Part shown: positions 1 to 64,000 of the stretch, piece by piece
How positions within the stretch are numbered: the first letter of the stretch is position 1
Layout: each line of letters begins with the position of its first letter
Source: Treponema ruminis
Lineage (GTDB): Bacteria > Spirochaetota > Spirochaetia > Treponematales > Treponemataceae
Reading direction: 5' to 3'
DNA length: 64,000 nt
Assembly: GCA_017161305.1 (NCBI GenBank)
Contig: CP031518.1
Location: 2,728,001-2,792,000 of the forward strand
Translations under genes and position numbers: made by a program
The notes under the pieces: model-generated
The model's input: the letters and a program-made list of their open reading frames with translations, nothing else
Told to the model about the DNA's origin: nothing
Database searches by the model: none

Positions 1-2
1 AC

Positions 3-851
3 ATAGTTCCAGTTCTGGGCGATATGGAAATCGAGAAGATTGATGATGGATGTTTGCAGGATGCAATTGATGTATGGGTGTCGGAAGGTAATCGCAAGAC
101 AGGCGGAGAACTGTCGGAGAAATCCGTAGCAGAGATTCTTCGGGTCACGAAATCTTCCATCAAGGCTTATTGCAAGAAGAAAAGGATTCCTGTTCCGCTT
201 TTCGATGAACTTGAAGTCCCGAAAGTCGGATTCCGCTCTCATGAAGTGTTCACTCCAGATGAGCAGAGAATCATTCTGAAGGCAATTCTGAAGAACATCA
301 CAGAACGAACTGTCGGAATAGCCCTTGGCCTGCTATCTGGCATGAGAATAGGGGAAATATGCGCTTTAACGTGGGATTCTGTAGATATGAAAGAGAATCT
401 GATCACTGTTGGTGCAACTCTTCAGCGGATTTATGCACCTGTTGAGAATTCCGATAAGAAGAGCCGGATTCTGATAGATACTCCCAAAACGGAGAACTCT
501 CGGAGGAAGATTCCAATGACAACGACAATGAAGAACATTCTCACAGCAATTCAACCGGAGGACAGCGAGGGACTGTATGTATTGTCAGGGAAAGCAAAAC
601 CACTTGAGGCGAAGTCTCTCAGGGATTTCTACTACAGATTCCTGGATCAGCAGGGTATCAGGAAGCTTACATTCCATACACTGCGTCATACGTTCGGAAC
701 GAAGTGCATCACATGCGGTATTGATCCTGCAACGCTTTGTAAGATCATGGGGCATGCCAATCCGACGATAACAATCAATCTCTACTGTCATCCGCAGATT
801 GATGACATGAGAAAGGCTATGGAGGTACTCGATGAAAAGTGGTTGAAATGA
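3..851 (+). CDS. Tyrosine recombinase (phage/ICE-type integrase), 5'-truncated by window edge
   Basis: This is the C-terminal part of a site-specific tyrosine recombinase that would cut and rejoin DNA at att sites. The frame is open to the left edge and the residues before the first ATG (position 24) already look like the core-binding domain (VLGDMEIEKI), so the true start lies outside the window. The catalytic domain shows the family residues: Arg in SGMRIGEIC, the HTLRHTFG box, and the MGHANPT box followed by a Tyr in INLYCHP. It lies tail-to-tail with a toxin-antitoxin operon and near a second, divergent-family integrase at 2523-3785, suggesting nested or remnant mobile elements. The family call is secure; the element type is unknown. 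Confidence 0.93.
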   Translation: MVPVLGDMEIEKIDDGCLQDAIDVWVSEGNRKTGGELSEKSVAEILRVTKSSIKAYCKKKRIPVPLFDELEVPKVGFRSHEVFTPDEQRIILKAILKNITERTVGIALGLLSGMRIGEICALTWDSVDMKENLITVGATLQRIYAPVENSDKKSRILIDTPKTENSRRKIPMTTTMKNILTAIQPEDSEGLYVLSGKAKPLEAKSLRDFYYRFLDQQGIRKLTFHTLRHTFGTKCITCGIDPATLCKIMGHANPTITINLYCHPQIDDMRKAMEVLDEKWLK

Positions 852-873
852 TTTTTTTGTCGTTATAGAATGG

Positions 874-894
874 TACTTAGGAAAAAACTAAGTA
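874..894. repeat. Inverted repeat TACTTAG-N7-CTAAGTA after integrase
   Basis: A perfect 7-bp inverted repeat with an A-rich 7-nt loop sits 23 bp past the integrase stop. The minus-strand reading TACTTAGTTTT recurs on the plus strand at 3833-3843, just upstream of the second integrase, so the two copies face each other across the 3-kb segment. It could be a weak terminator or a recombinase-binding site. The remaining bases to 1064 show no gene. Confidence 0.45.
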
Positions 895-1064
895 ACTCTT
901 TTCCGGCATATTTGCCTACAAAGTTAGCAACTAAGTGACTTTGACGGCTATTATTCAGAAGGTGGAACATGATTAAGTGTGTTGCACCTCATGTTCCTCA
1001 ATCTGAGGATAAATCCATTTTCAAGTCTTTGTCAAATTAAAATTGTAAGAATCTGACAAAATTT

Positions 1065-1373
1065 TTAAAGAAGCTCGAATCGCTCGTCAGTGAGGTAGTA
1101 CTGCTTTCCGTTTGCAAGCTCGATGATGTGGCTGTATGACTCCTGGCCAGAGCTGCGTGAGCTTTGGCCGTCGAATCTTGCCATGTACTGTAAGTCTCCA
1201 GACTTGGGTTTCCGGCAGTAGATTACAAGTGTCTTGCTACAAAGTTTCTTGTCCTTCATCAGGACTTGGTAGATAGCCTGAATGAAGGTTTCTGTTTCCT
1301 CGGTTGCCTCTATGTATTTATGCAGGGAGGAATCAAGAATAACAAGTTCATATTTGAATGTGCTAGCAGCCAT
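1065..1373 (-). CDS. Hypothetical protein, last gene of TA operon
   Basis: This 102-residue soluble protein has no motif I recognise. It is a mix of short beta-like and charged segments, with no signal peptide, membrane segment or cysteine cluster. It follows the 60-residue gene by 27 bp on the same strand and so probably belongs to the four-gene transcript that begins with the RelE-like toxin at 2235. The ATG at 1373 is preceded by an AGGAGA-like sequence, which supports the start. Its job in the mobile region is unknown. Confidence 0.6.
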   Translation of the reverse strand: MAASTFKYELVILDSSLHKYIEATEETETFIQAIYQVLMKDKKLCSKTLVIYCRKPKSGDLQYMARFDGQSSRSSGQESYSHIIELANGKQYYLTDERFELL

Positions 1374-1400
1374 ATCATTTTCTCCTACGTGTGCAGGAAA

Positions 1401-1583
1401 TCATTCTGTGCCTTTCGGATCTTTTTGAAGCCACTCTGGATGAGAGTCGTGCCGTAGTCTGGCTCGAACAGCCTGCTCTGGTGTGATTTCTGGAGCTTCT
1501 TCATCCACGATGGGAATGATCGAGGCGATTTCCTCTAGTCGCTTTTCGTCAATAAAAGCAGAAGGTTTGTTTTCTCTTTTCAT
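1401..1583 (-). CDS. Small hypothetical protein coupled to antitoxin
   Basis: This 60-residue, charged, acidic-centred protein has no recognisable domain. Its ATG overlaps the stop of the XRE antitoxin by four bases (ATGA at 1580-1583), so it is probably translated by coupling. The overlap is the best evidence that it is a real gene. It could be a DNA-binding or antitoxin accessory peptide, but the sequence does not show which. Confidence 0.6.
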   Translation of the reverse strand: MKRENKPSAFIDEKRLEEIASIIPIVDEEAPEITPEQAVRARLRHDSHPEWLQKDPKGTE

Positions 1584-1879
1584 GTCATGTTTCCTACGTA
1601 GAGCCTCTTTCCAAGAGCTGAAAGCACCTTTGTCACTGTTGATATCGAAGGAGAGTATGTGCCGTTCTCAATTCGTGCGATGGATGACTGGGGAAGGCCA
1701 CAGAGTTTTCCTAGATCCTTCTGTGTGAGTCCTTTTTCTTTTCTCGCTATGATCATTTCCTCCATCAGCTGGACTTCAATATCAATCTCTGACTTTTCCT
1801 CTTTTGTGAAAATCCTATCAAAGACCTCATTGATGTCATCACCAACAGAGCTACCATATTTCCTAATTTCATCATTCAT
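1580..1879 (-). CDS. XRE-family antitoxin (HigA-like)
   Basis: This 99-residue protein carries a lambda-Cro type helix-turn-helix in its C-terminal half (GLTQKDLGKLCGLPQSSIAR, then IENGTYSPSISTV). It is expected to neutralise the adjacent RelE-like toxin and repress the operon with it. Its start overlaps the toxin stop by four bases (1876-1879), and its own stop overlaps the next gene. Toxin-first gene order is typical of higBA-type loci. A near-perfect palindrome at 2254-2269, upstream of the toxin, is a plausible binding site. The family call is confident; the exact toxin mechanism is not. Confidence 0.9.
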   Translation of the reverse strand: MNDEIRKYGSSVGDDINEVFDRIFTKEEKSEIDIEVQLMEEMIIARKEKGLTQKDLGKLCGLPQSSIARIENGTYSPSISTVTKVLSALGKRLYVGNMT

Positions 1880-2235
1880 GATTCGTACCTCCTTCTGAAA
1901 TCTTCAAGCTCTCGTTCTGCCTTCTCGATTTCAGCAACTGGTGTTTTCTGTGTCTTCTTGAGGAAGACATGAAGCAATACGAACTTGCCTTCAACAAGAG
2001 CCGCAAAGAGAACCCTGTTTCTCAGCGGCCTCAGTTCCCAAATCTCTCCTCGCAGATGCTTGATGTACGGTTCCCCTATGGAGAGTCCGTGCTTATCAAG
2101 CAGCGTTATGTAGGAGCCAATCTTCCTGAGATTGATCCTTGCATCTTTTCCTGATGAAGCAGCCAACCCTTCCATGAATTCAAGTACGGGCTGTCTGCCT
2201 TTCCTGTCTTTGTAGATCAGTGTTCGTATGAGCAC
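1876..2235 (-). CDS. RelE/HigB-superfamily toxin (phage-derived Gp49-like)
   Basis: This 119-residue basic protein matches the Gp49-like/HigB toxin family, which generally cleaves mRNA at the ribosome. The diagnostic core is the strand pair around EIWELRPLRNRVLFAAL followed by LLHVFLKKTQKTP and an AERELEDF-type helix. The start is a GTG at 2235, chosen because AGAAGGAG lies directly upstream. It is the first gene of the operon toxin-antitoxin-60 aa-102 aa. Genes of this kind often stabilise mobile elements, which fits the two integrases on either side. Confidence 0.9.
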   Translation of the reverse strand: MLIRTLIYKDRKGRQPVLEFMEGLAASSGKDARINLRKIGSYITLLDKHGLSIGEPYIKHLRGEIWELRPLRNRVLFAALVEGKFVLLHVFLKKTQKTPVAEIEKAERELEDFRRRYES

Positions 2236-2253
2236 CTTTCTCCTTCTATAAAT

Positions 2254-2269
2254 ATAGCAAATTCGCTAT
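2254..2269. promoter_or_regulatory. Near-perfect palindrome upstream of TA operon (putative operator)
   Basis: The 16-mer ATAGCAAATTCGCTAT has ATAGC/GCTAT arms and sits about 20 bp upstream of the toxin GTG, next to AT-rich sequence. Type II antitoxins usually bind such palindromes with the toxin to repress their own promoter. Binding by the XRE protein here is inferred. Confidence 0.55.
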
Positions 2270-2324
2270 TTTCTTTCAATCAAAAATTTCCTTTGGCTAA
2301 GGCGTGAGTTTTTCACATTCCGCC

Positions 2325-2515
2325 TGTGGAAAACAGAAGTTTTTAGCGTACCTTTTGAGTAGCGAGGAGCGTACCTTTTGAGTAATGCTGGCGTACCTTT
2401 TGAGTAAAACAGCGTACCTTTTGAGTAGCAATCCTCGCATAATGCGCGCGCGTGATAGTAGTAACAATAGAAAAATAGAAATTACAGTAGTAGGGACACT
2501 GCTACCTGTGGAAAA
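2325..2515. other. Origin-like segment: iterons between two DnaA-box-like sites
   Basis: TGTGGAAAA, the complement of TTTTCCACA (a fit to the DnaA-box consensus TTWTNCACA), occurs at 2325-2333 and 2507-2515. A further copy lies at 3810-3818. Between the first two are four 16-bp direct repeats and then an A-rich run (about 2455-2495). This is the layout of an iteron-regulated plasmid or element origin. No rep gene is visible nearby, so the function is inferred and recombinase arm sites remain an alternative. Confidence 0.4.
2346..2427. repeat. Four direct repeats GCGTACCTTTTGAGTA (iteron-like)
   Basis: Identical 16-bp copies start at 2346, 2369, 2391 and 2412, giving periods of 23, 22 and 21 bp, about two helical turns. 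Gaps of only 5-7 bp exclude a CRISPR array. The phasing suggests cooperative binding of one protein on one DNA face, such as a replication initiator or an integrase arm domain. Confidence 0.9.
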
Positions 2516-2522
2516 CTTGTTT

Positions 2523-3785
2523 TCAGCCATTCATACCGATAATCCTCCTGCTCTTGCTTTCCTGGATTTCCTGGATCTGGTCGGAAAGATCCTTCTCAGC
2601 GTTGAGGTCGGTATAGCGGAGAAGCATCTCGGCTGACTTGTGGCCAGTAAGTGCCATAATCTTCTCTGGATGCATGTTCGACTTGACGCAATCTGTTGTG
2701 AATTTATGTCTCCAGGAATGGAATGTGATTCCACGTCTCTTCCTCTCGGCTTCCGAAATTCCGATTTTCTCCATCGCCTTGTAGAAAGCAGCTCTGGCTC
2801 TTCCTTCGTTCATCGGCTTCTTGCCGTCAAAAGAGAAGATGAAGTCATTCTCATCGTTGGGATGGCTTTGCCAGGCTACATATAGATAGCGATAGATTTC
2901 ATCTGTGATTGGAACGACTCTTTCTTCTGAAGTCTTTGTCGTCGTCATGCCATAGGATTCGTTGTAGCTTCTCTTTACGACAATCTTGTTCGGATACACC
3001 TCGTTGATTGTCAGGGCAAGCAGCTCTCCTGCTCGCAATCCTGTAAGCCCTGCTACAAAGCTGTAGACGTAGTAGACGATCCTGTCATTCCAGAGATCCT
3101 TGATCCTCTCGATATCAAAGAGCCTTGCACACTCCTCATCGGTGAGAAGTTCCTGTTTCTTCTTATCAACTGTTCTTGAGATTGTCATTTCGACCGGATT
3201 CCTTTCAATGAGACCTTTTGCGACTGCTTCCTTCATCATGATGATGAACACGGATCTGATGTTGTTGATTGTCTTCGGAGCGAGATCATGCTTGTCTTTC
3301 AACACCTGCCAGAATGTGTTGATCATGTCTACGCTGATATCCTGGAGATTGTATTTGCCGAAATAGGGGATGAGATATCTGCGTGTCCACATTTCGCTGC
3401 TTGTCACATAGCTCTGCTTGATTCCCGGATGTGATTCAGTACCAGCGGCTCTTCTTGCGAGGACATATGGACAAGTATCCCAATGCCACCAAGGGGAGGC
3501 GAATTCCTCGAAAGTGATTGAGCTTTTAGGCGTTTCACGGATAGTTGTCTGGATTAGAGAATGGGAACTGTCGATTGCAACAACAAGGTCGGATTCGAAG
3601 ACTTTCCGGAGCATCGTTTCATCTTCGAGTAGCTCCTCGACATACCTCATTGCCTTCTCCCGAGAATTGCAACCAGTTGTCTTAGATCTACGGGTTCCAT
3701 CAGGCAGGTAAATCCGGAAATACCAGACAGGCTTTCCTTTTCTGTTCTTCAGGGTGAATAAAGTGTACTTCCTCCTGTACTTCAT
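2523..3785 (-). CDS. Tyrosine recombinase/integrase with N-terminal arm-binding domain
   Basis: This full-length 420-residue site-specific recombinase has an AP2-like/arm-type N terminus (GKPVWYFRIYLPDGTRR), a SAM-like core-binding domain at about 90-210, and the catalytic domain from about 220. Catalytic landmarks are Arg in GLTGLRAGELL, FHSWRHKF, LTGHKSAEM and the nucleophile Tyr in LLRYTDLN. It resembles integrases of conjugative elements and prophages. The iteron-like repeats follow its 3' end. Its upstream region carries 11-bp phased repeats and a tRNA 3'-end remnant that may be an att site. It is on the opposite strand from the truncated recombinase at the window start and is not closely related to it. 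Confidence 0.95.
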   Translation of the reverse strand: MKYRRKYTLFTLKNRKGKPVWYFRIYLPDGTRRSKTTGCNSREKAMRYVEELLEDETMLRKVFESDLVVAIDSSHSLIQTTIRETPKSSITFEEFASPWWHWDTCPYVLARRAAGTESHPGIKQSYVTSSEMWTRRYLIPYFGKYNLQDISVDMINTFWQVLKDKHDLAPKTINNIRSVFIIMMKEAVAKGLIERNPVEMTISRTVDKKKQELLTDEECARLFDIERIKDLWNDRIVYYVYSFVAGLTGLRAGELLALTINEVYPNKIVVKRSYNESYGMTTTKTSEERVVPITDEIYRYLYVAWQSHPNDENDFIFSFDGKKPMNEGRARAAFYKAMEKIGISEAERKRRGITFHSWRHKFTTDCVKSNMHPEKIMALTGHKSAEMLLRYTDLNAEKDLSDQIQEIQESKSRRIIGMNG

Positions 3786-3888
3786 ACTTCGCTCCTATGC
3801 TAGTTTTACTGTGGAAAATGCGTCGTAAGTAGTACTTAGTTTTGGAAAATACGTTGCAAAAGACGGAAGTCCGACTCTCAATTGGTCT

Positions 3889-3916
3889 AAATTTGGTTCA
3901 AATTTGGTTTAAATTT
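3889..3916. repeat. 11-bp phased repeats AAATTTGGTTY
   Basis: AAATTTGGTTC and AAATTTGGTTT follow each other directly at 3889 and 3900, with AAATTT beginning a third copy at 3911. One-turn phasing about 100 bp upstream of the integrase start could bend DNA or bind the integrase arm domain. This role is inferred. Confidence 0.6.
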
Positions 3917-3944
3917 CCCAAATCAAGACCCCTGAATAACGAAA

Positions 3945-3969
3945 TAAGTCCTTGCGGTGCAAGGACTTA
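3945..3969 (-). terminator. Rho-independent terminator-like hairpin beside tRNA remnant
   Basis: A perfect 11-bp stem (TAAGTCCTTGC/GCAAGGACTTA) with a 3-nt loop is followed on the minus strand by TTTCGTT. It lies directly downstream of the tRNA 3'-end remnant at 3979-4002 and is probably the original tRNA terminator. Confidence 0.65.
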
Positions 3970-3978
3970 CTCGAATTC

Positions 3979-4002
3979 GTGAGAGACGGGGCTCGAACCC
4001 GA
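3979..4002 (-). other. tRNA 3'-end remnant (putative attachment-site copy)
   Basis: On the minus strand the sequence reads CGGGTTCGAGCCCCG, a T-arm and loop, followed by TCTCTCAC like an acceptor 3' strand. The rest of a tRNA is missing: the sequence above 4003 instead matches a protein-coding relic repeated at 9179. Integrases of this type commonly recombine in tRNA 3' ends, leaving such fragments. The parent tRNA cannot be named from this piece. Confidence 0.5.
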
Positions 4003-4005
4003 ATG

Positions 4006-4140
4006 CCTTCTATGCCTGCATCAACAAGGGCGAGGCGTACTGTCCGGAGGAGATTGCGGACCGGTCCGTGTGCATGGATGGGGATATCGGAGAGGTGCTG
4101 CGGTGTCTGGTTTAGAAAATGGGTCCAGTGGCTTCAAAAC
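4006..4140 (+). pseudogene. Relic A copy 1: 3' end of an unrecognised gene
   Basis: An open stretch ends in CMDGDIGEVLRCLV and a TAG at 4113-4115. It has a diverged second copy at 9179-9305 that keeps the CMDGDI block and the TCTGGTTTAGAAAA end but has lost one base near the stop. Conservation of the reading frame between copies suggests both descend from the 3' end of a coding gene. I do not recognise the protein. Nothing further is seen between 4141 and 4286. Confidence 0.5.
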
Positions 4141-4286
4141 CTAAAACAGGAAGGCGCGTGACCTGAGGCGTACGCAGTATCTTTGGTCCATTTCAAGGAT
4201 CTGCAGCCAGATGGTCAAGGTCGGTATGGGATGGATTGTAGGAGTCTTGCCAGCCGATGTTTCCGTTCAGGGAATCTGTCTCACCG

Positions 4287-5369
4287 TCAGCGGGAGACAG
4301 CATCCATGATTCTTGATACGGCATACAGCGGCAAATTGACCATCCAGGTTTCCTTCCGGAACGACGACATGGATACCCTGACCGGACGTGAGTCGGGATA
4401 CTGTCCGGCAAATTGTCTTAAGGATTTAGCCTGAAGGTTCTCTTCCGCCTTCACCTCCACAGGGACGAGATGTTCCTCTGTCTGGAGGAGAAAATCGATT
4501 TCAGCCTGCGAGTTTTCGGCAGAGTAATAGAAAATGCCATTGGAGATATATTTCTGCAGTTGCTGGAACACGTACTGTTCGGAAAAACTTCCCTTGAATT
4601 CGGAGAACATGTTCCTTGGGGAAACCAGTTGCGAGATAGGGGCATCCACCATGGCGCCCATCAGTCCCAGGTCCGAGAGAAACAGCTTGAACGCGCTGAA
4701 ATCCTCATAGTATTTCAATGGTATTCCTGCCTTCCTTACTCGTGGAATTTTCGCGATCATCCCTGCGTCAATAAGCCATTGTATGGCAAGCTCGAAGTCT
4801 TTTGCCCGTGCTCCTTTCTGGATGTCTCCATATAGGAATTTCCTGTTTTGCTTGACGAGTTGTTGCGGGATTGAATTCGAGACCTGATGGATGCGCCCCG
4901 GTATTTCTTTTGGTGCATGTTTTGAGATGTCCAGAGCATAATCGGCAATGATGGTTTTCTGGATTGCGCGGATAGCGGACGGAAGACGGTTGTCCACATA
5001 GGCCTGCACTGCTTCCGGCATGCCTCCGGTGTCGATTTCGTCATGCATTTCCACGGAAAGGAGGTAGAAGGGCAAGGGAATGCGAATCCAATTGGATGTT
5101 TCTCGAAAAAGGAGCCATTCTCTCTCTTGGAAGATACCCGTCTCTGTTCTTCGGCTCCCCATCGCCTTTCTTATCGGAATGAGCATGCCATGACGGACTA
5201 TTTCACCATGGATACGGGGAACTCTGTGTATCTGGCGACAGGAAAAGACAACCCGACGGATAAGTCTTGCCCATTCTTCATCGAGCGGAGTAGAAGGGAG
5301 TATTCCATTTTCGTGCATGTGCTTGCCTGTGGGAAGGAAAAGTCTCCCGTGGACGACGTACTCTGGCAT
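4287..5369 (-). pseudogene. AAA/DUF4143-type ATPase, degenerate (C-terminal half recognisable)
   Basis: From about residue 120 (GGMPEAVQAYVDN) to the end (ETWMVNLPLYAVSRIMD) this matches the C-terminal DUF4143 domain of AAA_14 ATPases, including the PVEVKAEENLQAKSL nuclease-like strand. A complete family member is about 400 residues and starts with a Walker A ATPase domain. Here the first 110 residues are not that domain and contain no P-loop, so the gene is probably a relic joined to unrelated sequence. A separate 43-residue N-terminal piece of a similar ATPase lies at 9324-9455 on the other strand. The family has no settled function. Confidence 0.6.
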
Positions 5370-5473
5370 CTAGAAGGGAAGGAGCTTTCGGTGACTCTTT
5401 GCCAAGATGAAAAGAAGGATACCGAGGTATTCGCCCTTTGAAAGCAGATTGTTCTTGGACACGAACGGAACGG

Positions 5474-5640
5474 ACATGCCTTCCTCCTATGATGCCGCGT
5501 ATCGCGCCTCTCGCCGCAAAGACCTCGAAGGGACATCGCCTTTCGAGGTCTTCTCTATTTTTGTACCTGAGGGAGGCACTGCGTGGATGGAAGCGTCATC
5601 AGCTTTTCCTGGAGGCTGAATTCTGCCCTTGTTCGCGGTC
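5474..5640. repeat. Dispersed repeat B, copy 1
   Basis: About 165 bp here resemble 10324-10497. Shared blocks include ACATGCCTTC, GCCGCGTATCGCG, CCTTTCGAGGTCTTCTCT and the segment ending CAACTTTTCCTGG or CAGCTTTTCCTGG. It contains a strong hairpin. The rest of 5370-5911 has no gene I can support. Confidence 0.6.
5519..5563 (+). terminator. Hairpin with T-rich tail inside repeat B
   Basis: AAGACCTCGAAGG pairs with CCTTTCGAGGTCTT (one bulge), followed by CTCTATTTTTG on the plus strand. The equivalent hairpin in copy 2 is partly degraded. No plus-strand gene ends just upstream, so it may travel with the repeat. Confidence 0.5.
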
Positions 5641-5911
5641 AAAGCCTTCATGATGACGCCTTCGATTCCATTGTCTCCAGAGGTTCCTGTAATGTGACTT
5701 CTATAAAGGGTGATGACTGGCGAGCTTGCGCCAGGAAACCCCGACAGCTTGATATTGTGACAGATTTCCAGAATATGAGGAAATTAACTGGCGTTCAAAG
5801 GACAGCGTTATATGAATCCCGAATCCAAGAAATATGGGCTGGCAAGTAACGCTAACAATGAGAATCTCGTTGTATGTTTTTGCGTTGAAGAGACCCAATG
5901 AGCCAGCAGGT

Positions 5912-8692
5912 TTATGTATCCATCGGATGCGTTTTCCCTCTTGATGGCGACAACGGGAGGGCTGGCCTATTCATTGCCTGCTCCAATGCCTGTATTGCCC
6001 GTACTTTTTCATCACTTTCCGTGGTGGAAAGGCGGAGGATTGGCAATCCAGAGACCTCCAGGACATGGTTTTTCATTACATCCCTCTGATGTTGCCTTGT
6101 CCCCTGATGGTGGTAGGTGATGCCGTCGGTCTCGATTGCAAGGACTGGCATCTTGGTAATGTGGTTGTAGATGAGGAAATCAAGATGGGTAGCAGGATTC
6201 ATCGCATATTTCCTCTCTTCCTCGCTCAGCGGATTTGCTTTTGTGATCAGCTGGCAAAGAGGGTAGTGGCAGACGACCCTCAACATGGCAAACCTTGATT
6301 CTGTGAGAATTTCCTCAATCATGGCAAAGGTCAGGTTCTCCGAATCGTAGTAGGAAATGTGACGGTGATGTTGCAAGAATATCCGACGTTGTTCAGTGTT
6401 TGCAGAAGAGAGAAGGTCGAAGATGGAGTGTATCTTGCTTCGAGTTACTTCGAAGTTGTGGTAGTGTATGTAGCCGATAAGGTCGGCGACATTGCCGTGA
6501 AGCGAATGTTGGTCGATGGATATTAGTAAGTAAAAATGACTTTTCGCCCGTGAGACGGCCACGTTCAACAGGTTGGGATTATCAGCGAATTCGTTGACAG
6601 CTTTGTCTGTCAGGCTGAGGATGATGATATCTTTTTCCCTGCCTTGGAATGCATGCACGGTGTTTGCTTCCACACCGGGAATCTGCGAGTGGATCGCTTC
6701 CGCTTGGTTTCGGTATGGGGTGATGATTCCCACATCTCCGTTCAGTTCTCTCAACGCATCTTTGATTATGTCGATTTCCCGTTGGTTCACATGATTCCAT
6801 ACCGGATGGTCGCTCCCATTCACTATCACCTTCATCGCATCATGCAGATGCAAATTCTCTGACATGACAAGCAACTGACCGCCATAAAATTTCTGGTTGC
6901 AGAAATCGATGATGGCAGGCTGACATCGATAATGCTCTCTCAGCAGGACTTGAGGGGCATCCTTGAATACCTCGCATGCCGATTGCAAGAAGCTTTTGGT
7001 TGGGTTATACGTATCTGGGAGGGCAGAACGGTTGAATATATCGAGTAGCGTTCTCTTGTGTGCGTCCTGGATCACGGCGGGAAGCTGTTGCCCGTCCCCG
7101 ACGATGACCGCGTTTTTCGCCGCGGTCAGGGCCAGCGCCCCGGTCTCGATGGATATCTGGGATGATTCGTCCATGACGAGATAGTCGTACACGGTGTGGA
7201 ACGAAAGGCTTGTCCTGGCGCTAAAGGTCGTGCTCAGGATGATAGGGTAGCGTTGGAGGACCTTGTCGGGATATTTCCACATGTCTTCTTCTGTGAAAAC
7301 GTCGTCTTCCTTTCCTTGATAGCGTCTCGCAATGCAGTCCCTGAGGATTGCAATGGAAAGGTCGTTGAACCGGCGCATGGTCTTGGGAGCGTCCACCTGC
7401 GCGAGATACTGTTGCAAGCGCGCGATGGTTTCTGTATGTTCCTGGATCGTAGCCACATAAAAACGTCTCTGGAAAACCTCCATGCCGTGTCGGGCCTGGC
7501 TGGGGGAAAACGGAAGCGTGACTTTCAGACGGACGCGGGAGGAAACGCGGAACCATGCCCACTGGAAGTATTTGAGGATGCCTTTCCCGTCAAGGATGCG
7601 CTGGCACCGTCCCAGCGCGTCCAGATACGCGGATGATGGCAGGGAGGCGGTGGCCGGTTGGGTCTCTTCTCCGGGGTTTTCCCGCTGGAAATGATTCCAT
7701 TCGAGCTTCGTGTCTTCCAGCTTCGACTCCTCTTCCGCAAGCTTCGTCTGTGACTCGAAGATTTCTTTGAGTTTGTTTTGCATCGCCTCGCACTCGAAAA
7801 GCGCCTGCCGAGGGTCCGGAAGCAACCATGTCTGGTCAAAGACCGGAAGTTTGCACTGGCTACGGAGGAACGCCACCTTGTTCTGGTGGTTTCCCAAAGG
7901 CGCGACGATGAATCCCAATCCGAGCGCATCGAGCTTTTCCCGCACATTGTCTATCGCCGAGTTGTTGGCGGACACGACCATCGCAGTCTGTTTCCTGACG
8001 ATCGTGTTGGCGAGGATGTTTAGGATGGTCTGTGTTTTTCCAGTTCCAGGGGGACCTTGGATGATGCTGACCGGGTGGGTGAAGGCGTTTTCCGCCGCCT
8101 GCATCTGGCTTTTGTTGCAGCCGAAAGGAAAGACCAGCGGGGTTCCCGCTTCCGACCGTATCCTCCACTGGTCCGGATCCAGATACGGCGCGATGGCGAG
8201 CCTTGTGCTCAGGAAGGAGATCTTGTCGTAGATGCTGGACAGGATTCCCGGGCCTTCTTCCGTCCCCAAGTCATTGTCTGAGGCGACGTCCTTGAGGAAT
8301 TCGAATACCTTTCTTGCCTTTGGGTCGTTCAGACAGGACCCGTCCATCTGTATCTCGGAATCCCGGTATTCCGAGGCTTTTCCGTTCTGGAACGTGACGC
8401 GCCAGAAAGTTCCCGCGTCGTCCGAGAAACGGAGAAGCGAGGAAATGTTGTCCAGCCGTTTCCCTCCATGGAATACGTGGAAACTGTCCGGGTCAAACCT
8501 TTGCGGCTTGGCAAGGAAGGCCACGTCCTTCTGTCGGTAATGATACCATGTGGGCGAGCCAAGGAACCGCACTTCCCAGACCATGGAGGTTTCCTCGAGG
8601 CGGATAGAGGAGATGGAGAAGGTCTTCGGGTTGCCTTTGATCACTACCATCTGTTCCGGAGTGGCATTATTGGGGGTTGTACTTCCTGGCAT
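5912..8692 (-). CDS. SF1 (Upf1-like) DNA/RNA helicase with C-terminal endonuclease-like domain
   Basis: This 926-residue protein combines an SF1 helicase with a nuclease fold. Motifs in order are Walker A GPPGTGKT (213-220), VMDESS (506-511), VGDGQQLPAV (531-540), REHYRCQP (585-592), TVHAFQGREKD (678-688) and NVAVSRAKSHF (710-720). A coiled-coil-like insertion at about 300-360 separates motifs I and II. The C terminus (830-895) has HLDFLIYN, LAIETDG, RDVMKNHVL and PILRLST, matching the DUF2726-like PD-(D/E)XK pattern. The N-terminal 180 residues are not recognised. The ATG is preceded by GGTGGAGG. It stands alone among relics and repeats. Helicase-nuclease fusions of this sort occur in defence islands, so a defence role is plausible but unproven. 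Confidence 0.88.
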   Translation of the reverse strand: MPGSTTPNNATPEQMVVIKGNPKTFSISSIRLEETSMVWEVRFLGSPTWYHYRQKDVAFLAKPQRFDPDSFHVFHGGKRLDNISSLLRFSDDAGTFWRVTFQNGKASEYRDSEIQMDGSCLNDPKARKVFEFLKDVASDNDLGTEEGPGILSSIYDKISFLSTRLAIAPYLDPDQWRIRSEAGTPLVFPFGCNKSQMQAAENAFTHPVSIIQGPPGTGKTQTILNILANTIVRKQTAMVVSANNSAIDNVREKLDALGLGFIVAPLGNHQNKVAFLRSQCKLPVFDQTWLLPDPRQALFECEAMQNKLKEIFESQTKLAEEESKLEDTKLEWNHFQRENPGEETQPATASLPSSAYLDALGRCQRILDGKGILKYFQWAWFRVSSRVRLKVTLPFSPSQARHGMEVFQRRFYVATIQEHTETIARLQQYLAQVDAPKTMRRFNDLSIAILRDCIARRYQGKEDDVFTEEDMWKYPDKVLQRYPIILSTTFSARTSLSFHTVYDYLVMDESSQISIETGALALTAAKNAVIVGDGQQLPAVIQDAHKRTLLDIFNRSALPDTYNPTKSFLQSACEVFKDAPQVLLREHYRCQPAIIDFCNQKFYGGQLLVMSENLHLHDAMKVIVNGSDHPVWNHVNQREIDIIKDALRELNGDVGIITPYRNQAEAIHSQIPGVEANTVHAFQGREKDIIILSLTDKAVNEFADNPNLLNVAVSRAKSHFYLLISIDQHSLHGNVADLIGYIHYHNFEVTRSKIHSIFDLLSSANTEQRRIFLQHHRHISYYDSENLTFAMIEEILTESRFAMLRVVCHYPLCQLITKANPLSEEERKYAMNPATHLDFLIYNHITKMPVLAIETDGITYHHQGTRQHQRDVMKNHVLEVSGLPILRLSTTESDEKVRAIQALEQAMNRPALPLSPSRGKTHPMDT

Positions 8693-9323
8693 TCAGAGAC
8701 CTCCACCTGTCACTCCACCTTCTGGAGGAGATCCGTGGATGAAGTCGATGATGGGGAAGTCGCAATTCTCATTGACGGAAAAGATTGGTTCATATGCAAA
8801 GCCATCATTTTTACAGGAAAAGGGCTGGTTTCAGATTCCCTCCATGTGTTGCTGGCAAGATTTATCCCAAGAGATTTAATCATACATCACAGACAAGTTG
8901 TCAACCATCCTCCTAGAGGTTATCTGGAATCCGGATTCAGGCCGTTTCCATATGTTGTATACCTGTTAAATGCGCAATATACAATGATATCATTGACCAA
9001 CTTTTCAAATATAGCGCATAAATATTGACGAACATGGGGAATTCCGTGCCGAGTATTCGTCATTCCCATCGGGCATGAAAGAGAGAGGCTGGTGTTGGCA
9101 GCCTGGTGCCATGAGGGACAAGACGGCTACCCTGTGCGGCATTCGTGCGGAATCCTTGTTCCGGCATGAAGGGTTTTCCTTTCTATGCCTGGAAGGGGGG
9201 TCGTGCTGTCCTGAGGGGATTGCAGACGGAACCGTGTGCATGGATGGGGATATCAGGGGGTACTGCAGCATCTGGTTTAGAAAACGGGGCCATTGGTTCC
9301 CAAATATAAAGTTTGAGGAAGGT
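8693..9323. other. Gene-poor stretch with relic A copy 2 (9179-9305)
   Basis: No intact gene is supported here. From 9179 to 9305 the sequence is a diverged copy of 4006-4140, keeping the VCMDGDI codons but frameshifted by one base before its TTTAG end. A plus-strand frame at about 8739-9028 is open and partly protein-like (DGEVAILIDGKDWF) but overlaps the helicase start and shows no family I can name. Confidence 0.5.
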
Positions 9324-9455
9324 ATGGTCATACAGCGCAAGCGCTATCTTGATAGGCTGACTTCAAGAATAGACAATGGGATGATCAAAGTGATTACAAG
9401 GGTCCGAGGGAGTGGAAAGTCATTTCTGCTGTTCAACCTGTTCTATCAGTTTTGA
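9324..9455 (+). pseudogene. N-terminal fragment of AAA_14/DUF4143-type ATPase
   Basis: Forty-three codons begin MVIQRKRYLDRL and include a P-loop VRGSGKSFLLFNLFY, the usual opening of this ATPase family, preceded by GAGGAAGG as a ribosome site. The frame then stops at 9455, where the convergent HxlR gene begins. Family members are about 400 residues, so about 90% is missing. It may have been cut when the HxlR/cupin segment was joined. Confidence 0.75.
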
Positions 9456-9781
9456 TGAGCTTCCAACGACTTGTAGTAATTGCCGAAATCAGCCATGGTA
9501 TGCAGCACGTTGAGAAGCTCTTTCCCGAGGTCTGTCATGCCGTACTCGACCTTCGGGGGATTGGTTCCATAGTCTTTCCTGTATACCAGTCCATCGCTTT
9601 CCAGTTGCCTGAGGCTGTCCGTCAGCACTTTCTGGGAAATGCCATCCAGTGCCTTCATCAGTGCATTGAATCTCCACGGTCCTTCCATCAGATTTCGGAT
9701 GATCAGTAGTTTCCATTTGCTTCCGATCAGGGCAACCGTGGTCGCGATCGGGCATTCCGGCAAGTCTTCTTTGCGTCGCAT
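9446..9781 (-). CDS. HxlR-family transcriptional regulator
   Basis: This 111-residue winged-helix protein of the MarR-like HxlR family has ALIGSKWKLLIIRNL near the N terminus, FNALMKALDGISQKVLTD as the recognition helix region and LTDLGKELL-like wing residues (GMTDLGKELLNVL). These proteins respond to electrophiles or redox and usually control a divergent gene. The divergent neighbour here is a cupin at 9923, and the 141-bp gap would hold both promoters. Only one Cys (position 10, in LPECPI) is visible, which would be the candidate sensor residue. Confidence 0.93.
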   Translation of the reverse strand: MRRKEDLPECPIATTVALIGSKWKLLIIRNLMEGPWRFNALMKALDGISQKVLTDSLRQLESDGLVYRKDYGTNPPKVEYGMTDLGKELLNVLHTMADFGNYYKSLEAHQN

Positions 9782-9922
9782 TTGTGTACCTTTCCCAATT
9801 CACAATATCACGTATGCCAAAGGAAGTACACAGTTACTTTAATGTGCGTACTTTCCATAGCATGCGCTTTTGGATAGATTAGGGAATGGAACCGGAAAAT
9901 ATGGTTCCACGGAGGAAACAAA

Positions 9923-10279
9923 ATGGCTCTTTATCAGAAAACAACGGTCAGCGACAGCCCGAGAAGCGAATTGCACGCGAAATTGGGTCTTACCGGAGCG
10001 GAAATCAGCATCAACAACATGCCAGCCGGCTCCTGTGTTCCGTTTGTGCACAGCCACAAGCAGAACGAGGAGATTTACGGCATTCTCGCCGGATGTGGCA
10101 AGGCCATCATCGACGGAGAGGAAGTTCCGCTTCAGAAAGGGGACTGGCTCCGTGTCTCTCCTGCCGCGAAACGACAGTTCTTTGCGGGCAAGGATACCCC
10201 GCTTTCCTATATCTGCATTCAGACCAAGGAGCACTCGCTTGGCGGGTTTACCGCGGATGATGCGGTGATTGAGAAATAA
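9923..10279 (+). CDS. Small cupin-domain protein
   Basis: This 118-residue single-cupin protein has PFVHSHKQNEEIYGILAG, the metal-binding cupin motif 1 (HxH...E), and a later G-D-W-x-R strand (QKGDWLRVSP). The second-motif His is replaced around AAKRQFF. It is cytoplasmic with no signal peptide. It is transcribed divergently from the HxlR regulator, so it is probably induced with it. Cupins of this size include small-molecule isomerases, dioxygenases and binding proteins, and the substrate cannot be told. The start ATG follows GGAGGAAACAAA. Confidence 0.9.
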   Translation: MALYQKTTVSDSPRSELHAKLGLTGAEISINNMPAGSCVPFVHSHKQNEEIYGILAGCGKAIIDGEEVPLQKGDWLRVSPAAKRQFFAGKDTPLSYICIQTKEHSLGGFTADDAVIEK

Positions 10280-10323
10280 CGGAATTCCGGTGGGTTGACG
10301 AATGCGGCCCACGGAGAGAAGGA

Positions 10324-10497
10324 ACATGCCTTCTTCTGAAGACGCCGCGTATCGCGTCTCCGTGGCAAGGACCCCGAAGGAAAGCCACCTTTCGAGGTCT
10401 TCTCTGTTTTGCTACCGGGAGAGGCACTGAAAGGAAACGTCATCAACTTTTCCTGGCGGATTCCCGCTTCTGGCTGAATCTGGTCCTTGTCCACGGC
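10324..10497. repeat. Dispersed repeat B, copy 2
   Basis: This is a diverged copy of 5474-5640, including GCCGCGTATCGCG and CCTTTCGAGGTCTTCTCT, located after the cupin gene. Its internal hairpin is weaker than in copy 1. No gene is supported in 10280-10672. Confidence 0.6.
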
Positions 10498-10672
10498 CGT
10501 GGCCTGTTTGCTGATATTATGGATGGGAAACCACCTGATTTCGATGCCGTCATTCGTCGGACAGAAGAAGAGCGCCGTACGCTCAAGAACATCAGCCTCT
10601 CGACAGCATGCCGTTTGCCGTGAGTGTCACAGGCCAATTGGCCCGTATCGTCCTGATGAGATGATTCGGTGT

Positions 10673-10759
10673 GAGACAATCCACTTGCTTGTTGCTTGGT
10701 ATCCTCTTCTTCTGCTTGGGACATCCGTCCAGGACTGGAAAAAGCTTTGGGCAGAATGA
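10673..10759 (+). pseudogene. 3' relic of a second PD-(D/E)XK/AAA gene
   Basis: The frame reads ETIHLL...GTSVQDWKKLWAE and stop, closely matching the C terminus of the intact gene just downstream (KTIHLL...GHTVQDWKEE). The rest of the copy is gone. It marks an earlier tandem paralogue or a recombination scar 52 bp before the intact gene starts. Confidence 0.7.
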
Positions 10760-10810
10760 AGCAGATGGCGCGCTTTTGCCATTTGCGCACAGCTGTGGTA
10801 TCCTTGAGCC

Positions 10811-12406
10811 ATGAGCAAGCAACTTCTTCCCATCATGACGGAAAACAGCTCGTTCTCGAATCTCAGGGAGAGCGGGTGCATCTATGTGGACAAGACAGGT
10901 TACATCGCGAAACTGATTGCCATATCGGGGAAGATGTACTTTCTTTCCCGACCCCGCCGTTTCGGGAAGTCCCTGACGGTCTCCACGTTGGAGGCGATCT
11001 TCCAAGGAAAGCGTGAGTTGTTCAAGGGCCTTGCCATCGACAAGGCCGATTACGACTGGAAGACCTACCCTATCATCCACATCGATTTCGGGGACTGCGG
11101 GAAAAGCACTCCCGAGGGGCTGGACGGGTGGCTGAAGGACCGGCTTGAGGAAATTGCCGACGCGTATGGGGTTGGGCCGCTGGACATGACCAAGACAAGC
11201 GACGACCTGTTCGCGAAGCTCATCCTGCTGCTTTCCAAGAAAGACAAGGTCGTGGTGCTGGTCGACGAGTACGACAAGGTGCTGTCGGACAACGTCTTCT
11301 CCCCCGAGGTAGAGAAGTTGCGGCAGGTGCTGGGGAACTTCTACCAGGTGGTCAAGACGAAGGGGGCCCTGCTGCGGTTCGTCTTCATCACGGGTGTGAC
11401 CAAATATGCCCGGCTGAGCGTCTTCTCGAAGATGAACAACCTGAACGACCTGAGCCTGGTGCCTGCGTACGCGACGATGCTGGGGTATACCCAGAAAGAG
11501 CTGGAAGAGAACTTCGCCGGCTATATCGAACAGGGGGTCAAGGGCACGGGGATGGGCCGCGAGGCGTACCTTGCCAGGGTGCGGGAGATGTACGACGGCT
11601 ACCGGTTCGCGCCGGGATGCGAGACGGTGTACAACCCGGTGTCGGTGGGGCTGTTCTTCACGAATGGCCGCGGGCAGGATTTCGAGGACTACTGGATCGA
11701 CACGGGCGGCACGAAGCTGGTGATGGACATGGCGCAGTCGGTGGACCTTGACGTGACGGAGGACCTGGAGCGGGGCATGGCGAAGAGCGCCCTGAGCTCG
11801 TTCGACGTGGCGGAGCTGAGCCATGCCATGGGAGACATGGGGAAGGTGCAGGCGTTCCTGCTGCAGACGGGCTATCTGACCATCGGGGACTACGACGAAG
11901 GATTCTCGCTGTACTCCCTTCGCTTCCCGAACAAGGAAGTGCGGGACGCATACTACCAGAACCTTCTGACCCGGTGGTGCGCGAAGGAATCGGAGTATGT
12001 GGTGCGGGACCTGGTGGTCGCCCTGCGGAAGGGAGACACGCAGAGGTACATGGGGACGCTGGCGGCTGTCTTCGCGTCGGTGCCGTACCGAGCGGGGAAG
12101 AAGGAGCCGGATTTCGCGCAGGTGGTGGACGTGGTGATGCTGCTGTGCGGGAAGGCGGTGCGGGTCGTGGCGGAGGACCAGACGAGCGAGGGGAGGATCG
12201 ACCTGTCCGTCGTTGCGGGGGAGCATGTGTACGTGATGGAGTTCAAGGCGGACAAGAGTGCGGAGGCTGCGCTCAGGCAGATCAAGGAGAAGCGCTACGC
12301 CGACAAGTTCCGCCTGGAGAAGGGGAAGACGATCCACCTCTTGGGCATCGCCTTCAGTTCCACGGGGCACACCGTCCAGGACTGGAAGGAAGAGGTGCTT
12401 TGCTGA
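10811..12406 (+). CDS. AAA-ATPase-like / PD-(D/E)XK nuclease superfamily protein (DUF1703 type)
   Basis: This 531-residue protein has an N-terminal AAA-ATPase_like domain (FSNLRESGCIYVDKT, SRPRRFGKSLTVSTL as P-loop, VVVLVDEYDKVL as Walker B) and a C-terminal PD-(D/E)XK_9 nuclease domain. The core of the latter is GRIDL...YVMEFK near residue 475. Such proteins occur as many paralogues in gut Bacteroidota and spirochaetes, and their role is not established. The gene is markedly G+C-rich, with third positions mostly G or C, unlike the neighbouring relics. A 3' fragment of a paralogue precedes it. Confidence 0.92.
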   Translation: MSKQLLPIMTENSSFSNLRESGCIYVDKTGYIAKLIAISGKMYFLSRPRRFGKSLTVSTLEAIFQGKRELFKGLAIDKADYDWKTYPIIHIDFGDCGKSTPEGLDGWLKDRLEEIADAYGVGPLDMTKTSDDLFAKLILLLSKKDKVVVLVDEYDKVLSDNVFSPEVEKLRQVLGNFYQVVKTKGALLRFVFITGVTKYARLSVFSKMNNLNDLSLVPAYATMLGYTQKELEENFAGYIEQGVKGTGMGREAYLARVREMYDGYRFAPGCETVYNPVSVGLFFTNGRGQDFEDYWIDTGGTKLVMDMAQSVDLDVTEDLERGMAKSALSSFDVAELSHAMGDMGKVQAFLLQTGYLTIGDYDEGFSLYSLRFPNKEVRDAYYQNLLTRWCAKESEYVVRDLVVALRKGDTQRYMGTLAAVFASVPYRAGKKEPDFAQVVDVVMLLCGKAVRVVAEDQTSEGRIDLSVVAGEHVYVMEFKADKSAEAALRQIKEKRYADKFRLEKGKTIHLLGIAFSSTGHTVQDWKEEVLC

Positions 12407-12443
12407 CCAGAGGGCATGAATGCCCATGAACCCTCGATACCGT

Positions 12444-13545
12444 TTACATGTCGCCGGTGATGATGTCGAGGTAGACTGTATCGATGTAGGTGCCCACCGG
12501 CAGTTCGTCCTGTTTCGTGAAGGATGCTGAGACCAGCTTTCTGATGGGCACGGTCGTTCCTTCAGGAATTTCCAAGGTGTTTGGCTGTTTCCTGTCCCGC
12601 CACATCAAGTGTGACCGTGAATGCGTTGTGGTTGCTCTTGTCGTCATCCAGGTGCAGTTAGTAGTAACTGGATCCCGTACCGATTGGGTCGTTGTCATAC
12701 ATGGCAATCTGCAGATGGTAATCCTTCTGGGGAAGATCCGAATTGTTCGTGCCGATCTCTAGCTTTGTCACTGGTTGTCCCGAGTATGTATACTTCGGAT
12801 CAATCATCGCAGTGTTGCCCACGACAGACAAAAGAAGGGACTGTTTTTGTCCATGCCCGGAGTCGCCACGCCATGTCTCCTCAGTCGGGGAAAACTTTGG
12901 CGCCACCCCAGTAGTCGAACGAATCGGCATTGTCAATCTGTACTATGGTGCGATTGACCTTTTTATCCTTCGTGCTGTTAATGAATTCTATTTGTCCTGG
13001 CCGAAGGTCGACGTTCGAAAAGAAAATCGGCTTGTTGTTTGCTCCGATGAAGAACTCAATTTCGATAGTGGTGGGTTTCGTGTATTCCGTATTGTCATTA
13101 TTTGCGCTGATTTTATGCCAGGTTCCGAGACTGTTGTTTGGAACAAGCATATTCTGTTCTGTGGAATCCGTGTTTACGACACCGTGTTCCCTCGGTGCAA
13201 TCAAGAGTGAGATCTCACTGGTTTGCTGTCCACCCCAGGAAACCGTGGATGTGATCGTATTTGCCGGGATAGGAGAGCGAAGTATCAGCTCGTACACATG
13301 CACGTCGGGATCTTTGGCTGGATCGAACGCAAGCGTCAATTCCCCCAGATGGTACCACAGTCGGTTCTCATTGAGCTTTTGGGGAAAAATTCCTTGTATT
13401 GGGATGGAAGATTCAGGTACGTGTACCAGATGCCATGTTCAGCGGCTGGTGCCGGCTGATAGGTACCGGTAACCCTGGTCGCCGCCACTTGGGCGAGGAA
13501 TACAAGCAACAGGCCTGTGAAGAAAGGCAATCGTTTCCATTTCAT
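12444..13545 (-). pseudogene. Secreted protein gene broken by frameshifts and a stop
   Basis: A signal peptide (KRLPFFTGLLLVFLAQVAA) opens the frame at 13545, but the product runs through at least three frames. Shifts occur near 13339 and 12900, an in-frame TAA follows SSYY near 12660, and a further shift precedes the end at 12444 (LPVGTYIDTVYLDIITGDM). The pieces join sensibly into one protein of about 360 residues with beta-rich, Asn/Thr-rich segments. The end (PVGTYIDTVYLDI) recalls the terminal strand of pilin-like or spore-coat-U-like secreted domains. The function is unknown, and several lesions argue against sequencing error alone. Confidence 0.7.
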
Positions 13546-13820
13546 GCACTTTTTTCTAGTATACGAACTTTTATATTAGCAATACTCCCATGTGGTATAG
13601 TTGTCAATTGTGCAATATGAGAATGATTGATTATGAAAATAGAGTGATTTTCGCTTTTGATCTGGTGGAACATGGCGGTGCCCAATCATGGGGAAAACCG
13701 TTCGTGATACAGGGGCCCGCGTGTTCGATTGCCTGATGAAAGATGGTGGAGACGGGCACCAGCAACCAACTTGGGGTCAAGGACTTGCAGAAAAGGCCGG
13801 AAAGTACGATACAGAAAGTC

Positions 13821-15191
13821 ATGCGTGTTCGAGAGAAGAAAGAGACCCAGAATATGACGCGCGGGCCGATTGCCCGCCAGTTGATTTCGTTCGCCATACC
13901 GTTGATGTTCGGCAACATTTTCCAGATGCTGTACAACACGGTGGATTCCATCGTCGTAGGCAACTTCGTGGGAACTGAAGCGCTTGCGGCCATCGGAGCG
14001 ACCACGATGGTGGTGAACTTGGCGGTCTTTTTCTTCAATGGGTTTTCTGTCGGAGCAGGAGTGGCCATCAGCAACGCCTTTGGCGCGGGCAATGCGAAAG
14101 ACCTCCATACGACCTTACAGACCGTCATGACGACGACCTTCATCGCATGCGTCCTGTTCACCGTCGTGGGGATGGCCGGAGTCAAGACGATGCTCAGGTT
14201 GATGGACACTCCTTCCGATGTGTTTGATGAGGCGACCACCTATCTGGTCATCTATTTCGCGGGAATCTCCGGCTTGCTGGTTTACAACATTGGCAGCGCC
14301 ATTCTTCGTGCCGTCGGAGATTCCCGAAGACCGTTGTTCTACCTGGTCATTACCAGCATCCTGAACATTTTCCTCGACCTGTTGTTCGTGCTGGTCTTCC
14401 ACCTCGGGATTGCCGGTGTCGCCTACGCCACCATCATCTCCCAGGCTTGCTCCGCCTGCATGATCATGTTCCTGCTTCTCCATACCGATGCGGTCTACCG
14501 CTTTACCTGGAAGGACATGCGCATCGATTCGGCTTCTTTCCGCAAGGTCATGCTGCTTGGCCTGCCTAATGGCATCCAGTCCGTGCTCACCGCCTTTTCC
14601 AATATTTTCGTGCAGGGCTATATCAACTATTTCGGTTCGGTCTGCATGGCCGGCTGGGGCTGCTACAACAAGGTGGACTCGTTCATCTTCCTGCCGGTCC
14701 AAAGCATGGCCATGGCCGCGACGACCTTCGTCGGACAGAATGACGGGGCAGGGAATACCGAACGGGTCAACAAAGGAACCTGGGCTGCCATGGGATTGTC
14801 CGTTTCCGTCGTTGCGGTCATCGCGACGCTGATCTGGGTGTTCGCCCCGTCTGCCGTACGGCTTTTCTCCCAGGACGAACAGGTCATCCGTTACGGCACG
14901 GCCTTCCTCAGGCTGAACAGCTTCTTTTTATTGTGCAACGACATCAACCACGTGCTCGCGGCAGCCCTCCGCGGCCGCGGAGATTCGCTTGGTCCCATGG
15001 TCATCATGCTGGTCGGTTTCGTGGCGATCCGGCAGACCTACCTGTTTCTCGTCACCCGGTTTGTCGCAAATACTCCGGCAATCGTCGGTTTCGGGTATCC
15101 TGTGGGGTGGATGGCGACCTGCGTGATTGAGGTGGTCTACTTTATCCGCAAGTGGTCGAAAAGCGGCAGGGATGTCGTTGTACAGGCCTGA
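13821..15191 (+). CDS. MATE-family multidrug efflux transporter
   Basis: This integral membrane antiporter has about 12 transmembrane helices and two MATE repeats. The start of the conserved part, MTRGPIARQLISFAIPLMF, followed by LYNTVDSIVVGNFVG and the loop GAGVAISNAFGAGN, is typical of the family. It would export cationic drugs or metabolites using Na+ or H+. The frame is open from 13743, but the ATG at 13821 places the usual short N-terminal tail before MTRGPI; no start has a strong ribosome site. Downstream is a relic of an outer-membrane efflux protein. Confidence 0.92.
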   Translation: MRVREKKETQNMTRGPIARQLISFAIPLMFGNIFQMLYNTVDSIVVGNFVGTEALAAIGATTMVVNLAVFFFNGFSVGAGVAISNAFGAGNAKDLHTTLQTVMTTTFIACVLFTVVGMAGVKTMLRLMDTPSDVFDEATTYLVIYFAGISGLLVYNIGSAILRAVGDSRRPLFYLVITSILNIFLDLLFVLVFHLGIAGVAYATIISQACSACMIMFLLLHTDAVYRFTWKDMRIDSASFRKVMLLGLPNGIQSVLTAFSNIFVQGYINYFGSVCMAGWGCYNKVDSFIFLPVQSMAMAATTFVGQNDGAGNTERVNKGTWAAMGLSVSVVAVIATLIWVFAPSAVRLFSQDEQVIRYGTAFLRLNSFFLLCNDINHVLAAALRGRGDSLGPMVIMLVGFVAIRQTYLFLVTRFVANTPAIVGFGYPVGWMATCVIEVVYFIRKWSKSGRDVVVQA

Positions 15192-15424
15192 GTCGACCAC
15201 CCGGAGGTATGCGGCCACGGACGGTTGCCTGTAAAGGGATACATCGAGACTCGGTGGATGATGGTTCCGATGTCACGGTGCCGGTACAGGCATGTTTCTT
15301 GTCCAACAGGTTTGACAGTTAGATTGCTCTGTTGAACCGGCAAATGGCCAAGGTGGAGAACGCATATCTCCTCAATACTCCTCGATTGCAATGAGCCCCC
15401 TTGTCTGCTCGGTTCCGTCGGAGG

Positions 15425-15622
15425 ATTGCCCAGAGCCAACTTGACGCCGCCCGCGTGATCGTCACCACCAGCCAGCGGGTTGTGGACCTGGCGCGCACCT
15501 CGGTGGAGAACGGGCTCGCGACCCAGATGGCCTTGGCCCAGGCGGAGGTCAACCTGGCAAGCGCCCGGTACGCCTGCGAAGCCGCACTCTATGATGGAGA
15601 GTTCGCAATGGGGTGTCGCTGA
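15425..15622 (+). pseudogene. TolC-like outer-membrane efflux protein, C-terminal relic
   Basis: About 65 residues (SQLDAARVIVTTSQRVVDLA, SVENGLATQMALAQAEVNLA, ARYACEAALYDGEFAMG) match the last coiled-coil helices of the OEP/TolC family. The periplasmic and barrel parts are absent upstream, where 15192-15424 has no coding signal. It is a truncated leftover, perhaps of a former efflux operon. No other gene is supported in 15192-15709. Confidence 0.75.
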
Positions 15623-15709
15623 TGTATCCCATATGTCCCTCCGGCCGGATCATTCCTGCCGAAGGGACCCGGGGAGACGTTTGCGATGTATTCCGAACGA
15701 CCAATCGGG

Positions 15710-17464
15710 TCATTCCATCTCCTCATGGTTTGCAAGTGACCAGTTCTGTCCCTCTGTCTGCAGGCGTACCATATCGGCGAATAGACCCTGTCTTGCCATG
15801 AGCTCCTCCGGGGTTCCTTGCTCTGAGACATGCCCGTCTGACAGGACGACGATGGTGTCTGCCTTGGCGATCGTGCGCATGCGGTGGGCGATGACGATGA
15901 CGGTTTTCTTCTTGATGAGCCGGGTCAACGCGCTTTGTATCTCCGTCTCGTTCTCCACGTCGAGTGATGCCGTGGCTTCGTCCAGCAGGATGATTGGCGC
16001 ATCTTTCAGGAAAGCTCTCGCGATGGAAATACGTTGGCGTTCTCCTCCGGAAAGCTTGCAGCCATTCTCGCCGATTACCGTATCGTATCCGTCCGGAAGG
16101 CGTTGTACGAAGGTGTCGCAGCCAGCCAGTCGGGCCGCTTCCTCCACTTCCTTGTCCGTGGCATCCTTTTTGCCGATGCGGATGTTTTCCCTGACCGTGT
16201 TGTTGAAGAGCGTGACATCCTGAAAGACGATGGAGAAAGCGCCAAGCAGGGTCTCCGGATCAATCGTCCGTATGTCCACGCCTCCAATGGTGATGTTTCC
16301 CGTATCGGCGACCCAGAAGCGCGCTGCAAGCCTGCCGACCGTGGTCTTTCCTCCTCCGGATGGTCCGACCAATGCGGTCACCTTGCCTTGGCCCGCGGTA
16401 AAGGATACGTCGGAGAGCGCATGGTGTTCTTCTTCCCCATAGGAAAACCCGACATGGTCAAAGACAATCGTATAGCCTTTCGGAGAAAAGGCAGTGGTTC
16501 CTCCCTGCTCGGTGGAGTGGTTGATGGCCTGGATGCGGTCCACGTTGATTTGCAGGGCGTTGATTGCCGCCAGATTGACCAACGTCTCGCCCATCGGATC
16601 GTACAGGCGCGAAGCGACGAGGAGGAAACAGAAGAACTGCATGAGGGTCAGGGTGCCTCCTGTCAACATGGCGCCGCCTGCAAGCGCCACTGTCGCGATG
16701 CCGAACCTGAGCAATAGCTGGGCGCTGACTACGAAGATGGCGGTTCCCAGCTCATTGCCGATGGAACGGCGTTCCACCAGGTCGATTTCTGTTTCCAGCT
16801 CGTCAAGGTAGGCATGTTCCGCGTTGTTGCACTTCAGGTCCCGCAGGGTCTCGATGTATTCCTGCACATGGTCGGCCAAATCGATTTTTGCTTGCTGCTG
16901 GGTGCGGGAGAAATGGTTTTGCACCCGTTTCGACGTCAGCACGATGAAGAGCGAGATGGGAATCGGCCATACGGCGGCCAACGCCATACGCCATTGGAAG
17001 AAGCAGAGCCCGATAGAGAGGATCATGGTCGAGATCATGCTGCCATAGAACTGGGGAATCATATGGGATCCGGCGTGTTCCATCGCCTCCGCGTCGGACA
17101 TGATGGTGCTTGTCAGGTCCGCGAGGTCTTTCTTGGCGAAGAAGGAAAGGGGGAGTTTGCGGAGTTTCTCCGCAAGAGAGATTCTTCGTGTGGCAGATTC
17201 CGTGTATGTGGCACGATAGGTGGTATCGTACTGCCATATGCTCGTCGCTGCAATCAATGCCAGGCATATTCCGATACCGCCGACGTACATCCCTGTACGG
17301 GTGAAGAGCCTTATGCCTTGCAGGCAGTCTCCGGTGAACAGGTACAACAGCGATACCGGGGCCATCAAAGCCATGTTTTGCATCACCACCGCGGCGATGG
17401 CGGAGACCATGTCCTTGGCACCCTTGTCGGACAATGCGAATGTTTCCTTGAAATAGCGGGTCAT
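15710..17464 (-). CDS. ABC transporter, fused permease-ATPase (second half-transporter)
   Basis: This protein of about 584 residues has six transmembrane helices followed by an ABC domain (GPSGGGKTTVGRLAARF, LSGGERQRISIARA, IILLDEATASLD). Translation starts at the ATG at 17464 inside an ATGA overlap with the upstream gene's stop, preceded by AGGAGAAG. Upstream in-frame codons are not needed. It forms a heterodimer with the 17461-19245 product. Pairs with this exporter fold include drug exporters and the siderophore importers IrtAB and YbtPQ. An iron-box-like site upstream of the pair favours the latter but does not prove it. Confidence 0.92.
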   Translation of the reverse strand: MTRYFKETFALSDKGAKDMVSAIAAVVMQNMALMAPVSLLYLFTGDCLQGIRLFTRTGMYVGGIGICLALIAATSIWQYDTTYRATYTESATRRISLAEKLRKLPLSFFAKKDLADLTSTIMSDAEAMEHAGSHMIPQFYGSMISTMILSIGLCFFQWRMALAAVWPIPISLFIVLTSKRVQNHFSRTQQQAKIDLADHVQEYIETLRDLKCNNAEHAYLDELETEIDLVERRSIGNELGTAIFVVSAQLLLRFGIATVALAGGAMLTGGTLTLMQFFCFLLVASRLYDPMGETLVNLAAINALQINVDRIQAINHSTEQGGTTAFSPKGYTIVFDHVGFSYGEEEHHALSDVSFTAGQGKVTALVGPSGGGKTTVGRLAARFWVADTGNITIGGVDIRTIDPETLLGAFSIVFQDVTLFNNTVRENIRIGKKDATDKEVEEAARLAGCDTFVQRLPDGYDTVIGENGCKLSGGERQRISIARAFLKDAPIILLDEATASLDVENETEIQSALTRLIKKKTVIVIAHRMRTIAKADTIVVLSDGHVSEQGTPEELMARQGLFADMVRLQTEGQNWSLANHEEME

Positions 17465-19245
17465 ACTGCTTCTCCTACCTTCCAATCGACAGCTCTTTGA
17501 TATTCCATCCACATCGTGTGGTACAGGCCTTGTCGTTCGATCAGCTCGTCGTGCGTGCCCGACTCCACCACCACGCCATGGTCAAGCACGTAGATTGCAT
17601 CCGCGTTCCGGGCTGTGGAGAGGCGGTGGGCGATCATGATGACCGTGCTGTGCCTTGCCAGTTCCGTAAGCGCTTTTTGGACAAGCACCTCGTTCTCCGG
17701 GTCGGCGAACGCCGTCGCTTCATCCAGGATGACCAGCGGGGCCTTTTTCACGATTGCTCTGGCGATGGCGATGCGTTGCCTTTCTCCTCCGGAAAGGTAT
17801 GTCCCCCTGGTCCCAAGTACGGTATGGATGCCATGCGGCAATCTGGCGATGATGTCGTCGCATTGGGCGGCATGCAGAGCTGCCTCCAGCTCCGTATCCG
17901 TGGCTTCTGGCCTGGCGACACGGAGGTTGTCCGCAATGGAGCGTTTGAGGAGCCTGCTGTCCTGGAACACGGCGGAGACCGTGCGCATCAGTTCGTCCTT
18001 TCCGATATTCCTGATGTCCACGCCGCCGATAGCCACGCTACCCTCGTCAGGGTCGAAAAAGCGGAGGATAAGGTTCGCCACCGTCGTCTTGCCGCTGCCG
18101 GACGGTCCCACCAGGGCGACTATCCGGTCTTTGTCCACGCGTATCGAAAGATGGCTTACCGCGGCTTCGGCCTCCTTCACATACCGGTATGTCACATCGC
18201 GGAGTTCCACCGAAACCATACGGGGTGGGACCTTTGCCGGGCCTTGGGGAAGCGGAGCTATGGCAAGGATCGTGCGTACCCGCATGACTGCATCGTTGAT
18301 TTTCATGCCGTTCTCCGCCAGGAACATCACCCGTTGCATCGTTGTGGAGAGGAGAGGGGAGAAGATGACGTAGAACAGGAAGTTCACGAGGATGGCTCCT
18401 GCCGCAACTTGACCTCGTGTCAAAGCCAGCATCAGCCCGATCAGGAAGGCGAACGCAGAATGGATGAACAGGGTGAACAGGATCATGGGAGTCCGGCAGG
18501 CGACGGTATAGTTCATGCAGAACTTCCCGTACTCGTCGATGGAATGCTTGAACCGGTGGAAGGAAAAGACGGTTTGCCCGAAGGTCTTCACTACCGGAAT
18601 TCCCCGTATGTACTCCACCGCCTCGTTGGACATGGATTCCAGCGCGTTCTGGTACGCCTGCATGTCCTTTGCCATCGACGGACCCGCCATGCGGAACATC
18701 ATGGCGAAGGCGGCGAAGATGGGCACGAGGCAGGCGACGCCGAACCGCCAGTCGTACAGGAACAGCATCACGACCAGCGCGATTGGGGTAGCGACGGCCT
18801 GCACCATGTCGGGCAGGTTGTGGGCGAGAAGCGTCTCCGTGGACGAAGTCGCCTCCGTCACGATACGGCGTACCTTCCCGGAACCCATCGAGTCGGCAAA
18901 GCCGACAGGAAGTTTGGCGATATGCCCGAGCAGATCCTTTTTCATCGCTCCGGCCACGTGGAAGGCCGCGATGTGGGAGCACATCAGCGCCCCGAAATAG
19001 ACCATGGTGGCGATGAGCGAGAACAAAAGAGCCGTCCATCCGTTACGCGTGATATGGACTGCCCGGGAAAAGTCCGGATTGACCGCGATTACCTCGTCGA
19101 GAATCCTCCATAGGTAGACGAACGGCATGAGTGCCAGCACGCCTGCCGTGGCGGAAAGCAGGAGCGAAAGATAGGTGAGTGCCCTCGTCTTCCCCGCATA
19201 CTCCATCAGTACGGAGAAGGATGATGGTTGCTTCCGACAGGTCAT
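17461..19245 (-). CDS. ABC transporter, fused permease-ATPase (first half-transporter)
   Basis: This 594-residue half-transporter has six predicted membrane helices (LTYLSLLLSATAGVLALMPF onward) and an ABC domain with GPSGSGKTTVANLILRFF, the signature LSGGERQRIAIARA and Walker B LVILDEATAF. The start at 19245 is set by GGAGG nine bases upstream. Directly before that ribosome site is an 18-bp palindrome resembling a DtxR/IdeR box. A TetR gene precedes it on the same strand. The N-terminal residues resemble spirochaete and Firmicutes pairs annotated as iron-siderophore type, so an iron-linked import role is my preferred inference. Confidence 0.93.
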   Translation of the reverse strand: MTCRKQPSSFSVLMEYAGKTRALTYLSLLLSATAGVLALMPFVYLWRILDEVIAVNPDFSRAVHITRNGWTALLFSLIATMVYFGALMCSHIAAFHVAGAMKKDLLGHIAKLPVGFADSMGSGKVRRIVTEATSSTETLLAHNLPDMVQAVATPIALVVMLFLYDWRFGVACLVPIFAAFAMMFRMAGPSMAKDMQAYQNALESMSNEAVEYIRGIPVVKTFGQTVFSFHRFKHSIDEYGKFCMNYTVACRTPMILFTLFIHSAFAFLIGLMLALTRGQVAAGAILVNFLFYVIFSPLLSTTMQRVMFLAENGMKINDAVMRVRTILAIAPLPQGPAKVPPRMVSVELRDVTYRYVKEAEAAVSHLSIRVDKDRIVALVGPSGSGKTTVANLILRFFDPDEGSVAIGGVDIRNIGKDELMRTVSAVFQDSRLLKRSIADNLRVARPEATDTELEAALHAAQCDDIIARLPHGIHTVLGTRGTYLSGGERQRIAIARAIVKKAPLVILDEATAFADPENEVLVQKALTELARHSTVIMIAHRLSTARNADAIYVLDHGVVVESGTHDELIERQGLYHTMWMEYQRAVDWKVGEAV

Positions 19246-19261
19246 ACAATGAGCCTCCTTT

Positions 19262-19282
19262 GGTTAGTTTATCCTAACCTGT
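19262..19282 (-). promoter_or_regulatory. DtxR/IdeR-like iron box before the ABC pair
   Basis: The plus strand reads GGTTAGTTTATCCTAACC, a palindrome with perfect 6-bp arms. Read on the minus strand over 19 bp (ACAGGTTAGGATAAACTAA), it matches the IdeR/DtxR consensus TTAGGTTAGGCTAACCTAA at 15 of 19 positions. It lies immediately upstream of the ribosome site, where a bound repressor would block transcription. TetR binding is an alternative. Confidence 0.55.
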
Positions 19283-19337
19283 AGGGGATATTTTATGGGG
19301 ACTCCCCGTCCCCTCGTTTGAATCGCCCAAATGGCTG

Positions 19338-19958
19338 TCAGATGCCCATAAGGGCCCTCCATCCTGCGCTATAGAACAAGTACAGCTGTCTGGCGCACCG
19401 CATTGCCGTCTCTTTGGGAATCGCATGGACGACAAACTCGCACAACGCCTCGAACATCCCGCTGATGATGCTGTGTTCAAGCTCCGGTTCGACCTTGTGG
19501 GGCATCGGGTGTCCTGTTTGCCGCAGGTGTTCGGCAAATTGCCGGTTGCTTGCAATCTCCCTCAACGTCAGTTCATGAATCAAATTTTCGTAAGGGGTGC
19601 CTGAAGCGGCGCAAAAGAGCAACTTGCACGAGGTCTGATGCTGGTACATGTATTCCACCATTGCGAGCATGCATTCGCTTCCTATGTGGCCTATGTGCTT
19701 CTCCTGTTCTTGGCCGGTCTTGTTCCAAAATGATGCTAGCGCGTCGTCATACATCTGCAGCAGATGCTGGTACTCCTGTCCGACGAGAGCATCGAACAGC
19801 GCATCCTTGCTGGGAAAGTGCCAGTAGACGGATCCGGTGGTGACGCCTGCCTTCTTGGCAATGGCCCGCAACGAAGCGTCCCGGAATCCCTTTTCCAGAA
19901 ATTCCGAAGTGGCTGTCGCAAGAATCTGTTGCCTTGTGGAATACCCGTGCGTGTCCAT
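19338..19958 (-). CDS. TetR-family transcriptional regulator
   Basis: This 206-residue regulator has an N-terminal TetR helix-turn-helix (FLEKGFRDASLRAIAKKAGV, TTGSVYWHFPSKDALFDAL) and an unrecognised ligand domain. It is 92 bp upstream of the ABC pair on the same strand, so it likely controls that pair and itself. A palindrome at 19971-19983 lies just before its ATG. The ligand domain ends with a helical FSAGWRALMGI stretch. Ligand unknown. Confidence 0.93.
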   Translation of the reverse strand: MDTHGYSTRQQILATATSEFLEKGFRDASLRAIAKKAGVTTGSVYWHFPSKDALFDALVGQEYQHLLQMYDDALASFWNKTGQEQEKHIGHIGSECMLAMVEYMYQHQTSCKLLFCAASGTPYENLIHELTLREIASNRQFAEHLRQTGHPMPHKVEPELEHSIISGMFEALCEFVVHAIPKETAMRCARQLYLFYSAGWRALMGI

Positions 19959-19970
19959 CTACTCTGTTCC

Positions 19971-19983
19971 ATAACAATGTTAT
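19971..19983 (-). promoter_or_regulatory. Palindrome ATAACAATGTTAT upstream of tetR-like gene
   Basis: A perfect 13-bp inverted repeat (odd centre) starts 13 bp before the TetR ATG in AT-rich sequence that also offers a -10-like TATAAT relative. It is a plausible autoregulatory operator. Nothing else is seen in the gap to 20250. Confidence 0.45.
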
Positions 19984-20253
19984 AGATCAATATTACATTA
20001 TATAGTGATTGATTGTCCAGAAAATCTTTCTTGATTCTTGCCCGGAAGAAATCCTTTTGTTTTACGGAGGACTCACGCTTCTCCCAGCACAAACCCATGG
20101 TCTGTCTGGTGGAGTTGGAGATGGAAGCAGACTCCGTCGCCAAGCCAGAAGGTCTGGGAATACTCGATGGGCCTCAGAAGGTGCGCAAAGACAGAAATGA
20201 GAAATGATGTTTCCTTGGTATATACAAAAATAATTTGAAATAGTACAAAATCG

Positions 20254-20300
20254 TTGACAACACCCCTAACGCACCCTACCCTGAAAATAGGTTGTATACA
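20254..20300 (+). promoter_or_regulatory. Promoter and GntR-type operator
   Basis: TTGACA at 20254-20259 and a weak TACCCT at 20277-20282 (17-bp spacing) precede the palindrome TGTATACA at 20293-20300. FCD-class GntR regulators often bind GTATAC-centred sites, so the gene downstream probably represses itself here. Confidence 0.5.
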
Positions 20301-20348
20301 GTAAGGAGGCGGCTCCGGAACAAAGCGTGTGCAAGAGGTGTAGACGGG

Positions 20349-21056
20349 ATGGAACGAGAAGAGTTGATGCCGGATACCTTGGTGGGTGATGCATACCGGA
20401 AGATGCTGGATGGCATCTGGGCCTACCGTTACGCACCGGGTTCTTCGCTTTCTGATTTCACTCTCTCGAAGGAGCTCGGCATCAGCCGGACTCCTATCCG
20501 TGAAGCGTTGTTCCTCTTGATTGATGACGGGTTGGTGAGAAAGAAAGGGGCAGGTGGATTTGAGGTGACGGATATCACCAAGGAAGAAATCGAGGACCTG
20601 TACGATGCGCGGAGCGAACTTGAGGTCGCCATGTTGCATCTGACCTTCCAGAAAGGCGTCCCTGTCGGGTTGGTGGATACGCTCCGTTTCCTGAACGGAA
20701 ACCTGTTGTCCTGCTTGAAGCGTGGCGAGATTCTTCCAACCTTGGATTTCGACGCGCGGATCCACCATACCTTGGCTTTGTCTTCGGGAAACAGGCGTTT
20801 GCTTGCCTATTTCGAGCGGATCGAGAAACAGGTCAAGCGCATCCAGCTCTTTTCGGTAATCCACGGCCACCAGGAAACGATGGACGAGCATCGGAGGATC
20901 ATCGACGCGCTTGAGCAGAACGATTTCCGTTCTTGCGAACGGGCGCTCCGGATCAACATCGACAATGCCAAGCGGCAACATCAGGCAGCGCTGGAGAACG
21001 GATTGGGCGAACGCTGGTGGATGATTGCCACCTCCATCCAGAATGCACGTCATTGA
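20349..21056 (+). CDS. GntR-family regulator, FCD (FadR-like) class
   Basis: This 235-residue regulator has a GntR winged helix (FTLSKELGISRTPIREAL, then LVRKKGAGGFEV) and an FCD ligand domain (LYDARSELEVAML, DFDARIHHTLALSSGN, EHRRIIDAL), whose His/Asp residues bind a metal and a carboxylate effector. The ATG at 20349 is chosen for AGAGGT upstream; an earlier TTG frame has no such site. It is 30 bp upstream of a PfkB kinase, so it likely responds to that kinase's sugar or sugar-acid substrate. Confidence 0.93.
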   Translation: MEREELMPDTLVGDAYRKMLDGIWAYRYAPGSSLSDFTLSKELGISRTPIREALFLLIDDGLVRKKGAGGFEVTDITKEEIEDLYDARSELEVAMLHLTFQKGVPVGLVDTLRFLNGNLLSCLKRGEILPTLDFDARIHHTLALSSGNRRLLAYFERIEKQVKRIQLFSVIHGHQETMDEHRRIIDALEQNDFRSCERALRINIDNAKRQHQAALENGLGERWWMIATSIQNARH

Positions 21057-21086
21057 ATGGTCGGTCTCGAGAAAGGGAGGAGAAGC

Positions 21087-22250
21087 ATGAAAAAGGTAGT
21101 GGTCGCTGGTTCGCTTGTGCTGGACATTGAGCCGATTCCTGTCCCTGGCGGGGATTTCTCTTTTCTGCCGGGACGGAAGACAGGCGTTTCTTCCATTGTC
21201 TTCAATCTTGGCGGTGTCGTGGGCAACACCGGCGTGGCTCTCGCGCGGCTCGGCATGCCGACTTTCCTGCTGGGCAAGGTGGGTGAGGACGTCGGGGGAC
21301 GAATCGTCAGCGATTTGCTCGGTCGGCTGAATGTCCCGAATAGGCTGGAAAAGGTCTCCACGCTTCCGACGTCCACTTCGATTGTCCTGCCCGGACCGAA
21401 CGGGGAGCGGATGATTCTCCAAAGCAAAGGAGCCGGACAATCCTTCATTCCCGAAGACATAGCTCCTCAGCTGCTTTCTGGTGTTTCCCTGCTCCATTTT
21501 GGCAATCCGCCATCGATGAGGACGCTGTGGAGCGAGCGTGGAAAGGGGTTGGTGAAACTGCTGGGCAAAGTGAGGGACTGCGACGTCGCGACCAGTCTCG
21601 GCATCTGCATGCCGGATATTGAGGGCGAGGCTGGCAAACAGAACTGGAAGGCGATTCTTGCCAGGAGCTTGCCGTTGGTCGACCTGTTCCTCCCCGACAT
21701 CGAGGATCTGCTTTTCATGCTGGAGAGACCACTTTTCGACCGGCTGCGACAGGAAGCAAGTGCCATTGACGCCTTGGATCTTCCCTTGATTCCCATTCTG
21801 GCGGACGAGCTTATCGCCATGGGAACAGGCGTGGTCTGCATCAAGATCGGCAAATACGGCCTCTATCTTCGTACCGCGGGGAAAGAGCGGATTTCCCGTA
21901 TCCGCAGCCTGTTCGACACACCCAGCATGGTCTCGGCATGGAGCGATCAGTCGCTCTGGATTCCGCCCTGTCATGTGCCGCATATCGTCTCGACCAAAGG
22001 GGCGAGGGATACCGCCACTGCCGGGTTCCTTGCCGCAGTATTGAGCGGGCATGGACCGATGGAAGCGCTCGTGCTTGCATCCCAGACTGCCGCCCGGTGC
22101 CTCATGGGGGTGGATGCCACGAGCAATATTCCCAGCCTGTCCGAACTGGAAAAGGAACAATCGGTGCGCTTCGAGCATTTCGCCATCGCTTCCGGCTGGC
22201 GGAAGCAAGGGTTTGTCTATTTCCGGGAGACGGAAGAGGGAAAAGCCTAG
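21087..22250 (+). CDS. PfkB-family carbohydrate kinase
   Basis: This 387-residue ribokinase-like sugar kinase transfers phosphate from ATP to a sugar or sugar acid. N-terminal VVVAGSLVLDIEPIPVPGGD and the GGVVGNTGVALARLG box mark the substrate lid and binding region. The catalytic loop is the variant STKGARDTATAGFLAA, where the Asp of the normal GAGD motif is kept but Gly is Arg. The start at 21087 has GGGAGGAG directly upstream. The GntR neighbour suggests hexuronate, KDG or similar substrates. At 387 residues it is longer than most PfkB kinases (about 310), with an extra C-terminal helical part. Confidence 0.9.
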   Translation: MKKVVVAGSLVLDIEPIPVPGGDFSFLPGRKTGVSSIVFNLGGVVGNTGVALARLGMPTFLLGKVGEDVGGRIVSDLLGRLNVPNRLEKVSTLPTSTSIVLPGPNGERMILQSKGAGQSFIPEDIAPQLLSGVSLLHFGNPPSMRTLWSERGKGLVKLLGKVRDCDVATSLGICMPDIEGEAGKQNWKAILARSLPLVDLFLPDIEDLLFMLERPLFDRLRQEASAIDALDLPLIPILADELIAMGTGVVCIKIGKYGLYLRTAGKERISRIRSLFDTPSMVSAWSDQSLWIPPCHVPHIVSTKGARDTATAGFLAAVLSGHGPMEALVLASQTAARCLMGVDATSNIPSLSELEKEQSVRFEHFAIASGWRKQGFVYFRETEEGKA

Positions 22251-22314
22251 GGCGATGCGCTTGCCGTCTTGTCTCCCAAAAGCCATACTAAGGGGAACGG
22301 GGAGCGTAGAGGCA

Positions 22315-22830
22315 ATGGCAGAAACTGTGGTGGTCCGTCGGGCGAGGGGGGATGATGCGGGGGCGCTGATCGATCATACCAAGATTGTCGGCGGCGAATC
22401 CGACAACCTTACTTTCGGTAGCGAGGGCATCCAGAAAACCGTGGAGCAGGAGCGGGAGCTGATCGAGTCCCTTGTGGATTCTTCTTCGTCCATCTTCCTT
22501 GTTGCCGTCATGGAGGGACAGATTGTCGGGACTTGCAACTTCAACGCTTTTGTCCGGCACAAGCGCATCTCCCACCGTGGCGAGTTCGGTATTGCCGTCC
22601 AGAAACGGGCTTGGGGAAAGGGTGTCGGCACCATGCTGATGACCAGGATGCTGGACTTCGCAAAGCGCACCGCCCATGTGGAGGTGGTCTCCTGCGAAGT
22701 GCGTAGCGACAATCTTCGCGCCATCGCCTTGTACCGGAAGTTCGGTTTCGAGAAGGTCGGTACCTTCCATAAGTTCTTCAAGATTGGCGACACTTACGCC
22801 GATTGCGATTTGATGAATCTCTATGTGTGA
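22315..22830 (+). CDS. GNAT-family N-acetyltransferase
   Basis: This 171-residue GNAT enzyme carries the acetyl-CoA binding motif A (EFGIAVQKRAWGKGVGTMLM) and the C-terminal motif B with Tyr (NLRAIALYRKFGFEKVG), resembling RimI/RimL-like or spermidine-type acetyltransferases. The start at ATG 22315 is preceded by GGGGAGCG; the open frame extends upstream inside the kinase gene but is not coding there. It is 64 bp after the PfkB gene. The substrate cannot be assigned. Confidence 0.92.
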   Translation: MAETVVVRRARGDDAGALIDHTKIVGGESDNLTFGSEGIQKTVEQERELIESLVDSSSSIFLVAVMEGQIVGTCNFNAFVRHKRISHRGEFGIAVQKRAWGKGVGTMLMTRMLDFAKRTAHVEVVSCEVRSDNLRAIALYRKFGFEKVGTFHKFFKIGDTYADCDLMNLYV

Positions 22831-22917
22831 TATGTCCAAGGGTCCGGATGCCTTGGAATGAAATGCTTGCTTGCAGGTTGACCCGCAAGCCGCAATACGA
22901 GAAGGAGTGTGTCGAGC

Positions 22918-23358
22918 ATGTTGCAGGAAGGTTCTCAGGCACCACAGTTCAGGTTGCCTGACCAGGAAGGAAACGTCCATAGCTTGGACGAATACCGGGG
23001 GCAGAAGGTCATCCTCTATTTCTACCCGAAGGATATGACATCGGGATGCACCAAGCAGGCCTGCGGCTTTGCCGAGCGCTATCCCCAGTTCAGGGAGAAG
23101 GGCGCTGTCATCCTCGGGGTAAGCAAGGACAGCATCGCTTCCCACAAGAAGTTCGGGGAGAAATACCATCTGCCGTTCACGTTGCTGGCAGACCCGGAAA
23201 TGCAGGCGCACAAGGCCTATGACGTGCTGGAGGTGAAAGAGGGAAAAGCCAAAACCATCCGCACGACCTACCTGATTGATGAGAAGGGAACCATCGTCAA
23301 GGCGATGGGAAAGGTGAAGGCGGCAGAAAATCCGGGAGAGCTGCTTGCCTTGGTGTGA
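22918..23358 (+). CDS. bcp: Thioredoxin-dependent thiol peroxidase (Bcp/PrxQ)
   Basis: This 146-residue peroxiredoxin of the Bcp/PrxQ class reduces H2O2 and organic hydroperoxides with thioredoxin. The peroxidatic Cys and resolving Cys lie five apart in TSGCTKQACGF, the atypical 2-Cys pattern of PrxQ. The ILYFYPKDMT strand and TTYLIDEKGTI strand fit the family and the length is normal. ATG 22918 has GAAGGAG ten bases upstream; a GTG at 22909 is too close to that site. In an anaerobic spirochaete it would protect against transient oxygen. Confidence 0.95.
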   Translation: MLQEGSQAPQFRLPDQEGNVHSLDEYRGQKVILYFYPKDMTSGCTKQACGFAERYPQFREKGAVILGVSKDSIASHKKFGEKYHLPFTLLADPEMQAHKAYDVLEVKEGKAKTIRTTYLIDEKGTIVKAMGKVKAAENPGELLALV

Positions 23359-23754
23359 TGTCCCAAGGAGATGTGGAGTAAATTGATTGGATTGCGGTGG
23401 TATCATTACTGACGAGAATCGAGTATTAGGTTTGTCTCCATATATTGACCGGATAATTTGGTTGCCTTAGTGGACTGATCAGTGAGCGACAGAAATTGGG
23501 TATTACCTGTCTTGGCTGAATGGGGTATTGGCATTTTCTGTTTGAATTCTGGCTAACTGTTAATCTTATTTCGGCCAAGAATGACATCGTATTAGTAGCC
23601 CAGAGAAGATATCCTGTTTGTACAGATCCATGAGAAATTCGGGAGAGAGCCATTCTATTTCCTGGCAGATATTTCAGTTGTTAGATAAGCAGAATTTGTC
23701 TATTGATTTTATTCTATATATGGAAATAATTTTTTATTTTTGAAAGAATTTCGC
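23359..23754. other. AT-rich intergenic stretch, no gene seen
   Basis: No convincing coding frame, RNA or repeat is visible. Base composition changes sharply to AT-rich here and stays so to about 33.7 kb, so this may contain the left junction of the acquired catabolic island. Confidence 0.5.
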
Positions 23755-23783
23755 TTTACTGCACTAGTTATCTAGTATATAAT
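23755..23783 (+). promoter_or_regulatory. Promoter with internal palindrome before dehydratase operon
   Basis: TTTACT (23755-23760), a 17-bp spacer and TATAAT (23778-23783) form a promoter 28 bp before the IlvD-like gene. ACTAG-TTAT-CTAGT at 23763-23776 fills the spacer, a position where a repressor would block polymerase. The IclR regulator encoded in the cluster is the obvious candidate. Confidence 0.6.
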
Positions 23784-23811
23784 TCCATTTAAGGATAATA
23801 AAATTTCAAAT

Positions 23812-25509
23812 ATGGAATTAAATTCGCAGAACTTTCTATATAAGTCAGAGAAATACCGAAGTTCGGCTATCGTGAACGGTGTCACAATGGCTGGACCACG
23901 TGCCCACCTGAGAAATATTGGACTAGCCACGGAGGACATGGCAAAGCCGTTTATCGGAGTTGTCAACACGTACAACGAGATGCATCCAGGTCATTTCCAT
24001 CTCGATAAACTTGGAGAATTGGTAAAGGCAGGTGTCTGGCAGGCTGGTGGTATTCCATTTGAGACTAATACCATCTCAATTTGCGATGGCTACTCCCAAG
24101 GAAATGACGGAATGTGTTCTGTCTTGCCTAGTCGGGAAATCATTGCTGATTCCATCGAGGTATTTGCGAAAGCTCAGAAGTTTGATGGCCTTGTTCTCAT
24201 AGGAGGATGCGATAAAATTGTGCCAGCCTTGATTATGGCCGCTCTTCGCGTGAATCTTCCCACTGTGATTCTCACAGGAGGACCGATGCTTCCTGCCTTT
24301 TACCACGGCAACCAGTATGCAACCTATGAACTCAAAGAGATGACCGGTAAGGTCTTGCGTGGGGAAATCAGTCAAGCTGAGTACGAGCGTATGGAAGGGG
24401 ACTTCTCTCCAACACCTGGTTCGTGCGCCATGATGGGGACGGCGAATACGATGTCGATTATCGCTGAGGCTCTTGGTCTGACCGTGCCGGGGTGTTCCAC
24501 GGCTCTTGCTGTTTCTGGAAGGAAACGGCGGGCAGCAAAGCTCTCCGGCATCACTGTCATGAAAGCTGTCGAACAAAACATAAAACCGCGAGATATCGTT
24601 ACTCAGGGGATGCTCGAGGATGCAATGCGTGTTGGATTGGCTATCTGTGGTTCGTCCAACATGAGTCTTCACATGCCGGCCATCGCCCACGAGGCAGGCC
24701 TCAATCTTTCCCTCAAGATGATTAACGAGCTTTCTTCCACTACTCCAACCATCGTGAAGACAAAACCATCGGGTAAATATACTTTGTTTGATCTTGACAT
24801 GGCTGGAGGTTGTGGCGCGGTGCTCAAACATCTCGATGGATTAATCAACCTTGATCGCATGACCATCAATGGCAAGACGCACAGGGAGAATATAAAGGGC
24901 ATTACCGAAATCGACGAGAATGTCATCCATACAATGGACCATCCATATAGTCCGTGCGGTTCGCTTGTTGTGCTTTCGGGATCCCTTGCACCGGACGGGT
25001 GTATCGTCAAGCAGACAGCAGTCAGTGAAAACATGAGAAAGCATACTGGTCCTGCCCATTGTTTTGATAGTGAAGAAGAATGTGTCGAGGCAATTTTACA
25101 TGGAAAAATCAAGAAAGGCGAGGTGCTTGTCGTTCGCTACGAGGGCCCGAAGGGGGGGCCAGGGATGCGAGAGATGCTCACTGCGACAGCGGCTCTCGTT
25201 GCCATGGGCTATGGCGAGAGTGTTGCTCTAGTGACCGATGGAAGGTTTTCGGGGGCAACCCGTGGACCTTGTATTGGACATATCTCACCAGAGGCGGTTT
25301 GCGGTGGACCAATTGCTGCAGTGCATGACGGAGATTTGATTTCCATTGATATTACAACCCGGAAGATAGACCTTTTGATTGATCCAAAAGAGCTTGCTAT
25401 GCGCCTTACTCACCTTGATTGTGTTTTGAAAACGAAAAAGGCAGAAGGCTATCTTGCTCGCTATAGAAAAAATGTGTCATCGGCTGCCCATGGTGCCGTG
25501 TTGGAATAG
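23812..25509 (+). CDS. IlvD/Edd-family dehydratase (dihydroxy-acid or sugar-acid dehydratase)
   Basis: This 565-residue Fe-S dehydratase of the IlvD/Edd family removes water from 2,3-dihydroxy or aldonic acids to give 2-keto(-3-deoxy) acids. The cluster-ligand cysteines are seen in [10 protein letters not shown], in [13 protein letters not shown] and in the EA-region preceding [11 protein letters not shown]-terminal [19 protein letters not shown] is the substrate-binding loop. It starts the catabolic operon with the aldolase 9 bp downstream, so a sugar-acid substrate is more likely than branched-chain amino-acid synthesis. No other valine or isoleucine gene is nearby. ATG 23812 lies 28 bp after TATAAT, in the AT-rich part of the window. 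Confidence 0.92.
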
Positions 25510-25518
25510 GAGAATACT

Positions 25519-26403
25519 ATGAGTGCATATTTGGAAGGAATCATCGTACCTCTTCTGGTTCCTGGAAAGCTTGATGGATCATTCGATGAACAATTGTTTG
25601 CCGCACATGTTGATTTTCTTGCTACATCGGGTGTGAAAGGGTTATTTGTTGGTGGTACGACAGGTGAATTCGTCAACTATACCGACGACCAACGCCGAAG
25701 AATGCTTGAGATTGTTGTGCGGCATGCCAACGGATTGCATATTCTCTATAACATCACATCAATGTGCAGGGAAGAAATGTGCCGGCATATCAGACATGCC
25801 CAAAAACTCGGGGTTTCTTGCGTTTCCGTTACAGCTCCATACTACCATAAGTACGATAAAAAGTCCTTGGTTGCATATTTCAAGCAAGTAGGGACGCTTG
25901 CCGATGGATTGAATCTCTTTGCGTACAACATGCCGGGCATGACAGGTAACCCACTTACCCCAGATATGGTGGGTGCAATATGCGAGGCAGCTCCTAACCT
26001 GAAAGGAATCAAGGACAGTAGCATGAACTTTACCACTTTGCAGGAATTCTTGCTCGCTGCTCCTTCCGGTTTTGAAGTCGTAACAGGCAACGATGCTGAA
26101 ATCATGGCATCAGCAGAGGTTGGCTGTAAGGGGGCCATTGTGGCGATGGCCAATGTCTATCCTGCATTATGTGTCGGGATTTTTAAGTGCCTGGCTGAAG
26201 GAGACAAAGAACAGGCGTGGAATTATCAAAAGAGGATTATCAAATTGCGCTTTGCCTGTCGTTCCACGATGCCAGTCATGTCCCACAAGTATTTGCTGGA
26301 GTTGCAAGGTAGGCGCATGGGGATAGCCCACTTTCCGATGCGAGAGTTGACGGAGAACGAAAAGGAAACGCTCCGAGCTGCGGCAACGGAATATGGAATG
26401 TAA
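25519..26403 (+). CDS. Dihydrodipicolinate synthase-family aldolase (DapA/NanA/KDG-aldolase type)
   Basis: This 294-residue class I aldolase has GTTGEFVNYT (pyruvate-carboxylate binding), the Tyr in NLFAYNMPGMTG and the Schiff-base Lys in LKGIKDSS. The family cleaves 2-keto-3-deoxy acids to pyruvate plus an aldehyde, or does related condensations. A position directly after an IlvD/Edd dehydratase and before a carboxylate transporter argues for a catabolic 2-keto-3-deoxy-acid aldolase rather than lysine synthesis. AGGAG precedes its ATG. The specific substrate is not shown by the sequence. Confidence 0.92.
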   Translation: MSAYLEGIIVPLLVPGKLDGSFDEQLFAAHVDFLATSGVKGLFVGGTTGEFVNYTDDQRRRMLEIVVRHANGLHILYNITSMCREEMCRHIRHAQKLGVSCVSVTAPYYHKYDKKSLVAYFKQVGTLADGLNLFAYNMPGMTGNPLTPDMVGAICEAAPNLKGIKDSSMNFTTLQEFLLAAPSGFEVVTGNDAEIMASAEVGCKGAIVAMANVYPALCVGIFKCLAEGDKEQAWNYQKRIIKLRFACRSTMPVMSHKYLLELQGRRMGIAHFPMRELTENEKETLRAAATEYGM

Positions 26404-26462
26404 ATTCCAAATCAAGTAGCGACGCTTAATACGTTATTACGCCAATGAACAGGAGGAACAAA

Positions 26463-27464
26463 ATGAAAAAAGCATTGGGCATTTTATCGGTTCTGTTATT
26501 AAGCACTGCGCTCTTCGCGCAAGGGGGAAACGAAGGAGGTGGAAGTGTTTCCTCATCGGGAAGCAACTGGCCCAAGGAAGTCGTGACAATTATCTGCCCG
26601 TCAGTTGCAGGGGGTGGTACGGATGCCACAATTCGTGCGTTTTCCGACACTTGGGGAAATGCGATTGGCCAGAACGTGGTCGTGACCAACTACAAGGCAA
26701 CTCCGGTTGCTATGCAGGCTTGTGCGGATGCCAAACCGGATGGGTACACGGTTGTTTGTCATCAGAATACCGCAATATGCCAATATGTGACAGGAACGCT
26801 CGCAATCAATCCAATAAAAGATTTGGCCTTGGTTGCTGCGCTCCCATACATGGGAGAACAGGCATTGATTGTTCCTGCAAATGCCCCATTTAACACCTTT
26901 ACTGAATTCGTTGACTATGCAAAAGAAAATCCTGGCAAGTGTTCTGTGGCTATTGCAACTGGAGGTCCTGCCCAATTTCTGTGGGGTACCGTGATGCGTG
27001 ATTGCGGAGTCCAGCTCAAGACTGTAGTTGCGGCCAATACCACCGATAAACTCACTAATATTGCTGGTGGTTTCATCGATTGTGGCCAGGTCGATGTGGC
27101 CAATGCCGAGTCTTACGAAAAAGCTGGCAAGGTCAAAGTCATCGGTGTGCTCAGTTCAACGGGCAAGGATCTCGAGGGTTGGCCTGCCCATTGGCACACT
27201 TTGCAAGTACAGGGTTACAATATCGGCTGGGATATGCGTCTCTATATGTGGGCACCTGCCAAGACCGATGAAGCGACTCTGAAAGCCATGAACTCCTCGC
27301 TGAAAGCAGTCATGGAAGACGAAGGAGTCAAGGCGACGCTGAAGAAGATGGGGGCCCGTGCCGAATGGTATGACCTAGAAGAAAGCCGCAAGATTCTACA
27401 AAACGAGTATGACAGCATTCTTGCTACGGGCAAGGATCTCGGAATCGCAGCTTCTGGACGGTAA
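26463..27464 (+). CDS. tctC: TctC-family (Bug) periplasmic solute-binding protein
   Basis: This 333-residue extracytoplasmic receptor belongs to the tripartite tricarboxylate transporter (TTT) family. Signal peptide KKALGILSVLLLSTALFA is followed by a Gly/Ser linker and the Bug fold: PKEVVTIICPSVAGGGTDAT, then PDGYTVVCHQN and PFNTFTEFVDYAKENPGK. The ATG at 26463 follows AGGAGGAACAAA. TTT receptors bind carboxylates such as citrate, aromatic acids or sugar acids. It is followed by TctB and TctA genes, giving a complete transporter that probably feeds the enzymes around it. Confidence 0.95.
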   Translation: MKKALGILSVLLLSTALFAQGGNEGGGSVSSSGSNWPKEVVTIICPSVAGGGTDATIRAFSDTWGNAIGQNVVVTNYKATPVAMQACADAKPDGYTVVCHQNTAICQYVTGTLAINPIKDLALVAALPYMGEQALIVPANAPFNTFTEFVDYAKENPGKCSVAIATGGPAQFLWGTVMRDCGVQLKTVVAANTTDKLTNIAGGFIDCGQVDVANAESYEKAGKVKVIGVLSSTGKDLEGWPAHWHTLQVQGYNIGWDMRLYMWAPAKTDEATLKAMNSSLKAVMEDEGVKATLKKMGARAEWYDLEESRKILQNEYDSILATGKDLGIAASGR

Positions 27465-27488
27465 TTGGATTTAATTGGAAGGAGATGT

Positions 27489-27995
27489 ATGTCCTGTCTG
27501 GGCATACATCCCGATTTCAAGGGGAACGTCATGAAAGTGAAATACGACAAACTATTCGCTGCTGTGTGCCTGATTTCCGTCATCGTGCTTTTTATAAGCA
27601 CGCGGCAGATTCGTGACCTAGCGAGCGAAAGTGATCCTGGGGCCAGAGTCTTTCCGTATATCGGCGAGACTCTACTTGCCATCTGTTCGATTCTCGTGCT
27701 GTCCAGTAAGGATGATGGTACGGAATCTTGGCTCAATAAAGAAAGCGGCAGGCGCCTTCTGATTGTTTTCGGTTGTTCGATTCTCTATGCCATCTCCATT
27801 GTCTGGCTTGGATATCTCGTCAGTACTTTTTTTTGTGTCATCGGGTTCATCTACCTGCTCAGAGGAGAAAACAGGGTCAAACCGATTGTCGTGGTGGTTA
27901 TGACCATTGTTCTTGCCGTTGGACTTTATCTGTTGTTCACGAAAGGCTTCTCCATCATGTTGCCTAAAGGCAAATTGTTCAATGGAGGGTATTGA
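27489..27995 (+). CDS. tctB: TctB-family small membrane subunit
   Basis: This protein of about 168 residues has four hydrophobic helices (LFAAVCLISVIVLFIS, YIGETLLAICSILVL, LIVFGCSILYAIS, VVVVMTIVLAVGLYLLF), the DUF1468/TctB pattern. It assists the large TctA subunit. The start could be ATG 27489 (GGAAGGAG just upstream) or ATG 27531 (AAGGGG upstream). The first is chosen for its better ribosome site, though its first 14 residues are not membrane-like. It ends just before tctA. Confidence 0.88.
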   Translation: MSCLGIHPDFKGNVMKVKYDKLFAAVCLISVIVLFISTRQIRDLASESDPGARVFPYIGETLLAICSILVLSSKDDGTESWLNKESGRRLLIVFGCSILYAISIVWLGYLVSTFFCVIGFIYLLRGENRVKPIVVVVMTIVLAVGLYLLFTKGFSIMLPKGKLFNGGY

Positions 27996-27997
27996 TC

Positions 27998-29509
27998 ATG
28001 TCAAACTACCTTGCTGCATTGTTGTTGTGTTTCCAGCCGGCAAATTTCATATTGCTTCTGCTCTGTGTCCTTGCAGGAATTATTTTCGGAGCGATTCCGG
28101 GACTAAACGGAAGTCTCGGCATTTCATTGCTTTTGCCTTTGACGTTTGGTATGTCGACCAATGCCTCGTTCGGAATGCTTTGCGGTATGTATGTTGGTGG
28201 CGTGTCTGGTGGTTTTATCTCCGCTGTGTTGCTTGGCATTCCCGGCACACCATCGGCGATTGCAACCTGCTATGACGGATACCCGATGAGTAAAAGGGGA
28301 GAGGCGGCACGCGCGCTTTCCTTGGGCATCATTGGATCTTTTATCGGCGAGGTTTTTTCGGTCGCCATAGCAAGTTGCATGTGTACCTTCATTGCTGACT
28401 TGGCATTGAAACTTGGTCCGTGGGAGTATTTTAGCCTTTGTGCTTGTGCCATCACGCTTGTTGCCGCACTGTCAAAGGAAAATATGGCAAAAGGTATGAT
28501 GGCCGCTGCGATTGGCCTCTTGATTGGCTGCATCGGGCTCGATCCTATTACCGGGGTACCCCGATTTACCTTTGGAGAGAAGAATCTGACCGGTGGTATC
28601 GACATTACGGCTCTGATGCTTGGAGCATATGCGCTCTCTCAAATTGCGAAAAGCTATGCCCGTGGTTCCCAGAAATTACCGGACGTCAAGGTCGATATTA
28701 CAGGCAATGGTCTCATTGCCAGTGATTTTACCAGCAATATCGTTACCATTGTGAAGGCGCTCATGGTTGGTCTCTGGATTGGTTTTCTCCCGGGAATGGG
28801 TTCTGCTCTCTCTAATATGGTCTCCTATTCGTTCTGTAAATCGACCAGCAAACACCCAGAGCGGTTCGGAACAGGTTGCCCAGAAGGTATTCTGGCTTCC
28901 GAAGTTTCGAACAATGCAGCCACAGGGGGAGCACTGATCCCGATGATTTCCCTCGGTATTCCAGGTGACGGAGCAACCTCTCTCCTTCTTGGTGCGCTGA
29001 CCATTCATGGACTGACTGCCGGTCCGCTCATGATGCAACAGCATCCTGTTACAAGCTACCTGTTCTTTGCCTACATGCTTGTCGGTGCTTTTATTGTCCT
29101 GGCAGTCGAGATGCTAGCCAAACGCTGGTTCCCCTATATCCTGAAAATTCCTTACCACTACTTGTATACGGCAATATTGGTGATGTGCTATGTTGGCTCT
29201 TTCACCTCGACCAATACCATGTTCAATGTGCGTGTGATGATTGTTATCGCCGTACTTGCATTGTTCATGGACGTTGCACGGGTGCCGATGAGTCCGCTCA
29301 TCCTCGCCTATATTCTGAGCAGTAGTCTTGAGGAATATTTACGTAAAGGGATGACGTATTCTCCAGAAGGTGCCGTGACCTTTGTGAAGCGGCCACTCTC
29401 TTTGCTCTTCCTTCTGATTGCCCTCGGGTGTGTCATCGCTCCGGTGATTCTTCCGTTGATTCGGAAGGATAAAGGAAAGGTGGCAAATGGTTCCAAGTTG
29501 GAAGACTAA
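27998..29509 (+). CDS. tctA: TctA-family large permease subunit
   Basis: This 503-residue polytopic permease, about 11-12 helices, is the transport channel of the TTT system. Family landmarks are AGIIFGAIPGLNGSLGISLL, GIPGTPSAIATCYDGYPM and, in the second repeat, LPGMGSALSNMVSYSFCKS and LGIPGDGATSLLLGAL. The glycine-rich GxPG loops face the substrate. ATG 27998 has GGAGGG nine bases upstream; a TTG at 27992 is less likely. With TctC and TctB it imports a carboxylate, probably driven by an ion gradient. Confidence 0.95.
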   Translation: MSNYLAALLLCFQPANFILLLLCVLAGIIFGAIPGLNGSLGISLLLPLTFGMSTNASFGMLCGMYVGGVSGGFISAVLLGIPGTPSAIATCYDGYPMSKRGEAARALSLGIIGSFIGEVFSVAIASCMCTFIADLALKLGPWEYFSLCACAITLVAALSKENMAKGMMAAAIGLLIGCIGLDPITGVPRFTFGEKNLTGGIDITALMLGAYALSQIAKSYARGSQKLPDVKVDITGNGLIASDFTSNIVTIVKALMVGLWIGFLPGMGSALSNMVSYSFCKSTSKHPERFGTGCPEGILASEVSNNAATGGALIPMISLGIPGDGATSLLLGALTIHGLTAGPLMMQQHPVTSYLFFAYMLVGAFIVLAVEMLAKRWFPYILKIPYHYLYTAILVMCYVGSFTSTNTMFNVRVMIVIAVLALFMDVARVPMSPLILAYILSSSLEEYLRKGMTYSPEGAVTFVKRPLSLLFLLIALGCVIAPVILPLIRKDKGKVANGSKLED

Positions 29510-29617
29510 TCACCCCGAACTGGACGACGAAAGAGACGTAGGTGTTTATGAGAGACTTCTAGAACAATTGACTTTTCGCTTTTTGCCCCTCAAGAATTGC
29601 AAAAGGAGTTGCATATC

Positions 29618-30397
29618 ATGAACGTCGACCAACAGAAAGAAATTCAAGCGAAATTGTTGTGTTATTCGAGCCTGAAAGCTATCCAGATTCTCAGTGCCAT
29701 GGCGTTTCGCAAAAAGGAATGTGGAATTAATGACATCGGGCAACTCACCAGTCTTCCGGCCAGTACAATCCATCGCGTTCTTCAGGAACTGGTTGAATGT
29801 GGATTAGTTGTAAAGGTTCGGACCAAATATCGGGTTGGAACAATGGCGAAAGTCCTGTTCCAACTCTTCGATGATGACGATTATGTTCTCGATGCTGCTT
29901 CCTTGGAGATGACGCGCCTTAATGATTTAACCTGCGAGACGGTTCACCTGATTGCACTGGAGAACACAGATGCGGTTTATATCGCCAAGCGCGAGGCGAA
30001 GAACCAGATTGGTTTGCGTTCGGTGGTTGGCAAGCATATTCCGCTCTATTGCACGAGTGGTGGCAAACTTCTTCTCGCTTTTCAGAACGAAAAGTGGATT
30101 GATTTTTATCTTGAAACAGTTCCTAGGGCAAAATTGACCGACCACACGATTGTCGGCAAGGACGAATTGCTCAAGGAACTGGAGAAAGTTAGAAAACAGG
30201 GATATGCAGTCGACCGCAGTGAACACAATCCAGAAGTTGTCTGTGTTGCGGCCCCTATTTTCTATCCGAGCGGTCAGATTGCCTGTACGATTGGTGTAGC
30301 AACACCGAAATATCGTATTACCGAGGAGAAACTCGAGCAATTCCTCCAAGAAGTACTTGTTAGCGCCAAGCGAATTACCGAGAAACTCGCTCAGTAA
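29618..30397 (+). CDS. IclR-family transcriptional regulator
   Basis: This 259-residue regulator has an N-terminal winged helix (DIGQLTSLPASTIHRVLQEL, GLVVKVRTKYRVG) and the IclR effector domain (DLTCETVHLIALENTDAVYI, VGKHIPLYCTSGGKLLLAF, CVAAPIFYPSGQIACTIGV). It sits inside the island between transporter and D-amino-acid-type enzymes, so it probably controls both and senses a pathway acid. ATG 29618 follows AAAAGGAG. Its target may be the palindrome in the promoter at 23763-23776, but this is inferred. Confidence 0.93.
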   Translation: MNVDQQKEIQAKLLCYSSLKAIQILSAMAFRKKECGINDIGQLTSLPASTIHRVLQELVECGLVVKVRTKYRVGTMAKVLFQLFDDDDYVLDAASLEMTRLNDLTCETVHLIALENTDAVYIAKREAKNQIGLRSVVGKHIPLYCTSGGKLLLAFQNEKWIDFYLETVPRAKLTDHTIVGKDELLKELEKVRKQGYAVDRSEHNPEVVCVAAPIFYPSGQIACTIGVATPKYRITEEKLEQFLQEVLVSAKRITEKLAQ

Positions 30398-30478
30398 ATG
30401 GCATGAGAAACAATAGCCAAAATGGTCAAAACCTACAGGGTTTTGATATGCTTCATCACAAATAAAAGGAAGTTTATT

Positions 30479-30940
30479 ATGAAGATAAGTGAAAAGTTGA
30501 AAGAAATGGGAATCATGCTCCCGTCGAAGAAACCTGGTGGTGTCTATAAACCAGTCGTACAAGTTGGCAGGGAACTCTATGTCTCAGGGCAAGGATGTGC
30601 CGTTGGTGGTAAGCCAGCTTTCCAAGGGAAAGTTGGAGCCGAGTGTACACTGGAAGACGGCAAAACTGCAGCGAGAATTTGTGCAATCAATGCGCTCGGT
30701 GCGCTTGCCGATTATCTAGGCGACATCGATAAGGTTGATTGCATTGTAAAAACACTGGCTTTCGTGAACAGCACACCGGACTTCAGTCAGCAACATCTCG
30801 TTGCCAATGGCTGCTCGGAATTCCTTCGTGACCTGTTCGGGGAAGAGAAGGGGGTTGGTGCTCGTTCAGCGATTGGCGTGGCACAGCTTCCTGGCAATAT
30901 TCCCGTTGAAATCGAGTTTGTTTTCGAGGCGAAGGTGTGA
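30479..30940 (+). CDS. RidA/YjgF-family enamine/imine deaminase
   Basis: This 153-residue Rid-family protein forms trimers that hydrolyse reactive 2-aminoacrylate-type enamines released by PLP dehydratases. Seen are VQVGRELYVSGQGCAVGGK, the NALGALADYLGDIDKVDCIV helix and the C-terminal ARSAIGVAQLPGNIPVEIEF with the active-site Arg. It lies 3 bp before a PLP enzyme gene of the D-serine-dehydratase/D-threonine-aldolase fold, so the two probably act in sequence. The ATG at 30479 has AAGGAAG upstream. Confidence 0.92.
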   Translation: MKISEKLKEMGIMLPSKKPGGVYKPVVQVGRELYVSGQGCAVGGKPAFQGKVGAECTLEDGKTAARICAINALGALADYLGDIDKVDCIVKTLAFVNSTPDFSQQHLVANGCSEFLRDLFGEEKGVGARSAIGVAQLPGNIPVEIEFVFEAKV

Positions 30941-30943
30941 GCG

Positions 30944-32053
30944 ATGGACCTGTATGACTTCAAGGGGGAAGAGTCGGTAAGAAGTCCTCAGTTGGTCTAC
31001 CATGTTGATTTGATTCGGCACAATACCCGACATCTGGTGGAAATGGCTGGTTCGACCAAGCGTCTATTTCCCCATGTGAAGTCGCACAAAATTCGGGAAA
31101 TGGTACGCATGCAGATTGAAGAAGGGATTCATAACTTCAAGTGCTCTGTGCTTTCTGAATTGCAAATGGTGGCAATGGAGGGAGGGGAGCGTGCGTTGCT
31201 TGCCTATCCGTTAGTCGGACCAGCCGTGGACGATTATTTGACGCTTTGTACTAGGTATCCCCAGACGGAGCTCCTCTCAACGGTCGATGATGTTGGAGCT
31301 GCGATGGTTCTTTCGTCGAAAGCATTGGCAAAAGGGATTCGGGCGGCGGTTCTGATTGATGTCGATCCAGGAATGCATCGTACCGGTCGTTCTTATGAAG
31401 AGGTGCCGATATTTGCACAAAAGATTGTGGAACTCAAAGGTCTTGAGCTCAAGGGCCTTCATTGCTATGACGGTTTTTATAGTGTTCCATCACTGGAAGA
31501 AAGAAAAAAGAATGCTCGCGCTTTGATTGTCCGAATCAACAGCCTGAAAAGCAATCTTCTATCTTCAGGTATGGACATGTCGCTTGTTGTGGTAGGGGGG
31601 AGCGGGACTTTTCCGATTTATGCAACGGAGAGCGATTTCCTTCTTTCGCCTGGGACCCTTTTCATCAATGACTGGGGTTATGAATCGAAATTTCCTGATC
31701 TTGACTTTACGCCTGCAGGGGAAGTGTTGGCTCGGGTTGTGAGTTGTCCTGATGATGGGTACTTCACAATCGATTTGGGTACCAAGGCTATTGGAGCAGG
31801 GAAAAACGGCGTTTCTGGTCGAATTTCAGGTATGAGCCATATCGAGTCCGTCTTCCAGAATGAGGAGCATTGGGTGTTCCGTATGGAGAAAGGTCATGAG
31901 AACGAACGGCCAATGGTGGGGACGGTTGTCCATGTTGTGCCGTGGCATATCTGTCCGACAACGAATCTTTATCCGTATGTCCTTACCGTCGAGGATAGGC
32001 GAATTACCGGTTCTTGGGATGTCTATGCCCGGTTTCGGGGTATTAGAGCGTAA
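30944..32053 (+). CDS. D-TA family PLP enzyme (D-threonine aldolase / D-serine dehydratase-like)
   Basis: This 369-residue fold-type III PLP enzyme has an alanine-racemase-like barrel. LFPHVKSHK near residue 46 is the PLP-lysine motif, VLIDVDPGMHRTG is the barrel strand with substrate contacts, and the C-terminal VVPWHICPTTN near residue 340 gives the His-x-Cys metal pair of D-serine dehydratase-like members. The family acts on D-configured beta-hydroxy amino acids: aldol cleavage, or dehydration to a keto acid and ammonia. The RidA gene upstream supports a dehydratase mode. Here the amino acid would come from the deacylase downstream. Confidence 0.9.
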   Translation: MDLYDFKGEESVRSPQLVYHVDLIRHNTRHLVEMAGSTKRLFPHVKSHKIREMVRMQIEEGIHNFKCSVLSELQMVAMEGGERALLAYPLVGPAVDDYLTLCTRYPQTELLSTVDDVGAAMVLSSKALAKGIRAAVLIDVDPGMHRTGRSYEEVPIFAQKIVELKGLELKGLHCYDGFYSVPSLEERKKNARALIVRINSLKSNLLSSGMDMSLVVVGGSGTFPIYATESDFLLSPGTLFINDWGYESKFPDLDFTPAGEVLARVVSCPDDGYFTIDLGTKAIGAGKNGVSGRISGMSHIESVFQNEEHWVFRMEKGHENERPMVGTVVHVVPWHICPTTNLYPYVLTVEDRRITGSWDVYARFRGIRA

Positions 32054-32071
32054 TTGCAAAGGAAGACAAAC

Positions 32072-33676
32072 ATGCGTATTGCAATCAAAAATGGGACAAT
32101 AGTTGATGGGACGGGAAAGCCTGCATATCGTGGGGATCTTCTTATCGATGGAGGCCTTATTTGTCAGGCCGGAGGAACAGTTTCTGGAAAAGTCGATGAA
32201 ACCGTTGATGCTACTGGTCTGCTCGTGACTCCCGGTTTCATTGACATCCATCGCCATTGTGATATCCAGCCTCTCATCAATCCTCGATTTGGGGAAATAG
32301 AGGGACGACAGGGCATCACGACGGTGGTTGCTGGTAATTGCGGGTTGGCCAATGTACCGTTTACAGAGCAATCTGGTGATGATGTACTTGCCTTGGTTCG
32401 TCCTTGCCTTGGTCCGGTTACGAGGAGGACAACATTTCCAAGTTATCAAGCCTATATAGAAGCGCTCTCGAAAGGTGGACTTAGCCTCGAATTTGGATTC
32501 CTTGCTGGTACCGGTGCAATCAAGTCGGCTGTCAAAGGTTTTTCCAAAGAGCCTTTTTCTGAACAAGAGCTGAAGCGCGCAGTTGCTTTTATGCACGAGG
32601 CGATGGATTCTGGAGCTCTTGGTGCATCGATGGGAATCATGTATCCTCCCGAGCGTTATAACTGTATCGATGACTATGTTGCCTTACTTCGCCCTGTAGC
32701 CGAAGCTGGTCGGATTGTCTCTTGCCACATGCGTGGCGAAAGTGACAGCCTTGTCTCTTCTGTTGCAGAAGCCATTGAGATTGCTAGGAGGACTGGCGTA
32801 CGATTCAACATCAGCCACTTCAAATCGAATGGCAAACGCAATTGGCGCAAGAAAATATTTGAAGCGGTTTCTTTGATTGATCAGGCAAGAACCAATGGAA
32901 TCATCATGACTTGTGATTTCTATCCCTATGCAGGAGGAAGCACGACGCTTCAGTCTCTGATTCCTCCGGACTGTTTTATGGAGAATACCGAAGCCACATG
33001 TACGTTCCTTGCGTCAAAGAAAGGAGTTGAACGTCTTCGGGAATCCATTACGCAACGGTTCCCAAAATGGGACAACATGGTTCTTGGCATTGGATGGGAT
33101 AGAGTAATCATTTCCTATATTCCTGTTCCTGAGTATGCATCGCTTGCCGGTATGGATTTCTCAAGAGCTGCAAAAATGACTGGTATGGATGAGGCAATGT
33201 TACTCGCAACCCTGTTTGTAAAGGCACATGGAGATGTTGGCATCGTAATTATGAGTATGGATCCGGAAGATGTGGCTTTTGTCGCTACGCTTCCATATAG
33301 CTCGGTTATTTCCGATTCCTTGTATCCTACAAGCGGGCATCCGCATCCCCGCCTTTATGGGTCGTTTCCGGCATTTCTCCGGACATACGTCTGCGAGAAA
33401 CATTTACTATCGCTTCCCGAGGCAATCGCAAAAATGACCGATATGAATGCTGAGAAGATGGGATTGTCCGATAGAGGTACCCTCGAAGTTGGGAAACGGG
33501 CAGATGTGAATGTGTTTGCCTTGGATGCCTTTCATGACTTGGCAACTTACCGAGACCCCTGCCGCCTTGCCGAAGGGCTTACACTTTCTCTCGTGGGGGG
33601 AGAGGTCGTGGTACGGAACGATGTATGGCAGGAATCCAGAAAAGGTTCTTTGGTTTTGGCGCAAAGCAAGGCGTGA
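32072..33676 (+). CDS. N-acyl-D-amino-acid deacylase (D-aminoacylase family)
   Basis: This 534-residue amidohydrolase shows the metal motif GFIDIHRHCDIQ (residues 56-67), VVAGNCGLANVPF with the conserved metal-bridging Cys, and FNISHFKSNGKRNW. Family members hydrolyse N-acyl-D-amino acids to a carboxylic acid and the D-amino acid. As the last gene of the island it would supply the D-TA family enzyme encoded 18 bp upstream. The ATG at 32072 follows AAAGGAAG. A glucosaminate-type substrate is possible because an N-acetyl-2-amino sugar acid is chemically an N-acyl-D-amino acid; this is inference. Confidence 0.92.
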   Translation: MRIAIKNGTIVDGTGKPAYRGDLLIDGGLICQAGGTVSGKVDETVDATGLLVTPGFIDIHRHCDIQPLINPRFGEIEGRQGITTVVAGNCGLANVPFTEQSGDDVLALVRPCLGPVTRRTTFPSYQAYIEALSKGGLSLEFGFLAGTGAIKSAVKGFSKEPFSEQELKRAVAFMHEAMDSGALGASMGIMYPPERYNCIDDYVALLRPVAEAGRIVSCHMRGESDSLVSSVAEAIEIARRTGVRFNISHFKSNGKRNWRKKIFEAVSLIDQARTNGIIMTCDFYPYAGGSTTLQSLIPPDCFMENTEATCTFLASKKGVERLRESITQRFPKWDNMVLGIGWDRVIISYIPVPEYASLAGMDFSRAAKMTGMDEAMLLATLFVKAHGDVGIVIMSMDPEDVAFVATLPYSSVISDSLYPTSGHPHPRLYGSFPAFLRTYVCEKHLLSLPEAIAKMTDMNAEKMGLSDRGTLEVGKRADVNVFALDAFHDLATYRDPCRLAEGLTLSLVGGEVVVRNDVWQESRKGSLVLAQSKA

Positions 33677-33699
33677 ATAGCAAATGGATTGATGGTTCT

Positions 33700-33733
33700 T
33701 TGCCCTAGTACCTTTCACAATGAGGTAGGGCAA
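33700..33733. terminator. Inverted repeat after island (possible terminator)
   Basis: TTGCCC and GGGCAA, extended by TACCT/AGGTA with a small bulge, form a stem 24 bp after the deacylase stop. No T-run follows immediately, so its strength as a terminator is doubtful. The rest of 33734-33954 is AT-rich without a gene; TATAAT near 33814 may serve the next gene. Confidence 0.35.
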
Positions 33734-33954
33734 GGATACCATGCTCTATATATTTTTGATACGTTTCCGAGAAATTTTTCCGAATCCTGGCACTCGCACT
33801 AGGGGATGCCTTGAGTTATAATCAAAAGGGGAAGCTCTCTCTGAGAGGAACAAACGTTTGTTTGCCAGGAATTAGGTGAGAAGAATGATGATCCTAGACG
33901 ATTGAATTCCTTCAATTTTACCATGAAAGGCCATGCGCCATGGAGGAGAAACAG

Positions 33955-34137
33955 ATGAGCGAAAAAGAACAAATTCTGGATGTGATGAGAAAGGCTGGCC
34001 AGCCGTTGAATGCAGGCAAGGTCGCTGAACTGACCGGGCTGGACCGGAAGGTCGTGGACAAGACGTTTGCGGAGATGAAGAAAACGGGAGAGATCGTATC
34101 TCCGGTACGGTGCAAATGGGAACCGGCAGTCAAATAA
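33955..34137 (+). CDS. Small winged-helix-like protein
   Basis: This 60-residue protein is almost entirely one helix-turn-helix: ILDVMRKAGQPLNAGKVAEL then LDRKVVDKTFAEMKKTGEIV and a basic wing (PVRCKWEP). It looks like a stand-alone MarR/ArsR-type DNA-binding domain without an effector part. ATG 33955 follows GGAGGAGAAACAG; an ATG 15 bases earlier lacks such spacing. Target and role are unknown. It is monocistronic, 76 bp before a GH28 gene. Confidence 0.75.
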   Translation: MSEKEQILDVMRKAGQPLNAGKVAELTGLDRKVVDKTFAEMKKTGEIVSPVRCKWEPAVK

Positions 34138-34213
34138 GAGGGATTCCTGTGCGAAGACTATCCTTCTCGTGTAAGAGGAACGGGGGCCAGGGCTGACTTC
34201 CCAAGGGTATGCG

Positions 34214-35536
34214 ATGATACACCATATCTCTGTGCAGCAGCCCAGTTTTCCGGACCGTTTTCTTTCCCTTTTGGATCTTGACCATGCCAAGGATGAGTTT
34301 TCTTTCAAGGCGGGGAGAACCAATGGTCGCTCAATCCAGAAGGGAATCGACTCGCTTTCCGCCCAAGGGGGCGGAACGTTGGGCATACCCGCCGGATTCT
34401 GGGCGTGCTCTCCAATCGTCCTGAAGTCGGGTGTACAGCTTCGTCTGGAACGGGGAGCCCTGCTCAAATTCATCAAGCACAAGGAAGATTACCCTCTGGT
34501 TGTTACCGACTATGAAGGCCAGAGCGCCATCCGTACCGTCTCTCCGATTTCCAGCGAGGGCGCGGTCAATATCGCCATCACGGGCGCCGGAATGATTGAC
34601 GGCAGCGGTGATCTTTGGCGCCCTGTCAAGCGGTTCAAGGTCACCGATTCCCAGTGGAACACGCTCCTCGATAAGGGTGGCAAAGTGCTTGCAGGCAAGG
34701 AACTGGTCTGGTTCCCGACCGAGACCAGCTATCTGGGAGCCCTACGGTTGGCGGCCGGGAAAGGGGAGGACGATCTTCAAAGCGCCCAGTCCTCTTGGGA
34801 TTTCTATCGTCCGGTGCTGGTCGATTTGAAGCATTCCAGGCAGGTGTTGCTTCAAGGGGTCACCTTCACCGATTCCCCGGCATGGTGCATCCACACCTAT
34901 TTCTGCGAGGATGTGACCGTTGACGGAATCCAGGTCAAGAATGCTTACTGGGCCCAGAACGGTGACGGGATCGACGTGGAGTCATGCCGGAACGTCGAGA
35001 TCAAGGATAGTGTGTTCGAAACGGGAGACGACGCCATCTGCCTGAAAAGCGGGAAGAACGCCCAAGCCCGGAAAACTCCGGGGCCGTGCGAACTGGTGTG
35101 GATTCATGATTGTACCGTCTTTCGAGGACATGGGGGATTCGTCATCGGGAGCGAGATGTCGCGTGGGGTCAGAGACATTCTTGTCCAGCGCTGCCTTTTC
35201 CTTGCCACTGATGTTGGGGTGCGCGTCAAGAGCGCCCTCGGGCGGGGCGGCGTGGTCGAGGATATCGACATCCAGGATATCCGGATGGTCGGCATCAAGC
35301 ACGAATCCATCATCCTTACCATGGGATATGCGCTGAACTCGATAACCATGGACGAGCAACCCGTCCAGGAGAGCGAGGAGGACATCCCCCTTTTCCGGGA
35401 TATCCACATGGATGGAATGTGTTTCCTTGGCCAACAGGCAAAACTCCGGATTGTCCCGCTACCGGGCAGGGATGATACAATCCAGAGAATCACAGTCAAT
35501 GGTACTCTCTATAATGGGGCGGTACTTGTTGGTTGA
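34214..35536 (+). CDS. Glycoside hydrolase family 28 (polygalacturonase-like)
   Basis: This 440-residue parallel beta-helix enzyme is of the pectinase family. Catalytic and binding motifs are in order: NGDGIDVESC (NxD), TGDDAICLKSG (DD), HGGFVIGSEMS (G-H-G) and VRVKSALGRGG (RxK). N-terminal GRTNGRSIQKGIDSLSAQGG is the usual start of this family. No signal peptide is seen, so it probably acts on imported galacturonic or rhamnogalacturonic oligomers in the cytoplasm. The start has only a weak AAGG site. Downstream are a DUF1304 membrane protein and sugar-metabolism genes. Confidence 0.92.
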   Translation: MIHHISVQQPSFPDRFLSLLDLDHAKDEFSFKAGRTNGRSIQKGIDSLSAQGGGTLGIPAGFWACSPIVLKSGVQLRLERGALLKFIKHKEDYPLVVTDYEGQSAIRTVSPISSEGAVNIAITGAGMIDGSGDLWRPVKRFKVTDSQWNTLLDKGGKVLAGKELVWFPTETSYLGALRLAAGKGEDDLQSAQSSWDFYRPVLVDLKHSRQVLLQGVTFTDSPAWCIHTYFCEDVTVDGIQVKNAYWAQNGDGIDVESCRNVEIKDSVFETGDDAICLKSGKNAQARKTPGPCELVWIHDCTVFRGHGGFVIGSEMSRGVRDILVQRCLFLATDVGVRVKSALGRGGVVEDIDIQDIRMVGIKHESIILTMGYALNSITMDEQPVQESEEDIPLFRDIHMDGMCFLGQQAKLRIVPLPGRDDTIQRITVNGTLYNGAVLVG

Positions 35537-35565
35537 ACGAGTTGGCAAAAGCAAGAGGAGGCTTC

Positions 35566-35922
35566 ATGTCCGTAATCACTATCATTCTGGCGGCTCTGAC
35601 CGCTGTGGAGTGTTTCTTCATCTTCTACTTGGAGACAATCGCCACTACCTCACAGAAGACTTCCAGGGTTTTTGGAATGAGCATCGACGAGCTGAACCGG
35701 AAATCGGTGGATGTGCTCTTCAAGAACCAAGGCGTATATAATAGCCTGATTGGCGTGCTGATCCTGCTTTCGCTCTTTGTATTTGCCAGCAAGATGGCGG
35801 TCATTTGCCTGATGGGGTACATCGTGGCGGTAGCCATATACGGCAGCTTCACCAGTAATCCCAAAATCATCCTGATGCAGGGAGGGTTGCCAATCCTTAC
35901 GTTGGTTTCCTGTTTGTTCTGA
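35566..35922 (+). CDS. DUF1304 family membrane protein
   Basis: This 118-residue membrane protein has four hydrophobic segments and the DUF1304 features AALTAVECFFIFYLE near the start, NQGVYNSLIGVLILLSL and GSFTSNPKIILMQGG near the end. Function unknown. ATG 35566 has GAGGAGG upstream; the frame is open from 35533. It follows the GH28 gene by 29 bp and may be cotranscribed. Confidence 0.85.
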   Translation: MSVITIILAALTAVECFFIFYLETIATTSQKTSRVFGMSIDELNRKSVDVLFKNQGVYNSLIGVLILLSLFVFASKMAVICLMGYIVAVAIYGSFTSNPKIILMQGGLPILTLVSCLF

Positions 35923-36013
35923 TACCGACACAGGCTAAAAGCCGAGGTTCCCGCATCGGGAAAGAGTGTCTGTACCGTTGTGACAGGACGGCAGGTTCCT
36001 CGCAGAAGAAGTT

Positions 36014-36046
36014 GCGGAATCTCCCTGTCGGAAGGGAAGATTCCGC
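36014..36046. terminator. Hairpin between convergent genes
   Basis: GCGGAATCT with CCCT pairs with AGGG and AGATTCCGC around a short loop, between the convergent DUF1304 and aldolase genes. On the minus strand CAACTTCTTCTG follows, which would give moderate termination of the aldolase transcript. Confidence 0.5.
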
Positions 36047-36065
36047 CTGGGAAGGAATGGCTTGG

Positions 36066-36983
36066 TTATTCGGTTTGTCCGATGGCGCATTTGCTGGTCA
36101 GCAGCCCGATTTTGTTGACCGGCTTGAACAGCGAAGCCTTGCCAGCGCTACCCGTGAGGTCAATCCAATGCTCCAGCGCCTTCTTTACCGCATTCTCTTC
36201 TTCCATCATCAGCTGGATGTAATCCATTTTGGGATTTGCCTTGAGCTGGCTGATCAGCTCGTTCCTGCAAGCGGAGAACATGTCTGTGACCACGTTGACC
36301 TTGTTGATGCCAGCCTCGACGGCTTTCATGATGTTCTCGTCTCCGCTTCCGCTCCCGCCATGCAAGGCGATCGGCATGCCTCCGGTGCTATCCTTGCAGG
36401 CCTTGATGCAGTCGAAGTTGATATGGGGGATGATGCCGGCAGGATAGTCTCCATGGGCGGTACCGACGGCGATGGCGATGCAATCCACACCGGTCCGCTT
36501 GACAAAGTTTGCGGCGTCCTTCGGATCGGTATAGATCCCTTTCTTGTCGTCACCGTTCATGGCGATGCCGACATGCCCGAGCTCGCCCTCGATGCCCATG
36601 CCAAACTGGTGGCATAGATCGGCGTAGGCCTTGGTCTTTGCGATGTTCTCCTCCATGGGAAGCAGGGAGCCATCATACATGATGGAGGTGAATCCATTTC
36701 GGAACGCATACATGACCCGTTCGTCGTCATTGCCGTGGTCGAGGCAGGTGGCGATAGGGACGGTCGCGTACTCGGCGAGCTTCTTGATCATAGGAATCAA
36801 GAGTTCTGCTTTTGCATGGCGACGCATCATGTTTTGCCCGAACAGGAAAATGACCGGCGCGTTTTTCTCAGACGCCGCAAGCACCATGCCCCGTGCCATT
36901 TCGAGGTTGATGGGACTAGTCGCGATAACTGCGTAGTGATTCGCCGCAGCGTTCGCAAGAATTGTTTTCATGTCTGTATACAT
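36066..36983 (-). CDS. Class II (zinc) ketose-bisphosphate aldolase
   Basis: This 305-residue class II aldolase cleaves ketose 1,6-bisphosphates, or similar, to dihydroxyacetone phosphate and an aldehyde. Zinc ligands are in ATCLDHGND, AVGTAHGDYP and ALHGGSGSGDE, the last being the phosphate-binding glycine loop. ATSPINLEMARGMVLAA gives the N-terminal helix. It resembles GatY/KbaY/FbaA relatives; the exact sugar is not certain. The RpiR regulator lies directly upstream, and the gap of 16 bp implies one transcript. The AfuABC-like importer transcribed divergently could supply a phosphorylated sugar. Confidence 0.93.
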   Translation of the reverse strand: MYTDMKTILANAAANHYAVIATSPINLEMARGMVLAASEKNAPVIFLFGQNMMRRHAKAELLIPMIKKLAEYATVPIATCLDHGNDDERVMYAFRNGFTSIMYDGSLLPMEENIAKTKAYADLCHQFGMGIEGELGHVGIAMNGDDKKGIYTDPKDAANFVKRTGVDCIAIAVGTAHGDYPAGIIPHINFDCIKACKDSTGGMPIALHGGSGSGDENIMKAVEAGINKVNVVTDMFSACRNELISQLKANPKMDYIQLMMEEENAVKKALEHWIDLTGSAGKASLFKPVNKIGLLTSKCAIGQTE

Positions 36984-36999
36984 AAGAGTTTTTCTCCTT

Positions 37000-37863
37000 C
37001 TAGACAGATGTTTGCTCGTGTATTTTCCGATAGTTTGTCAGGTTGACATATTGTTCACGGAAGCCATCGATGGTTTTCCCCATGATGGTGGCGGCGGCAA
37101 GATAGAGCACGTTTGCCTGGGTAATCTGCGCAATGCGGGTGAAAGAGTGGATGTCATCGCAGAAGACTGGATAGGTAGGTGCAATCAGTACGACATCGGA
37201 AAGCCCCGCAAGCGGAGATTCGCCGTTTGTCGTGAAGCTGATGATTTTCGAGCCATGTGATTTGGCGATACGGGCCGCATCCACGATGCTGTGGGTCGTG
37301 CCAGAGCACGAGACCGCAACTAACACGTCGCTCTTGCTTGCGACCGGCAGCGCTAATTGCTCCAGCATGAAAGTGTCGGTATATGTGCTGATGTGTTTGC
37401 CGAGCCGCATGCATTCAGTTGCGCAGAAATGTGCGACCAGTTCGCTTCCGCCGATTCCAATGATGCAAAGGGTCTGGGCATCGGCAATCATCTGTCCTGC
37501 TTCTTCATAACACTTGCTGCCGGTTGTGTAGAAAGCACTTTCTACTGTATTGATGATTCCTGTGAAGGTGCTGTTGAAAATCTGTGGAATCGAGCTGCCC
37601 CATGTGATAGAGGATTCGGCACCAATTCCTGGTTTTGAAAACGCCACTTTCAACTCTTTGAGTCCATGTGCGCCCATGCTTTTGCAGAAACGGACAACGC
37701 TGGACTTGCTTGTTCCGGATTTTTGGGTGATTTCGTTCAAAGTGAGGGCCGCGAGCTGGGAGGAGTGCGCAAGCAGGAAGTCTGCGACTTTCTGCTCTTG
37801 GCCACTCAATTTGCCATAGCGTTCTTGGACCGCAAGCTCAAATTTGTTCAGTTGTTTTCCCAT
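37000..37863 (-). CDS. RpiR/MurR-family regulator with SIS domain
   Basis: This 287-residue regulator has an RpiR helix-turn-helix at about 20-75 (LTLNEITQKSGTSKSSVVRF) and a SIS sugar-phosphate domain (TLCIIGIGGSELVAHFCATE, DVLVAVSCSGTTHSIVDAAR). It senses a sugar phosphate. It is cotranscribed with the class II aldolase and divergent from an ABC importer, and two TGAAA-N4-TTTCA inverted repeats lie in the shared intergenic region. The system probably imports and cleaves a phosphorylated or phosphorylatable sugar. Confidence 0.93.
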   Translation of the reverse strand: MGKQLNKFELAVQERYGKLSGQEQKVADFLLAHSSQLAALTLNEITQKSGTSKSSVVRFCKSMGAHGLKELKVAFSKPGIGAESSITWGSSIPQIFNSTFTGIINTVESAFYTTGSKCYEEAGQMIADAQTLCIIGIGGSELVAHFCATECMRLGKHISTYTDTFMLEQLALPVASKSDVLVAVSCSGTTHSIVDAARIAKSHGSKIISFTTNGESPLAGLSDVVLIAPTYPVFCDDIHSFTRIAQITQANVLYLAAATIMGKTIDGFREQYVNLTNYRKIHEQTSV

Positions 37864-37879
37864 CGCGACACACCTTGCG

Positions 37880-37893
37880 TGAAATTTGTTTCA
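37880..37893. promoter_or_regulatory. Putative RpiR operator, site 1
   Basis: TGAAATTTGTTTCA has perfect TGAAA/TTTCA arms and lies 17 bp upstream of the RpiR ATG. The same pattern recurs at 37953. Two equal half-site patterns between divergent genes suggest regulation of both directions by the RpiR protein. Confidence 0.55.
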
Positions 37894-37952
37894 GTTTCTT
37901 CATGATAACAGTGGTGTTTGACGGTGACAATACCCAAATTTAGGCATTTTCT

Positions 37953-37980
37953 TGAAAATAATTTCATTTTTTTCTTGACT
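37953..37980 (+). promoter_or_regulatory. Putative RpiR operator site 2 and -35 box of importer operon
   Basis: TGAAAATAATTTCA at 37953-37966 repeats the arm pattern of site 1. TTGACT at 37975-37980 is a -35-like box, with TTCAAT about 18 bp downstream as a weak -10, before the binding-protein gene. Bound RpiR would sit just upstream of or over this promoter. Confidence 0.5.
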
Positions 37981-38055
37981 GCACTCCATCTCTCGCTGTT
38001 CAATCATACTAAGGCTTGCTTCAGAAAATAAAAAAGCCTGTTAGGAGGAAACGCG

Positions 38056-39186
38056 ATGAAGCGCAGTTTGATGATTGTTGCCGCACTGGTGGCAGGTTCC
38101 GTGATGTTCGCCAATGGTGCCAAGGAATCTGCATCTCCGGCCCCGCAGCCTGTGGAAGAAAAACAGATGACTCATGAAGAGCTGGTTGCAGCAGCTCAGA
38201 AGGAGGGGACGCTTACCATTTACACCCATAGCAGTCGTACCGCGAAGGCGGCGAGTGGCTTTGAAGCCAAGTACGGCATCAAGGTGTCCGTATCCCAGTT
38301 GAAGGACACGGAAATGATCGACAAGGTCTCCAAGGAAGCGGTTGCCGATGTCGATGGTGCCGATCTTGTTTTCTGCCAGGATGGTTCCAGAATCTATCCC
38401 GAACTGTATTCTACGGGATATGTAGTCAATTACGTCCCTGCCGAATTCAAGGACCAGATTCCTTCGCAGTACAGCGACCCGCTGGTTTGGGAGATGATGA
38501 CCAAGCTGTTCATCTACAACAACGAGAAGGCAGGAAATCCCCTGACCAACGTGTGGCAGCTGACCGAGCCTGAGTTCAAGGGCCGCCTGCAGTTCAAGGA
38601 TCCGTTCTCGGAAGCCGTCAACATGAACTTCTTCGCCATGGTCACGAGAGATGATTGGGCTGGCAAGCTTGCCAAAGCCTATAAGGACTACTATGGGAAG
38701 GATATCGTGCTGACCACGAAGAACGCCGGATACGAGTGGATCAAGGGCCTGTACAAGAATGGCGCCGTCCTTGGCAAGAGCGATACCACGCTTGCAGAAA
38801 ATGTCGGAGCCAAGGGGCAGGATGTCCAGCTGGTCGCATTGATCACCAGCAACAAACTCCGGACTGCGGCGGCGAAGAACCTTGCGCTTGCCATTTCGGA
38901 AGGGTGCGAGCCGTTTATTGGATTCCAATATCCCGCCTACATGTTCATCACCAAGAACGCGAAGAGTCCAAACGCGGCCAAACTATATGCCGAATACGCG
39001 ATGACGGATGAGGGCTGGAAGGTGTTCGACACGGTGGGCGATTATTCTCCTGTCGCCTCGATCGCCAAGAACAGCGAGGATGGCAAATCCATCGCCGACT
39101 GGGAGAATGTCGTCGTCACCGAAGATCCTCAGTGGTGTGCGGAGGCAAGGGCTGATGTGGAGGAATTCATCTCCGGCCTGTATTGA
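38056..39186 (+). CDS. AfuA/FbpA-like extracellular solute-binding protein
   Basis: This 376-residue binding protein of the Fe3+/hexose-phosphate class (family 1-like, type 2 periplasmic) has signal peptide MKRSLMIVAALVAGSVMFANG, then AAQKEGTLTIYTHSSRT and LVFCQDGSRIYPELYSTG lobes. Start ATG follows TTAGGAGGAAACGCG. It is followed by a fused permease and an ATPase. Some systems of this architecture carry iron and others hexose phosphates (AfuABC); the RpiR/aldolase neighbourhood favours a phosphosugar here, but the ligand cannot be read from sequence. Confidence 0.92.
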   Translation: MKRSLMIVAALVAGSVMFANGAKESASPAPQPVEEKQMTHEELVAAAQKEGTLTIYTHSSRTAKAASGFEAKYGIKVSVSQLKDTEMIDKVSKEAVADVDGADLVFCQDGSRIYPELYSTGYVVNYVPAEFKDQIPSQYSDPLVWEMMTKLFIYNNEKAGNPLTNVWQLTEPEFKGRLQFKDPFSEAVNMNFFAMVTRDDWAGKLAKAYKDYYGKDIVLTTKNAGYEWIKGLYKNGAVLGKSDTTLAENVGAKGQDVQLVALITSNKLRTAAAKNLALAISEGCEPFIGFQYPAYMFITKNAKSPNAAKLYAEYAMTDEGWKVFDTVGDYSPVASIAKNSEDGKSIADWENVVVTEDPQWCAEARADVEEFISGLY

Positions 39187-39270
39187 TTGGTTTTCCTCTG
39201 ATGGGGTTCCGACATCGCCGGGACCCTGTCTCTTCTTTGTTTCATTTCTTCATTTTGTGGAGGATTTCCC

Positions 39271-41064
39271 TTGCAACGCATACTTTATAGGGTAAGACGC
39301 TTCTTTTCGAAGCCATATAATGTAATCCTCGTGGCCATGTGTGTGGTGCTGGCCTATCTGACACTGCTCCCGATGCTTTCCATGATCAAGGATACAGTGA
39401 CAGTTCACGTCGCCGAGACAATGAGGCTGAAAAAGCCCGTTGGTTCCTTTACGTGGGGACACTGGCGGAAGGTGCTGTTTGATGCAAACAGTCTGTCTAT
39501 CTTCTACCGCCCCTTCTGGAACTCGTTGGTCACAAGCCTTGGAGCCTGTCTGTTCTCTCTCCTGTTCGGCGGATTTTTCGCATGGTTGGTCACCAGAACC
39601 AACTTGCGCTGGAAGAGACCGCTTTCCGCGTTGTTCATCTTCCCCTACATCATGCCGAGCTGGACGATTGCCCTTGCTTGGTACAACGTCTTTAAGAACA
39701 CGGTTGTCGGTGGGGTGCCTGGTTTCTTTACCGCGGTGACTGGACTGGAAACACCCAACTGGTTCGCGTATGGAGCGTTCCCCATCGCGCTGGTGACAGG
39801 TATACATTACTCTCCGTTCGCCTACATCATGATTGGAGGCATTCTGAGAAATATGGACGCGAACCTTGAGGAAGCTGCCATGATGTTGCACGCCTCCCAA
39901 GGCAGGATTATGAGGAAGATTACCATTCCCATGGTGCTTCCCGCCATTCTCTCCACATTCCTTCTGGTCTTTTCTTCTGCGATGAGTTCTTTCGCTGTTC
40001 CTCAATTCCTCGGGTTGCCAGTCCGCTATCAGGTGCTTACTACCCAGCTTTTCCGGACGCTCAACGGCCTGAACCCCGGCCAAGGATACTGCATCGCGAT
40101 GGTGATGATTCTGCTCGGGGTGGCGATTCTCGCCTTCAACCAGCGTCTGACGGGTGTCAGGAAGAACTATACGACTATTACAGGAAAAAGCAGCAACATC
40201 AGTCTGATCAATCTGCGTGGGGTACGCACCCCGCTGTCCGTCATCGTGCTGGTTGCGGTCATTGCCGTTTCGGTTCTTCCCTTGGTAAGTTTTGCCTTCG
40301 AGTCCATCCTTCTGGTTCCTGGAGACTATTCGTTCCACAACCTGACCTTGCAATTCTGGATTGGAACCGCTGAACAGAACAGCATTGCCAATTCCGAGCC
40401 GGGACTGCTCCGCAATTCAGCCTTGTGGTATGCACTGTGGAACAGCATCAGGCTGTCCGTGGTCTGTTCGCTCTCTGCTGGAATTCTGGGCTTCCTTGCC
40501 GGGTACGCCATTGTCAGGGGCCGGGGAACCCGTCTTGCCACCGTGGTGGACAACCTTGCTTTCTTCCCGTATCTGATGCCATCTATGGCCTTTGGCGCCA
40601 TTTACTTGTCGATGTTCTCGACTCGGAACGGCATCATACCGTCGCTCTACGGAACGTTTTTCTTGCTGGTGCTGATTGGTACCGTGAAGTATATGCCGTT
40701 TGCCAGCCGTAGCGGCATCAATGCGATGATGCAGCTCTCGACGCAGATTGAAGAGGCCGGCGAAATCATCGGAATCGGCTGGTTCAAGAGAATGCGCAGG
40801 TTGGTCATTCCCATTCAGAAGGCAAGCTTCCTTTCCGGATTCTTGCTTCCGTTCATCAGCTGTATGCGTGAACTCTCGCTGTTCGTATTGCTCGTTACGC
40901 CGAACAACCGGGTGCTCACCACGCTATTGTTCTACTATAACGAGAAAGGCTGGAGCCAGTATTCGAATGGCATCAACTTGTTGATTGTCCTCATCGTCCT
41001 TTTCATCAATTGGGCTGTCAACAAGGCGACCGGGGCGTCCATAGACAAAGGCATAGGAGGTTGA
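39271..41064 (+). CDS. Fused ABC permease (FbpB/AfuB-like, two TM domains)
   Basis: This 597-residue integral membrane protein has two BPD transmembrane domains in one chain, with EEA-like coupling loops NLEEAAMMLHASQGRIMRKI and QIEEAGEIIGIGWFKRM. The duplicated-domain form is typical of Fe3+/hexose-phosphate importers. The start is a TTG at 39271 with GTGGAGGA seven bases upstream; the alternative ATG is inside the first helix. It is cotranscribed with the binding protein and ATPase genes. Confidence 0.93.
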   Translation: MQRILYRVRRFFSKPYNVILVAMCVVLAYLTLLPMLSMIKDTVTVHVAETMRLKKPVGSFTWGHWRKVLFDANSLSIFYRPFWNSLVTSLGACLFSLLFGGFFAWLVTRTNLRWKRPLSALFIFPYIMPSWTIALAWYNVFKNTVVGGVPGFFTAVTGLETPNWFAYGAFPIALVTGIHYSPFAYIMIGGILRNMDANLEEAAMMLHASQGRIMRKITIPMVLPAILSTFLLVFSSAMSSFAVPQFLGLPVRYQVLTTQLFRTLNGLNPGQGYCIAMVMILLGVAILAFNQRLTGVRKNYTTITGKSSNISLINLRGVRTPLSVIVLVAVIAVSVLPLVSFAFESILLVPGDYSFHNLTLQFWIGTAEQNSIANSEPGLLRNSALWYALWNSIRLSVVCSLSAGILGFLAGYAIVRGRGTRLATVVDNLAFFPYLMPSMAFGAIYLSMFSTRNGIIPSLYGTFFLLVLIGTVKYMPFASRSGINAMMQLSTQIEEAGEIIGIGWFKRMRRLVIPIQKASFLSGFLLPFISCMRELSLFVLLVTPNNRVLTTLLFYYNEKGWSQYSNGINLLIVLIVLFINWAVNKATGASIDKGIGG

Positions 41065-41066
41065 AT

Positions 41067-42179
41067 ATGCCAAATATCGAACTGAGACATCTTACAAAAA
41101 AATTTGCGAACTTCACGGCTGTCGATGATTTGTCCATCAACATCGATGACGGAGACTTCATCACGTTGCTTGGTCCGTCAGGTTGCGGAAAAACCACGAC
41201 GCTGAGGCAGATTGCAGGGCTTGAGACGCCGACAAGCGGAGAAATCCTGATCGACGGGAAAGTCATGTTTTCCTCGAACAAACTGGTGGACGTGCCGCCC
41301 AGCCAGCGTGGCGTGGGGTTCTTGTTCCAGAATTACGCGCTCTGGCCGCATATGACGGTATGGCAGAACATCGCCTTTGGCCTTGAGAATCTGAAATGGC
41401 CGAAGGATAAGATTGATGCTAGGGTGAAGGAATTGCTCGCGCTGTTGAGGATCGAGGAGTTCCCCAATCGGTATCCGGCAGAGCTTTCGGGAGGACAACA
41501 GCAGCGCGTGGCGATAGCCAGGACGTTGGCGACGAATCCAAGAATCCTGCTGATGGACGAGCCTCTTTCCAACTTGGATGCAAAGCTGAGGATGGAAATG
41601 CGCGCGGAGCTGAAGAGACTCCACCACGAGACGGGAGCGACGTTTGTGTACGTGACGCATGACCAGTTGGAGGCAATGACGCTGGCGACGAAAATTTGTC
41701 TCCTGAAAAACGGGAAGTTACAACAATATGCGCCACCGCTTGAGGTGTATGCCCGGCCAGCGAACACGTTCGTGGCGGATTTTGTCGGAAGTCCGTCTAT
41801 CAATCTGGTAGATGCAGTGGTGAATTCCGTCGATGGCAAGAAGGTCATGCTCAAAATGGATGGATATGAGGCATCCATGGAAATGGGAGAAGCCTTCAAG
41901 AATGTCGAGAAGGGGAAAGCAAAGATCGGCATCCGGCCCGAGTACATCGCGCTCGGGGAAGAAGGTGTTCCTGCAAAGGTGCTCTCCTCGCTGCCGAGCG
42001 GCATGGAGACGATCGTGCACCTCGAACTGCATGCGAGGCTGAACCTGACTTGCGTGGTCTTTGGGCAAAAGGACTATGCGGTTGGCGAGGAACTCAGGGT
42101 TTCCTTCCCCACCAGCCACTGCATGCTCTTTGATGCCGATGGACGCATGTGCGGGCTTGGCAAGCTTACCTTCTGCTGA
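41067..42179 (+). CDS. ABC importer ATPase (AfuC/FbpC/PotA-like)
   Basis: This 370-residue ATPase of the CUT1/Fe3+ class has LLGPSGCGKTTTLRQIAGLE (Walker A), LSGGQQQRVAIARTLA (signature), RILLMDEPLSNLDA (Walker B) and VTHDQLEAM. A C-terminal TOBE-like regulatory domain starts near residue 280 (IGIRPEYIAL). ATG 41067 follows ATAGGAGGTTGAAT. It energises the fused permease upstream; the gap is 2 bp. Confidence 0.95.
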   Translation: MPNIELRHLTKKFANFTAVDDLSINIDDGDFITLLGPSGCGKTTTLRQIAGLETPTSGEILIDGKVMFSSNKLVDVPPSQRGVGFLFQNYALWPHMTVWQNIAFGLENLKWPKDKIDARVKELLALLRIEEFPNRYPAELSGGQQQRVAIARTLATNPRILLMDEPLSNLDAKLRMEMRAELKRLHHETGATFVYVTHDQLEAMTLATKICLLKNGKLQQYAPPLEVYARPANTFVADFVGSPSINLVDAVVNSVDGKKVMLKMDGYEASMEMGEAFKNVEKGKAKIGIRPEYIALGEEGVPAKVLSSLPSGMETIVHLELHARLNLTCVVFGQKDYAVGEELRVSFPTSHCMLFDADGRMCGLGKLTFC

Positions 42180-42574
42180 AACTGCGGCCGTTTCTTGTGG
42201 AATGAAACGAAACCACAAGGACAGATGTGGCCTGCAAGGGAACGAAGCTTGAGGAAGTAGCCGCTCAAATACAAGAGGCGGTTCTTGAGGAATTCCTCAA
42301 TCTGCTTTGGCGGAGTTGCACCAGACTCCGCCAAAGAGCTGTGAGGAGCACTCCGGCAGGTTTGTGCCTGATGCCCTGCAACGCCTGCTTCCCCGAGAAA
42401 CGGGGTGATTCCCTTTGTCTGGAAGAACAGGTGCCTATGCAGGGGCGCTTCGAAATCGCGAGCTTCTGGAGTATTGCGCGCGAACATCCAGAAGCTGGAT
42501 AGGGCAAACTGCTTCACGATCTTCCACATCGACTCGACCACCGGATATTCCGTGGCCGGGCCGACGCCTGTGGT
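42180..42574. other. Palindrome-rich intergenic segment
   Basis: No gene is supported between the ABC operon and the esterase gene. Three strong inverted repeats occur: TTGAGG-AATT-CCTCAA at 42285-42300, CTTTGGCGGAGT with ACTCCGCCAAAG at 42305-42336 (8-nt loop), and AGCTTCTGGA with TCCAGAAGCT at 42461-42496 (16-nt loop). None is followed by a clear T-run. They may end both convergent transcripts or be remnants of an inserted element. Confidence 0.6.
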
Positions 42575-43720
42575 TCATCCTTGCATGCCATGCATGTCGG
42601 CGAAGTCCAAGATGAGATTCCAGTTGTACTCGTCAAGGTTGTGTTCGCCTGTCTTCATGTGGTATCCGATCATGCCCTTGTGCAGGGGCGTCTCCGGTTT
42701 GGGCATGGTCTTGCTCTCAAGACCTGTGAGCCCATATATCCTTTCATAGACCTCGCTGGCAAGGACCGCGCTGTCGAATTGTCCTTTCTGGTTCGCCCAG
42801 TTGTCGAAGGTCCTGCTTGTCGTATACAGGAGCCTCGGGGCAGCCAAGGCCAACAGCATGTGCTGGTCGAAGGGCATGCTGTTTTCGTTGTGGGCATACT
42901 GCCGGTAGTTTTTGCAGAACCAGTAGGGAAATCGGCCGGTAATCTGGGCGATGGTCTCTCCCGTACTGCCACGGGCAAGCGCATCACCGGAATTTCCCGC
43001 GCAGCTGCTTGCCGCCATGAAAAACCTTTGGTCTTGCGCAAGGGTCCAGAGGGCCGTTTTCCCTCCTCGGGAATGTCCAACCACGCAGACATGGCGCGCA
43101 TCGATGAGGGGATCGGTTTCGAGGTAGTCCATGATCCTGCTGCAGCCCCATGACCAGGCGCTGATGGCGCCCCATGCGTTTCCCGGCCGTTGTTCTCCTG
43201 TGTATTCCGGGAAAAGCTTATGGAAACGGGTGGTGAATCCCTCGTCGTAATCGGGAGCAAGGTCCTGCGTGAGCACTACGGCCGTGGCATACCCGCGGGA
43301 GACAATCATCTCCGCCGGCCAAAACGAGCTCATGAAATGTCTTGCGGGATCCGCGTTGGCAATCCCCCTGTTGCCAATCATGAGAAAGCAGGGGCTTGCC
43401 TTTTTCGCGCTTGCAGGGATGAACAGCACGAACGTGAAGGAGAAGTGGATTCCTTTCCGTTCCGTCTCGATTTCGACGGTCCTGCGGATTGCCTGTCCTC
43501 CCATGAAGGTGCCGTCGCAACGTGAGTCTGCGAGACGGATCATGGTCTTGGCATCAGACATATCCGGAAGACAGCCATATTCCTGATTACGGAACATTTC
43601 CAGGATTTCAGGCCTCCGTTTCTTTTCCCACACTTCCTTCGAAGTGACAGGGGTGCCGTCGCTACAGGTAAACAGGTCGGGTACCGTTCTTCCCCGGTAA
43701 TCAGGATTCATCAGCTTCAT
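42575..43720 (-). CDS. Glucuronoyl-esterase-like alpha/beta hydrolase (CE15-like)
   Basis: This 381-residue alpha/beta hydrolase has VVGHSRGGKTALWTLAQD as nucleophile elbow with Ser in GHSRGG, the CE15-like G-x-S-R-x-G-K arrangement. Catalytic His is probably in GYHMKTGEHNLDEYNW near the end. CE15 enzymes cleave ester links between glucuronic acid side chains of xylan and lignin, but the family also contains other esterases. ATG 43720 follows AAGGAGAAAAACCC and lies inside the last 20 bp of the response regulator, so the gene belongs to the ABC/two-component operon. No signal peptide, so it would be cytoplasmic. Confidence 0.82.
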   Translation of the reverse strand: MKLMNPDYRGRTVPDLFTCSDGTPVTSKEVWEKKRRPEILEMFRNQEYGCLPDMSDAKTMIRLADSRCDGTFMGGQAIRRTVEIETERKGIHFSFTFVLFIPASAKKASPCFLMIGNRGIANADPARHFMSSFWPAEMIVSRGYATAVVLTQDLAPDYDEGFTTRFHKLFPEYTGEQRPGNAWGAISAWSWGCSRIMDYLETDPLIDARHVCVVGHSRGGKTALWTLAQDQRFFMAASSCAGNSGDALARGSTGETIAQITGRFPYWFCKNYRQYAHNENSMPFDQHMLLALAAPRLLYTTSRTFDNWANQKGQFDSAVLASEVYERIYGLTGLESKTMPKPETPLHKGMIGYHMKTGEHNLDEYNWNLILDFADMHGMQG

Positions 43721-44510
43721 ATGGGTTTTTCTCCTTTTTGGGATGATATTTGTTCTCTGTCGGCGCATGGCCGAACACTTTCTTGTAGACATGAAAGAAA
43801 TACGAATAATCCTGGAATCCGAGATTCCGTGCGACTTCAGTAGCCTTGTTCTGGGGATTTTCCAGAAGGATCATTGCCTGGTTCATCTTCTTCAACGTCA
43901 CATACCGGGAGAATCCGATACCGGTCTCCCGCTTGAAGAGCCGGGAAAAATACCACGGCGTGACATTGGCCCTCGTCGCGATATCCTGCTGGGAAATGTT
44001 CTTGGAGATGTTCTGGTCCAGGAAACGGATCGCATCCCGGACGATGAGGGAATAGGTTTCCGCTTTCGAGTCGATCGCCTGCAGTTCTTCCTGGATGGGA
44101 TTCCCACCCTTGGTCGCAGATGGTTTCTTCTCATGTTTCGCGATGACCGAGGCAAGAGCGTTCTCAATGGCTTCTTTTGATACAGGCTTGAGCAGATAGT
44201 CTTCGACTCCAAGCTGCATTGCCGTACGGGCATACGCGAAATCATCGTATCCGGAGATGATGACGACAATCACATCGTCATTCCGTTCCCGTATGAGACG
44301 AACCAACTGAAGACCATCATATCCGGGCATCCGTATATCCGTGATGAGGATATCGGGAGCATGCTCCTTCACCAGATCAAGACCGGTGATGCCGTCGGTT
44401 GCCGTCCCGACGACACGGCAACGGAGTTTTTCCCAGTCCGTTGTCGTGGTGATTGCCTTTAATGCGATGCTGTTGTCGTCGATGATGACGACCGTGTACT
44501 TCCTATCCAT
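43701..44510 (-). CDS. YesN-type response regulator with AraC DNA-binding domain
   Basis: This 269-residue regulator has a receiver domain (phospho-Asp in DILITDIRMPGYDG, Lys in YLLKPV) and a C-terminal AraC pair of helix-turn-helices (NISQQDIATRANVTPWYFSR, ATEVARNLGFQDYSYFFHVY). YesMN-type pairs control sugar ABC operons. Its ATG overlaps the sensor stop by 8 bp. The natural target is the binding-protein promoter near 49266-49297. Confidence 0.95.
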   Translation of the reverse strand: MDRKYTVVIIDDNSIALKAITTTTDWEKLRCRVVGTATDGITGLDLVKEHAPDILITDIRMPGYDGLQLVRLIRERNDDVIVVIISGYDDFAYARTAMQLGVEDYLLKPVSKEAIENALASVIAKHEKKPSATKGGNPIQEELQAIDSKAETYSLIVRDAIRFLDQNISKNISQQDIATRANVTPWYFSRLFKRETGIGFSRYVTLKKMNQAMILLENPQNKATEVARNLGFQDYSYFFHVYKKVFGHAPTENKYHPKKEKNPYEADES

Positions 44511-46173
44511 TCTGATCCTCGATCGTTATGATGACCTTCGTGCCTGTCCTGGGGGAAGATTGGATTTCGAGCGTAGCCCTGTTTCCATAGGCGAGATGGA
44601 GGCGTTCCTTGACATTCGCGATGCCCATCCGGTTCTTTTGGGCTTGGAAGGACGGCTGGAGAACTTCCTCGATTCTCTCTTGAGACATCCCTGTTCCGTT
44701 GTCGGCTAGGGTGAGGGAGAGGACGCCCTGCCTCTTCAGACAGGCGAGCTCGAGCCGGCATACACCTATTTTCCGGGCGAAACCATGGACGATGGAATTC
44801 TCCACGAGCGGTTGCAGGATGAGGGAAGGAACAGTCTGCCCTGCCGCATCATCGTCGACGCGGATGGTGATGGTGAAACGGTCCGGATAGATGGATTGGT
44901 ACAGGCCGAGATAGTCTTCAATCAAGGATACCTCCTGGGAGAGCAGCCACTCCTTTCCGGAATAGCCGAACATCATCCGGTAGAACTCGGCCAGTTTGCA
45001 GATCATGTCGGAGGTGGCGTAATCGCCCGCCAGCTGGGCTTGGGCATTGATGGACTCGAGGACGTTGTAGAGGAAATGTGGATTGATCTGGGCTTGGAGC
45101 ATGCCGTACCGCGCCATCAGATACTGGTATTCCGTCTGCTGGCGTGCCATTTCCTTCGATGCGTTCTCCTCCATCAGCTTCTGGATTCTTTTCCCGGATT
45201 CCGCCAGGCCTTCGGAGAGGATGGAGAGCTCTTTGTGAAAACGTACCGGAGATGCTTTGGGAGAGAAGTCACCCCCGGAGATTTGTTCGGCCTGGCTGAG
45301 GATTACCGAGATTTCCTTGTGCAGTCTCCGGAACACGAAGAGAAGGATAAGGAGCATGAGGGAAACGAAGAAGCAGGTGAAGAGAAGCAGGACATTGAAC
45401 GACCAGCGCAACGCGAAGTTCTGCGTCTTTGGGTTGACGGTCTGCAGCAATGTCAGGTGCCCGTACGACAGAGGCGCCTCGACGGAAAAGGAATCCTTGC
45501 TTTCCATTTGGCCTGTCCGGCCATACAGCGTGACCCCCTCCGCATCCTTGATGGTGGAGACGTTGTCCGTTTTCCTGCTCAGTTCCTCGAAGAATCCGTC
45601 AAGTTTCCTTGTATCCATGGCGGCTACGAAGGTTCCGACGAAACGGAATGAGCTGCCATCGAAGATCGAGCGCATGCAGAGGAATTCTCCGGAAGGTCCG
45701 TGCGTGCAGAGGACGGCCCCGGATGGATTGTGGAGTTCCTCTTCGTGTGCCGCGATGACACGGGAAATGGCGCCATCGTCCGGCACCTCTCTGCCGTACC
45801 GGAAGACCTTGCCTCCGTCATCGATTACGGCAGACCAGAGCAGATTGTTCCCCAGAGAGGCTTCCTGCTCTAGGGCTTTCGTGATGGAAATGAGCTTGAT
45901 CTGGTCTGAAAGGTCTTCGCGTCCCAGAATCTCTCCGAATTGGCCCATGAGCAGTGGAGCGGAGAAACTCTGTCGTTCGATGTTCTCCAGTATCGCATCC
46001 ACATTCCGCGCTACGGCGTCGACCGTGTTTTCTGCGGCCCTTTTCGTCTCTTCCAGAAAAACCCTTCTGTTGAAAAGCGTGAACACGGTGAAGAAAATGG
46101 CGAAAAGGGTGAAAAAGACCGCATAAAGTCCGGAAATTTCCCGGAAAAGCGACGGATTCCTTTTGCCCATCAT
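44503..46173 (-). CDS. YesM-type sensor histidine kinase
   Basis: This 556-residue membrane sensor has a first membrane helix near residues 15-37, an extracytoplasmic sensing region up to about 255, a second helix FNVLLLFTCFFVSLMLLILL, a HAMP segment, and the His_kinase motif AQINPHFLYNVLES with ATP-binding NSIVHGF and DNGTGMSQE. Start ATG 46173 forms an ATGA overlap with the upstream permease stop. The frame is open further upstream but that is antisense to nothing conserved. It probably detects a plant-derived oligosaccharide and phosphorylates the adjacent YesN-type regulator. Confidence 0.95.
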   Translation of the reverse strand: MMGKRNPSLFREISGLYAVFFTLFAIFFTVFTLFNRRVFLEETKRAAENTVDAVARNVDAILENIERQSFSAPLLMGQFGEILGREDLSDQIKLISITKALEQEASLGNNLLWSAVIDDGGKVFRYGREVPDDGAISRVIAAHEEELHNPSGAVLCTHGPSGEFLCMRSIFDGSSFRFVGTFVAAMDTRKLDGFFEELSRKTDNVSTIKDAEGVTLYGRTGQMESKDSFSVEAPLSYGHLTLLQTVNPKTQNFALRWSFNVLLLFTCFFVSLMLLILLFVFRRLHKEISVILSQAEQISGGDFSPKASPVRFHKELSILSEGLAESGKRIQKLMEENASKEMARQQTEYQYLMARYGMLQAQINPHFLYNVLESINAQAQLAGDYATSDMICKLAEFYRMMFGYSGKEWLLSQEVSLIEDYLGLYQSIYPDRFTITIRVDDDAAGQTVPSLILQPLVENSIVHGFARKIGVCRLELACLKRQGVLSLTLADNGTGMSQERIEEVLQPSFQAQKNRMGIANVKERLHLAYGNRATLEIQSSPRTGTKVIITIEDQNG

Positions 46174-47006
46174 CCTTTCACGCTGCCGGCGGTGATTCCG
46201 CTGATGATGTATTTCTGCAATGCGAAGTACAGGACAAGAACCGGAATCATGCTGATCATGAAAAGGGCGAAGGCAAGCCCCAGCTCGATATTGTTCTCTC
46301 CAAAGAAGAAATACTGCGTCAATGGGACGGTCCGCACTTCCTTTTTCTGGAGGAAGGTGAGCGATGTCTGGAAGTCGTTCCACACGTTGAGGGCATTGAG
46401 GACGATCGAGGTAAGAATGATCGGCTGCATGAGCGGCAGCACAATCCTTGCGAACACTTGGTAGATATTGTATCCATCGATGGAGGCGGCCTCTTCCAGG
46501 TCTCGGGGAACCGTTTTCACGAATCCTGTCACCAACAAGACGGTGAACGCGATCTGGAAGCTGATTTTGATCAGCACGAATCCCAGCAGTGTGTTGAGCA
46601 GGCCCATCTGCTTCATCATCACGTACAACGGGGTCATGATGGACTGGAATGGAATGATCATCGCCCCAAGGAAGACGTAATACAGGAAATTGTACAACCG
46701 GTTGTTCTTCCTGGCGATGATGTAGGCGGCCATCGAGCAGACGAGCGTGATGCATGCCACAGAAATGACGGTAGTGACCGCGCTGTTCTTCAAGGCGAGT
46801 CCGAAGTTGGAGACCCTGATGGCGGTCGTGAAATTCTCCCAGTGGATGGTTTTCGGCCAAGCCAGACGGTTGGTGACGAGTTCCGGTTTCGATTTGACCG
46901 AATAGATGATCGCGATATAGAAAGGCGCGAAGATGACCAGCGTGACGAAACAGCGGAGAAGATCCAAAAGACTCTTCTGGAGGGGATGGTTGGTTTTTTG
47001 CAGCAT
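46170..47006 (-). CDS. Sugar ABC permease, MsmG/UgpE-like
   Basis: This 278-residue permease has six helices and the EAA coupling loop VPRDLEEAASIDGYNIYQVF. It is of the CUT1 carbohydrate-uptake class. The ATG at 47006 overlaps the stop of the first permease by one base (TGATG), and its stop overlaps the kinase start. The pair makes the membrane pore for the binding protein encoded upstream. No ATPase gene is in the operon, so a shared MsmX-like ATPase elsewhere is likely. Confidence 0.95.
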   Translation of the reverse strand: MLQKTNHPLQKSLLDLLRCFVTLVIFAPFYIAIIYSVKSKPELVTNRLAWPKTIHWENFTTAIRVSNFGLALKNSAVTTVISVACITLVCSMAAYIIARKNNRLYNFLYYVFLGAMIIPFQSIMTPLYVMMKQMGLLNTLLGFVLIKISFQIAFTVLLVTGFVKTVPRDLEEAASIDGYNIYQVFARIVLPLMQPIILTSIVLNALNVWNDFQTSLTFLQKKEVRTVPLTQYFFFGENNIELGLAFALFMISMIPVLVLYFALQKYIISGITAGSVKG

Positions 47007-47863
47007 CAGAGTTCGACCTCCCTTTTGCGGAGCGTCCGGGAAAGGCCTGTGCTGCAGACAAAGATCATTGCGGTGAAAATGACTGCGACAGCTTGTCCGT
47101 ATCCCGCCTTGAAATAGACGAAAAGGTTGTTGTATATGAGCATGGCAACGGTTTCCGATGCCCGGCCTGGGCCTCCTGCCGTGGCGGCCATAGGATAGTC
47201 GAACACCTTCATGCCCCACGCAAGCAACAACGTGAAATTGGATGTGATTGCCGGTCCTATCATCGGAAGCGTGATGGAAAAGAACTGGCGCACCCGGGGA
47301 CACCCCTCAATCTGGGCAGCCTCGTAGAAATGGGGGGAAATGCCTTGGATGGCCGCGATGTACACGACCATGCAGTAGCTGCAATCCCTCCAGATTGCGA
47401 TGACCGCAAGGCCGAGCATGACCCATTCCGTGGATCCCAGTGGGCTTGGAATGTGGAACATCCCGTAAAAGACGTCGCTGTATACATAGCGCCAGATATA
47501 GGACGAAAGGACAAGGCTGAGACAATAGGGTACGAAAATGACGGTCCTGCATACGCTGTTGAACCGGGTGCTCCGGTGGAGCAGCAGGGCGAGAGACAGG
47601 CCTATGAGGTTCGAACAGACCATGGACAGGATGGTGAAGACCAGGGTGTTCTTTACGGCGTTTCCCACATTGCGGTCCTGAAAGAACCGGAGGTAATTAT
47701 TGAGGCCGACGAAGGTCTTCTGCGGACTCATGCCATCCCATTTGTAGAAGGAAAGGGGGAATCCGCTGAAAAAGGGATAGACCACAAAAGCCAGAAAAAG
47801 AATCAGAGCCGGCATGACGAATGTGAATTCCTCAAAACGCCGGATTGTTTTATGAGATAGCAT
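47006..47863 (-). CDS. Sugar ABC permease, MsmF/UgpA-like
   Basis: This permease of about 285 residues begins SHKTIRRFEEFTFVMPALILF and has about six helices and an EAA-type loop ISPHFYEAAQIEGCPRVRQF. It is CUT1 class. The start at ATG 47863 is chosen over 47872 and 47902 because CAGGA lies 8 bases upstream; the choice is uncertain. It partners the overlapping downstream permease. A stem-loop at 47896-47921 separates it from the binding-protein gene. Confidence 0.93.
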   Translation of the reverse strand: MLSHKTIRRFEEFTFVMPALILFLAFVVYPFFSGFPLSFYKWDGMSPQKTFVGLNNYLRFFQDRNVGNAVKNTLVFTILSMVCSNLIGLSLALLLHRSTRFNSVCRTVIFVPYCLSLVLSSYIWRYVYSDVFYGMFHIPSPLGSTEWVMLGLAVIAIWRDCSYCMVVYIAAIQGISPHFYEAAQIEGCPRVRQFFSITLPMIGPAITSNFTLLLAWGMKVFDYPMAATAGGPGRASETVAMLIYNNLFVYFKAGYGQAVAVIFTAMIFVCSTGLSRTLRKREVEL

Positions 47864-47895
47864 ATTTGGCATCCTGCAAACTGGAAACGGGAAAG

Positions 47896-47921
47896 CTCCC
47901 ACGCCGCGCGTGGCGTGGGAG
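47896..47921 (-). terminator. Intercistronic hairpin after binding-protein gene
   Basis: CTCCCACGCC pairs perfectly with GGCGTGGGAG around a 6-nt loop, 9 bp after the binding-protein stop. Only CTTTCCC follows on the minus strand. Such partial terminators or stabilising stems often raise binding-protein mRNA above permease mRNA. Confidence 0.6.
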
Positions 47922-47929
47922 AAGGACTC

Positions 47930-49213
47930 TTACTGTCTGATGGAGGCGATTTCCTTGTCGACCTCTTTGAGGAACGTGTCGACATTGCGTTGGGAATCGT
48001 CAAGCGTCACGAAATACTGGAGCTGGGTCCTGAACGCGGTGGAGTACTCGCTGGTGTAATCGGGAACCAGGCTCTTGGAGACAATCTGGTTCGTGTCGAA
48101 ATACCCTTTGATTGCCTGGATGAGTCCGTTTGCGTTCTCGGTGGAGACCTTCGTGTTGCTGCTCATCAGCTTCGCCGTGTCGAGCCAGATTTCGGATGAT
48201 TCCTGACTGGCGAACGAGGCGAGCAGGTCGTGGACTTCCTGCGGGTGTTTCGTGGAAGCGGAAACGATGAAGCAGTCATCGATGCCGACCCACAGTTTGT
48301 TCTCCTTGGGATTGTTCGACCACGGCATCGGGAAGAGTCCGAAATCGCCATCCGGTGCGGCGGCCATCACATCACCCATCAGCCAGCCACCGTTGATGTA
48401 CATCGGCCTCTGGCCGGCAGCGAGATTCTGGATGCCCTGCGGCTGGTCGACAGCGGTGTCGCCGGGATCCTTGTAGGAAACCAGTTTGTTGAACTCCTCG
48501 AGCGCTTCGTGCATCATCCGGTTGTCGGAGAGATTGGCTTTCCCGCTCTGGGAGTCCATCCAGACCTGGCCGTTGCCAGTTGCCGCGGCTTCAGAGGTGA
48601 AGAACGCGTCGAGCTCATGGAACACGCCGTGGATGAAGTTGTAGGGATGGATCAGCGGATGGATGCCTTTCGCCTTGAAGGTGTCGCAGACCTGGAAGAA
48701 TGCGTCTTTGGTGGTCGGAACCTGCACACCGGCATCCGCAAACATCTTCTTGTTGTAGAACACACCCTTGACTTGCGCGTCGATGGGGAATCCGTACACA
48801 CCACCGTTGACCGTGCATTCGTCTTTCAGGATGGAGAGCACGTCCGTCATGTAGTCTTCATTGGCGAGATCCTTGAAGTATCCGGCTTTGACGAATTCGG
48901 TCAGGTTCTGCGGCTTTCCAAACAGGATGTCCGGCATGTCGCCTGCAGCGATATAATTCTTGTACGAGGCAAGATATGAGGAAGAATTGACGGTCTCGAT
49001 GTCGACCTTCACGTTCGGATGATCTTTCTGATAGACCTCGATCATCTTGGCAAGAGCGTCCCGCTTCGCCTGCTCTCCCATGTAATGGACAAGGCGGATG
49101 GTCACGGTTTCCGGTTGATTCGAACGTGTGTCCGCCGTTTTTTCTGCCGTTCCATTGGCAAAAACCTGAGAAGCCAGAGCGCACACAAGAAGAGAACAAA
49201 TGATTTTCTTCAT
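47930..49213 (-). CDS. Sugar-binding extracellular protein (family 1, UgpB/MsmE-like)
   Basis: This 427-residue extracytoplasmic binding protein of CUT1 importers has signal peptide MKKIICSLLVCALASQVFANG, typical of spirochaetes, then TIRLVHYMGEQAKRDAL and KMIEVYQKDHPNVKVDIE. ATG 49213 follows GAGAGGTTTTGTT. It heads the operon with two permeases, a YesM/YesN pair and a CE15-like esterase, suggesting uptake of xylan- or pectin-derived oligosaccharides. The exact ligand is unknown. Confidence 0.93.
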   Translation of the reverse strand: MKKIICSLLVCALASQVFANGTAEKTADTRSNQPETVTIRLVHYMGEQAKRDALAKMIEVYQKDHPNVKVDIETVNSSSYLASYKNYIAAGDMPDILFGKPQNLTEFVKAGYFKDLANEDYMTDVLSILKDECTVNGGVYGFPIDAQVKGVFYNKKMFADAGVQVPTTKDAFFQVCDTFKAKGIHPLIHPYNFIHGVFHELDAFFTSEAAATGNGQVWMDSQSGKANLSDNRMMHEALEEFNKLVSYKDPGDTAVDQPQGIQNLAAGQRPMYINGGWLMGDVMAAAPDGDFGLFPMPWSNNPKENKLWVGIDDCFIVSASTKHPQEVHDLLASFASQESSEIWLDTAKLMSSNTKVSTENANGLIQAIKGYFDTNQIVSKSLVPDYTSEYSTAFRTQLQYFVTLDDSQRNVDTFLKEVDKEIASIRQ

Positions 49214-49265
49214 AACAAAACCTCTCAATATGTTTCGTTTCATTGTATTCTGGGACACCGAACTT

Positions 49266-49297
49266 CACAATGTGTGTATTCTTGTCTTAACATTGTG
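49266..49297 (-). promoter_or_regulatory. Inverted repeat CACAATG-N18-CATTGTG upstream of binding protein
   Basis: Seven-base arms at 49266-49272 and 49291-49297 lie 53 bp upstream of the binding-protein ATG. The wide spacing fits two AraC-type half sites or a hairpin in the leader. Binding by the YesN-type regulator is inferred. Confidence 0.4.
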
Positions 49298-49755
49298 TTT
49301 TTTTGTTCTTTTGGACGGATAATCGGGATTGAGCCGTTTCTGGATGCGGATAGAGACTGGCGGACGGTAGATGTGCGAGCAACGGACCGGTATGCAAGTA
49401 TCCCGTATCATCAAATGACATGATGCTATCGGCAAACAAGAATTGCGTGTTGCTTGTTCCGGCAGGCTGTACCCACTCCTTGTCAGGATACCCGGATGAC
49501 CAGGGATATCACGATTGTGAGTTTGCCCAGCATGAGGCGTGCATCGGCCTCCGCCGGCTGGAGGAATATGGCATCCATGTGCGGTTTCCCAAGTATGCCC
49601 TGAGCGGGGTTTCCTATCCGCGCACCCGGCAAGAAAGCCGAAGACCTGCTGGATGCACCGACATGGTTTTCTGCGCGACCAGAGGTGTTGATTCGTACGG
49701 ATGCCGTGGTTGACGTGGACAAGCAGGAAATCACCTTCGCTGGATGAAAGGAACC
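49298..49755. other. Stretch without a supported gene
   Basis: A plus-strand frame at 49420-49713 (NCVLLVPAGCTHSLSGY, EACIGLRRLEEYGIHVRF) reads protein-like and starts near an ATG pair, but I recognise no family and the end degrades. It may be a relic. No repeat or RNA is seen. Confidence 0.4.
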
Positions 49756-49805
49756 TTGACAAGGGAATCGTCTTGGATATAAATTGCTAATAACAACAAT
49801 TGCTA
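49756..49805 (+). promoter_or_regulatory. Promoter with direct-repeat operator before MarR gene
   Basis: TTGACA (49756-49761), a 16-bp spacer and TATAAA (49778-49783) form a good promoter. AATTGCTA occurs at 49782-49789 and 49798-49805, covering the -10 and the start. A regulator bound here would block its own transcription. Confidence 0.6.
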
Positions 49806-49828
49806 GTATCAAATATATGGAGCTGACC

Positions 49829-50197
49829 ATGATTGATTTCTGCGCCTTGCGTACATTGACCAGCGACTTGCAGCAAGTGGAAGAGGATCTTGTCGACGCA
49901 TACGGGCTGACCATCCAGCAGGCGTCGGTGCTCTGCGCCGTAGAAAGCGGGTACGGGGAACCGGGCGCTCTGGCCTTCCAGATGCGCCTTTCCCCCTCCC
50001 GTCTGACCCGGCTGCTTGATGCGCTTGAGAAGCAGGGGCTGGTGGAACGTACCGCCTCGGCGCGCGACCGGCGGAGCGTATGCATAACGCTGACCGCCAA
50101 AGGGAAGGAGAAGCTGGACGTGATCCACCATGGTTCCGTCTCGCTTCCTTCCTACATCGAATCCATGATTTCAGCCCGTAAGGAGGAACGAGGATGA
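49829..50197 (+). CDS. MarR-family transcriptional regulator
   Basis: This 122-residue winged-helix regulator has DAYGLTIQQASVLCAVESG, recognition helix MRLSPSRLTRLLDALEKQGL and wing VERTASARDRRSVCITLTAKG with the characteristic DxRS. ATG 49829 follows ATGGAGCTGACC. Its stop overlaps the start of the sulfur-enzyme fusion gene (ATGA at 50194-50197), so it probably represses that gene and senses a thiol or sulfur compound. The two Cys residues (in IDFCALR and VLCAVE) could be redox-sensitive. Confidence 0.93.
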   Translation: MIDFCALRTLTSDLQQVEEDLVDAYGLTIQQASVLCAVESGYGEPGALAFQMRLSPSRLTRLLDALEKQGLVERTASARDRRSVCITLTAKGKEKLDVIHHGSVSLPSYIESMISARKEERG

Positions 50198-52617
50198 GCA
50201 AGAAGACCTATGTCGTTGTCGGTGGAGTGGCCGGAGGAGCAGGTGTCGCCGCCCGGATCAGGCGGCGTGACGAAGAGGGAACCATCATCCTGTTTGAGCA
50301 AGGCCCGTATGTGAGTTTTGCCAATTGCGGACTGCCGTACTATGCCGGAGGGGTCATCCAGGACCGGAAGAACCTGCTGGTCACCCCTATCGAGACGCTC
50401 AGGGACGTGTTCCGCATCGATGTCCATACCCAAAGCAAGGTGACCCGTATCGATCCCAAGCGCAAACTGGTCACGGTCGTCTCCGATGGGGCCGAGTCGT
50501 CCTATCCCTATGACGAGCTGGTGCTCAGCCCGGGAGCCAAACCGTTTGTCCCTCCCATCGCCGGAGTGGAGGACGAAGCAGTCCTGACGGTCCGCTCCAT
50601 CCCTGACATAGACAAGGTCGTCGGGCATATCGCGGGGGCGAGGCGTGCCACGGTGGTCGGGGGTGGCTTCATCGGCATCGAGATGGCGGAGAATCTGGTC
50701 CGGAAGGGCCTTTCGGTCAGTCTTGTGGAGGCTGCGGACCAGTGCATGACGACCCTCGATCCGGAAATGGCGGCATCGGTGCATCGCGAGCTCTCTAACG
50801 GGGGTGTCGAGCTGCATCTTGCTTCCTCCGTCCAAGCCATCATCCGTCAGGGAAGCGTGGTAACCGTCAGGACGAGCAAGGGCGATGTGGAAGGCAACGA
50901 CTTCGTCATCCTCGCTATCGGCGTGCGCCCTGATAGCACGCTGGCGAAGGATGCCGGTCTCGCGCTCGATGGCCGTGGGTATATCCTGGTCAACGAACGG
51001 TTCCAGAGCAGCGACCCGCACATCTATGCGATCGGGGATGCCATCGCCTATCCCTCTCCATTTGATGGCAAGCCGATTGCGGTGGCGCTTGCCGGACCGG
51101 CCAACAAGATGGCGCGGCTGTGTGCCGACAGCATGGTAAGCGGTACGTGCACGCCCTATCCCGGAACCTATGGCGCCTCGATAGCCAAGGTATTCGACCT
51201 CGAGGCAGGCAGTGTCGGGCTCAATGAGCGGCAGGCCGGGACGATGGGATATGCGTATGCCGTCGCCGTCACCCATGGCATGGACCATGCCTCCTACTAT
51301 CCCGGCGCGAAACCGCTGTCGGGGAAAATCATCTATGAGAGACCGAGCGGCCGGCTTCTCGGCGGCCAGATGGTCGGCTACGGCGGGGTAGTGGCCCATG
51401 TGGATGTGCTCTCCGCCCTGATCGCCAAAGGCGGGACGGTCTACGACCTCGCGGCATTCGAGCAGGCCTATGCTCCTCCGTTCGGTTCGGCGAAGGATAT
51501 CCTCAACATGCTCGGTTTCATCGCCACCAACTGTCTGGAAGGACTCGACCAGGTGGTGACATGGAATGAAGCCGACCGGATGGTGCGGGACGACCACGCC
51601 CTCGTCGTGGACGTGCGGACTCCTGACGAGGTCGCCCTCGGCTCCTATCCAGGCGCTCTCCCTGTTCCCCATCGCGAGATCCGGGACCGTATGGAAGAGA
51701 TTCCGACCGACCGTCCGGTCATCCTGATGTGCGCCATCGGGCTGAGGGGCCACATCGCTCTCCGCATTCTCCGCCAACATGGCTATACGCAGGTGTGGAA
51801 CATGACCGGTGGCTACAAGACATGGAGCGCGATGCACGAAACCGTTCTGCGGAACGCAGGACCGACGGGCCACAGGGAACACGCGGCTCCTTCTCGCCTG
51901 GTCCTTGACGCCTGCGGGCTATCCTGTCCCGGTCCCATCGTGGCCCTGAAGGGGAAGATGGACATGTTGAAGGAAGGGGATGTGCTCGAGGTGCACGCGA
52001 CCGATCCCGGTTTTGCCAATGACGTGGTCTCCTGGTGCTCCATGACGGGCAACACGTTGCTTGATTCCGCCCGGTCCGCCGGCATGACCATCGTCCATAT
52101 CCGCAAAGGTGCGCGACCCGTGGCAGGAAGCAACGGGCCCTCTCTGGCGAAAGGAGCGTCGATCATCGTTTTCTCCAACGACTTCGACAAGGTCTTTGCC
52201 GCCTTCGTGCTTGCGAACGGCGCTGCGGCAAGCGGCAAGCCTGCGGTGATGTTCTTCACCTTCTGGGGCCTTTCCGTACTGAGGAAGCAGCCAGGAAAGC
52301 GCATCCATAAGAGTGCGGTGGAAAAGATGTTCGGCGCCATGCTTCCCAAGGACATGGACCATCTGGGACTTTCGAAAATGCGGATGGGCGGCATGGGCAA
52401 ACGGATGATGCGAAAGCGCATGCGCGCGAAGCAGGTCGCCCAGCTGAGGGCCATGTACGAGGACGCGAAGCGTCAGGGAGTGCGTTTCATTGCCTGCCAG
52501 ATGTCGATGGACGTCATGGGACTGACCAAAGAAGAGTTGCTTGACGGCGTCGAGGTTGGCGGGGTGGGCACCTACATGCAGGCGGCTAGCTCCAGCGACG
52601 TGAACCTGTTCATCTGA
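50194..52617 (+). CDS. CoA-disulfide reductase-rhodanese-TusA-DsrE fusion protein
   Basis: This 807-residue four-domain sulfur-transfer flavoprotein has a pyridine nucleotide-disulfide oxidoreductase at about 1-445, with the single active Cys of CoA-disulfide reductase in SFANCGLPYY (C45) and the NAD-binding VVGGGFIGIE. A rhodanese follows at 455-550 with active Cys in CAIGLRG (C513). A TusA-like domain at 568-640 has the CPGP motif (C574 and C578 in DACGLSCPG). A DsrE-like C-terminal domain spans about 652-805. The family links persulfide or CoA-polysulfide reduction to sulfur carriage. It is cotranscribed with the MarR gene through an ATGA overlap, and all cysteines needed for the relay are present. 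Confidence 0.93.
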   Translation: MSKKTYVVVGGVAGGAGVAARIRRRDEEGTIILFEQGPYVSFANCGLPYYAGGVIQDRKNLLVTPIETLRDVFRIDVHTQSKVTRIDPKRKLVTVVSDGAESSYPYDELVLSPGAKPFVPPIAGVEDEAVLTVRSIPDIDKVVGHIAGARRATVVGGGFIGIEMAENLVRKGLSVSLVEAADQCMTTLDPEMAASVHRELSNGGVELHLASSVQAIIRQGSVVTVRTSKGDVEGNDFVILAIGVRPDSTLAKDAGLALDGRGYILVNERFQSSDPHIYAIGDAIAYPSPFDGKPIAVALAGPANKMARLCADSMVSGTCTPYPGTYGASIAKVFDLEAGSVGLNERQAGTMGYAYAVAVTHGMDHASYYPGAKPLSGKIIYERPSGRLLGGQMVGYGGVVAHVDVLSALIAKGGTVYDLAAFEQAYAPPFGSAKDILNMLGFIATNCLEGLDQVVTWNEADRMVRDDHALVVDVRTPDEVALGSYPGALPVPHREIRDRMEEIPTDRPVILMCAIGLRGHIALRILRQHGYTQVWNMTGGYKTWSAMHETVLRNAGPTGHREHAAPSRLVLDACGLSCPGPIVALKGKMDMLKEGDVLEVHATDPGFANDVVSWCSMTGNTLLDSARSAGMTIVHIRKGARPVAGSNGPSLAKGASIIVFSNDFDKVFAAFVLANGAAASGKPAVMFFTFWGLSVLRKQPGKRIHKSAVEKMFGAMLPKDMDHLGLSKMRMGGMGKRMMRKRMRAKQVAQLRAMYEDAKRQGVRFIACQMSMDVMGLTKEELLDGVEVGGVGTYMQAASSSDVNLFI

Positions 52618-52678
52618 CAGGCCCAGGCGCGCACCCGGTGGACATCCGGGTGCGGACGGGAAGGGTCAGACAAGGATG

Positions 52679-54022
52679 TCAGGAGGATAGGTGCCTGTCG
52701 CGTTTCTTCAGATGAAGGAAAAACCCTGCGCACAGGATGATCTGGAGGATTGTCGAGCAGGGGATGGCGAGACCGATGGAAAACAGGCTTCCTATCGTGC
52801 GGCTCATGCCATACGAGACAGGAATCCGTACCAGGAAGGCGCTTATGACCCCCTGCACCATGACAAAACCCGTATGTCCGATTCCGTTGTAGAAGCCGAC
52901 CAGACAGAACAGGAAGCAGGTGAACAGGCAGTCGATGCCGTAGGCTTTCAGATATTCGGCAGCGGCATTGGTGACCGCCATGTCCGAAGAGAAGATGGAG
53001 CAAAGGATGTCCCCATGGAAAAACGCAAGATAGAACATGCCAATGCCGATGAGGGTCGAGAGCGCGATCGCATACTTCGTCCCGGTGACAGCCCGGTCCA
53101 TTTTCCCGGCTCCCTTGTTCTGTGCGACGAACGATGACATCGACTGCATGAATGCCGACGGCACGAGCATGATGAATGCGCAGACCTTTTCCGCGACGCC
53201 GACAGCCGCGGATGCCGTGACGCCGAGCGTGTTCACGATGGCAAGGATCACCAGAAATGAAATGCTGACCAAGAAATCCTGCAGGGCAATCGGTGCCCCG
53301 AAACGGACGATCTTTGACGCGATGGATTGCTGCAGACGGATCCTGCCGGGGCCGAACGTAAAGGGAAGAGGCCGTTTCCGTATGAGGAAGAACGAAACGA
53401 TGACGCTGATCGCCTGGGAAACGACAGTCGCGAGCGCCGCACCGGCACTACCCATGCCCAATCCGCTGACCAGAAGAAGGTCGCCGAAGATGTTGGCCAC
53501 GGCGGCAATCATGACGGTCATGAGTGGAGTGGTGGAATCTCCGATGCCCCGGAAAACGGCTCCCAGCACGTTGTAGGCGACAATCATGATGGTGCCGGCA
53601 CCACAAATCTGGATGTAGCGCATCGTCTGCGGGAACGATTCCTCCGGAGCGTGCATGAGCTTGGCGAGGTTTCCGGAGACAAGAGGCACGACGATGGTCA
53701 GGATGACGCCGATTCCAAAGAAGAGGATGATGCTTGTGCCGATGATGTCGCCACCGGACTCCTTGTCGCCTTCACCGATCTTCTGTCCGAGGTAGACGGT
53801 CGTCCCCATGGCAAAGCTGACAATCAGGTTCGTCATGGTTGCCATCAGCTGGGAGCCGATGGCGACTCCTGAAACATCCGCGCTTGTCCCGAAATGTCCT
53901 ACGACGAGCAGGTCGACGGCCCCATAGAGCGCCTGCAGGAACATGGCGAGAAGCACGGGTCCTGCAAAACGGACGAGCGGTCCTACGATCTTTCCTTTGG
54001 TAAAATCCATTGTGCGAGCCAT
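52679..54022 (-). CDS. MATE-family efflux transporter
   Basis: This 447-residue MATE antiporter begins MARTMDFTKGKIVGPLVRFA, followed by LQALYGAVDLLVVGHFG and a second repeat around FGAPIALQDFLVSISFLVIL. It has about 12 helices. ATG 54022 follows CATCGGAGGTGCCGTC; the frame is open to 54112, but upstream codons lie in a terminator hairpin and are not conserved. The leader between 54055 and 54107 carries that hairpin, so expression may be controlled by premature termination. Substrate unknown. Confidence 0.93.
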   Translation of the reverse strand: MARTMDFTKGKIVGPLVRFAGPVLLAMFLQALYGAVDLLVVGHFGTSADVSGVAIGSQLMATMTNLIVSFAMGTTVYLGQKIGEGDKESGGDIIGTSIILFFGIGVILTIVVPLVSGNLAKLMHAPEESFPQTMRYIQICGAGTIMIVAYNVLGAVFRGIGDSTTPLMTVMIAAVANIFGDLLLVSGLGMGSAGAALATVVSQAISVIVSFFLIRKRPLPFTFGPGRIRLQQSIASKIVRFGAPIALQDFLVSISFLVILAIVNTLGVTASAAVGVAEKVCAFIMLVPSAFMQSMSSFVAQNKGAGKMDRAVTGTKYAIALSTLIGIGMFYLAFFHGDILCSIFSSDMAVTNAAAEYLKAYGIDCLFTCFLFCLVGFYNGIGHTGFVMVQGVISAFLVRIPVSYGMSRTIGSLFSIGLAIPCSTILQIILCAGFFLHLKKRDRHLSS

Positions 54023-54054
54023 GACGGCACCTCCGATGCTTTGTCCTGGAAACA

Positions 54055-54107
54055 ACAAAAAAGCCGGATAAGACACGGGCATCGCAGCCTGTTGCCTTAT
54101 CCGGCTT
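54055..54107 (-). terminator. Rho-independent terminator in MATE leader (possible attenuator)
   Basis: AAGCCGGATAAG pairs perfectly with CTTATCCGGCTT across a 23-nt loop that can fold further, followed on the minus strand by a run of six Ts. The T-run ends only about 33 bases before the MATE ATG, leaving no room for a separate promoter. It may therefore sit inside the MATE 5' leader, or else end the 54297-54650 transcript. Confidence 0.65.
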
Positions 54108-54296
54108 GTCATTTACGTCGTATCAAGAAGGAGACGAATGACTTGCCTCCGTGCAAGCAGTCCGTACGTTACTGCACACACGTGTAAAAGTCAATGGCGC
54201 ATATCTGAAGCTTTCGAAGATGCAGAGAGGATTGCCGGGCAAAGGACGATGGAACAGAGGCCTGACAATCAGAGTTGAGCTGGTAGCCGCCATTCC

Positions 54297-54650
54297 TTAT
54301 TCGAAATACGTGTAGCCGTCACCGTTTTCGTAGGAGCGCGAGACCGTTTCATCCGGACCATAGGTGTCGTATCCATAGCCGTTGTCGTAGGAATGCGATA
54401 TTGTCCCGTTCGGACCGTAGGTGGCAAAGCCGCCCATGCCGTCGGGGTAGCATACCTTCTTGCTTCCGTCCGGATAGTAGGTGGTGTAGCAATACCCGTC
54501 GAAGGTGGTGCGTGTCTTCGTGCCATCCCGATGGAAGGTCACATAGCCTTCCTCTCCGTCCTCATAGCTTTCCACCTTGCCTTTTTGCGGTACCGCACAG
54601 AGATTCTGACAGCAGAGGACTGCCAGAAATACAATGACATATGCGCTCAT
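54297..54650 (-). CDS. Small secreted repeat protein (MORN/YwqK-like)
   Basis: This 117-residue protein has a signal peptide (YVIVFLAVLCCQNLCA) and then short repeats of the type G-Y-x-T-Y-G-P-x-x-T-x-S-x-SY-x-N-G, for example GFATYGPNGTISHSYDNGYG and DTYGPDETVSRSYENGDG. They resemble MORN or YwqK-like 'toxin immunity' repeats, with Tyr/Gly-rich hairpins. ATG 54650 has GGAG seven bases upstream; the open frame extends to 54689 without support. The function is unknown. It is upstream of the MATE gene by about 270 bp. Confidence 0.75.
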   Translation of the reverse strand: MSAYVIVFLAVLCCQNLCAVPQKGKVESYEDGEEGYVTFHRDGTKTRTTFDGYCYTTYYPDGSKKVCYPDGMGGFATYGPNGTISHSYDNGYGYDTYGPDETVSRSYENGDGYTYFE

Positions 54651-54854
54651 GGTCATGCTCCATCGACATGATATGGCAATTGCGGACACTTGTGAATTGC
54701 TCGTAGTGTGATTTCCCCCTCTTTCGCCCCAGGAACGGGATTTTCCTGAGACGGCTTCGTGCTATGCAAGATTGCATGTCGGCGACTATGATGGATGTCA
54801 GGACGAAAGACTCTTCCTCCATCGTTGCCCCGGAAGGGAAAGGCAGGAGCATCT

Positions 54855-56834
54855 ATGCGGTTTTCAAAAGTGGCAAGCGTGCCTCTCGTGCTTCACGACC
54901 CGTATTTCAGCATTTGGTCATCCTACGACCATCTCAACGATGGCGAGACGACCCATTGGAGCGGGAACCCATACCATCTTCGAGGGTATGTCGATGTCGG
55001 TGGAAAGCGTTTCTGCTTTCTCGGGAATCCGGGGCTTGCGACGCCGCTGCCCCAGGTGTCGCTCGACATCTCTGCGACAAGGACGGTATGCGGGTTCGAG
55101 AACGGGACGATGGCTTTTACCACCAGTTTTCTTTCGCCTCTTGTCCTTTCCGACCTTGCGCTTGCTTCCCGGCCGGTCAGCTACCTTTCCGTTTCCTTCT
55201 CCCGCATGCCCGATGAGCCGGTGGAAGTCGTCTTCCAGGTTGATGGAACGGTGGTCTGCCATGACGATGATGCGGTCGACGGATATGTGACGGAGGACAA
55301 GCGCTTCTGTTGGGGAAGCATGGGAAAGGCGAACCAGTCGCCCCTGTCCGAGAGCGGGGACAAGGTGACCGTGGACTGGGGTTGGGTGTTCTTCGGGGGG
55401 AAGCGTGGCCATGCCCGGATTGCCTTTGACCGGTTGGAGCGGACGTTGGAGATTGCATTGCGCCCGGATTCTTGCGGGGAAGCCCATTGTGTCCTCGCCT
55501 ATGACCAAGGCTACGTGGTTGATTATTTCGGGACTTTGCTCCGCGGTTATTGGCGGACCAGGTGGTCGACGATGGAAGAGGCGATTGGAGACGCGTTGGC
55601 AAGCCGCCAGGAGGTGGAATCGCTGTGTGCCTCGATTGACGAGAAGGTCGAGCGCGAGGCAGAGGCGGCCATCAACGCCGATTATGCCCGTCTCTGCGCG
55701 GTGAGCTGGAGGGTTGCGGTCGCCGCCCATCAGATTGCCGTTGGTCCGGAGGGCGAAGTGCTCTTCCTTTCCAAGGAAAACAGCTCCAACGGCTGTATCG
55801 CCACCGTAGATGTCTCCTATCCCTCGGTGCCTCTCTTCCTATTGGAAGGAAAGGATTGCATCATGGGGATGCTTGAGCCGGTCTTCACCTTTGCCCGCAA
55901 GCCTGTCTGGAACAAGCCATACGCTCCCCATGATGTGGGCCGGTTCCCCTATGCGACCGGGCAGGTCTATGGGCGGAATCCCCAGTGGAGCACGGAAAAG
56001 CGGTCCGATGCGGCCACTCTTGTCAATCCTCCCTACGCCCGTTATCCGGCGTCGGCTGACGTGTACGATGGAGAGATGCAGATGCCGGTGGAGGAATGCG
56101 GGAACATGCTCATCCTCTGTGCCGCGTTGATGCTCCGTTATGGAAAGACTCCTCTGGTCTCGCACCATCTCGATTTGCTCAAACAGTGGGCCGACTATCT
56201 GGTCTCCTATGGTCTCGATCCCGGTTCCCAGTTGTGCACCGATGATTTCGCCGGACACCTGGCACACAACGCGAATCTCGCCGTCAAGGCGATTTTCGGC
56301 ATCGAATCCTACTCGTTGCTGGTCGGAGGGACGGAAGGGGCGGCGTACCACGCCATCGCCAAGGACTACGCTGCCCGTTGGGAGCGTATGGCCTTTACGG
56401 GAGACCACACGGTGCTTGCCTATGGCATGAAGGAAAGCTGGTCTCTGCTCTACAACATGGTCTGGAACCGGATCTTCCCAAGGCCGCTTTTCTCCGAGAC
56501 GGTCACCAAGGCCGTGAGCGCGTTCTACAAAGGAAAACTCAACGAGTGGGGGATTCCCTTGGACAGTCGCAAGGACTACACCAAGAGCGACTGGACGATG
56601 TGGGTGGCGGCCCTTTCCCTGGATGGGGAACTACGGCAAGCGCTTGCCGGGCGGCTGTGCCACTTCCTCATCGATAGTCCGTCCCGCATTCCCTTCAGCG
56701 ACTGGTACGACACCAAGACCGGCCGCTACGTCAGCTTTATCGCCCGGAGCGTCCAGGGAGGCATCTTCATGCCGCTTTTGGTACGGCATTGGAATGGAAT
56801 CAAAAGGGGAATAGGCGATGGAGTTCTCTTCTGA
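54855..56834 (+). CDS. DUF4965/glutaminase A-like protein
   Basis: This 659-residue protein shares the architecture of DUF5127-DUF4965-DUF1793 proteins ('glutaminase A' in fungi). The N-terminal part has VPLVLHDPYFSIWSSYDHLN, the middle QIAVGPEGEVLFLSKENSSN, and the C-terminal alpha-helical part EECGNMLILCAALMLRYGK and CTDDFAGHLAHNANLA. No signal peptide is visible, although fungal members are secreted. ATG 54855 follows GCAGGAGCATCT. Some bacterial members sit in sugar-degradation loci, and the relic of NanE immediately after it hints at amino-sugar use. Enzyme activity is uncertain. Confidence 0.82.
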   Translation: MRFSKVASVPLVLHDPYFSIWSSYDHLNDGETTHWSGNPYHLRGYVDVGGKRFCFLGNPGLATPLPQVSLDISATRTVCGFENGTMAFTTSFLSPLVLSDLALASRPVSYLSVSFSRMPDEPVEVVFQVDGTVVCHDDDAVDGYVTEDKRFCWGSMGKANQSPLSESGDKVTVDWGWVFFGGKRGHARIAFDRLERTLEIALRPDSCGEAHCVLAYDQGYVVDYFGTLLRGYWRTRWSTMEEAIGDALASRQEVESLCASIDEKVEREAEAAINADYARLCAVSWRVAVAAHQIAVGPEGEVLFLSKENSSNGCIATVDVSYPSVPLFLLEGKDCIMGMLEPVFTFARKPVWNKPYAPHDVGRFPYATGQVYGRNPQWSTEKRSDAATLVNPPYARYPASADVYDGEMQMPVEECGNMLILCAALMLRYGKTPLVSHHLDLLKQWADYLVSYGLDPGSQLCTDDFAGHLAHNANLAVKAIFGIESYSLLVGGTEGAAYHAIAKDYAARWERMAFTGDHTVLAYGMKESWSLLYNMVWNRIFPRPLFSETVTKAVSAFYKGKLNEWGIPLDSRKDYTKSDWTMWVAALSLDGELRQALAGRLCHFLIDSPSRIPFSDWYDTKTGRYVSFIARSVQGGIFMPLLVRHWNGIKRGIGDGVLF

Positions 56835-57210
56835 TGCATGAGGAAGCGTCGCATCACAAAGGTGGCTTGATTGTCTCGTGCCAGGAGCTGGACGACGAGC
56901 CGTTGCATAGCTCGTTCATCATGGGCCGCATGGTCCTTGCCGCCTTGGGCCATGCCAACACGCTCGAGAAAGGGATGGAAAACAACGAGATAGTGGGCGT
57001 CGGGTGCGAGATTGTTGCTTTGGACGCTACCGACCGGCCCCATTTCTACGGGATATCGGTGGATGAACTATTGCAAGAGCAATAAGTATCCCTATCCAGC
57101 CCTTCATGGCGGATTGCGCTGCATATGAGGAATGCATGCACGCCGAGATTTCGCAGGACCACGATGCATTCCTAAACGGCAGCTACCAAAAGAGTGTCGA
57201 TTCCTGATCT
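56834..57210 (+). pseudogene. nanE: N-acetylmannosamine-6-phosphate 2-epimerase (NanE) pseudogene
   Basis: KGGLIVSCQELDDEPLHSSF is the near-invariant start of NanE, but after the FIMGRM block the frame jumps to VGCEIVALDATDRPHFYGIS, missing about 45 residues. After a stop near 57085 the next conserved piece (FMADCAAYEECMHA, near 57099-57140) is in another frame. Several lesions make it nonfunctional. The ATG overlaps the DUF4965 stop, so it was probably in that operon. Confidence 0.85.
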
Positions 57211-57346
57211 CGACCTGTTTCGCATGCAGGAAGCAGGCGTGTGCATTCCCTTCTCTTCACCCCTGCGCTTTTGCAATAATGCCAGCAAGCGCAATACGGA
57301 CGTTCCTACACCAATATTCTTCTCAAGCCGGAGGCGTGGTCCATTC

Positions 57347-58143
57347 CTATTGCCATGATGCAATGCAACCGGAGGAGTGCGAGACAAGGAACTCTCTTAG
57401 GATTCCACTGTTGTCTACCTGTCTCTGCAGGCCGAAGACACAGGCCAGCACCACATAGATGACGGTTGTGAAATACCGGTAGACTACGTTTGCCGAAGTG
57501 CGGTCGTTGTATCTGTTGACCATCTCGACCACCTCCGCCGGATGGTTCATGACATTGTCGTCATGGAAGTCCCGACAGTTCTGATCAAGAAAAAAGACGG
57601 CAAGAGCCTCAAAGTTGTTGGCAATATATTCCTCCACACTGCATCCAAGGCGCATCGTATCATTGATGTATATGTTTCTTTCCTTCTTGTATGTCCGCAG
57701 ATGGTCGACTGCAAGCTCTTTCCTTCGTCCAGGATCCGACATCACTTCAATGCATGGGGAACTAAGCAAAAGCAGTCCGGTATCCGTCTCGTCCTGATGC
57801 AGGCGGAATATCTCCTCTAGGTCCTTGTTTGAGGTGTGATCCACATCAAAAATGAGAAATATGAAGTTGAAAGGGGACTTTCTTTTCCCGAATCTGAAAC
57901 TGAGTTCAAAGTCTTCCTCGCCATAAAGCTTCAACAGTTCTCCCAGCCGGTTTTTTGGTGCCTGTACGATGAGGACATGATCATCTCCCCGGTGGAGTTC
58001 CGTTTCGGCGGGCTCCAGCTCGCCCAGTTCCGCATAGGTCGAGATACGGCCCTGCACATCGACAACCATCCCGTAACGTTCCAAGACACGCTGGAATATA
58101 TGTTTTCCGTCCTTTCGCCTTCCACGATGAGGAGGTATCTCAT
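57347..58143 (-). CDS. RloB-like TOPRIM-fold protein, apparently frameshifted near its start
   Basis: The expected start is ATG 58143, an ATGA overlap with the AAA gene, opening MRYLLIVEGERTE, the RloB/TOPRIM glutamate motif. The rest of the protein (HIFQRVLERYGMVVDVQG to the end, with FDVDHTS as the DxD motif and SPCIEVM) is in another frame. The span of 797 bp is not a multiple of three. One extra A in the GGAAAACAT run near 58100 would restore a 265-residue protein. It could be a mutation, an assembly error or programmed slippage. It partners the AAA gene. Confidence 0.75.
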
Positions 58144-59237
58144 TCCGTTCGACCTTTGATGAGTGCATCGAAGGTCGAAGAGAGATACATCTTCTCTATG
58201 TTGTTGACCTCACGGATGTTCGGGTATATGTCGGAAAGCCTTTTGTAGGTACTGAAGCCTGCATGCCAGTCTGCAAACACGATGTTGTCCGGTCTGAGTC
58301 TGGAGAGTACATTCGTGTTATGCCCGGAGAAGATGAGTTGCACACCCTTTTCCACGGCCACATTGATGAAGTCCATCAGCGTCAAAGGATGCAATGCCCG
58401 GTCTATCTCGTCAACCACAAGGACTCCGTTCTTCGGAAGACTTGAAAGGATACTCAGAAGCATACTTTGATTTATCATGCCGTCAGAAATCATTGACACA
58501 GGAAGGGTAAGTTGGCCATCTCCAATGTCCAGTCTGGCTGCATATCGTTTCTTTTCGGTAATGTCGGGAAATGAAACGATGTCGTAGGACGGGAAGGCCC
58601 TGTATTGGTTCAACAGTCTTCTGACTTCTTGGGATTTTTCCGCCATCACATCCAACAGTGCCTTATCCCTGAAGGCTTTTACCTTGTATTCGTTTGTATT
58701 GAACCTCACATAAGCTATGTTGGACAGATACCCAAAAGCCTCGGATGCCACGCTGTCCGCAATGCCTTTTGCTACCACATCCCTGAGGGCGGGGTAGAGT
58801 CGTGATTCGATGCGGTGGGTTCCATCTCGATAGGTATACTTGTCTCTGTTCCGGACCAATACCTCCACGTGGTCCACAACAAGACCTTCCCTGGCAATGC
58901 CATCGTTGTCTTCAAACAGGTAGTATCGATAGTGCTTGTCCGCAAGGATGAATTCCAGTTCAGCTCCATACTCGGTAGTGATGTCCTTGGTTTGCGCCAG
59001 GATATTTGGAACGAATCCAGAAATTTTATCTGGTTCGTCGTCCAGCAATCCAACGAGAGAAGTAAAAGCGCCAAGAAACGAACTTTTGCCGCTCCCATTG
59101 CAACCATAGATTGCAATGGGATTGGACACCTTGTCCGCAAGCACATATTGCTCAAGATATCTGTAGCCAGCTTTCTCCAATGTGACACTGGCAAAGCCAA
59201 CGGACCCGACGTTCCGAACCTTCACTGATGTGAGCAT
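58140..59237 (-). CDS. AAA-family ATPase (RloA-like), partner of TOPRIM protein
   Basis: This 365-residue ABC/SMC-like ATPase has Walker A IYGCNGSGKSSF at 44-55, a signature-like SDGMINQSM at 251-259, Walker B NGVLVVDEIDRALHP at 270-284 and the H-loop FSGHNTNV. The middle (70-240) is a lid region without known motif. Its 3' end overlaps the RloB-like gene by four bases. ATPase plus TOPRIM pairs include anti-phage systems such as OLD, Gabija and PARIS, so a defence or abortive-infection role is inferred. A palindrome lies 53 bp upstream. Confidence 0.85.
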   Translation of the reverse strand: MLTSVKVRNVGSVGFASVTLEKAGYRYLEQYVLADKVSNPIAIYGCNGSGKSSFLGAFTSLVGLLDDEPDKISGFVPNILAQTKDITTEYGAELEFILADKHYRYYLFEDNDGIAREGLVVDHVEVLVRNRDKYTYRDGTHRIESRLYPALRDVVAKGIADSVASEAFGYLSNIAYVRFNTNEYKVKAFRDKALLDVMAEKSQEVRRLLNQYRAFPSYDIVSFPDITEKKRYAARLDIGDGQLTLPVSMISDGMINQSMLLSILSSLPKNGVLVVDEIDRALHPLTLMDFINVAVEKGVQLIFSGHNTNVLSRLRPDNIVFADWHAGFSTYKRLSDIYPNIREVNNIEKMYLSSTFDALIKGRTE

Positions 59238-59289
59238 TTCCTATCCTCCCTGCTGCCCTCAGTCTTCAAATTACCATAGATTTTCATTT

Positions 59290-59310
59290 TAGTGTATAAA
59301 AAATACACTA
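59290..59310 (-). promoter_or_regulatory. Inverted repeat TAGTGTAT-N5-ATACACTA before ATPase gene
   Basis: Perfect 8-bp arms around AAAAA sit 53 bp upstream of the AAA gene, in AT-rich sequence suited to a promoter. It may bind a repressor that keeps the pair silent. No regulator gene is adjacent. Confidence 0.5.
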
Positions 59311-59579
59311 CTTTACCACCATCAATCCGTCATCTGATGCAAGTACTCACCCTTCGGAGTGTACCACCCGTTGTCCACAACACCGATTGAGACACTGCCA
59401 TTATGTTTGCAATAGCCTTTGTCATCGGAGGTATCCTCGATTGTCATTTGCTCCCGACTCAGGGGGTAATCGACGGACGGGGTGCACGGTTGTCTGTGAA
59501 ATCATTGGCAGCAAGGGTACTGCGTCTTTGAGGACACTTCGGAGCGCTGTCCGGATAATCAATCTCAATCTGAACAATT

Positions 59580-59602
59580 TGAAAATCATTTTCATATTGA
59601 CA
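59580..59602 (+). promoter_or_regulatory. Fur/Zur-type box overlapping promoter of zinc operon
   Basis: TGAAAATCATTTTCA at 59580-59594 is a perfect 7-1-7 palindrome close to the Fur-family consensus TGATAATNATTATCA, followed by TTGACA at 59597-59602 as a -35 box. The first gene downstream encodes a Fur-family protein and the rest zinc-uptake proteins, so autorepression by zinc is likely. The remainder of 59311-59579 shows no gene. Confidence 0.75.
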
Positions 59603-59651
59603 AACTCTGCGGTTTCCTCCAAGATACGGGTCCCAGAGGGGCAGGATAGGT

Positions 59652-60080
59652 ATGGCAGCAAGGAAATCCGAGTATCAGACCAGACAAAGAAGCGAGATTC
59701 TCGCGGTGCTAAGAGCCCATGCGGGGCAGCACTTTTCGGTTGCCACGCTTGCGAAGGAGCTGAAGCGGTCGGGCTTGTCGGTGGGAACGACCACCATCTA
59801 CCGCCAGTTGGAGAAGCTGACCGGAGAGGGGCTGGTCGCCAAGTTCCTGACGGGCATCGGCTCCCCTGCGTGTTTTGCCTATCTCCAGGATGGAGCCGAC
59901 GAGGATGTCCATTGCCGTTGCGTCAAGTGCGGGACGCTGTTCCATATCCACTGTGACGAAATGACGCACATGGAACGGCACCTGTTGGAGAAACACCACT
60001 ACCAGATTGACCTCCACCGTACCGTCCTGTACGGTCTCTGCGAGAAATGCCTGGAAGAAGGGGAGGAAGAAACGCGGTGA
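59652..60080 (+). CDS. Fur-family metalloregulator (Zur-like)
   Basis: This 142-residue Fur-family repressor has winged helix FSVATLAKELKRSGLSVGTTTIYRQL (given in part) and a metal domain with two CxxC motifs: HCRCVKCGTLFHIHC and GLCEKCLEE. The zinc-uptake genes in the same operon make a zinc-sensing role likely. ATG 59652 is 50 bp after the -35 box; a GGGGCAGGATAGGT segment precedes it. Its stop overlaps the next gene by three bases. Confidence 0.9.
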   Translation: MAARKSEYQTRQRSEILAVLRAHAGQHFSVATLAKELKRSGLSVGTTTIYRQLEKLTGEGLVAKFLTGIGSPACFAYLQDGADEDVHCRCVKCGTLFHIHCDEMTHMERHLLEKHHYQIDLHRTVLYGLCEKCLEEGEEETR

Positions 60081-60391
60081 GGACCCGAGGCTTGCATCAT
60101 CGATCACTGGTCTTGGGCCGGCTGTGCCTGCTGTTCCTGTTGCTTTCCCTCCTCGGGGCAACGCTCTTTCTTGCCATGGAGGCCGGCCATCCATGCAACG
60201 GAGACCATTGTCAGATCTGCCTGGTCATGGAGCAATGCGGGCAGACGCTTCGTTTGGTTGGCGGGGGCACGTCTCCATGTACCGCTCCATTCGCTTTTCC
60301 CTTGTTGCTTGCCGCAGTTCCTCTGCCGCTTTGCTGGCAGACACCGGGCCGGGCGACGCTCATTTCTGAGAAGGTACGCTTGAACGACTGA
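60077..60391 (+). CDS. Small Cys-rich membrane protein of the zinc operon
   Basis: This 104-residue protein has a strong hydrophobic helix (GRLCLLFLLLSLLGATLFLA) followed by HPCNGDHCQICLVMEQC, a cluster of Cys and His that could bind metal, and a second hydrophobic stretch near residues 70-90. The start is GTG 60077, overlapping the Fur-family stop (GTGA) with GGGGAGGAAG upstream. Similar small proteins occur beside zinc-uptake genes in some Gram-positives. A metal-handling role is inferred. Confidence 0.7.
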   Translation: MRTRGLHHRSLVLGRLCLLFLLLSLLGATLFLAMEAGHPCNGDHCQICLVMEQCGQTLRLVGGGTSPCTAPFAFPLLLAAVPLPLCWQTPGRATLISEKVRLND

Positions 60392-60431
60392 GACTCCTGG
60401 CTTTTCCCATCTCACAACCAAGGAGTCAACT

Positions 60432-61397
60432 ATGCGTAAACCTGTACTGGCCACCCTTTGCGTGGTCCTTGCGTCGGCTCTTGCCCTTTCCGCATGCATG
60501 AAAGGCAAGTCGTCTCGTTCTCCGGAAACCCGTGCCGGCTCGCCACGGAAACTTTCCATCGTTTGTACCAATTTTCCCTGTTATGACTTCGCCCGCCAGG
60601 TGGCCGGGCAGGAAGCGGAGGTCCGCATGCTGCTCAAGCCGGGAGCGGAAAGCCACAGCTATGAACCCTCACCGAGCGACATCATCGCCATTCAGGACTG
60701 CGATATGTTTGTCTTTGTCGGGGGAGATTCCGACGAGTGGGTCGACGACATCCTCGCCTCGATGGACCAGTCCCATATGACGCTTTTCAAGCTGATGGAC
60801 CAAGTCCAGACCGTCGAGGAGGAGGTGCCGGAAGGCATGGAGGATGATGGCGATGACGAGGCGGAGGTGGAGATGGACGAGCATGTCTGGACTTCACCTG
60901 CCAACGCCATGACGATGGTGAAGAACCTTGCCGACATGGTCGTTTCCTTGGACCCGGAGCATGCCCAGACGTACCAGCGGAATGCCGCTTCCTATATCGC
61001 CCGGATCCAGAAGGTGGATGACGATCTCCGCAAAGTCGTCGCCGAGGGCAAGCGCAAGGAGATTGTCGTTGCCGACCGGTTCCCGCTGCGCTACTTCTGC
61101 GACGAGTTCGGACTGGCCTATCACGCCGCGTTTCCGGGCTGTTCCACCAAAGTCCAGCCATCGGCGAAGACGGTGGTCTTCCTGACCAGGAAGGTAGTGG
61201 AAGACAAGATTCCCGTCGTCTTCCATATCGAGCTGTCCAACGAGCAGATGGCTGACTCGATTGCCGGATCGACCGGAGCCAAACCGATGCTGCTGCATGC
61301 GGTCCACAACGTGAGCGACAGCGATTTCCAAAGCGGGGCCAGCTATGTGAGCCTGATGGAAGGGAATGTCGTCGCGTTGCGTGAGGCGCTCAACTGA
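60432..61397 (+). CDS. znuA: Zinc ABC importer substrate-binding lipoprotein (ZnuA/AdcA-like)
   Basis: This 321-residue cluster 9 metal-binding protein has a lipobox-like LALSAC with lipid-anchor Cys near residue 22, then KLSIVCTNFPCYDFARQVAG and PGAESHSYEPSPSD with the first metal His. An acidic loop EEEVPEGMEDDGDDEAEVEM replaces the usual His-rich loop before DEHVWTSP (second His). ADRFPLRYFCDEFGL provides further ligands. ATG 60432 follows AAGGAGTCAACT. Its stop overlaps the ATPase start by one base. Confidence 0.93.
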   Translation: MRKPVLATLCVVLASALALSACMKGKSSRSPETRAGSPRKLSIVCTNFPCYDFARQVAGQEAEVRMLLKPGAESHSYEPSPSDIIAIQDCDMFVFVGGDSDEWVDDILASMDQSHMTLFKLMDQVQTVEEEVPEGMEDDGDDEAEVEMDEHVWTSPANAMTMVKNLADMVVSLDPEHAQTYQRNAASYIARIQKVDDDLRKVVAEGKRKEIVVADRFPLRYFCDEFGLAYHAAFPGCSTKVQPSAKTVVFLTRKVVEDKIPVVFHIELSNEQMADSIAGSTGAKPMLLHAVHNVSDSDFQSGASYVSLMEGNVVALREALN

Positions 61398-62104
61398 TGA
61401 GCCTGATTGCCTGTGACCACCTTTCCTTCGCCTATGAGGGATTGACTGTGGTGGATGACGTGTCGTTCCACGTGGATGCCGGCTGGTACCTTTCCATCGT
61501 AGGCGAGAACGGTGCCGGCAAGAGCACGCTCGTCCGGGGGCTTTTGCATCTGAAAACTCCCTCCCGGGGGACAATCCGTTTCGATGAGGGGCTTCGGGAA
61601 GATGAGATCGGCTACCTTCCCCAGCAGACGGTGGTGCAACGGAACTTTCCCGCCAGCGTGGAAGAGGTGGTGCTGTCCGGTTGCCTGAACCACCTGGGAT
61701 GGCGGGTCTGGTACTCGAAGGAACAGCGACGGAGGGCGGAGGAGCGGATGGACCTGCTTGGCATCACTTCTCTCCGGGACCGTTGTTATCGCGAGCTCTC
61801 CGGGGGCCAGCAGCAACGGGTGCTTCTGGCCCGGGCTCTCTGCGCCGCACGCAAGGTCTTGCTGCTGGACGAGCCGGTGACCGGGCTCGACCCGATCGCC
61901 ACCAGGACTCTGTATCAGGCCATCCGCATGTTGCATGAGGAGCGGCACATGACCATCCTGATGGTCTCGCACGATATCCAAAGCGCGGTCTCCGAATCCG
62001 ACCACATCCTCCACCTCGCCCGGAAGGGAAGGTTTTTCGGCAGCACCCGGGAATATCTGACCTCGCCGCTGGGGAAGGCGTATCTCGAGGGGTGGCAGGC
62101 ATGA
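61397..62104 (+). CDS. znuC: Zinc ABC importer ATPase (ZnuC-like)
   Basis: This 235-residue ATPase has IVGENGAGKSTLVRGLL (Walker A), LSGGQQQRVLLARALC (signature), KVLLLDEPVTGLDP (Walker B) and MVSHDI (H-loop). The QxxxVQRNFPASVEEVVLSG stretch is characteristic of metal-type ATPases. It overlaps znuA by one base and znuB by four (ATGA), so the three are translationally linked. Confidence 0.94.
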   Translation: MSLIACDHLSFAYEGLTVVDDVSFHVDAGWYLSIVGENGAGKSTLVRGLLHLKTPSRGTIRFDEGLREDEIGYLPQQTVVQRNFPASVEEVVLSGCLNHLGWRVWYSKEQRRRAEERMDLLGITSLRDRCYRELSGGQQQRVLLARALCAARKVLLLDEPVTGLDPIATRTLYQAIRMLHEERHMTILMVSHDIQSAVSESDHILHLARKGRFFGSTREYLTSPLGKAYLEGWQA

Positions 62105-63048
62105 GCGTGTTCTGGGAGATGCTCTCCTATCCCTTCCTGGTCCGTGCCTTCGTCGTCGGCATCTTGGTATCCCTCTGCGCTTCGCTTCTCGGTTCCTGCC
62201 TGGTGCTCAAGCGCTACTCCATGATCGGGGACGGCCTTTCCCATGTCGGGTTTGCCGCCCTCGCCATCGCGTATCCGTTGGGAATCGCCCCTCTTTCGCT
62301 CGCTATCCCGGTTTGTGTCCTGACCGCTTTTGTCCTTTTGCAGGTCAAGGAGAACGCGGCAATCAAGGGGGACGCTGTTCTGGCGATGGTCTGTAGCGGT
62401 TCCCTTGCGGTCGGCGTGATGGTGGTGTCGCTTACCAGAGGCATGAACACAGAGCTCGATACCTATCTCTTTGGCAGTATCCTGGCGATGAAGAGAAGCG
62501 ACATGTGGATTTCCCTTGCGCTCGCGCTTTCGGTGCTGCTTCTGTATGTGCTTTTCTACCACCGGATTTTTGCGGTCACCTTTGACGAACAGTTTGCCCG
62601 GGCGGTCGGGGTCGACGTGAAGCGGTATGAGATGGTGCTTGCCGTGCTTGCGGCGGTGACCGTGGTGCTCGGCATGCGGATGATGGGGTCCTTGTTGATT
62701 TCCTGTCTGATCGTCTTTCCCGCGCTTTCCGCCATGCGGGTGACAAGGCGGTTCCGGACTACCGTCCTGCTTGCAGGGGGAATCGGGGTGGCGGGGTTCC
62801 TGATAGGGCTTGTCTTCTCCTACCTGCACGCAGTGCCCACCGGCGCCTGCATTGTCGTCACCGACATCCTGCTGTTCTTTCTTTTCTGGGGAATGGGCGC
62901 CTGTCGTGGAAAGCTGCCCTTCAGGGCACCAGCAGCTGCCTGCATTCCCGCTCCACCAGCTCGCCCATCCTGTCCGCGAGCTGGTCGCGGGGAATCGTCT
63001 TGCCGTTGCGGAACCATTCGAGGTAGACGGCGATCACCCCGCCGGTGA
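62101..63048 (+). CDS. znuB: Zinc ABC importer permease (ZnuB-like) with overlong tail
   Basis: This 315-residue membrane permease of the ABC-3 family has RAFVVGILVSLCASLLGSCL and RYSMIGDGLSHVGFAALAIA near the start, MRMMGSLLISCLIVFPALSA in the middle and FSYLHAVPTGACIVVTDILL near the end. Homologues end near residue 270. Here about 45 more Cys/Arg/Pro-rich residues read on in the antisense of the convergent TetR gene (overlap 62921-63048), which looks like loss of the normal stop. ATG 62101 forms an ATGA overlap with znuC. Confidence 0.88.
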   Translation: MSVFWEMLSYPFLVRAFVVGILVSLCASLLGSCLVLKRYSMIGDGLSHVGFAALAIAYPLGIAPLSLAIPVCVLTAFVLLQVKENAAIKGDAVLAMVCSGSLAVGVMVVSLTRGMNTELDTYLFGSILAMKRSDMWISLALALSVLLLYVLFYHRIFAVTFDEQFARAVGVDVKRYEMVLAVLAAVTVVLGMRMMGSLLISCLIVFPALSAMRVTRRFRTTVLLAGGIGVAGFLIGLVFSYLHAVPTGACIVVTDILLFFLFWGMGACRGKLPFRAPAAACIPAPPARPSCPRAGRGESSCRCGTIRGRRRSPRR

Positions 63049-63478
63049 TATACCTGGCCCTGACGGTGAAGGTGACAGGGTCAAGCTTGGTCTCGGCAAG
63101 GAACCGGTCTTTGAGGAGGTCGATCATGGTAAGGCCGAGGTGCAGGCTGAACTGCTCGGCGGCGGACTTGGTGAGAAGCACCTCGGGAAAAAGGACTCCC
63201 GTCTCCAGACATTGGAGCAACTGTTTGAAGAGGAGGGGGATGTCCAGTGGCTTTGTCGCCTGGTCGAAGACTTTCTGGATATCGGAGAGGACCTGGCGCT
63301 CGACTTCCTCGGGAATATCGGCGATCGTCTTGTAATGGTGGTAGAAGGTCTTCCGGTCGACACCGGCCGCCTTGCAGAGTTCGGTCACCGTGATTTCGTT
63401 GAGTTCCTTCCGGGAAAGGAGTCTCATGCAAGCTCCCTGCAGCGCTTTTCTTGTGCGGATTACTCTACTGTCTTCCAT
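62921..63478 (-). CDS. TetR-family regulator (DhaS/TetR_C_8-like)
   Basis: This 185-residue TetR-type regulator has LLSRKELNEITVTELCKAAG and VDRKTFYHHYKTIADIP as helix-turn-helix. The C-terminal domain with VRARYITGGVIAVYLEWFRN is typical of the TetR_C_8 group. It is transcribed with or near the reductase gene on the same strand, 138 bp away with a terminator between, and may regulate that gene. It converges with znuB, overlapping 128 bp. Confidence 0.92.
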   Translation of the reverse strand: MEDSRVIRTRKALQGACMRLLSRKELNEITVTELCKAAGVDRKTFYHHYKTIADIPEEVERQVLSDIQKVFDQATKPLDIPLLFKQLLQCLETGVLFPEVLLTKSAAEQFSLHLGLTMIDLLKDRFLAETKLDPVTFTVRARYITGGVIAVYLEWFRNGKTIPRDQLADRMGELVERECRQLLVP

Positions 63479-63559
63479 GTGGCCTTCCTCTTGGTTTCGG
63501 TGGTCACCAGTATAGCGTGATTTGCACGGGAAGCCAAATATGCTTGCTGGGAGAACAAA

Positions 63560-63589
63560 GAGAGTCGGGCCATGAAAAGCCCGACTCTC
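63560..63589. terminator. Strong terminator hairpin after reductase gene
   Basis: GAGAGTCGGGC pairs perfectly with GCCCGACTCTC around an 8-nt loop, 27 bp past the reductase stop. TTTGTTCTC follows on the minus strand. It separates the reductase from the TetR gene. Confidence 0.85.
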
Positions 63590-63616
63590 CTGTCGTATCT
63601 ATTCTATCTGGCAAGG

Positions 63617-64000
63617 TTACCGCAGGGAAGCAAGGGCGCTTTCCGCCGCAATCGTGCCATAGACGACGAAGTCGCAGACAGCGTTGCCGCCGATGCGGTT
63701 TCCGCCATGGATTCCACCGGTAACCTCGCCGGCGGCGAAGAAGCCGGGAATCACCGTGCCGTCGCTTGTCTCGACTTGGGCATGCTCGTTGATCTTGACG
63801 CCGCCCATAGTGTGGTGGATGCCCGGGGCGACCTTGATGGCGTAGTACGGGGCCTTGACCAAGGCGATCGGCATTCCGGTGGTGCGTCCGAACGTGTCCT
63901 GCTTCTTGCCGTCAACCACGTCGTTCCAGTCATCGAGTGTGGCCTTCAGGGTAGCCGGATCCATTCCGAGCTTCTGGGCGAGGCCCTCGATCGTGTCGGC
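63617..64000 (-). CDS. FAD-dependent fumarate/urocanate reductase-like flavoprotein, C-terminal part
   Basis: This is the last 127 residues of a flavoprotein of the fumarate reductase/flavocytochrome c family, cut by the window edge (no start visible). Visible motifs are PYYAIKVAPGIHHTMGGVKI with the active-site His and a GFFAAGEVTGGIHGGNRIGG FAD loop followed by GGNAVCDFVVYG. Such enzymes reduce fumarate or related enoates as a terminal electron sink in anaerobes. It is upstream of the TetR gene. Confidence 0.9.
   Translation of the reverse strand, partial: ADTIEGLAQKLGMDPATLKATLDDWNDVVDGKKQDTFGRTTGMPIALVKAPYYAIKVAPGIHHTMGGVKINEHAQVETSDGTVIPGFFAAGEVTGGIHGGNRIGGNAVCDFVVYGTIAAESALASLR

Follow-up and report, generated by a model that had tools for sequence, protein, structure and literature searches.

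What substrate would require, in one gene cluster, a sugar-acid dehydratase, an aldolase, a carboxylate importer and enzymes of D-amino-acid chemistry? Such a cluster lies at positions 23812-33676 of the 64,000-nucleotide stretch of the Treponema ruminis genome that we analyzed (contig CP031518.1, positions 2,728,001 to 2,792,000; hereafter the window). We lean toward the view that this island is an operon for the breakdown of an N-acylated 2-amino-2-deoxy sugar acid.

Nine genes form a same-strand run

The island comprises nine ORFs, all on the + strand, and Pfam assignments agree with the first-pass annotation of the window, which had reported these families together on one strand. The features are:

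23755..23783, +, promoter-like site (weak evidence), sigma-70-like TTTACT-17-TATAAT, 10/12
23812..25509, +, IlvD/Edd-family dehydratase, proposed sugar-acid dehydratase, the genome's second copy (Pfam ILVD_EDD_N/C)
25519..26403, +, DapA-family class I aldolase, proposed 2-keto-3-deoxy-sugar-acid aldolase (Pfam DHDPS)
26445..27464, +, TctC, TTT importer solute-binding protein (Pfam TctC, 96.2 bits)
27465..27995, +, TctB, TTT importer small membrane subunit (Pfam TctB, 70.6 bits)
27992..29509, +, TctA, TTT importer large membrane subunit (Pfam TctA, 450 bits)
29597..30397, +, IclR-family regulator (Pfam IclR_C, 161.4 bits, and HTH_IclR)
30479..30940 (ORF from 30422), +, Rid-family imine/enamine deaminase, RidA (Pfam YjgF_endoribonc, 45.5 bits; Ribonuc_L-PSP, 39.2 bits)
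30944..32053, +, fold-III PLP enzyme of subfamily a, proposed 2-amino-aldonate ammonia-lyase (Pfam Ala_racemase_N and D-ser_dehydrat)
32072..33676 (ORF from 32054), +, N-acyl-D-amino-acid deacylase-like amidohydrolase, DAA (Pfam Amidohydro_3/1; D-aminoacylase matches)

The ORF-to-ORF gaps are 9, 41, 0, -4, 87, 24, 3, and 0 bases; we prefer the later ATG starts at 30479 for RidA and 32072 for the deacylase, with which the gaps before these two genes become 81 and 18. The widest, 87 bases between TctA and IclR, suits a reading of the run as two unrelated units, one (IlvD-DapA-TctCBA, with or without IclR) acting on a plain sugar acid, for instance a pentonate, and the other (RidA-PLP-DAA) carrying out D-amino-acid chemistry; the common strand and the similar GC3 across the nine genes (0.43-0.54, mean 0.495) argue against such a division. 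This GC3 lies below the 0.644 (sd 0.078) of 37 mechanically chosen window ORFs, not all of them real genes. The GC in the opening 4 kb of the window is lower still (0.435 and 0.453), which speaks against taking the low value as proof of transfer. The promoter-like site ends 28 bases before the first start codon; sigma-70-like sites in 23200-34300 are not commoner than chance (10, against a shuffle mean of 13.4), and a promoter and terminator scan of the island region did no better than shuffles. The host genome is a single contig of 2.9 Mb, given as 81% complete.

With TctA, TctB, and TctC all present, the TTT transporter set is complete. The regulator has its best NCBIfam matches to KdgR (140.7 bits) and BhcR (137.5 bits), each under its cut-off.

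The dehydratase and aldolase

The best model scores of the window IlvD are those for DHAD (TIGR00110, 665.5 bits, over the cut-off of 618). However, the genome's other IlvD, 45% identical to it, scores higher (759.7 bits) and thus probably fills the biosynthetic role; with IlvC also present elsewhere in the genome, that role is less likely for the window copy. The other copy does not lie beside ilv genes, and its three tested neighbors are a GGDEF/FIST protein, an ATP-grasp protein, and an S41 peptidase.

The window aldolase keeps the Lys of the GIK motif and has Met in the column of Arg138 (E. coli DapA numbering), a residue that serves aspartate semialdehyde in DHDPS. Both E. coli DapA and a DapA from a lysine cluster have the Arg (YNMPGMTG in the window protein versus YNVPSRTG), and E. 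coli YagE likewise lacks it (YNFPALTG). Its absence rules out DHDPS as the identity of the window enzyme and makes plausible the direct, non-phosphorylated split that had been proposed for this locus. The score with the curated KDG aldolase model Arch_KDGaldase is 132 bits, below the cut-off of 390, and a search of 296 genomes of the phylum at E <= 1e-60 matched the aldolase in its own genome only. Pfam identified no kinase among the nine island genes, and the PfkB upstream at 21057-22250 was rejected as a KDG kinase (19.4 bits to a model with a cut-off of 400). Because the host genome encodes an Eda as well, the pathway need not use a direct split.

A similar pair is found in E. coli, where, as annotated, yagE (KDG aldolase) adjoins yagF (D-xylonate dehydratase), again a DapA-family aldolase next to an IlvD/Edd-family dehydratase. 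The likeness suits the division into two units, as the IlvD-DapA pair by itself resembles yagF-yagE. The two loci differ in that no amino-sugar-acid genes lie beside yagEF in the stretch examined, and the window IlvD has its highest scores with DHAD models.

The PLP enzyme, Rid protein, and deacylase

The window PLP enzyme combines a D-ser_dehydrat domain with an HxC metal motif, which places it among fold-III enzymes of the D-serine dehydratase type. H335 and C337 are invariant over 22 aligned rows (HIC in the window protein), whereas 4v15, 7dib, 7yqa, and 6qkb have HVD or HCD at this motif. HxD versus HxC distinguishes D-threonine aldolases from dehydratases, a distinction supported by the title of a C353A dehydratase entry, and HxC rules out a D-threonine aldolase here; the "D-TA family" label of the first-pass annotation is the NCBI product name on relatives and does not fit the window enzyme. 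The AlphaFold model (pLDDT 91.2) has 4v15 as its top Foldseek match, and those of its relatives with solved structures comprise D-threonine aldolases, a D-serine dehydratase, and hydroxyaspartate enzymes. An Arg in the C-terminal AR(S) motif of RidA is common to the seven Rid rows aligned and to OngD, the Rid protein of the marine ong route.

The deacylase has the Cys/His/His metal site and catalytic Asp of subtype V amidohydrolases/D-aminoacylases (C96, H225, H255, and D421), and alignment with the ong deacylase OngB also places K257, Y290, S296, and R433 (all numbered from 32054). Its model (pLDDT 92.5) has best Foldseek matches to 1m7j, 9gv8, 3gip, and the GlcNAc1A deacetylase PpOngB (9kb1), and its solved relatives are mostly D-aminoacylases. 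PpOngB (PMC12017989) resembles the window DAA in fold, metal site, Asp, and carboxylate anchors, and differs from it in being placed in a separate clade, in a length difference of about 50 residues (the window DAA being the longer), and at the positions of Ser290, Ser292, and Ala193. The positions with which OngB recognizes the hydroxyls of the sugar are changed: S292 corresponds to T297, S290 to G295, and A193 to M196. In a quick 81-row tree with SH-aLRT support only, the DAA belongs to a clade of 28 rows (SH-aLRT 100); the Ser292 column is Thr in 28/28 of these, as it also is in D-aminoacylases, and the Gln298 column is variable and poorly aligned. In OngB, S292T lowers kcat/Km to 1.3% (PMC12017989).

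Several of these observations also suit another explanation, in which DAA, PLP, and RidA degrade ordinary beta-hydroxy N-acyl-D-amino acids (N-acyl-D-serine, N-acyl-D-threonine, or hydroxy-D-aspartate) and the sugar-acid genes serve something else. The mostly D-aminoacylase relatives of DAA, its Thr at the Ser292 position, and the solved relatives of the PLP enzyme all suit it, as does a regulator nearly as near BhcR as KdgR; OngC, the ong deaminase, also acts on D-serine and D-threonine (PMC9537276). Plain D-serine, however, needs no aldolase, and the neighborhoods described below argue against this explanation, which we regard as unlikely.

The island is not an ong locus

The ong route of Pseudoalteromonas prydzensis achieves the same chemistry by other enzymes: a D-aminoacylase-fold deacylase, a fold-III PLP deaminase, and a Rid protein act in series to yield a 2-keto-3-deoxy sugar acid (PMC9537276). 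The ong cluster has an SSS importer and an RpiR regulator where the island has TTT and IclR, and continues with a KDG kinase where the island has a DapA-type aldolase and IlvD; compared with ong, no GH20 is found among the nine island genes (PMC9537276). The complete ong pathway is described there from Gammaproteobacteria and one Betaproteobacterium (PMC9537276), whereas loci related to the island are in Spirochaetota and Bacillota.

In BLAST searches against the Pseudoalteromonas ong locus, the window DAA is 29% identical to OngB (P. shioyasakiensis), and neither the window PLP enzyme with OngC nor the window RidA with OngD gave a match at 1e-2. OngB lies outside the DAA clade, and the window PLP enzyme and OngC fall in separate clades, which together rule out orthology of the island with ong. 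The island differs from the marine oxidative-chitin pathway in having non-orthologous enzymes and another importer and regulator. Acquisition of an ong-type GlcNAc1A pathway from a marine gammaproteobacterium could appeal to the common deacylase - deaminase - RidA reaction order (PMC9537276) and to the distant match of OngC to a subfamily-a PLP relative, L056 (26%, E 4e-14); set against the sequence divergence, we judge it highly improbable, common descent of the set being refuted and common chemistry not. No LPMO (PF03067) was matched in the 81% complete host genome, which makes an LPMO-fed supply inside this genome unlikely and also speaks against such a transfer.

A literature search, made mostly outside subscription journals and hence weak, recognized no description of this gene unit, and one on galactosaminate and N-acetyl-hexosaminic acids, similarly limited, returned unrelated work only.

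The deacylase clade keeps company with PLP, RidA, and, in one subclade, sugar-acid genes

We compared 29 loci of the DAA clade with 54 loci of other DAAs (18 from the sister clade, all Bacillota), with flanks of up to 10 kb; one set of 80 loci holds the best-scoring of at least 527 candidates. The DAA tree omits five rows whose matched part contains a stop (L081, L089, L097, L100, and L139), and the PLP tree omits the L082 row, likewise for a stop; L081 and L146 are counted among clade loci though outside the DAA tree. Among the matches listed, RidA and a fold-III PLP enzyme are each present in 25/29 clade loci and 0/54 others, and this single DAA clade is accompanied by three PLP subfamilies (a, b, and c), each of the HxC type. 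Because several loci lie on short contigs, absent neighbors may be artifacts.

Because the first queries were partly drawn from clade loci, we repeated the counts with E. coli queries only. Among the matches listed, at least two 2-keto-3-deoxy-gluconate/galactonate genes occur in 9/29 clade loci versus 0/54 (8/23 versus 0/33 among loci 15 kb or longer), as does a KDPG/KDPGal aldolase (9/29 versus 0/54); all nine loci with 2-keto-3-deoxy-acid genes sit in one 10-row subclade, and the counts are thus not independent and P values overstate. A single gene of this kind occurs in five of the 54 control loci, belonging to the galactonate-dehydratase family in four and to the DapA family in one; taken by itself, the former family fails to separate the groups (6/29 versus 4/54, P=0.09). 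With the queries partly from clade loci, the groups are alike for M20 (3/29 versus 5/54), the DgoD family (6/29 versus 5/54), and DapA (0/29 versus 1/54). Queries from clade loci found GH9 in 7/29, GH2 in 4/29, and an SSF symporter in 7/29 clade loci, each in 0/54 others, which counts against degradation of simple D-amino acids. So do three of the nine loci, L070, L073, and L075, in which M20, DAA, RidA, PLP, DgoK, and Eda follow in that order on one strand, so that the KDGal kinase family gene and Eda come directly after PLP. L060, which branches deepest within subfamily a, carries IclR-PLP-RidA-Eda-PfkB. On the other side, the neighbors of a sister PLP enzyme from Parabacteroides are RidA, a gluconate:H+ symporter, and a membrane dipeptidase, and no sugar-acid dehydratase or aldolase accompanies it.

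Fourteen further order-level loci, outside the query choice, include a PLP enzyme in nine, RidA in nine, and both in eight, with 2-keto-3-deoxy-sugar-acid genes in 0/14. They are 18 matches less the own genome and G048, G386, and G708 (already counted as L049, L074, and L087); they stand outside the DAA tree, and one (G666, 34%) may fall outside the clade.

The seven families, for which a joint neighborhood search had been suggested, recur together in part: DAA, PLP, and RidA are a kept set, but the DapA family and TctA were each found in 0/29 clade loci among the matches listed, so the direct split is a proposal for this single island. Similarly, homologous loci, for which recurrence of an aldolase with a dehydratase had been anticipated, provide an IlvD/Edd dehydratase with a KDPG-type aldolase in six cases (L072, where Eda is over its cut-off, L076, L077, L079, L094, and L096), though never the DapA type. 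The absence of DapA and TctA suits two unrelated units, but these six loci join the set with the sugar-acid genes, and we consider two units improbable.

A predicted route through N-acyl-2-amino-aldonates

Most likely, the conserved module turns N-acyl-2-amino-aldonates into 2-keto-3-deoxy acids. We predict that TctCBA would bring the carboxylate into the cell and the deacylase would strip the acyl group by a Zn/Asp mechanism; the PLP enzyme would then act on a D-configured 2-amino aldonate, eliminating first its C3 hydroxyl and next ammonia, with RidA clearing the enamine/imine. The DapA-type aldolase, if it accepts the product, would cut 2-keto-3-deoxy-gluconate or -galactonate without a kinase into pyruvate and glyceraldehyde, and IlvD may supply the same aldolase from a non-aminated sugar acid, as the yagE-yagF annotation suggests. 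The N-acyl-2-amino-sugar-acid pathway of the first-pass annotation thus survives in its general form, with the kept set and the nine loci behind it, but N-acetylglucosaminate is no more than a candidate substrate, given that the diagnostic OngB residues are absent and the parts are not ong orthologues. We rate a galacto configuration no less likely than gluco, since a gene of the 2-keto-3-deoxy-galactonate kinase family is found in three relatives.

More tentatively, and with some doubt, we propose that Bacillota and Spirochaetota, many of them gut-derived judging by record titles, carry a widespread, undescribed N-acyl-2-amino-aldonate pathway, probably also for galacto substrates, that arose independently of ong and draws on a deacylase clade of its own and on three or more alternative PLP deaminases; the Treponema version would end in a kinase-free aldol split, its aldolase shared with a plain sugar-acid dehydratase. 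If so, oxidized amino sugars would feed carbon and nitrogen to anaerobes, in which one would not expect LPMO chemistry, dependent as it is on oxygen, and this raises the question of the source of N-acyl-aldonates in those habitats. More than one origin of the D-amino-acid route to 2-keto-3-deoxy acids would also follow, and deacylases and PLP enzymes now labeled just "D-aminoacylase" and "D-TA family" would gain a concrete function.

The Salmonella dga pathway for D-glucosaminate is alike in that a PLP enzyme deaminates an amino-sugar acid before an aldolase acts; it differs from the island in PTS import with phosphorylation first, an aminotransferase-family PLP enzyme, and a KDG-6-phosphate aldolase (PMC9529869).

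Island layout and origin

The run at 23812-33676 consists of nine genes on the + strand with gaps between open reading frames of -4 to 87 bases, and the families to which the first-pass annotation had assigned them are borne out by Pfam and NCBIfam: an IlvD-type dehydratase, a DapA-type aldolase, the TctC, TctB and TctA components of a TTT importer, an IclR regulator, RidA, a fold-III PLP enzyme, and an N-acyl-D-amino-acid deacylase (DAA). GC3 is much alike across the nine genes and lies below that of most of the window; the GC content of the window's first 4 kb is lower even than the island's. Matches to the PLP enzyme (E <= 1e-50) are present in four of 200 genus genomes including its own, with 44% identity in the other three; across the order, 18 of 390 genomes (its own among them) match the deacylase at E <= 1e-100, and the aldolase is matched at E <= 1e-60 only in its own among 296 phylum genomes. 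From these observations, we infer that the island was probably acquired. A GH28-family gene follows downstream on the same strand (34214-35536); it is probably outside the unit, as its GC3 of 0.67 resembles that of the rest of the window.

A deacylase-PLP enzyme-RidA unit

A quick 81-row tree places the window deacylase in a 28-row clade (SH-aLRT 100); its closest row is L065, a Treponema record, at 50% identity. We examined the loci of the best 80 of at least 527 deacylase-profile matches, together with L062, L049, and L146, and these divide into 29 loci within the clade and 54 outside it. RidA and a fold-III PLP enzyme are each present in 25 of the 29 clade loci and in none of the 54 others in this sample; the contrast is not purely taxonomic, since 18 of the 54 form a sister clade, all Bacillota. 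Fourteen additional loci at the order level include nine with the PLP enzyme, nine with RidA, and eight with both. The PLP partners of the clade fall into three subfamilies (a, b, and c, with the window enzyme in a), and one constant deacylase with exchangeable deaminases is the pattern expected of three steps linked in a chain. A three-enzyme unit is well supported.

At 117-5250 of L146 (OY725852.1, a 23.9-kb circular record from Subdoligranulum variabile), the PLP enzyme, deacylase, and RidA genes adjoin a serine recombinase (Resolvase and Recombinase domains), which suggests that the unit is mobile. A plasmid record of Cetobacterium somerae (L151, 4532-12615) carries a 31%-identical D-aminoacylase within a cluster of diaminopropionate ammonia-lyase, YgeY, SsnA, and guanine deaminase, where its predicted function is a different one within the wider deacylase family.

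Foldseek places D-threonine aldolase closest to the PLP enzyme model (pLDDT 91.2). Despite this fold, the enzyme is predicted to be an ammonia-lyase, because its metal motif HIC resembles the HAC of D-serine dehydratase and is neither HVD nor HCD; Cys occupies that position in all aligned rows of the three subfamilies and in OngC, the deaminase of the marine ong pathway. In the window Rid protein, the AR(S)-motif Arg, which we take to be catalytic, is retained. Two other settings of these families were seen. On a Parabacteroides distasonis plasmid record (L147, 7617-12234), the neighbors of a sister PLP enzyme are RidA, a gluconate:H+ symporter, DUF4833, and a membrane dipeptidase, perhaps the same PLP-Rid pair put to different use; at L056 (7865-13721), a locus that gave no RidA match, a subfamily-a enzyme and an M20 hydrolase adjoin genes for a lysine-type DapA, a semialdehyde dehydrogenase, and a LysA-like decarboxylase.

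Comparison with the ong pathway

Sequence and fold searches relate the deacylase (model pLDDT 92.5) to D-aminoacylases, N-acyl-D-glutamate deacylase, and the GlcNAc1A deacetylase PpOngB, which lies outside the 28-row clade in the quick tree. Using the OngB residue roles (metal, Asp, acetamido and carboxylate holders, hydroxyl readers) given in PMC12017989, alignment indicates that the window deacylase keeps the metal ligands, the catalytic Asp, and most acetamido- and carboxylate-holding residues, and that the residues reading the sugar hydroxyls are mostly changed. The Leu116 position is Cys; Glu226 of the pocket is kept, yet it is also found in nearly all aligned rows.

According to PMC9537276, OngB, OngC, and KdgK convert GlcNAc1A to KDG-6-phosphate, and the Rid protein OngD is required for growth on GlcNAc1A. 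Compared with L148, a Pseudoalteromonas megaplasmid locus with the ong gene order, the window deacylase is 29% identical to OngB, and the window PLP and Rid proteins have no BLAST match at 1e-2 to OngC and OngD, even though OngC itself retrieves further subfamily-a proteins at about 26%. The island resembles ong in its working, yet is no member of it. A role in amino-sugar-acid catabolism is moderately supported; the substrate, its configuration, and the final split are putative.

Linkage to sugar-acid genes

Using E. coli proteins alone as queries for 2-keto-3-deoxy-acid genes, we found a KDPG/KDPGal aldolase with at least one more such gene in nine of the 29 clade loci and none of the 54 others (best 80 of at least 527 matches, plus three), five of which have a single such gene. 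The nine loci show two layouts.

Layouts of the nine sugar-acid-linked clade loci
Layout 1 (L070, L073, L075), one strand: metallo-beta-lactamase-fold gene, M20 hydrolase, DAA, RidA, PLP enzyme, KDGal kinase DgoK, KDPG-type aldolase Eda
Layout 2 (L072, L076, L077, L079, L094, L096), one strand: SSF symporter, DAA, RidA, PLP enzyme, IlvD/Edd

Layout 2 loci also have a PfkB kinase, Eda, and a galactonate-dehydratase-family gene close by (families checked in L072 and L079). In layout 1, a YheO-type regulator gene precedes DgoK in L073, and in L070, the one locus of the three checked with Pfam, a sugar-type ABC importer precedes these genes and the kinase matches PF05035 (131.8 bits). In this L070-type operon, from Lachnospiraceae, DgoK would point to a galacto configuration of the substrate. 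The metallo-beta-lactamase-fold gene of L070 could be a lactonase; beside it in the DgoK/Eda operon is a 401-aa gene (6754-7959) with no Pfam match. All nine loci sit in one 10-row subclade of the quick tree, so the linkage represents one or two events, not nine. L060, which lacks this deacylase, has the order IclR-PLP-RidA-Eda-PfkB and forms the deepest branch of PLP subfamily a.

Some spirochaete clade loci carry glycosidases (GH2, GH9) and importers, and none of the glycosidase-bearing ones examined has 2-keto-3-deoxy genes. The deacylase, PLP enzyme, and RidA genes lie near a GH9-family enzyme in L062, L066, L067, L071, L081, and L180, four of which also have a GH2-family enzyme (Pfam check in L062), which suggests that cleavage of a glycoside can release the substrate.

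The aldolase and dehydratase

The first-pass annotation had proposed a neighborhood search for seven of the island's families together. IlvD/Edd lies beside the unit in six clade loci, with Eda near by; the DapA-family aldolase and TctA are found in none of the 29 clade loci (best 80 of at least 527 matches, plus three). A kinase-free split is therefore proposed for this island alone, as an unproven candidate. The window aldolase reaches none of the curated NCBIfam aldolase models. At the E. coli DapA Arg138 column it has Met and YagE has Leu; Arg is retained in a DapA encoded within a lysine gene cluster. The window IlvD scores above the DHAD cut-off, yet is the poorer-scoring of two copies in the genome, which also encodes IlvC and an Eda. 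In E. coli, the YagE aldolase adjoins the xylonate dehydratase YagF, by analogy a precedent for the island's aldolase-dehydratase pair.
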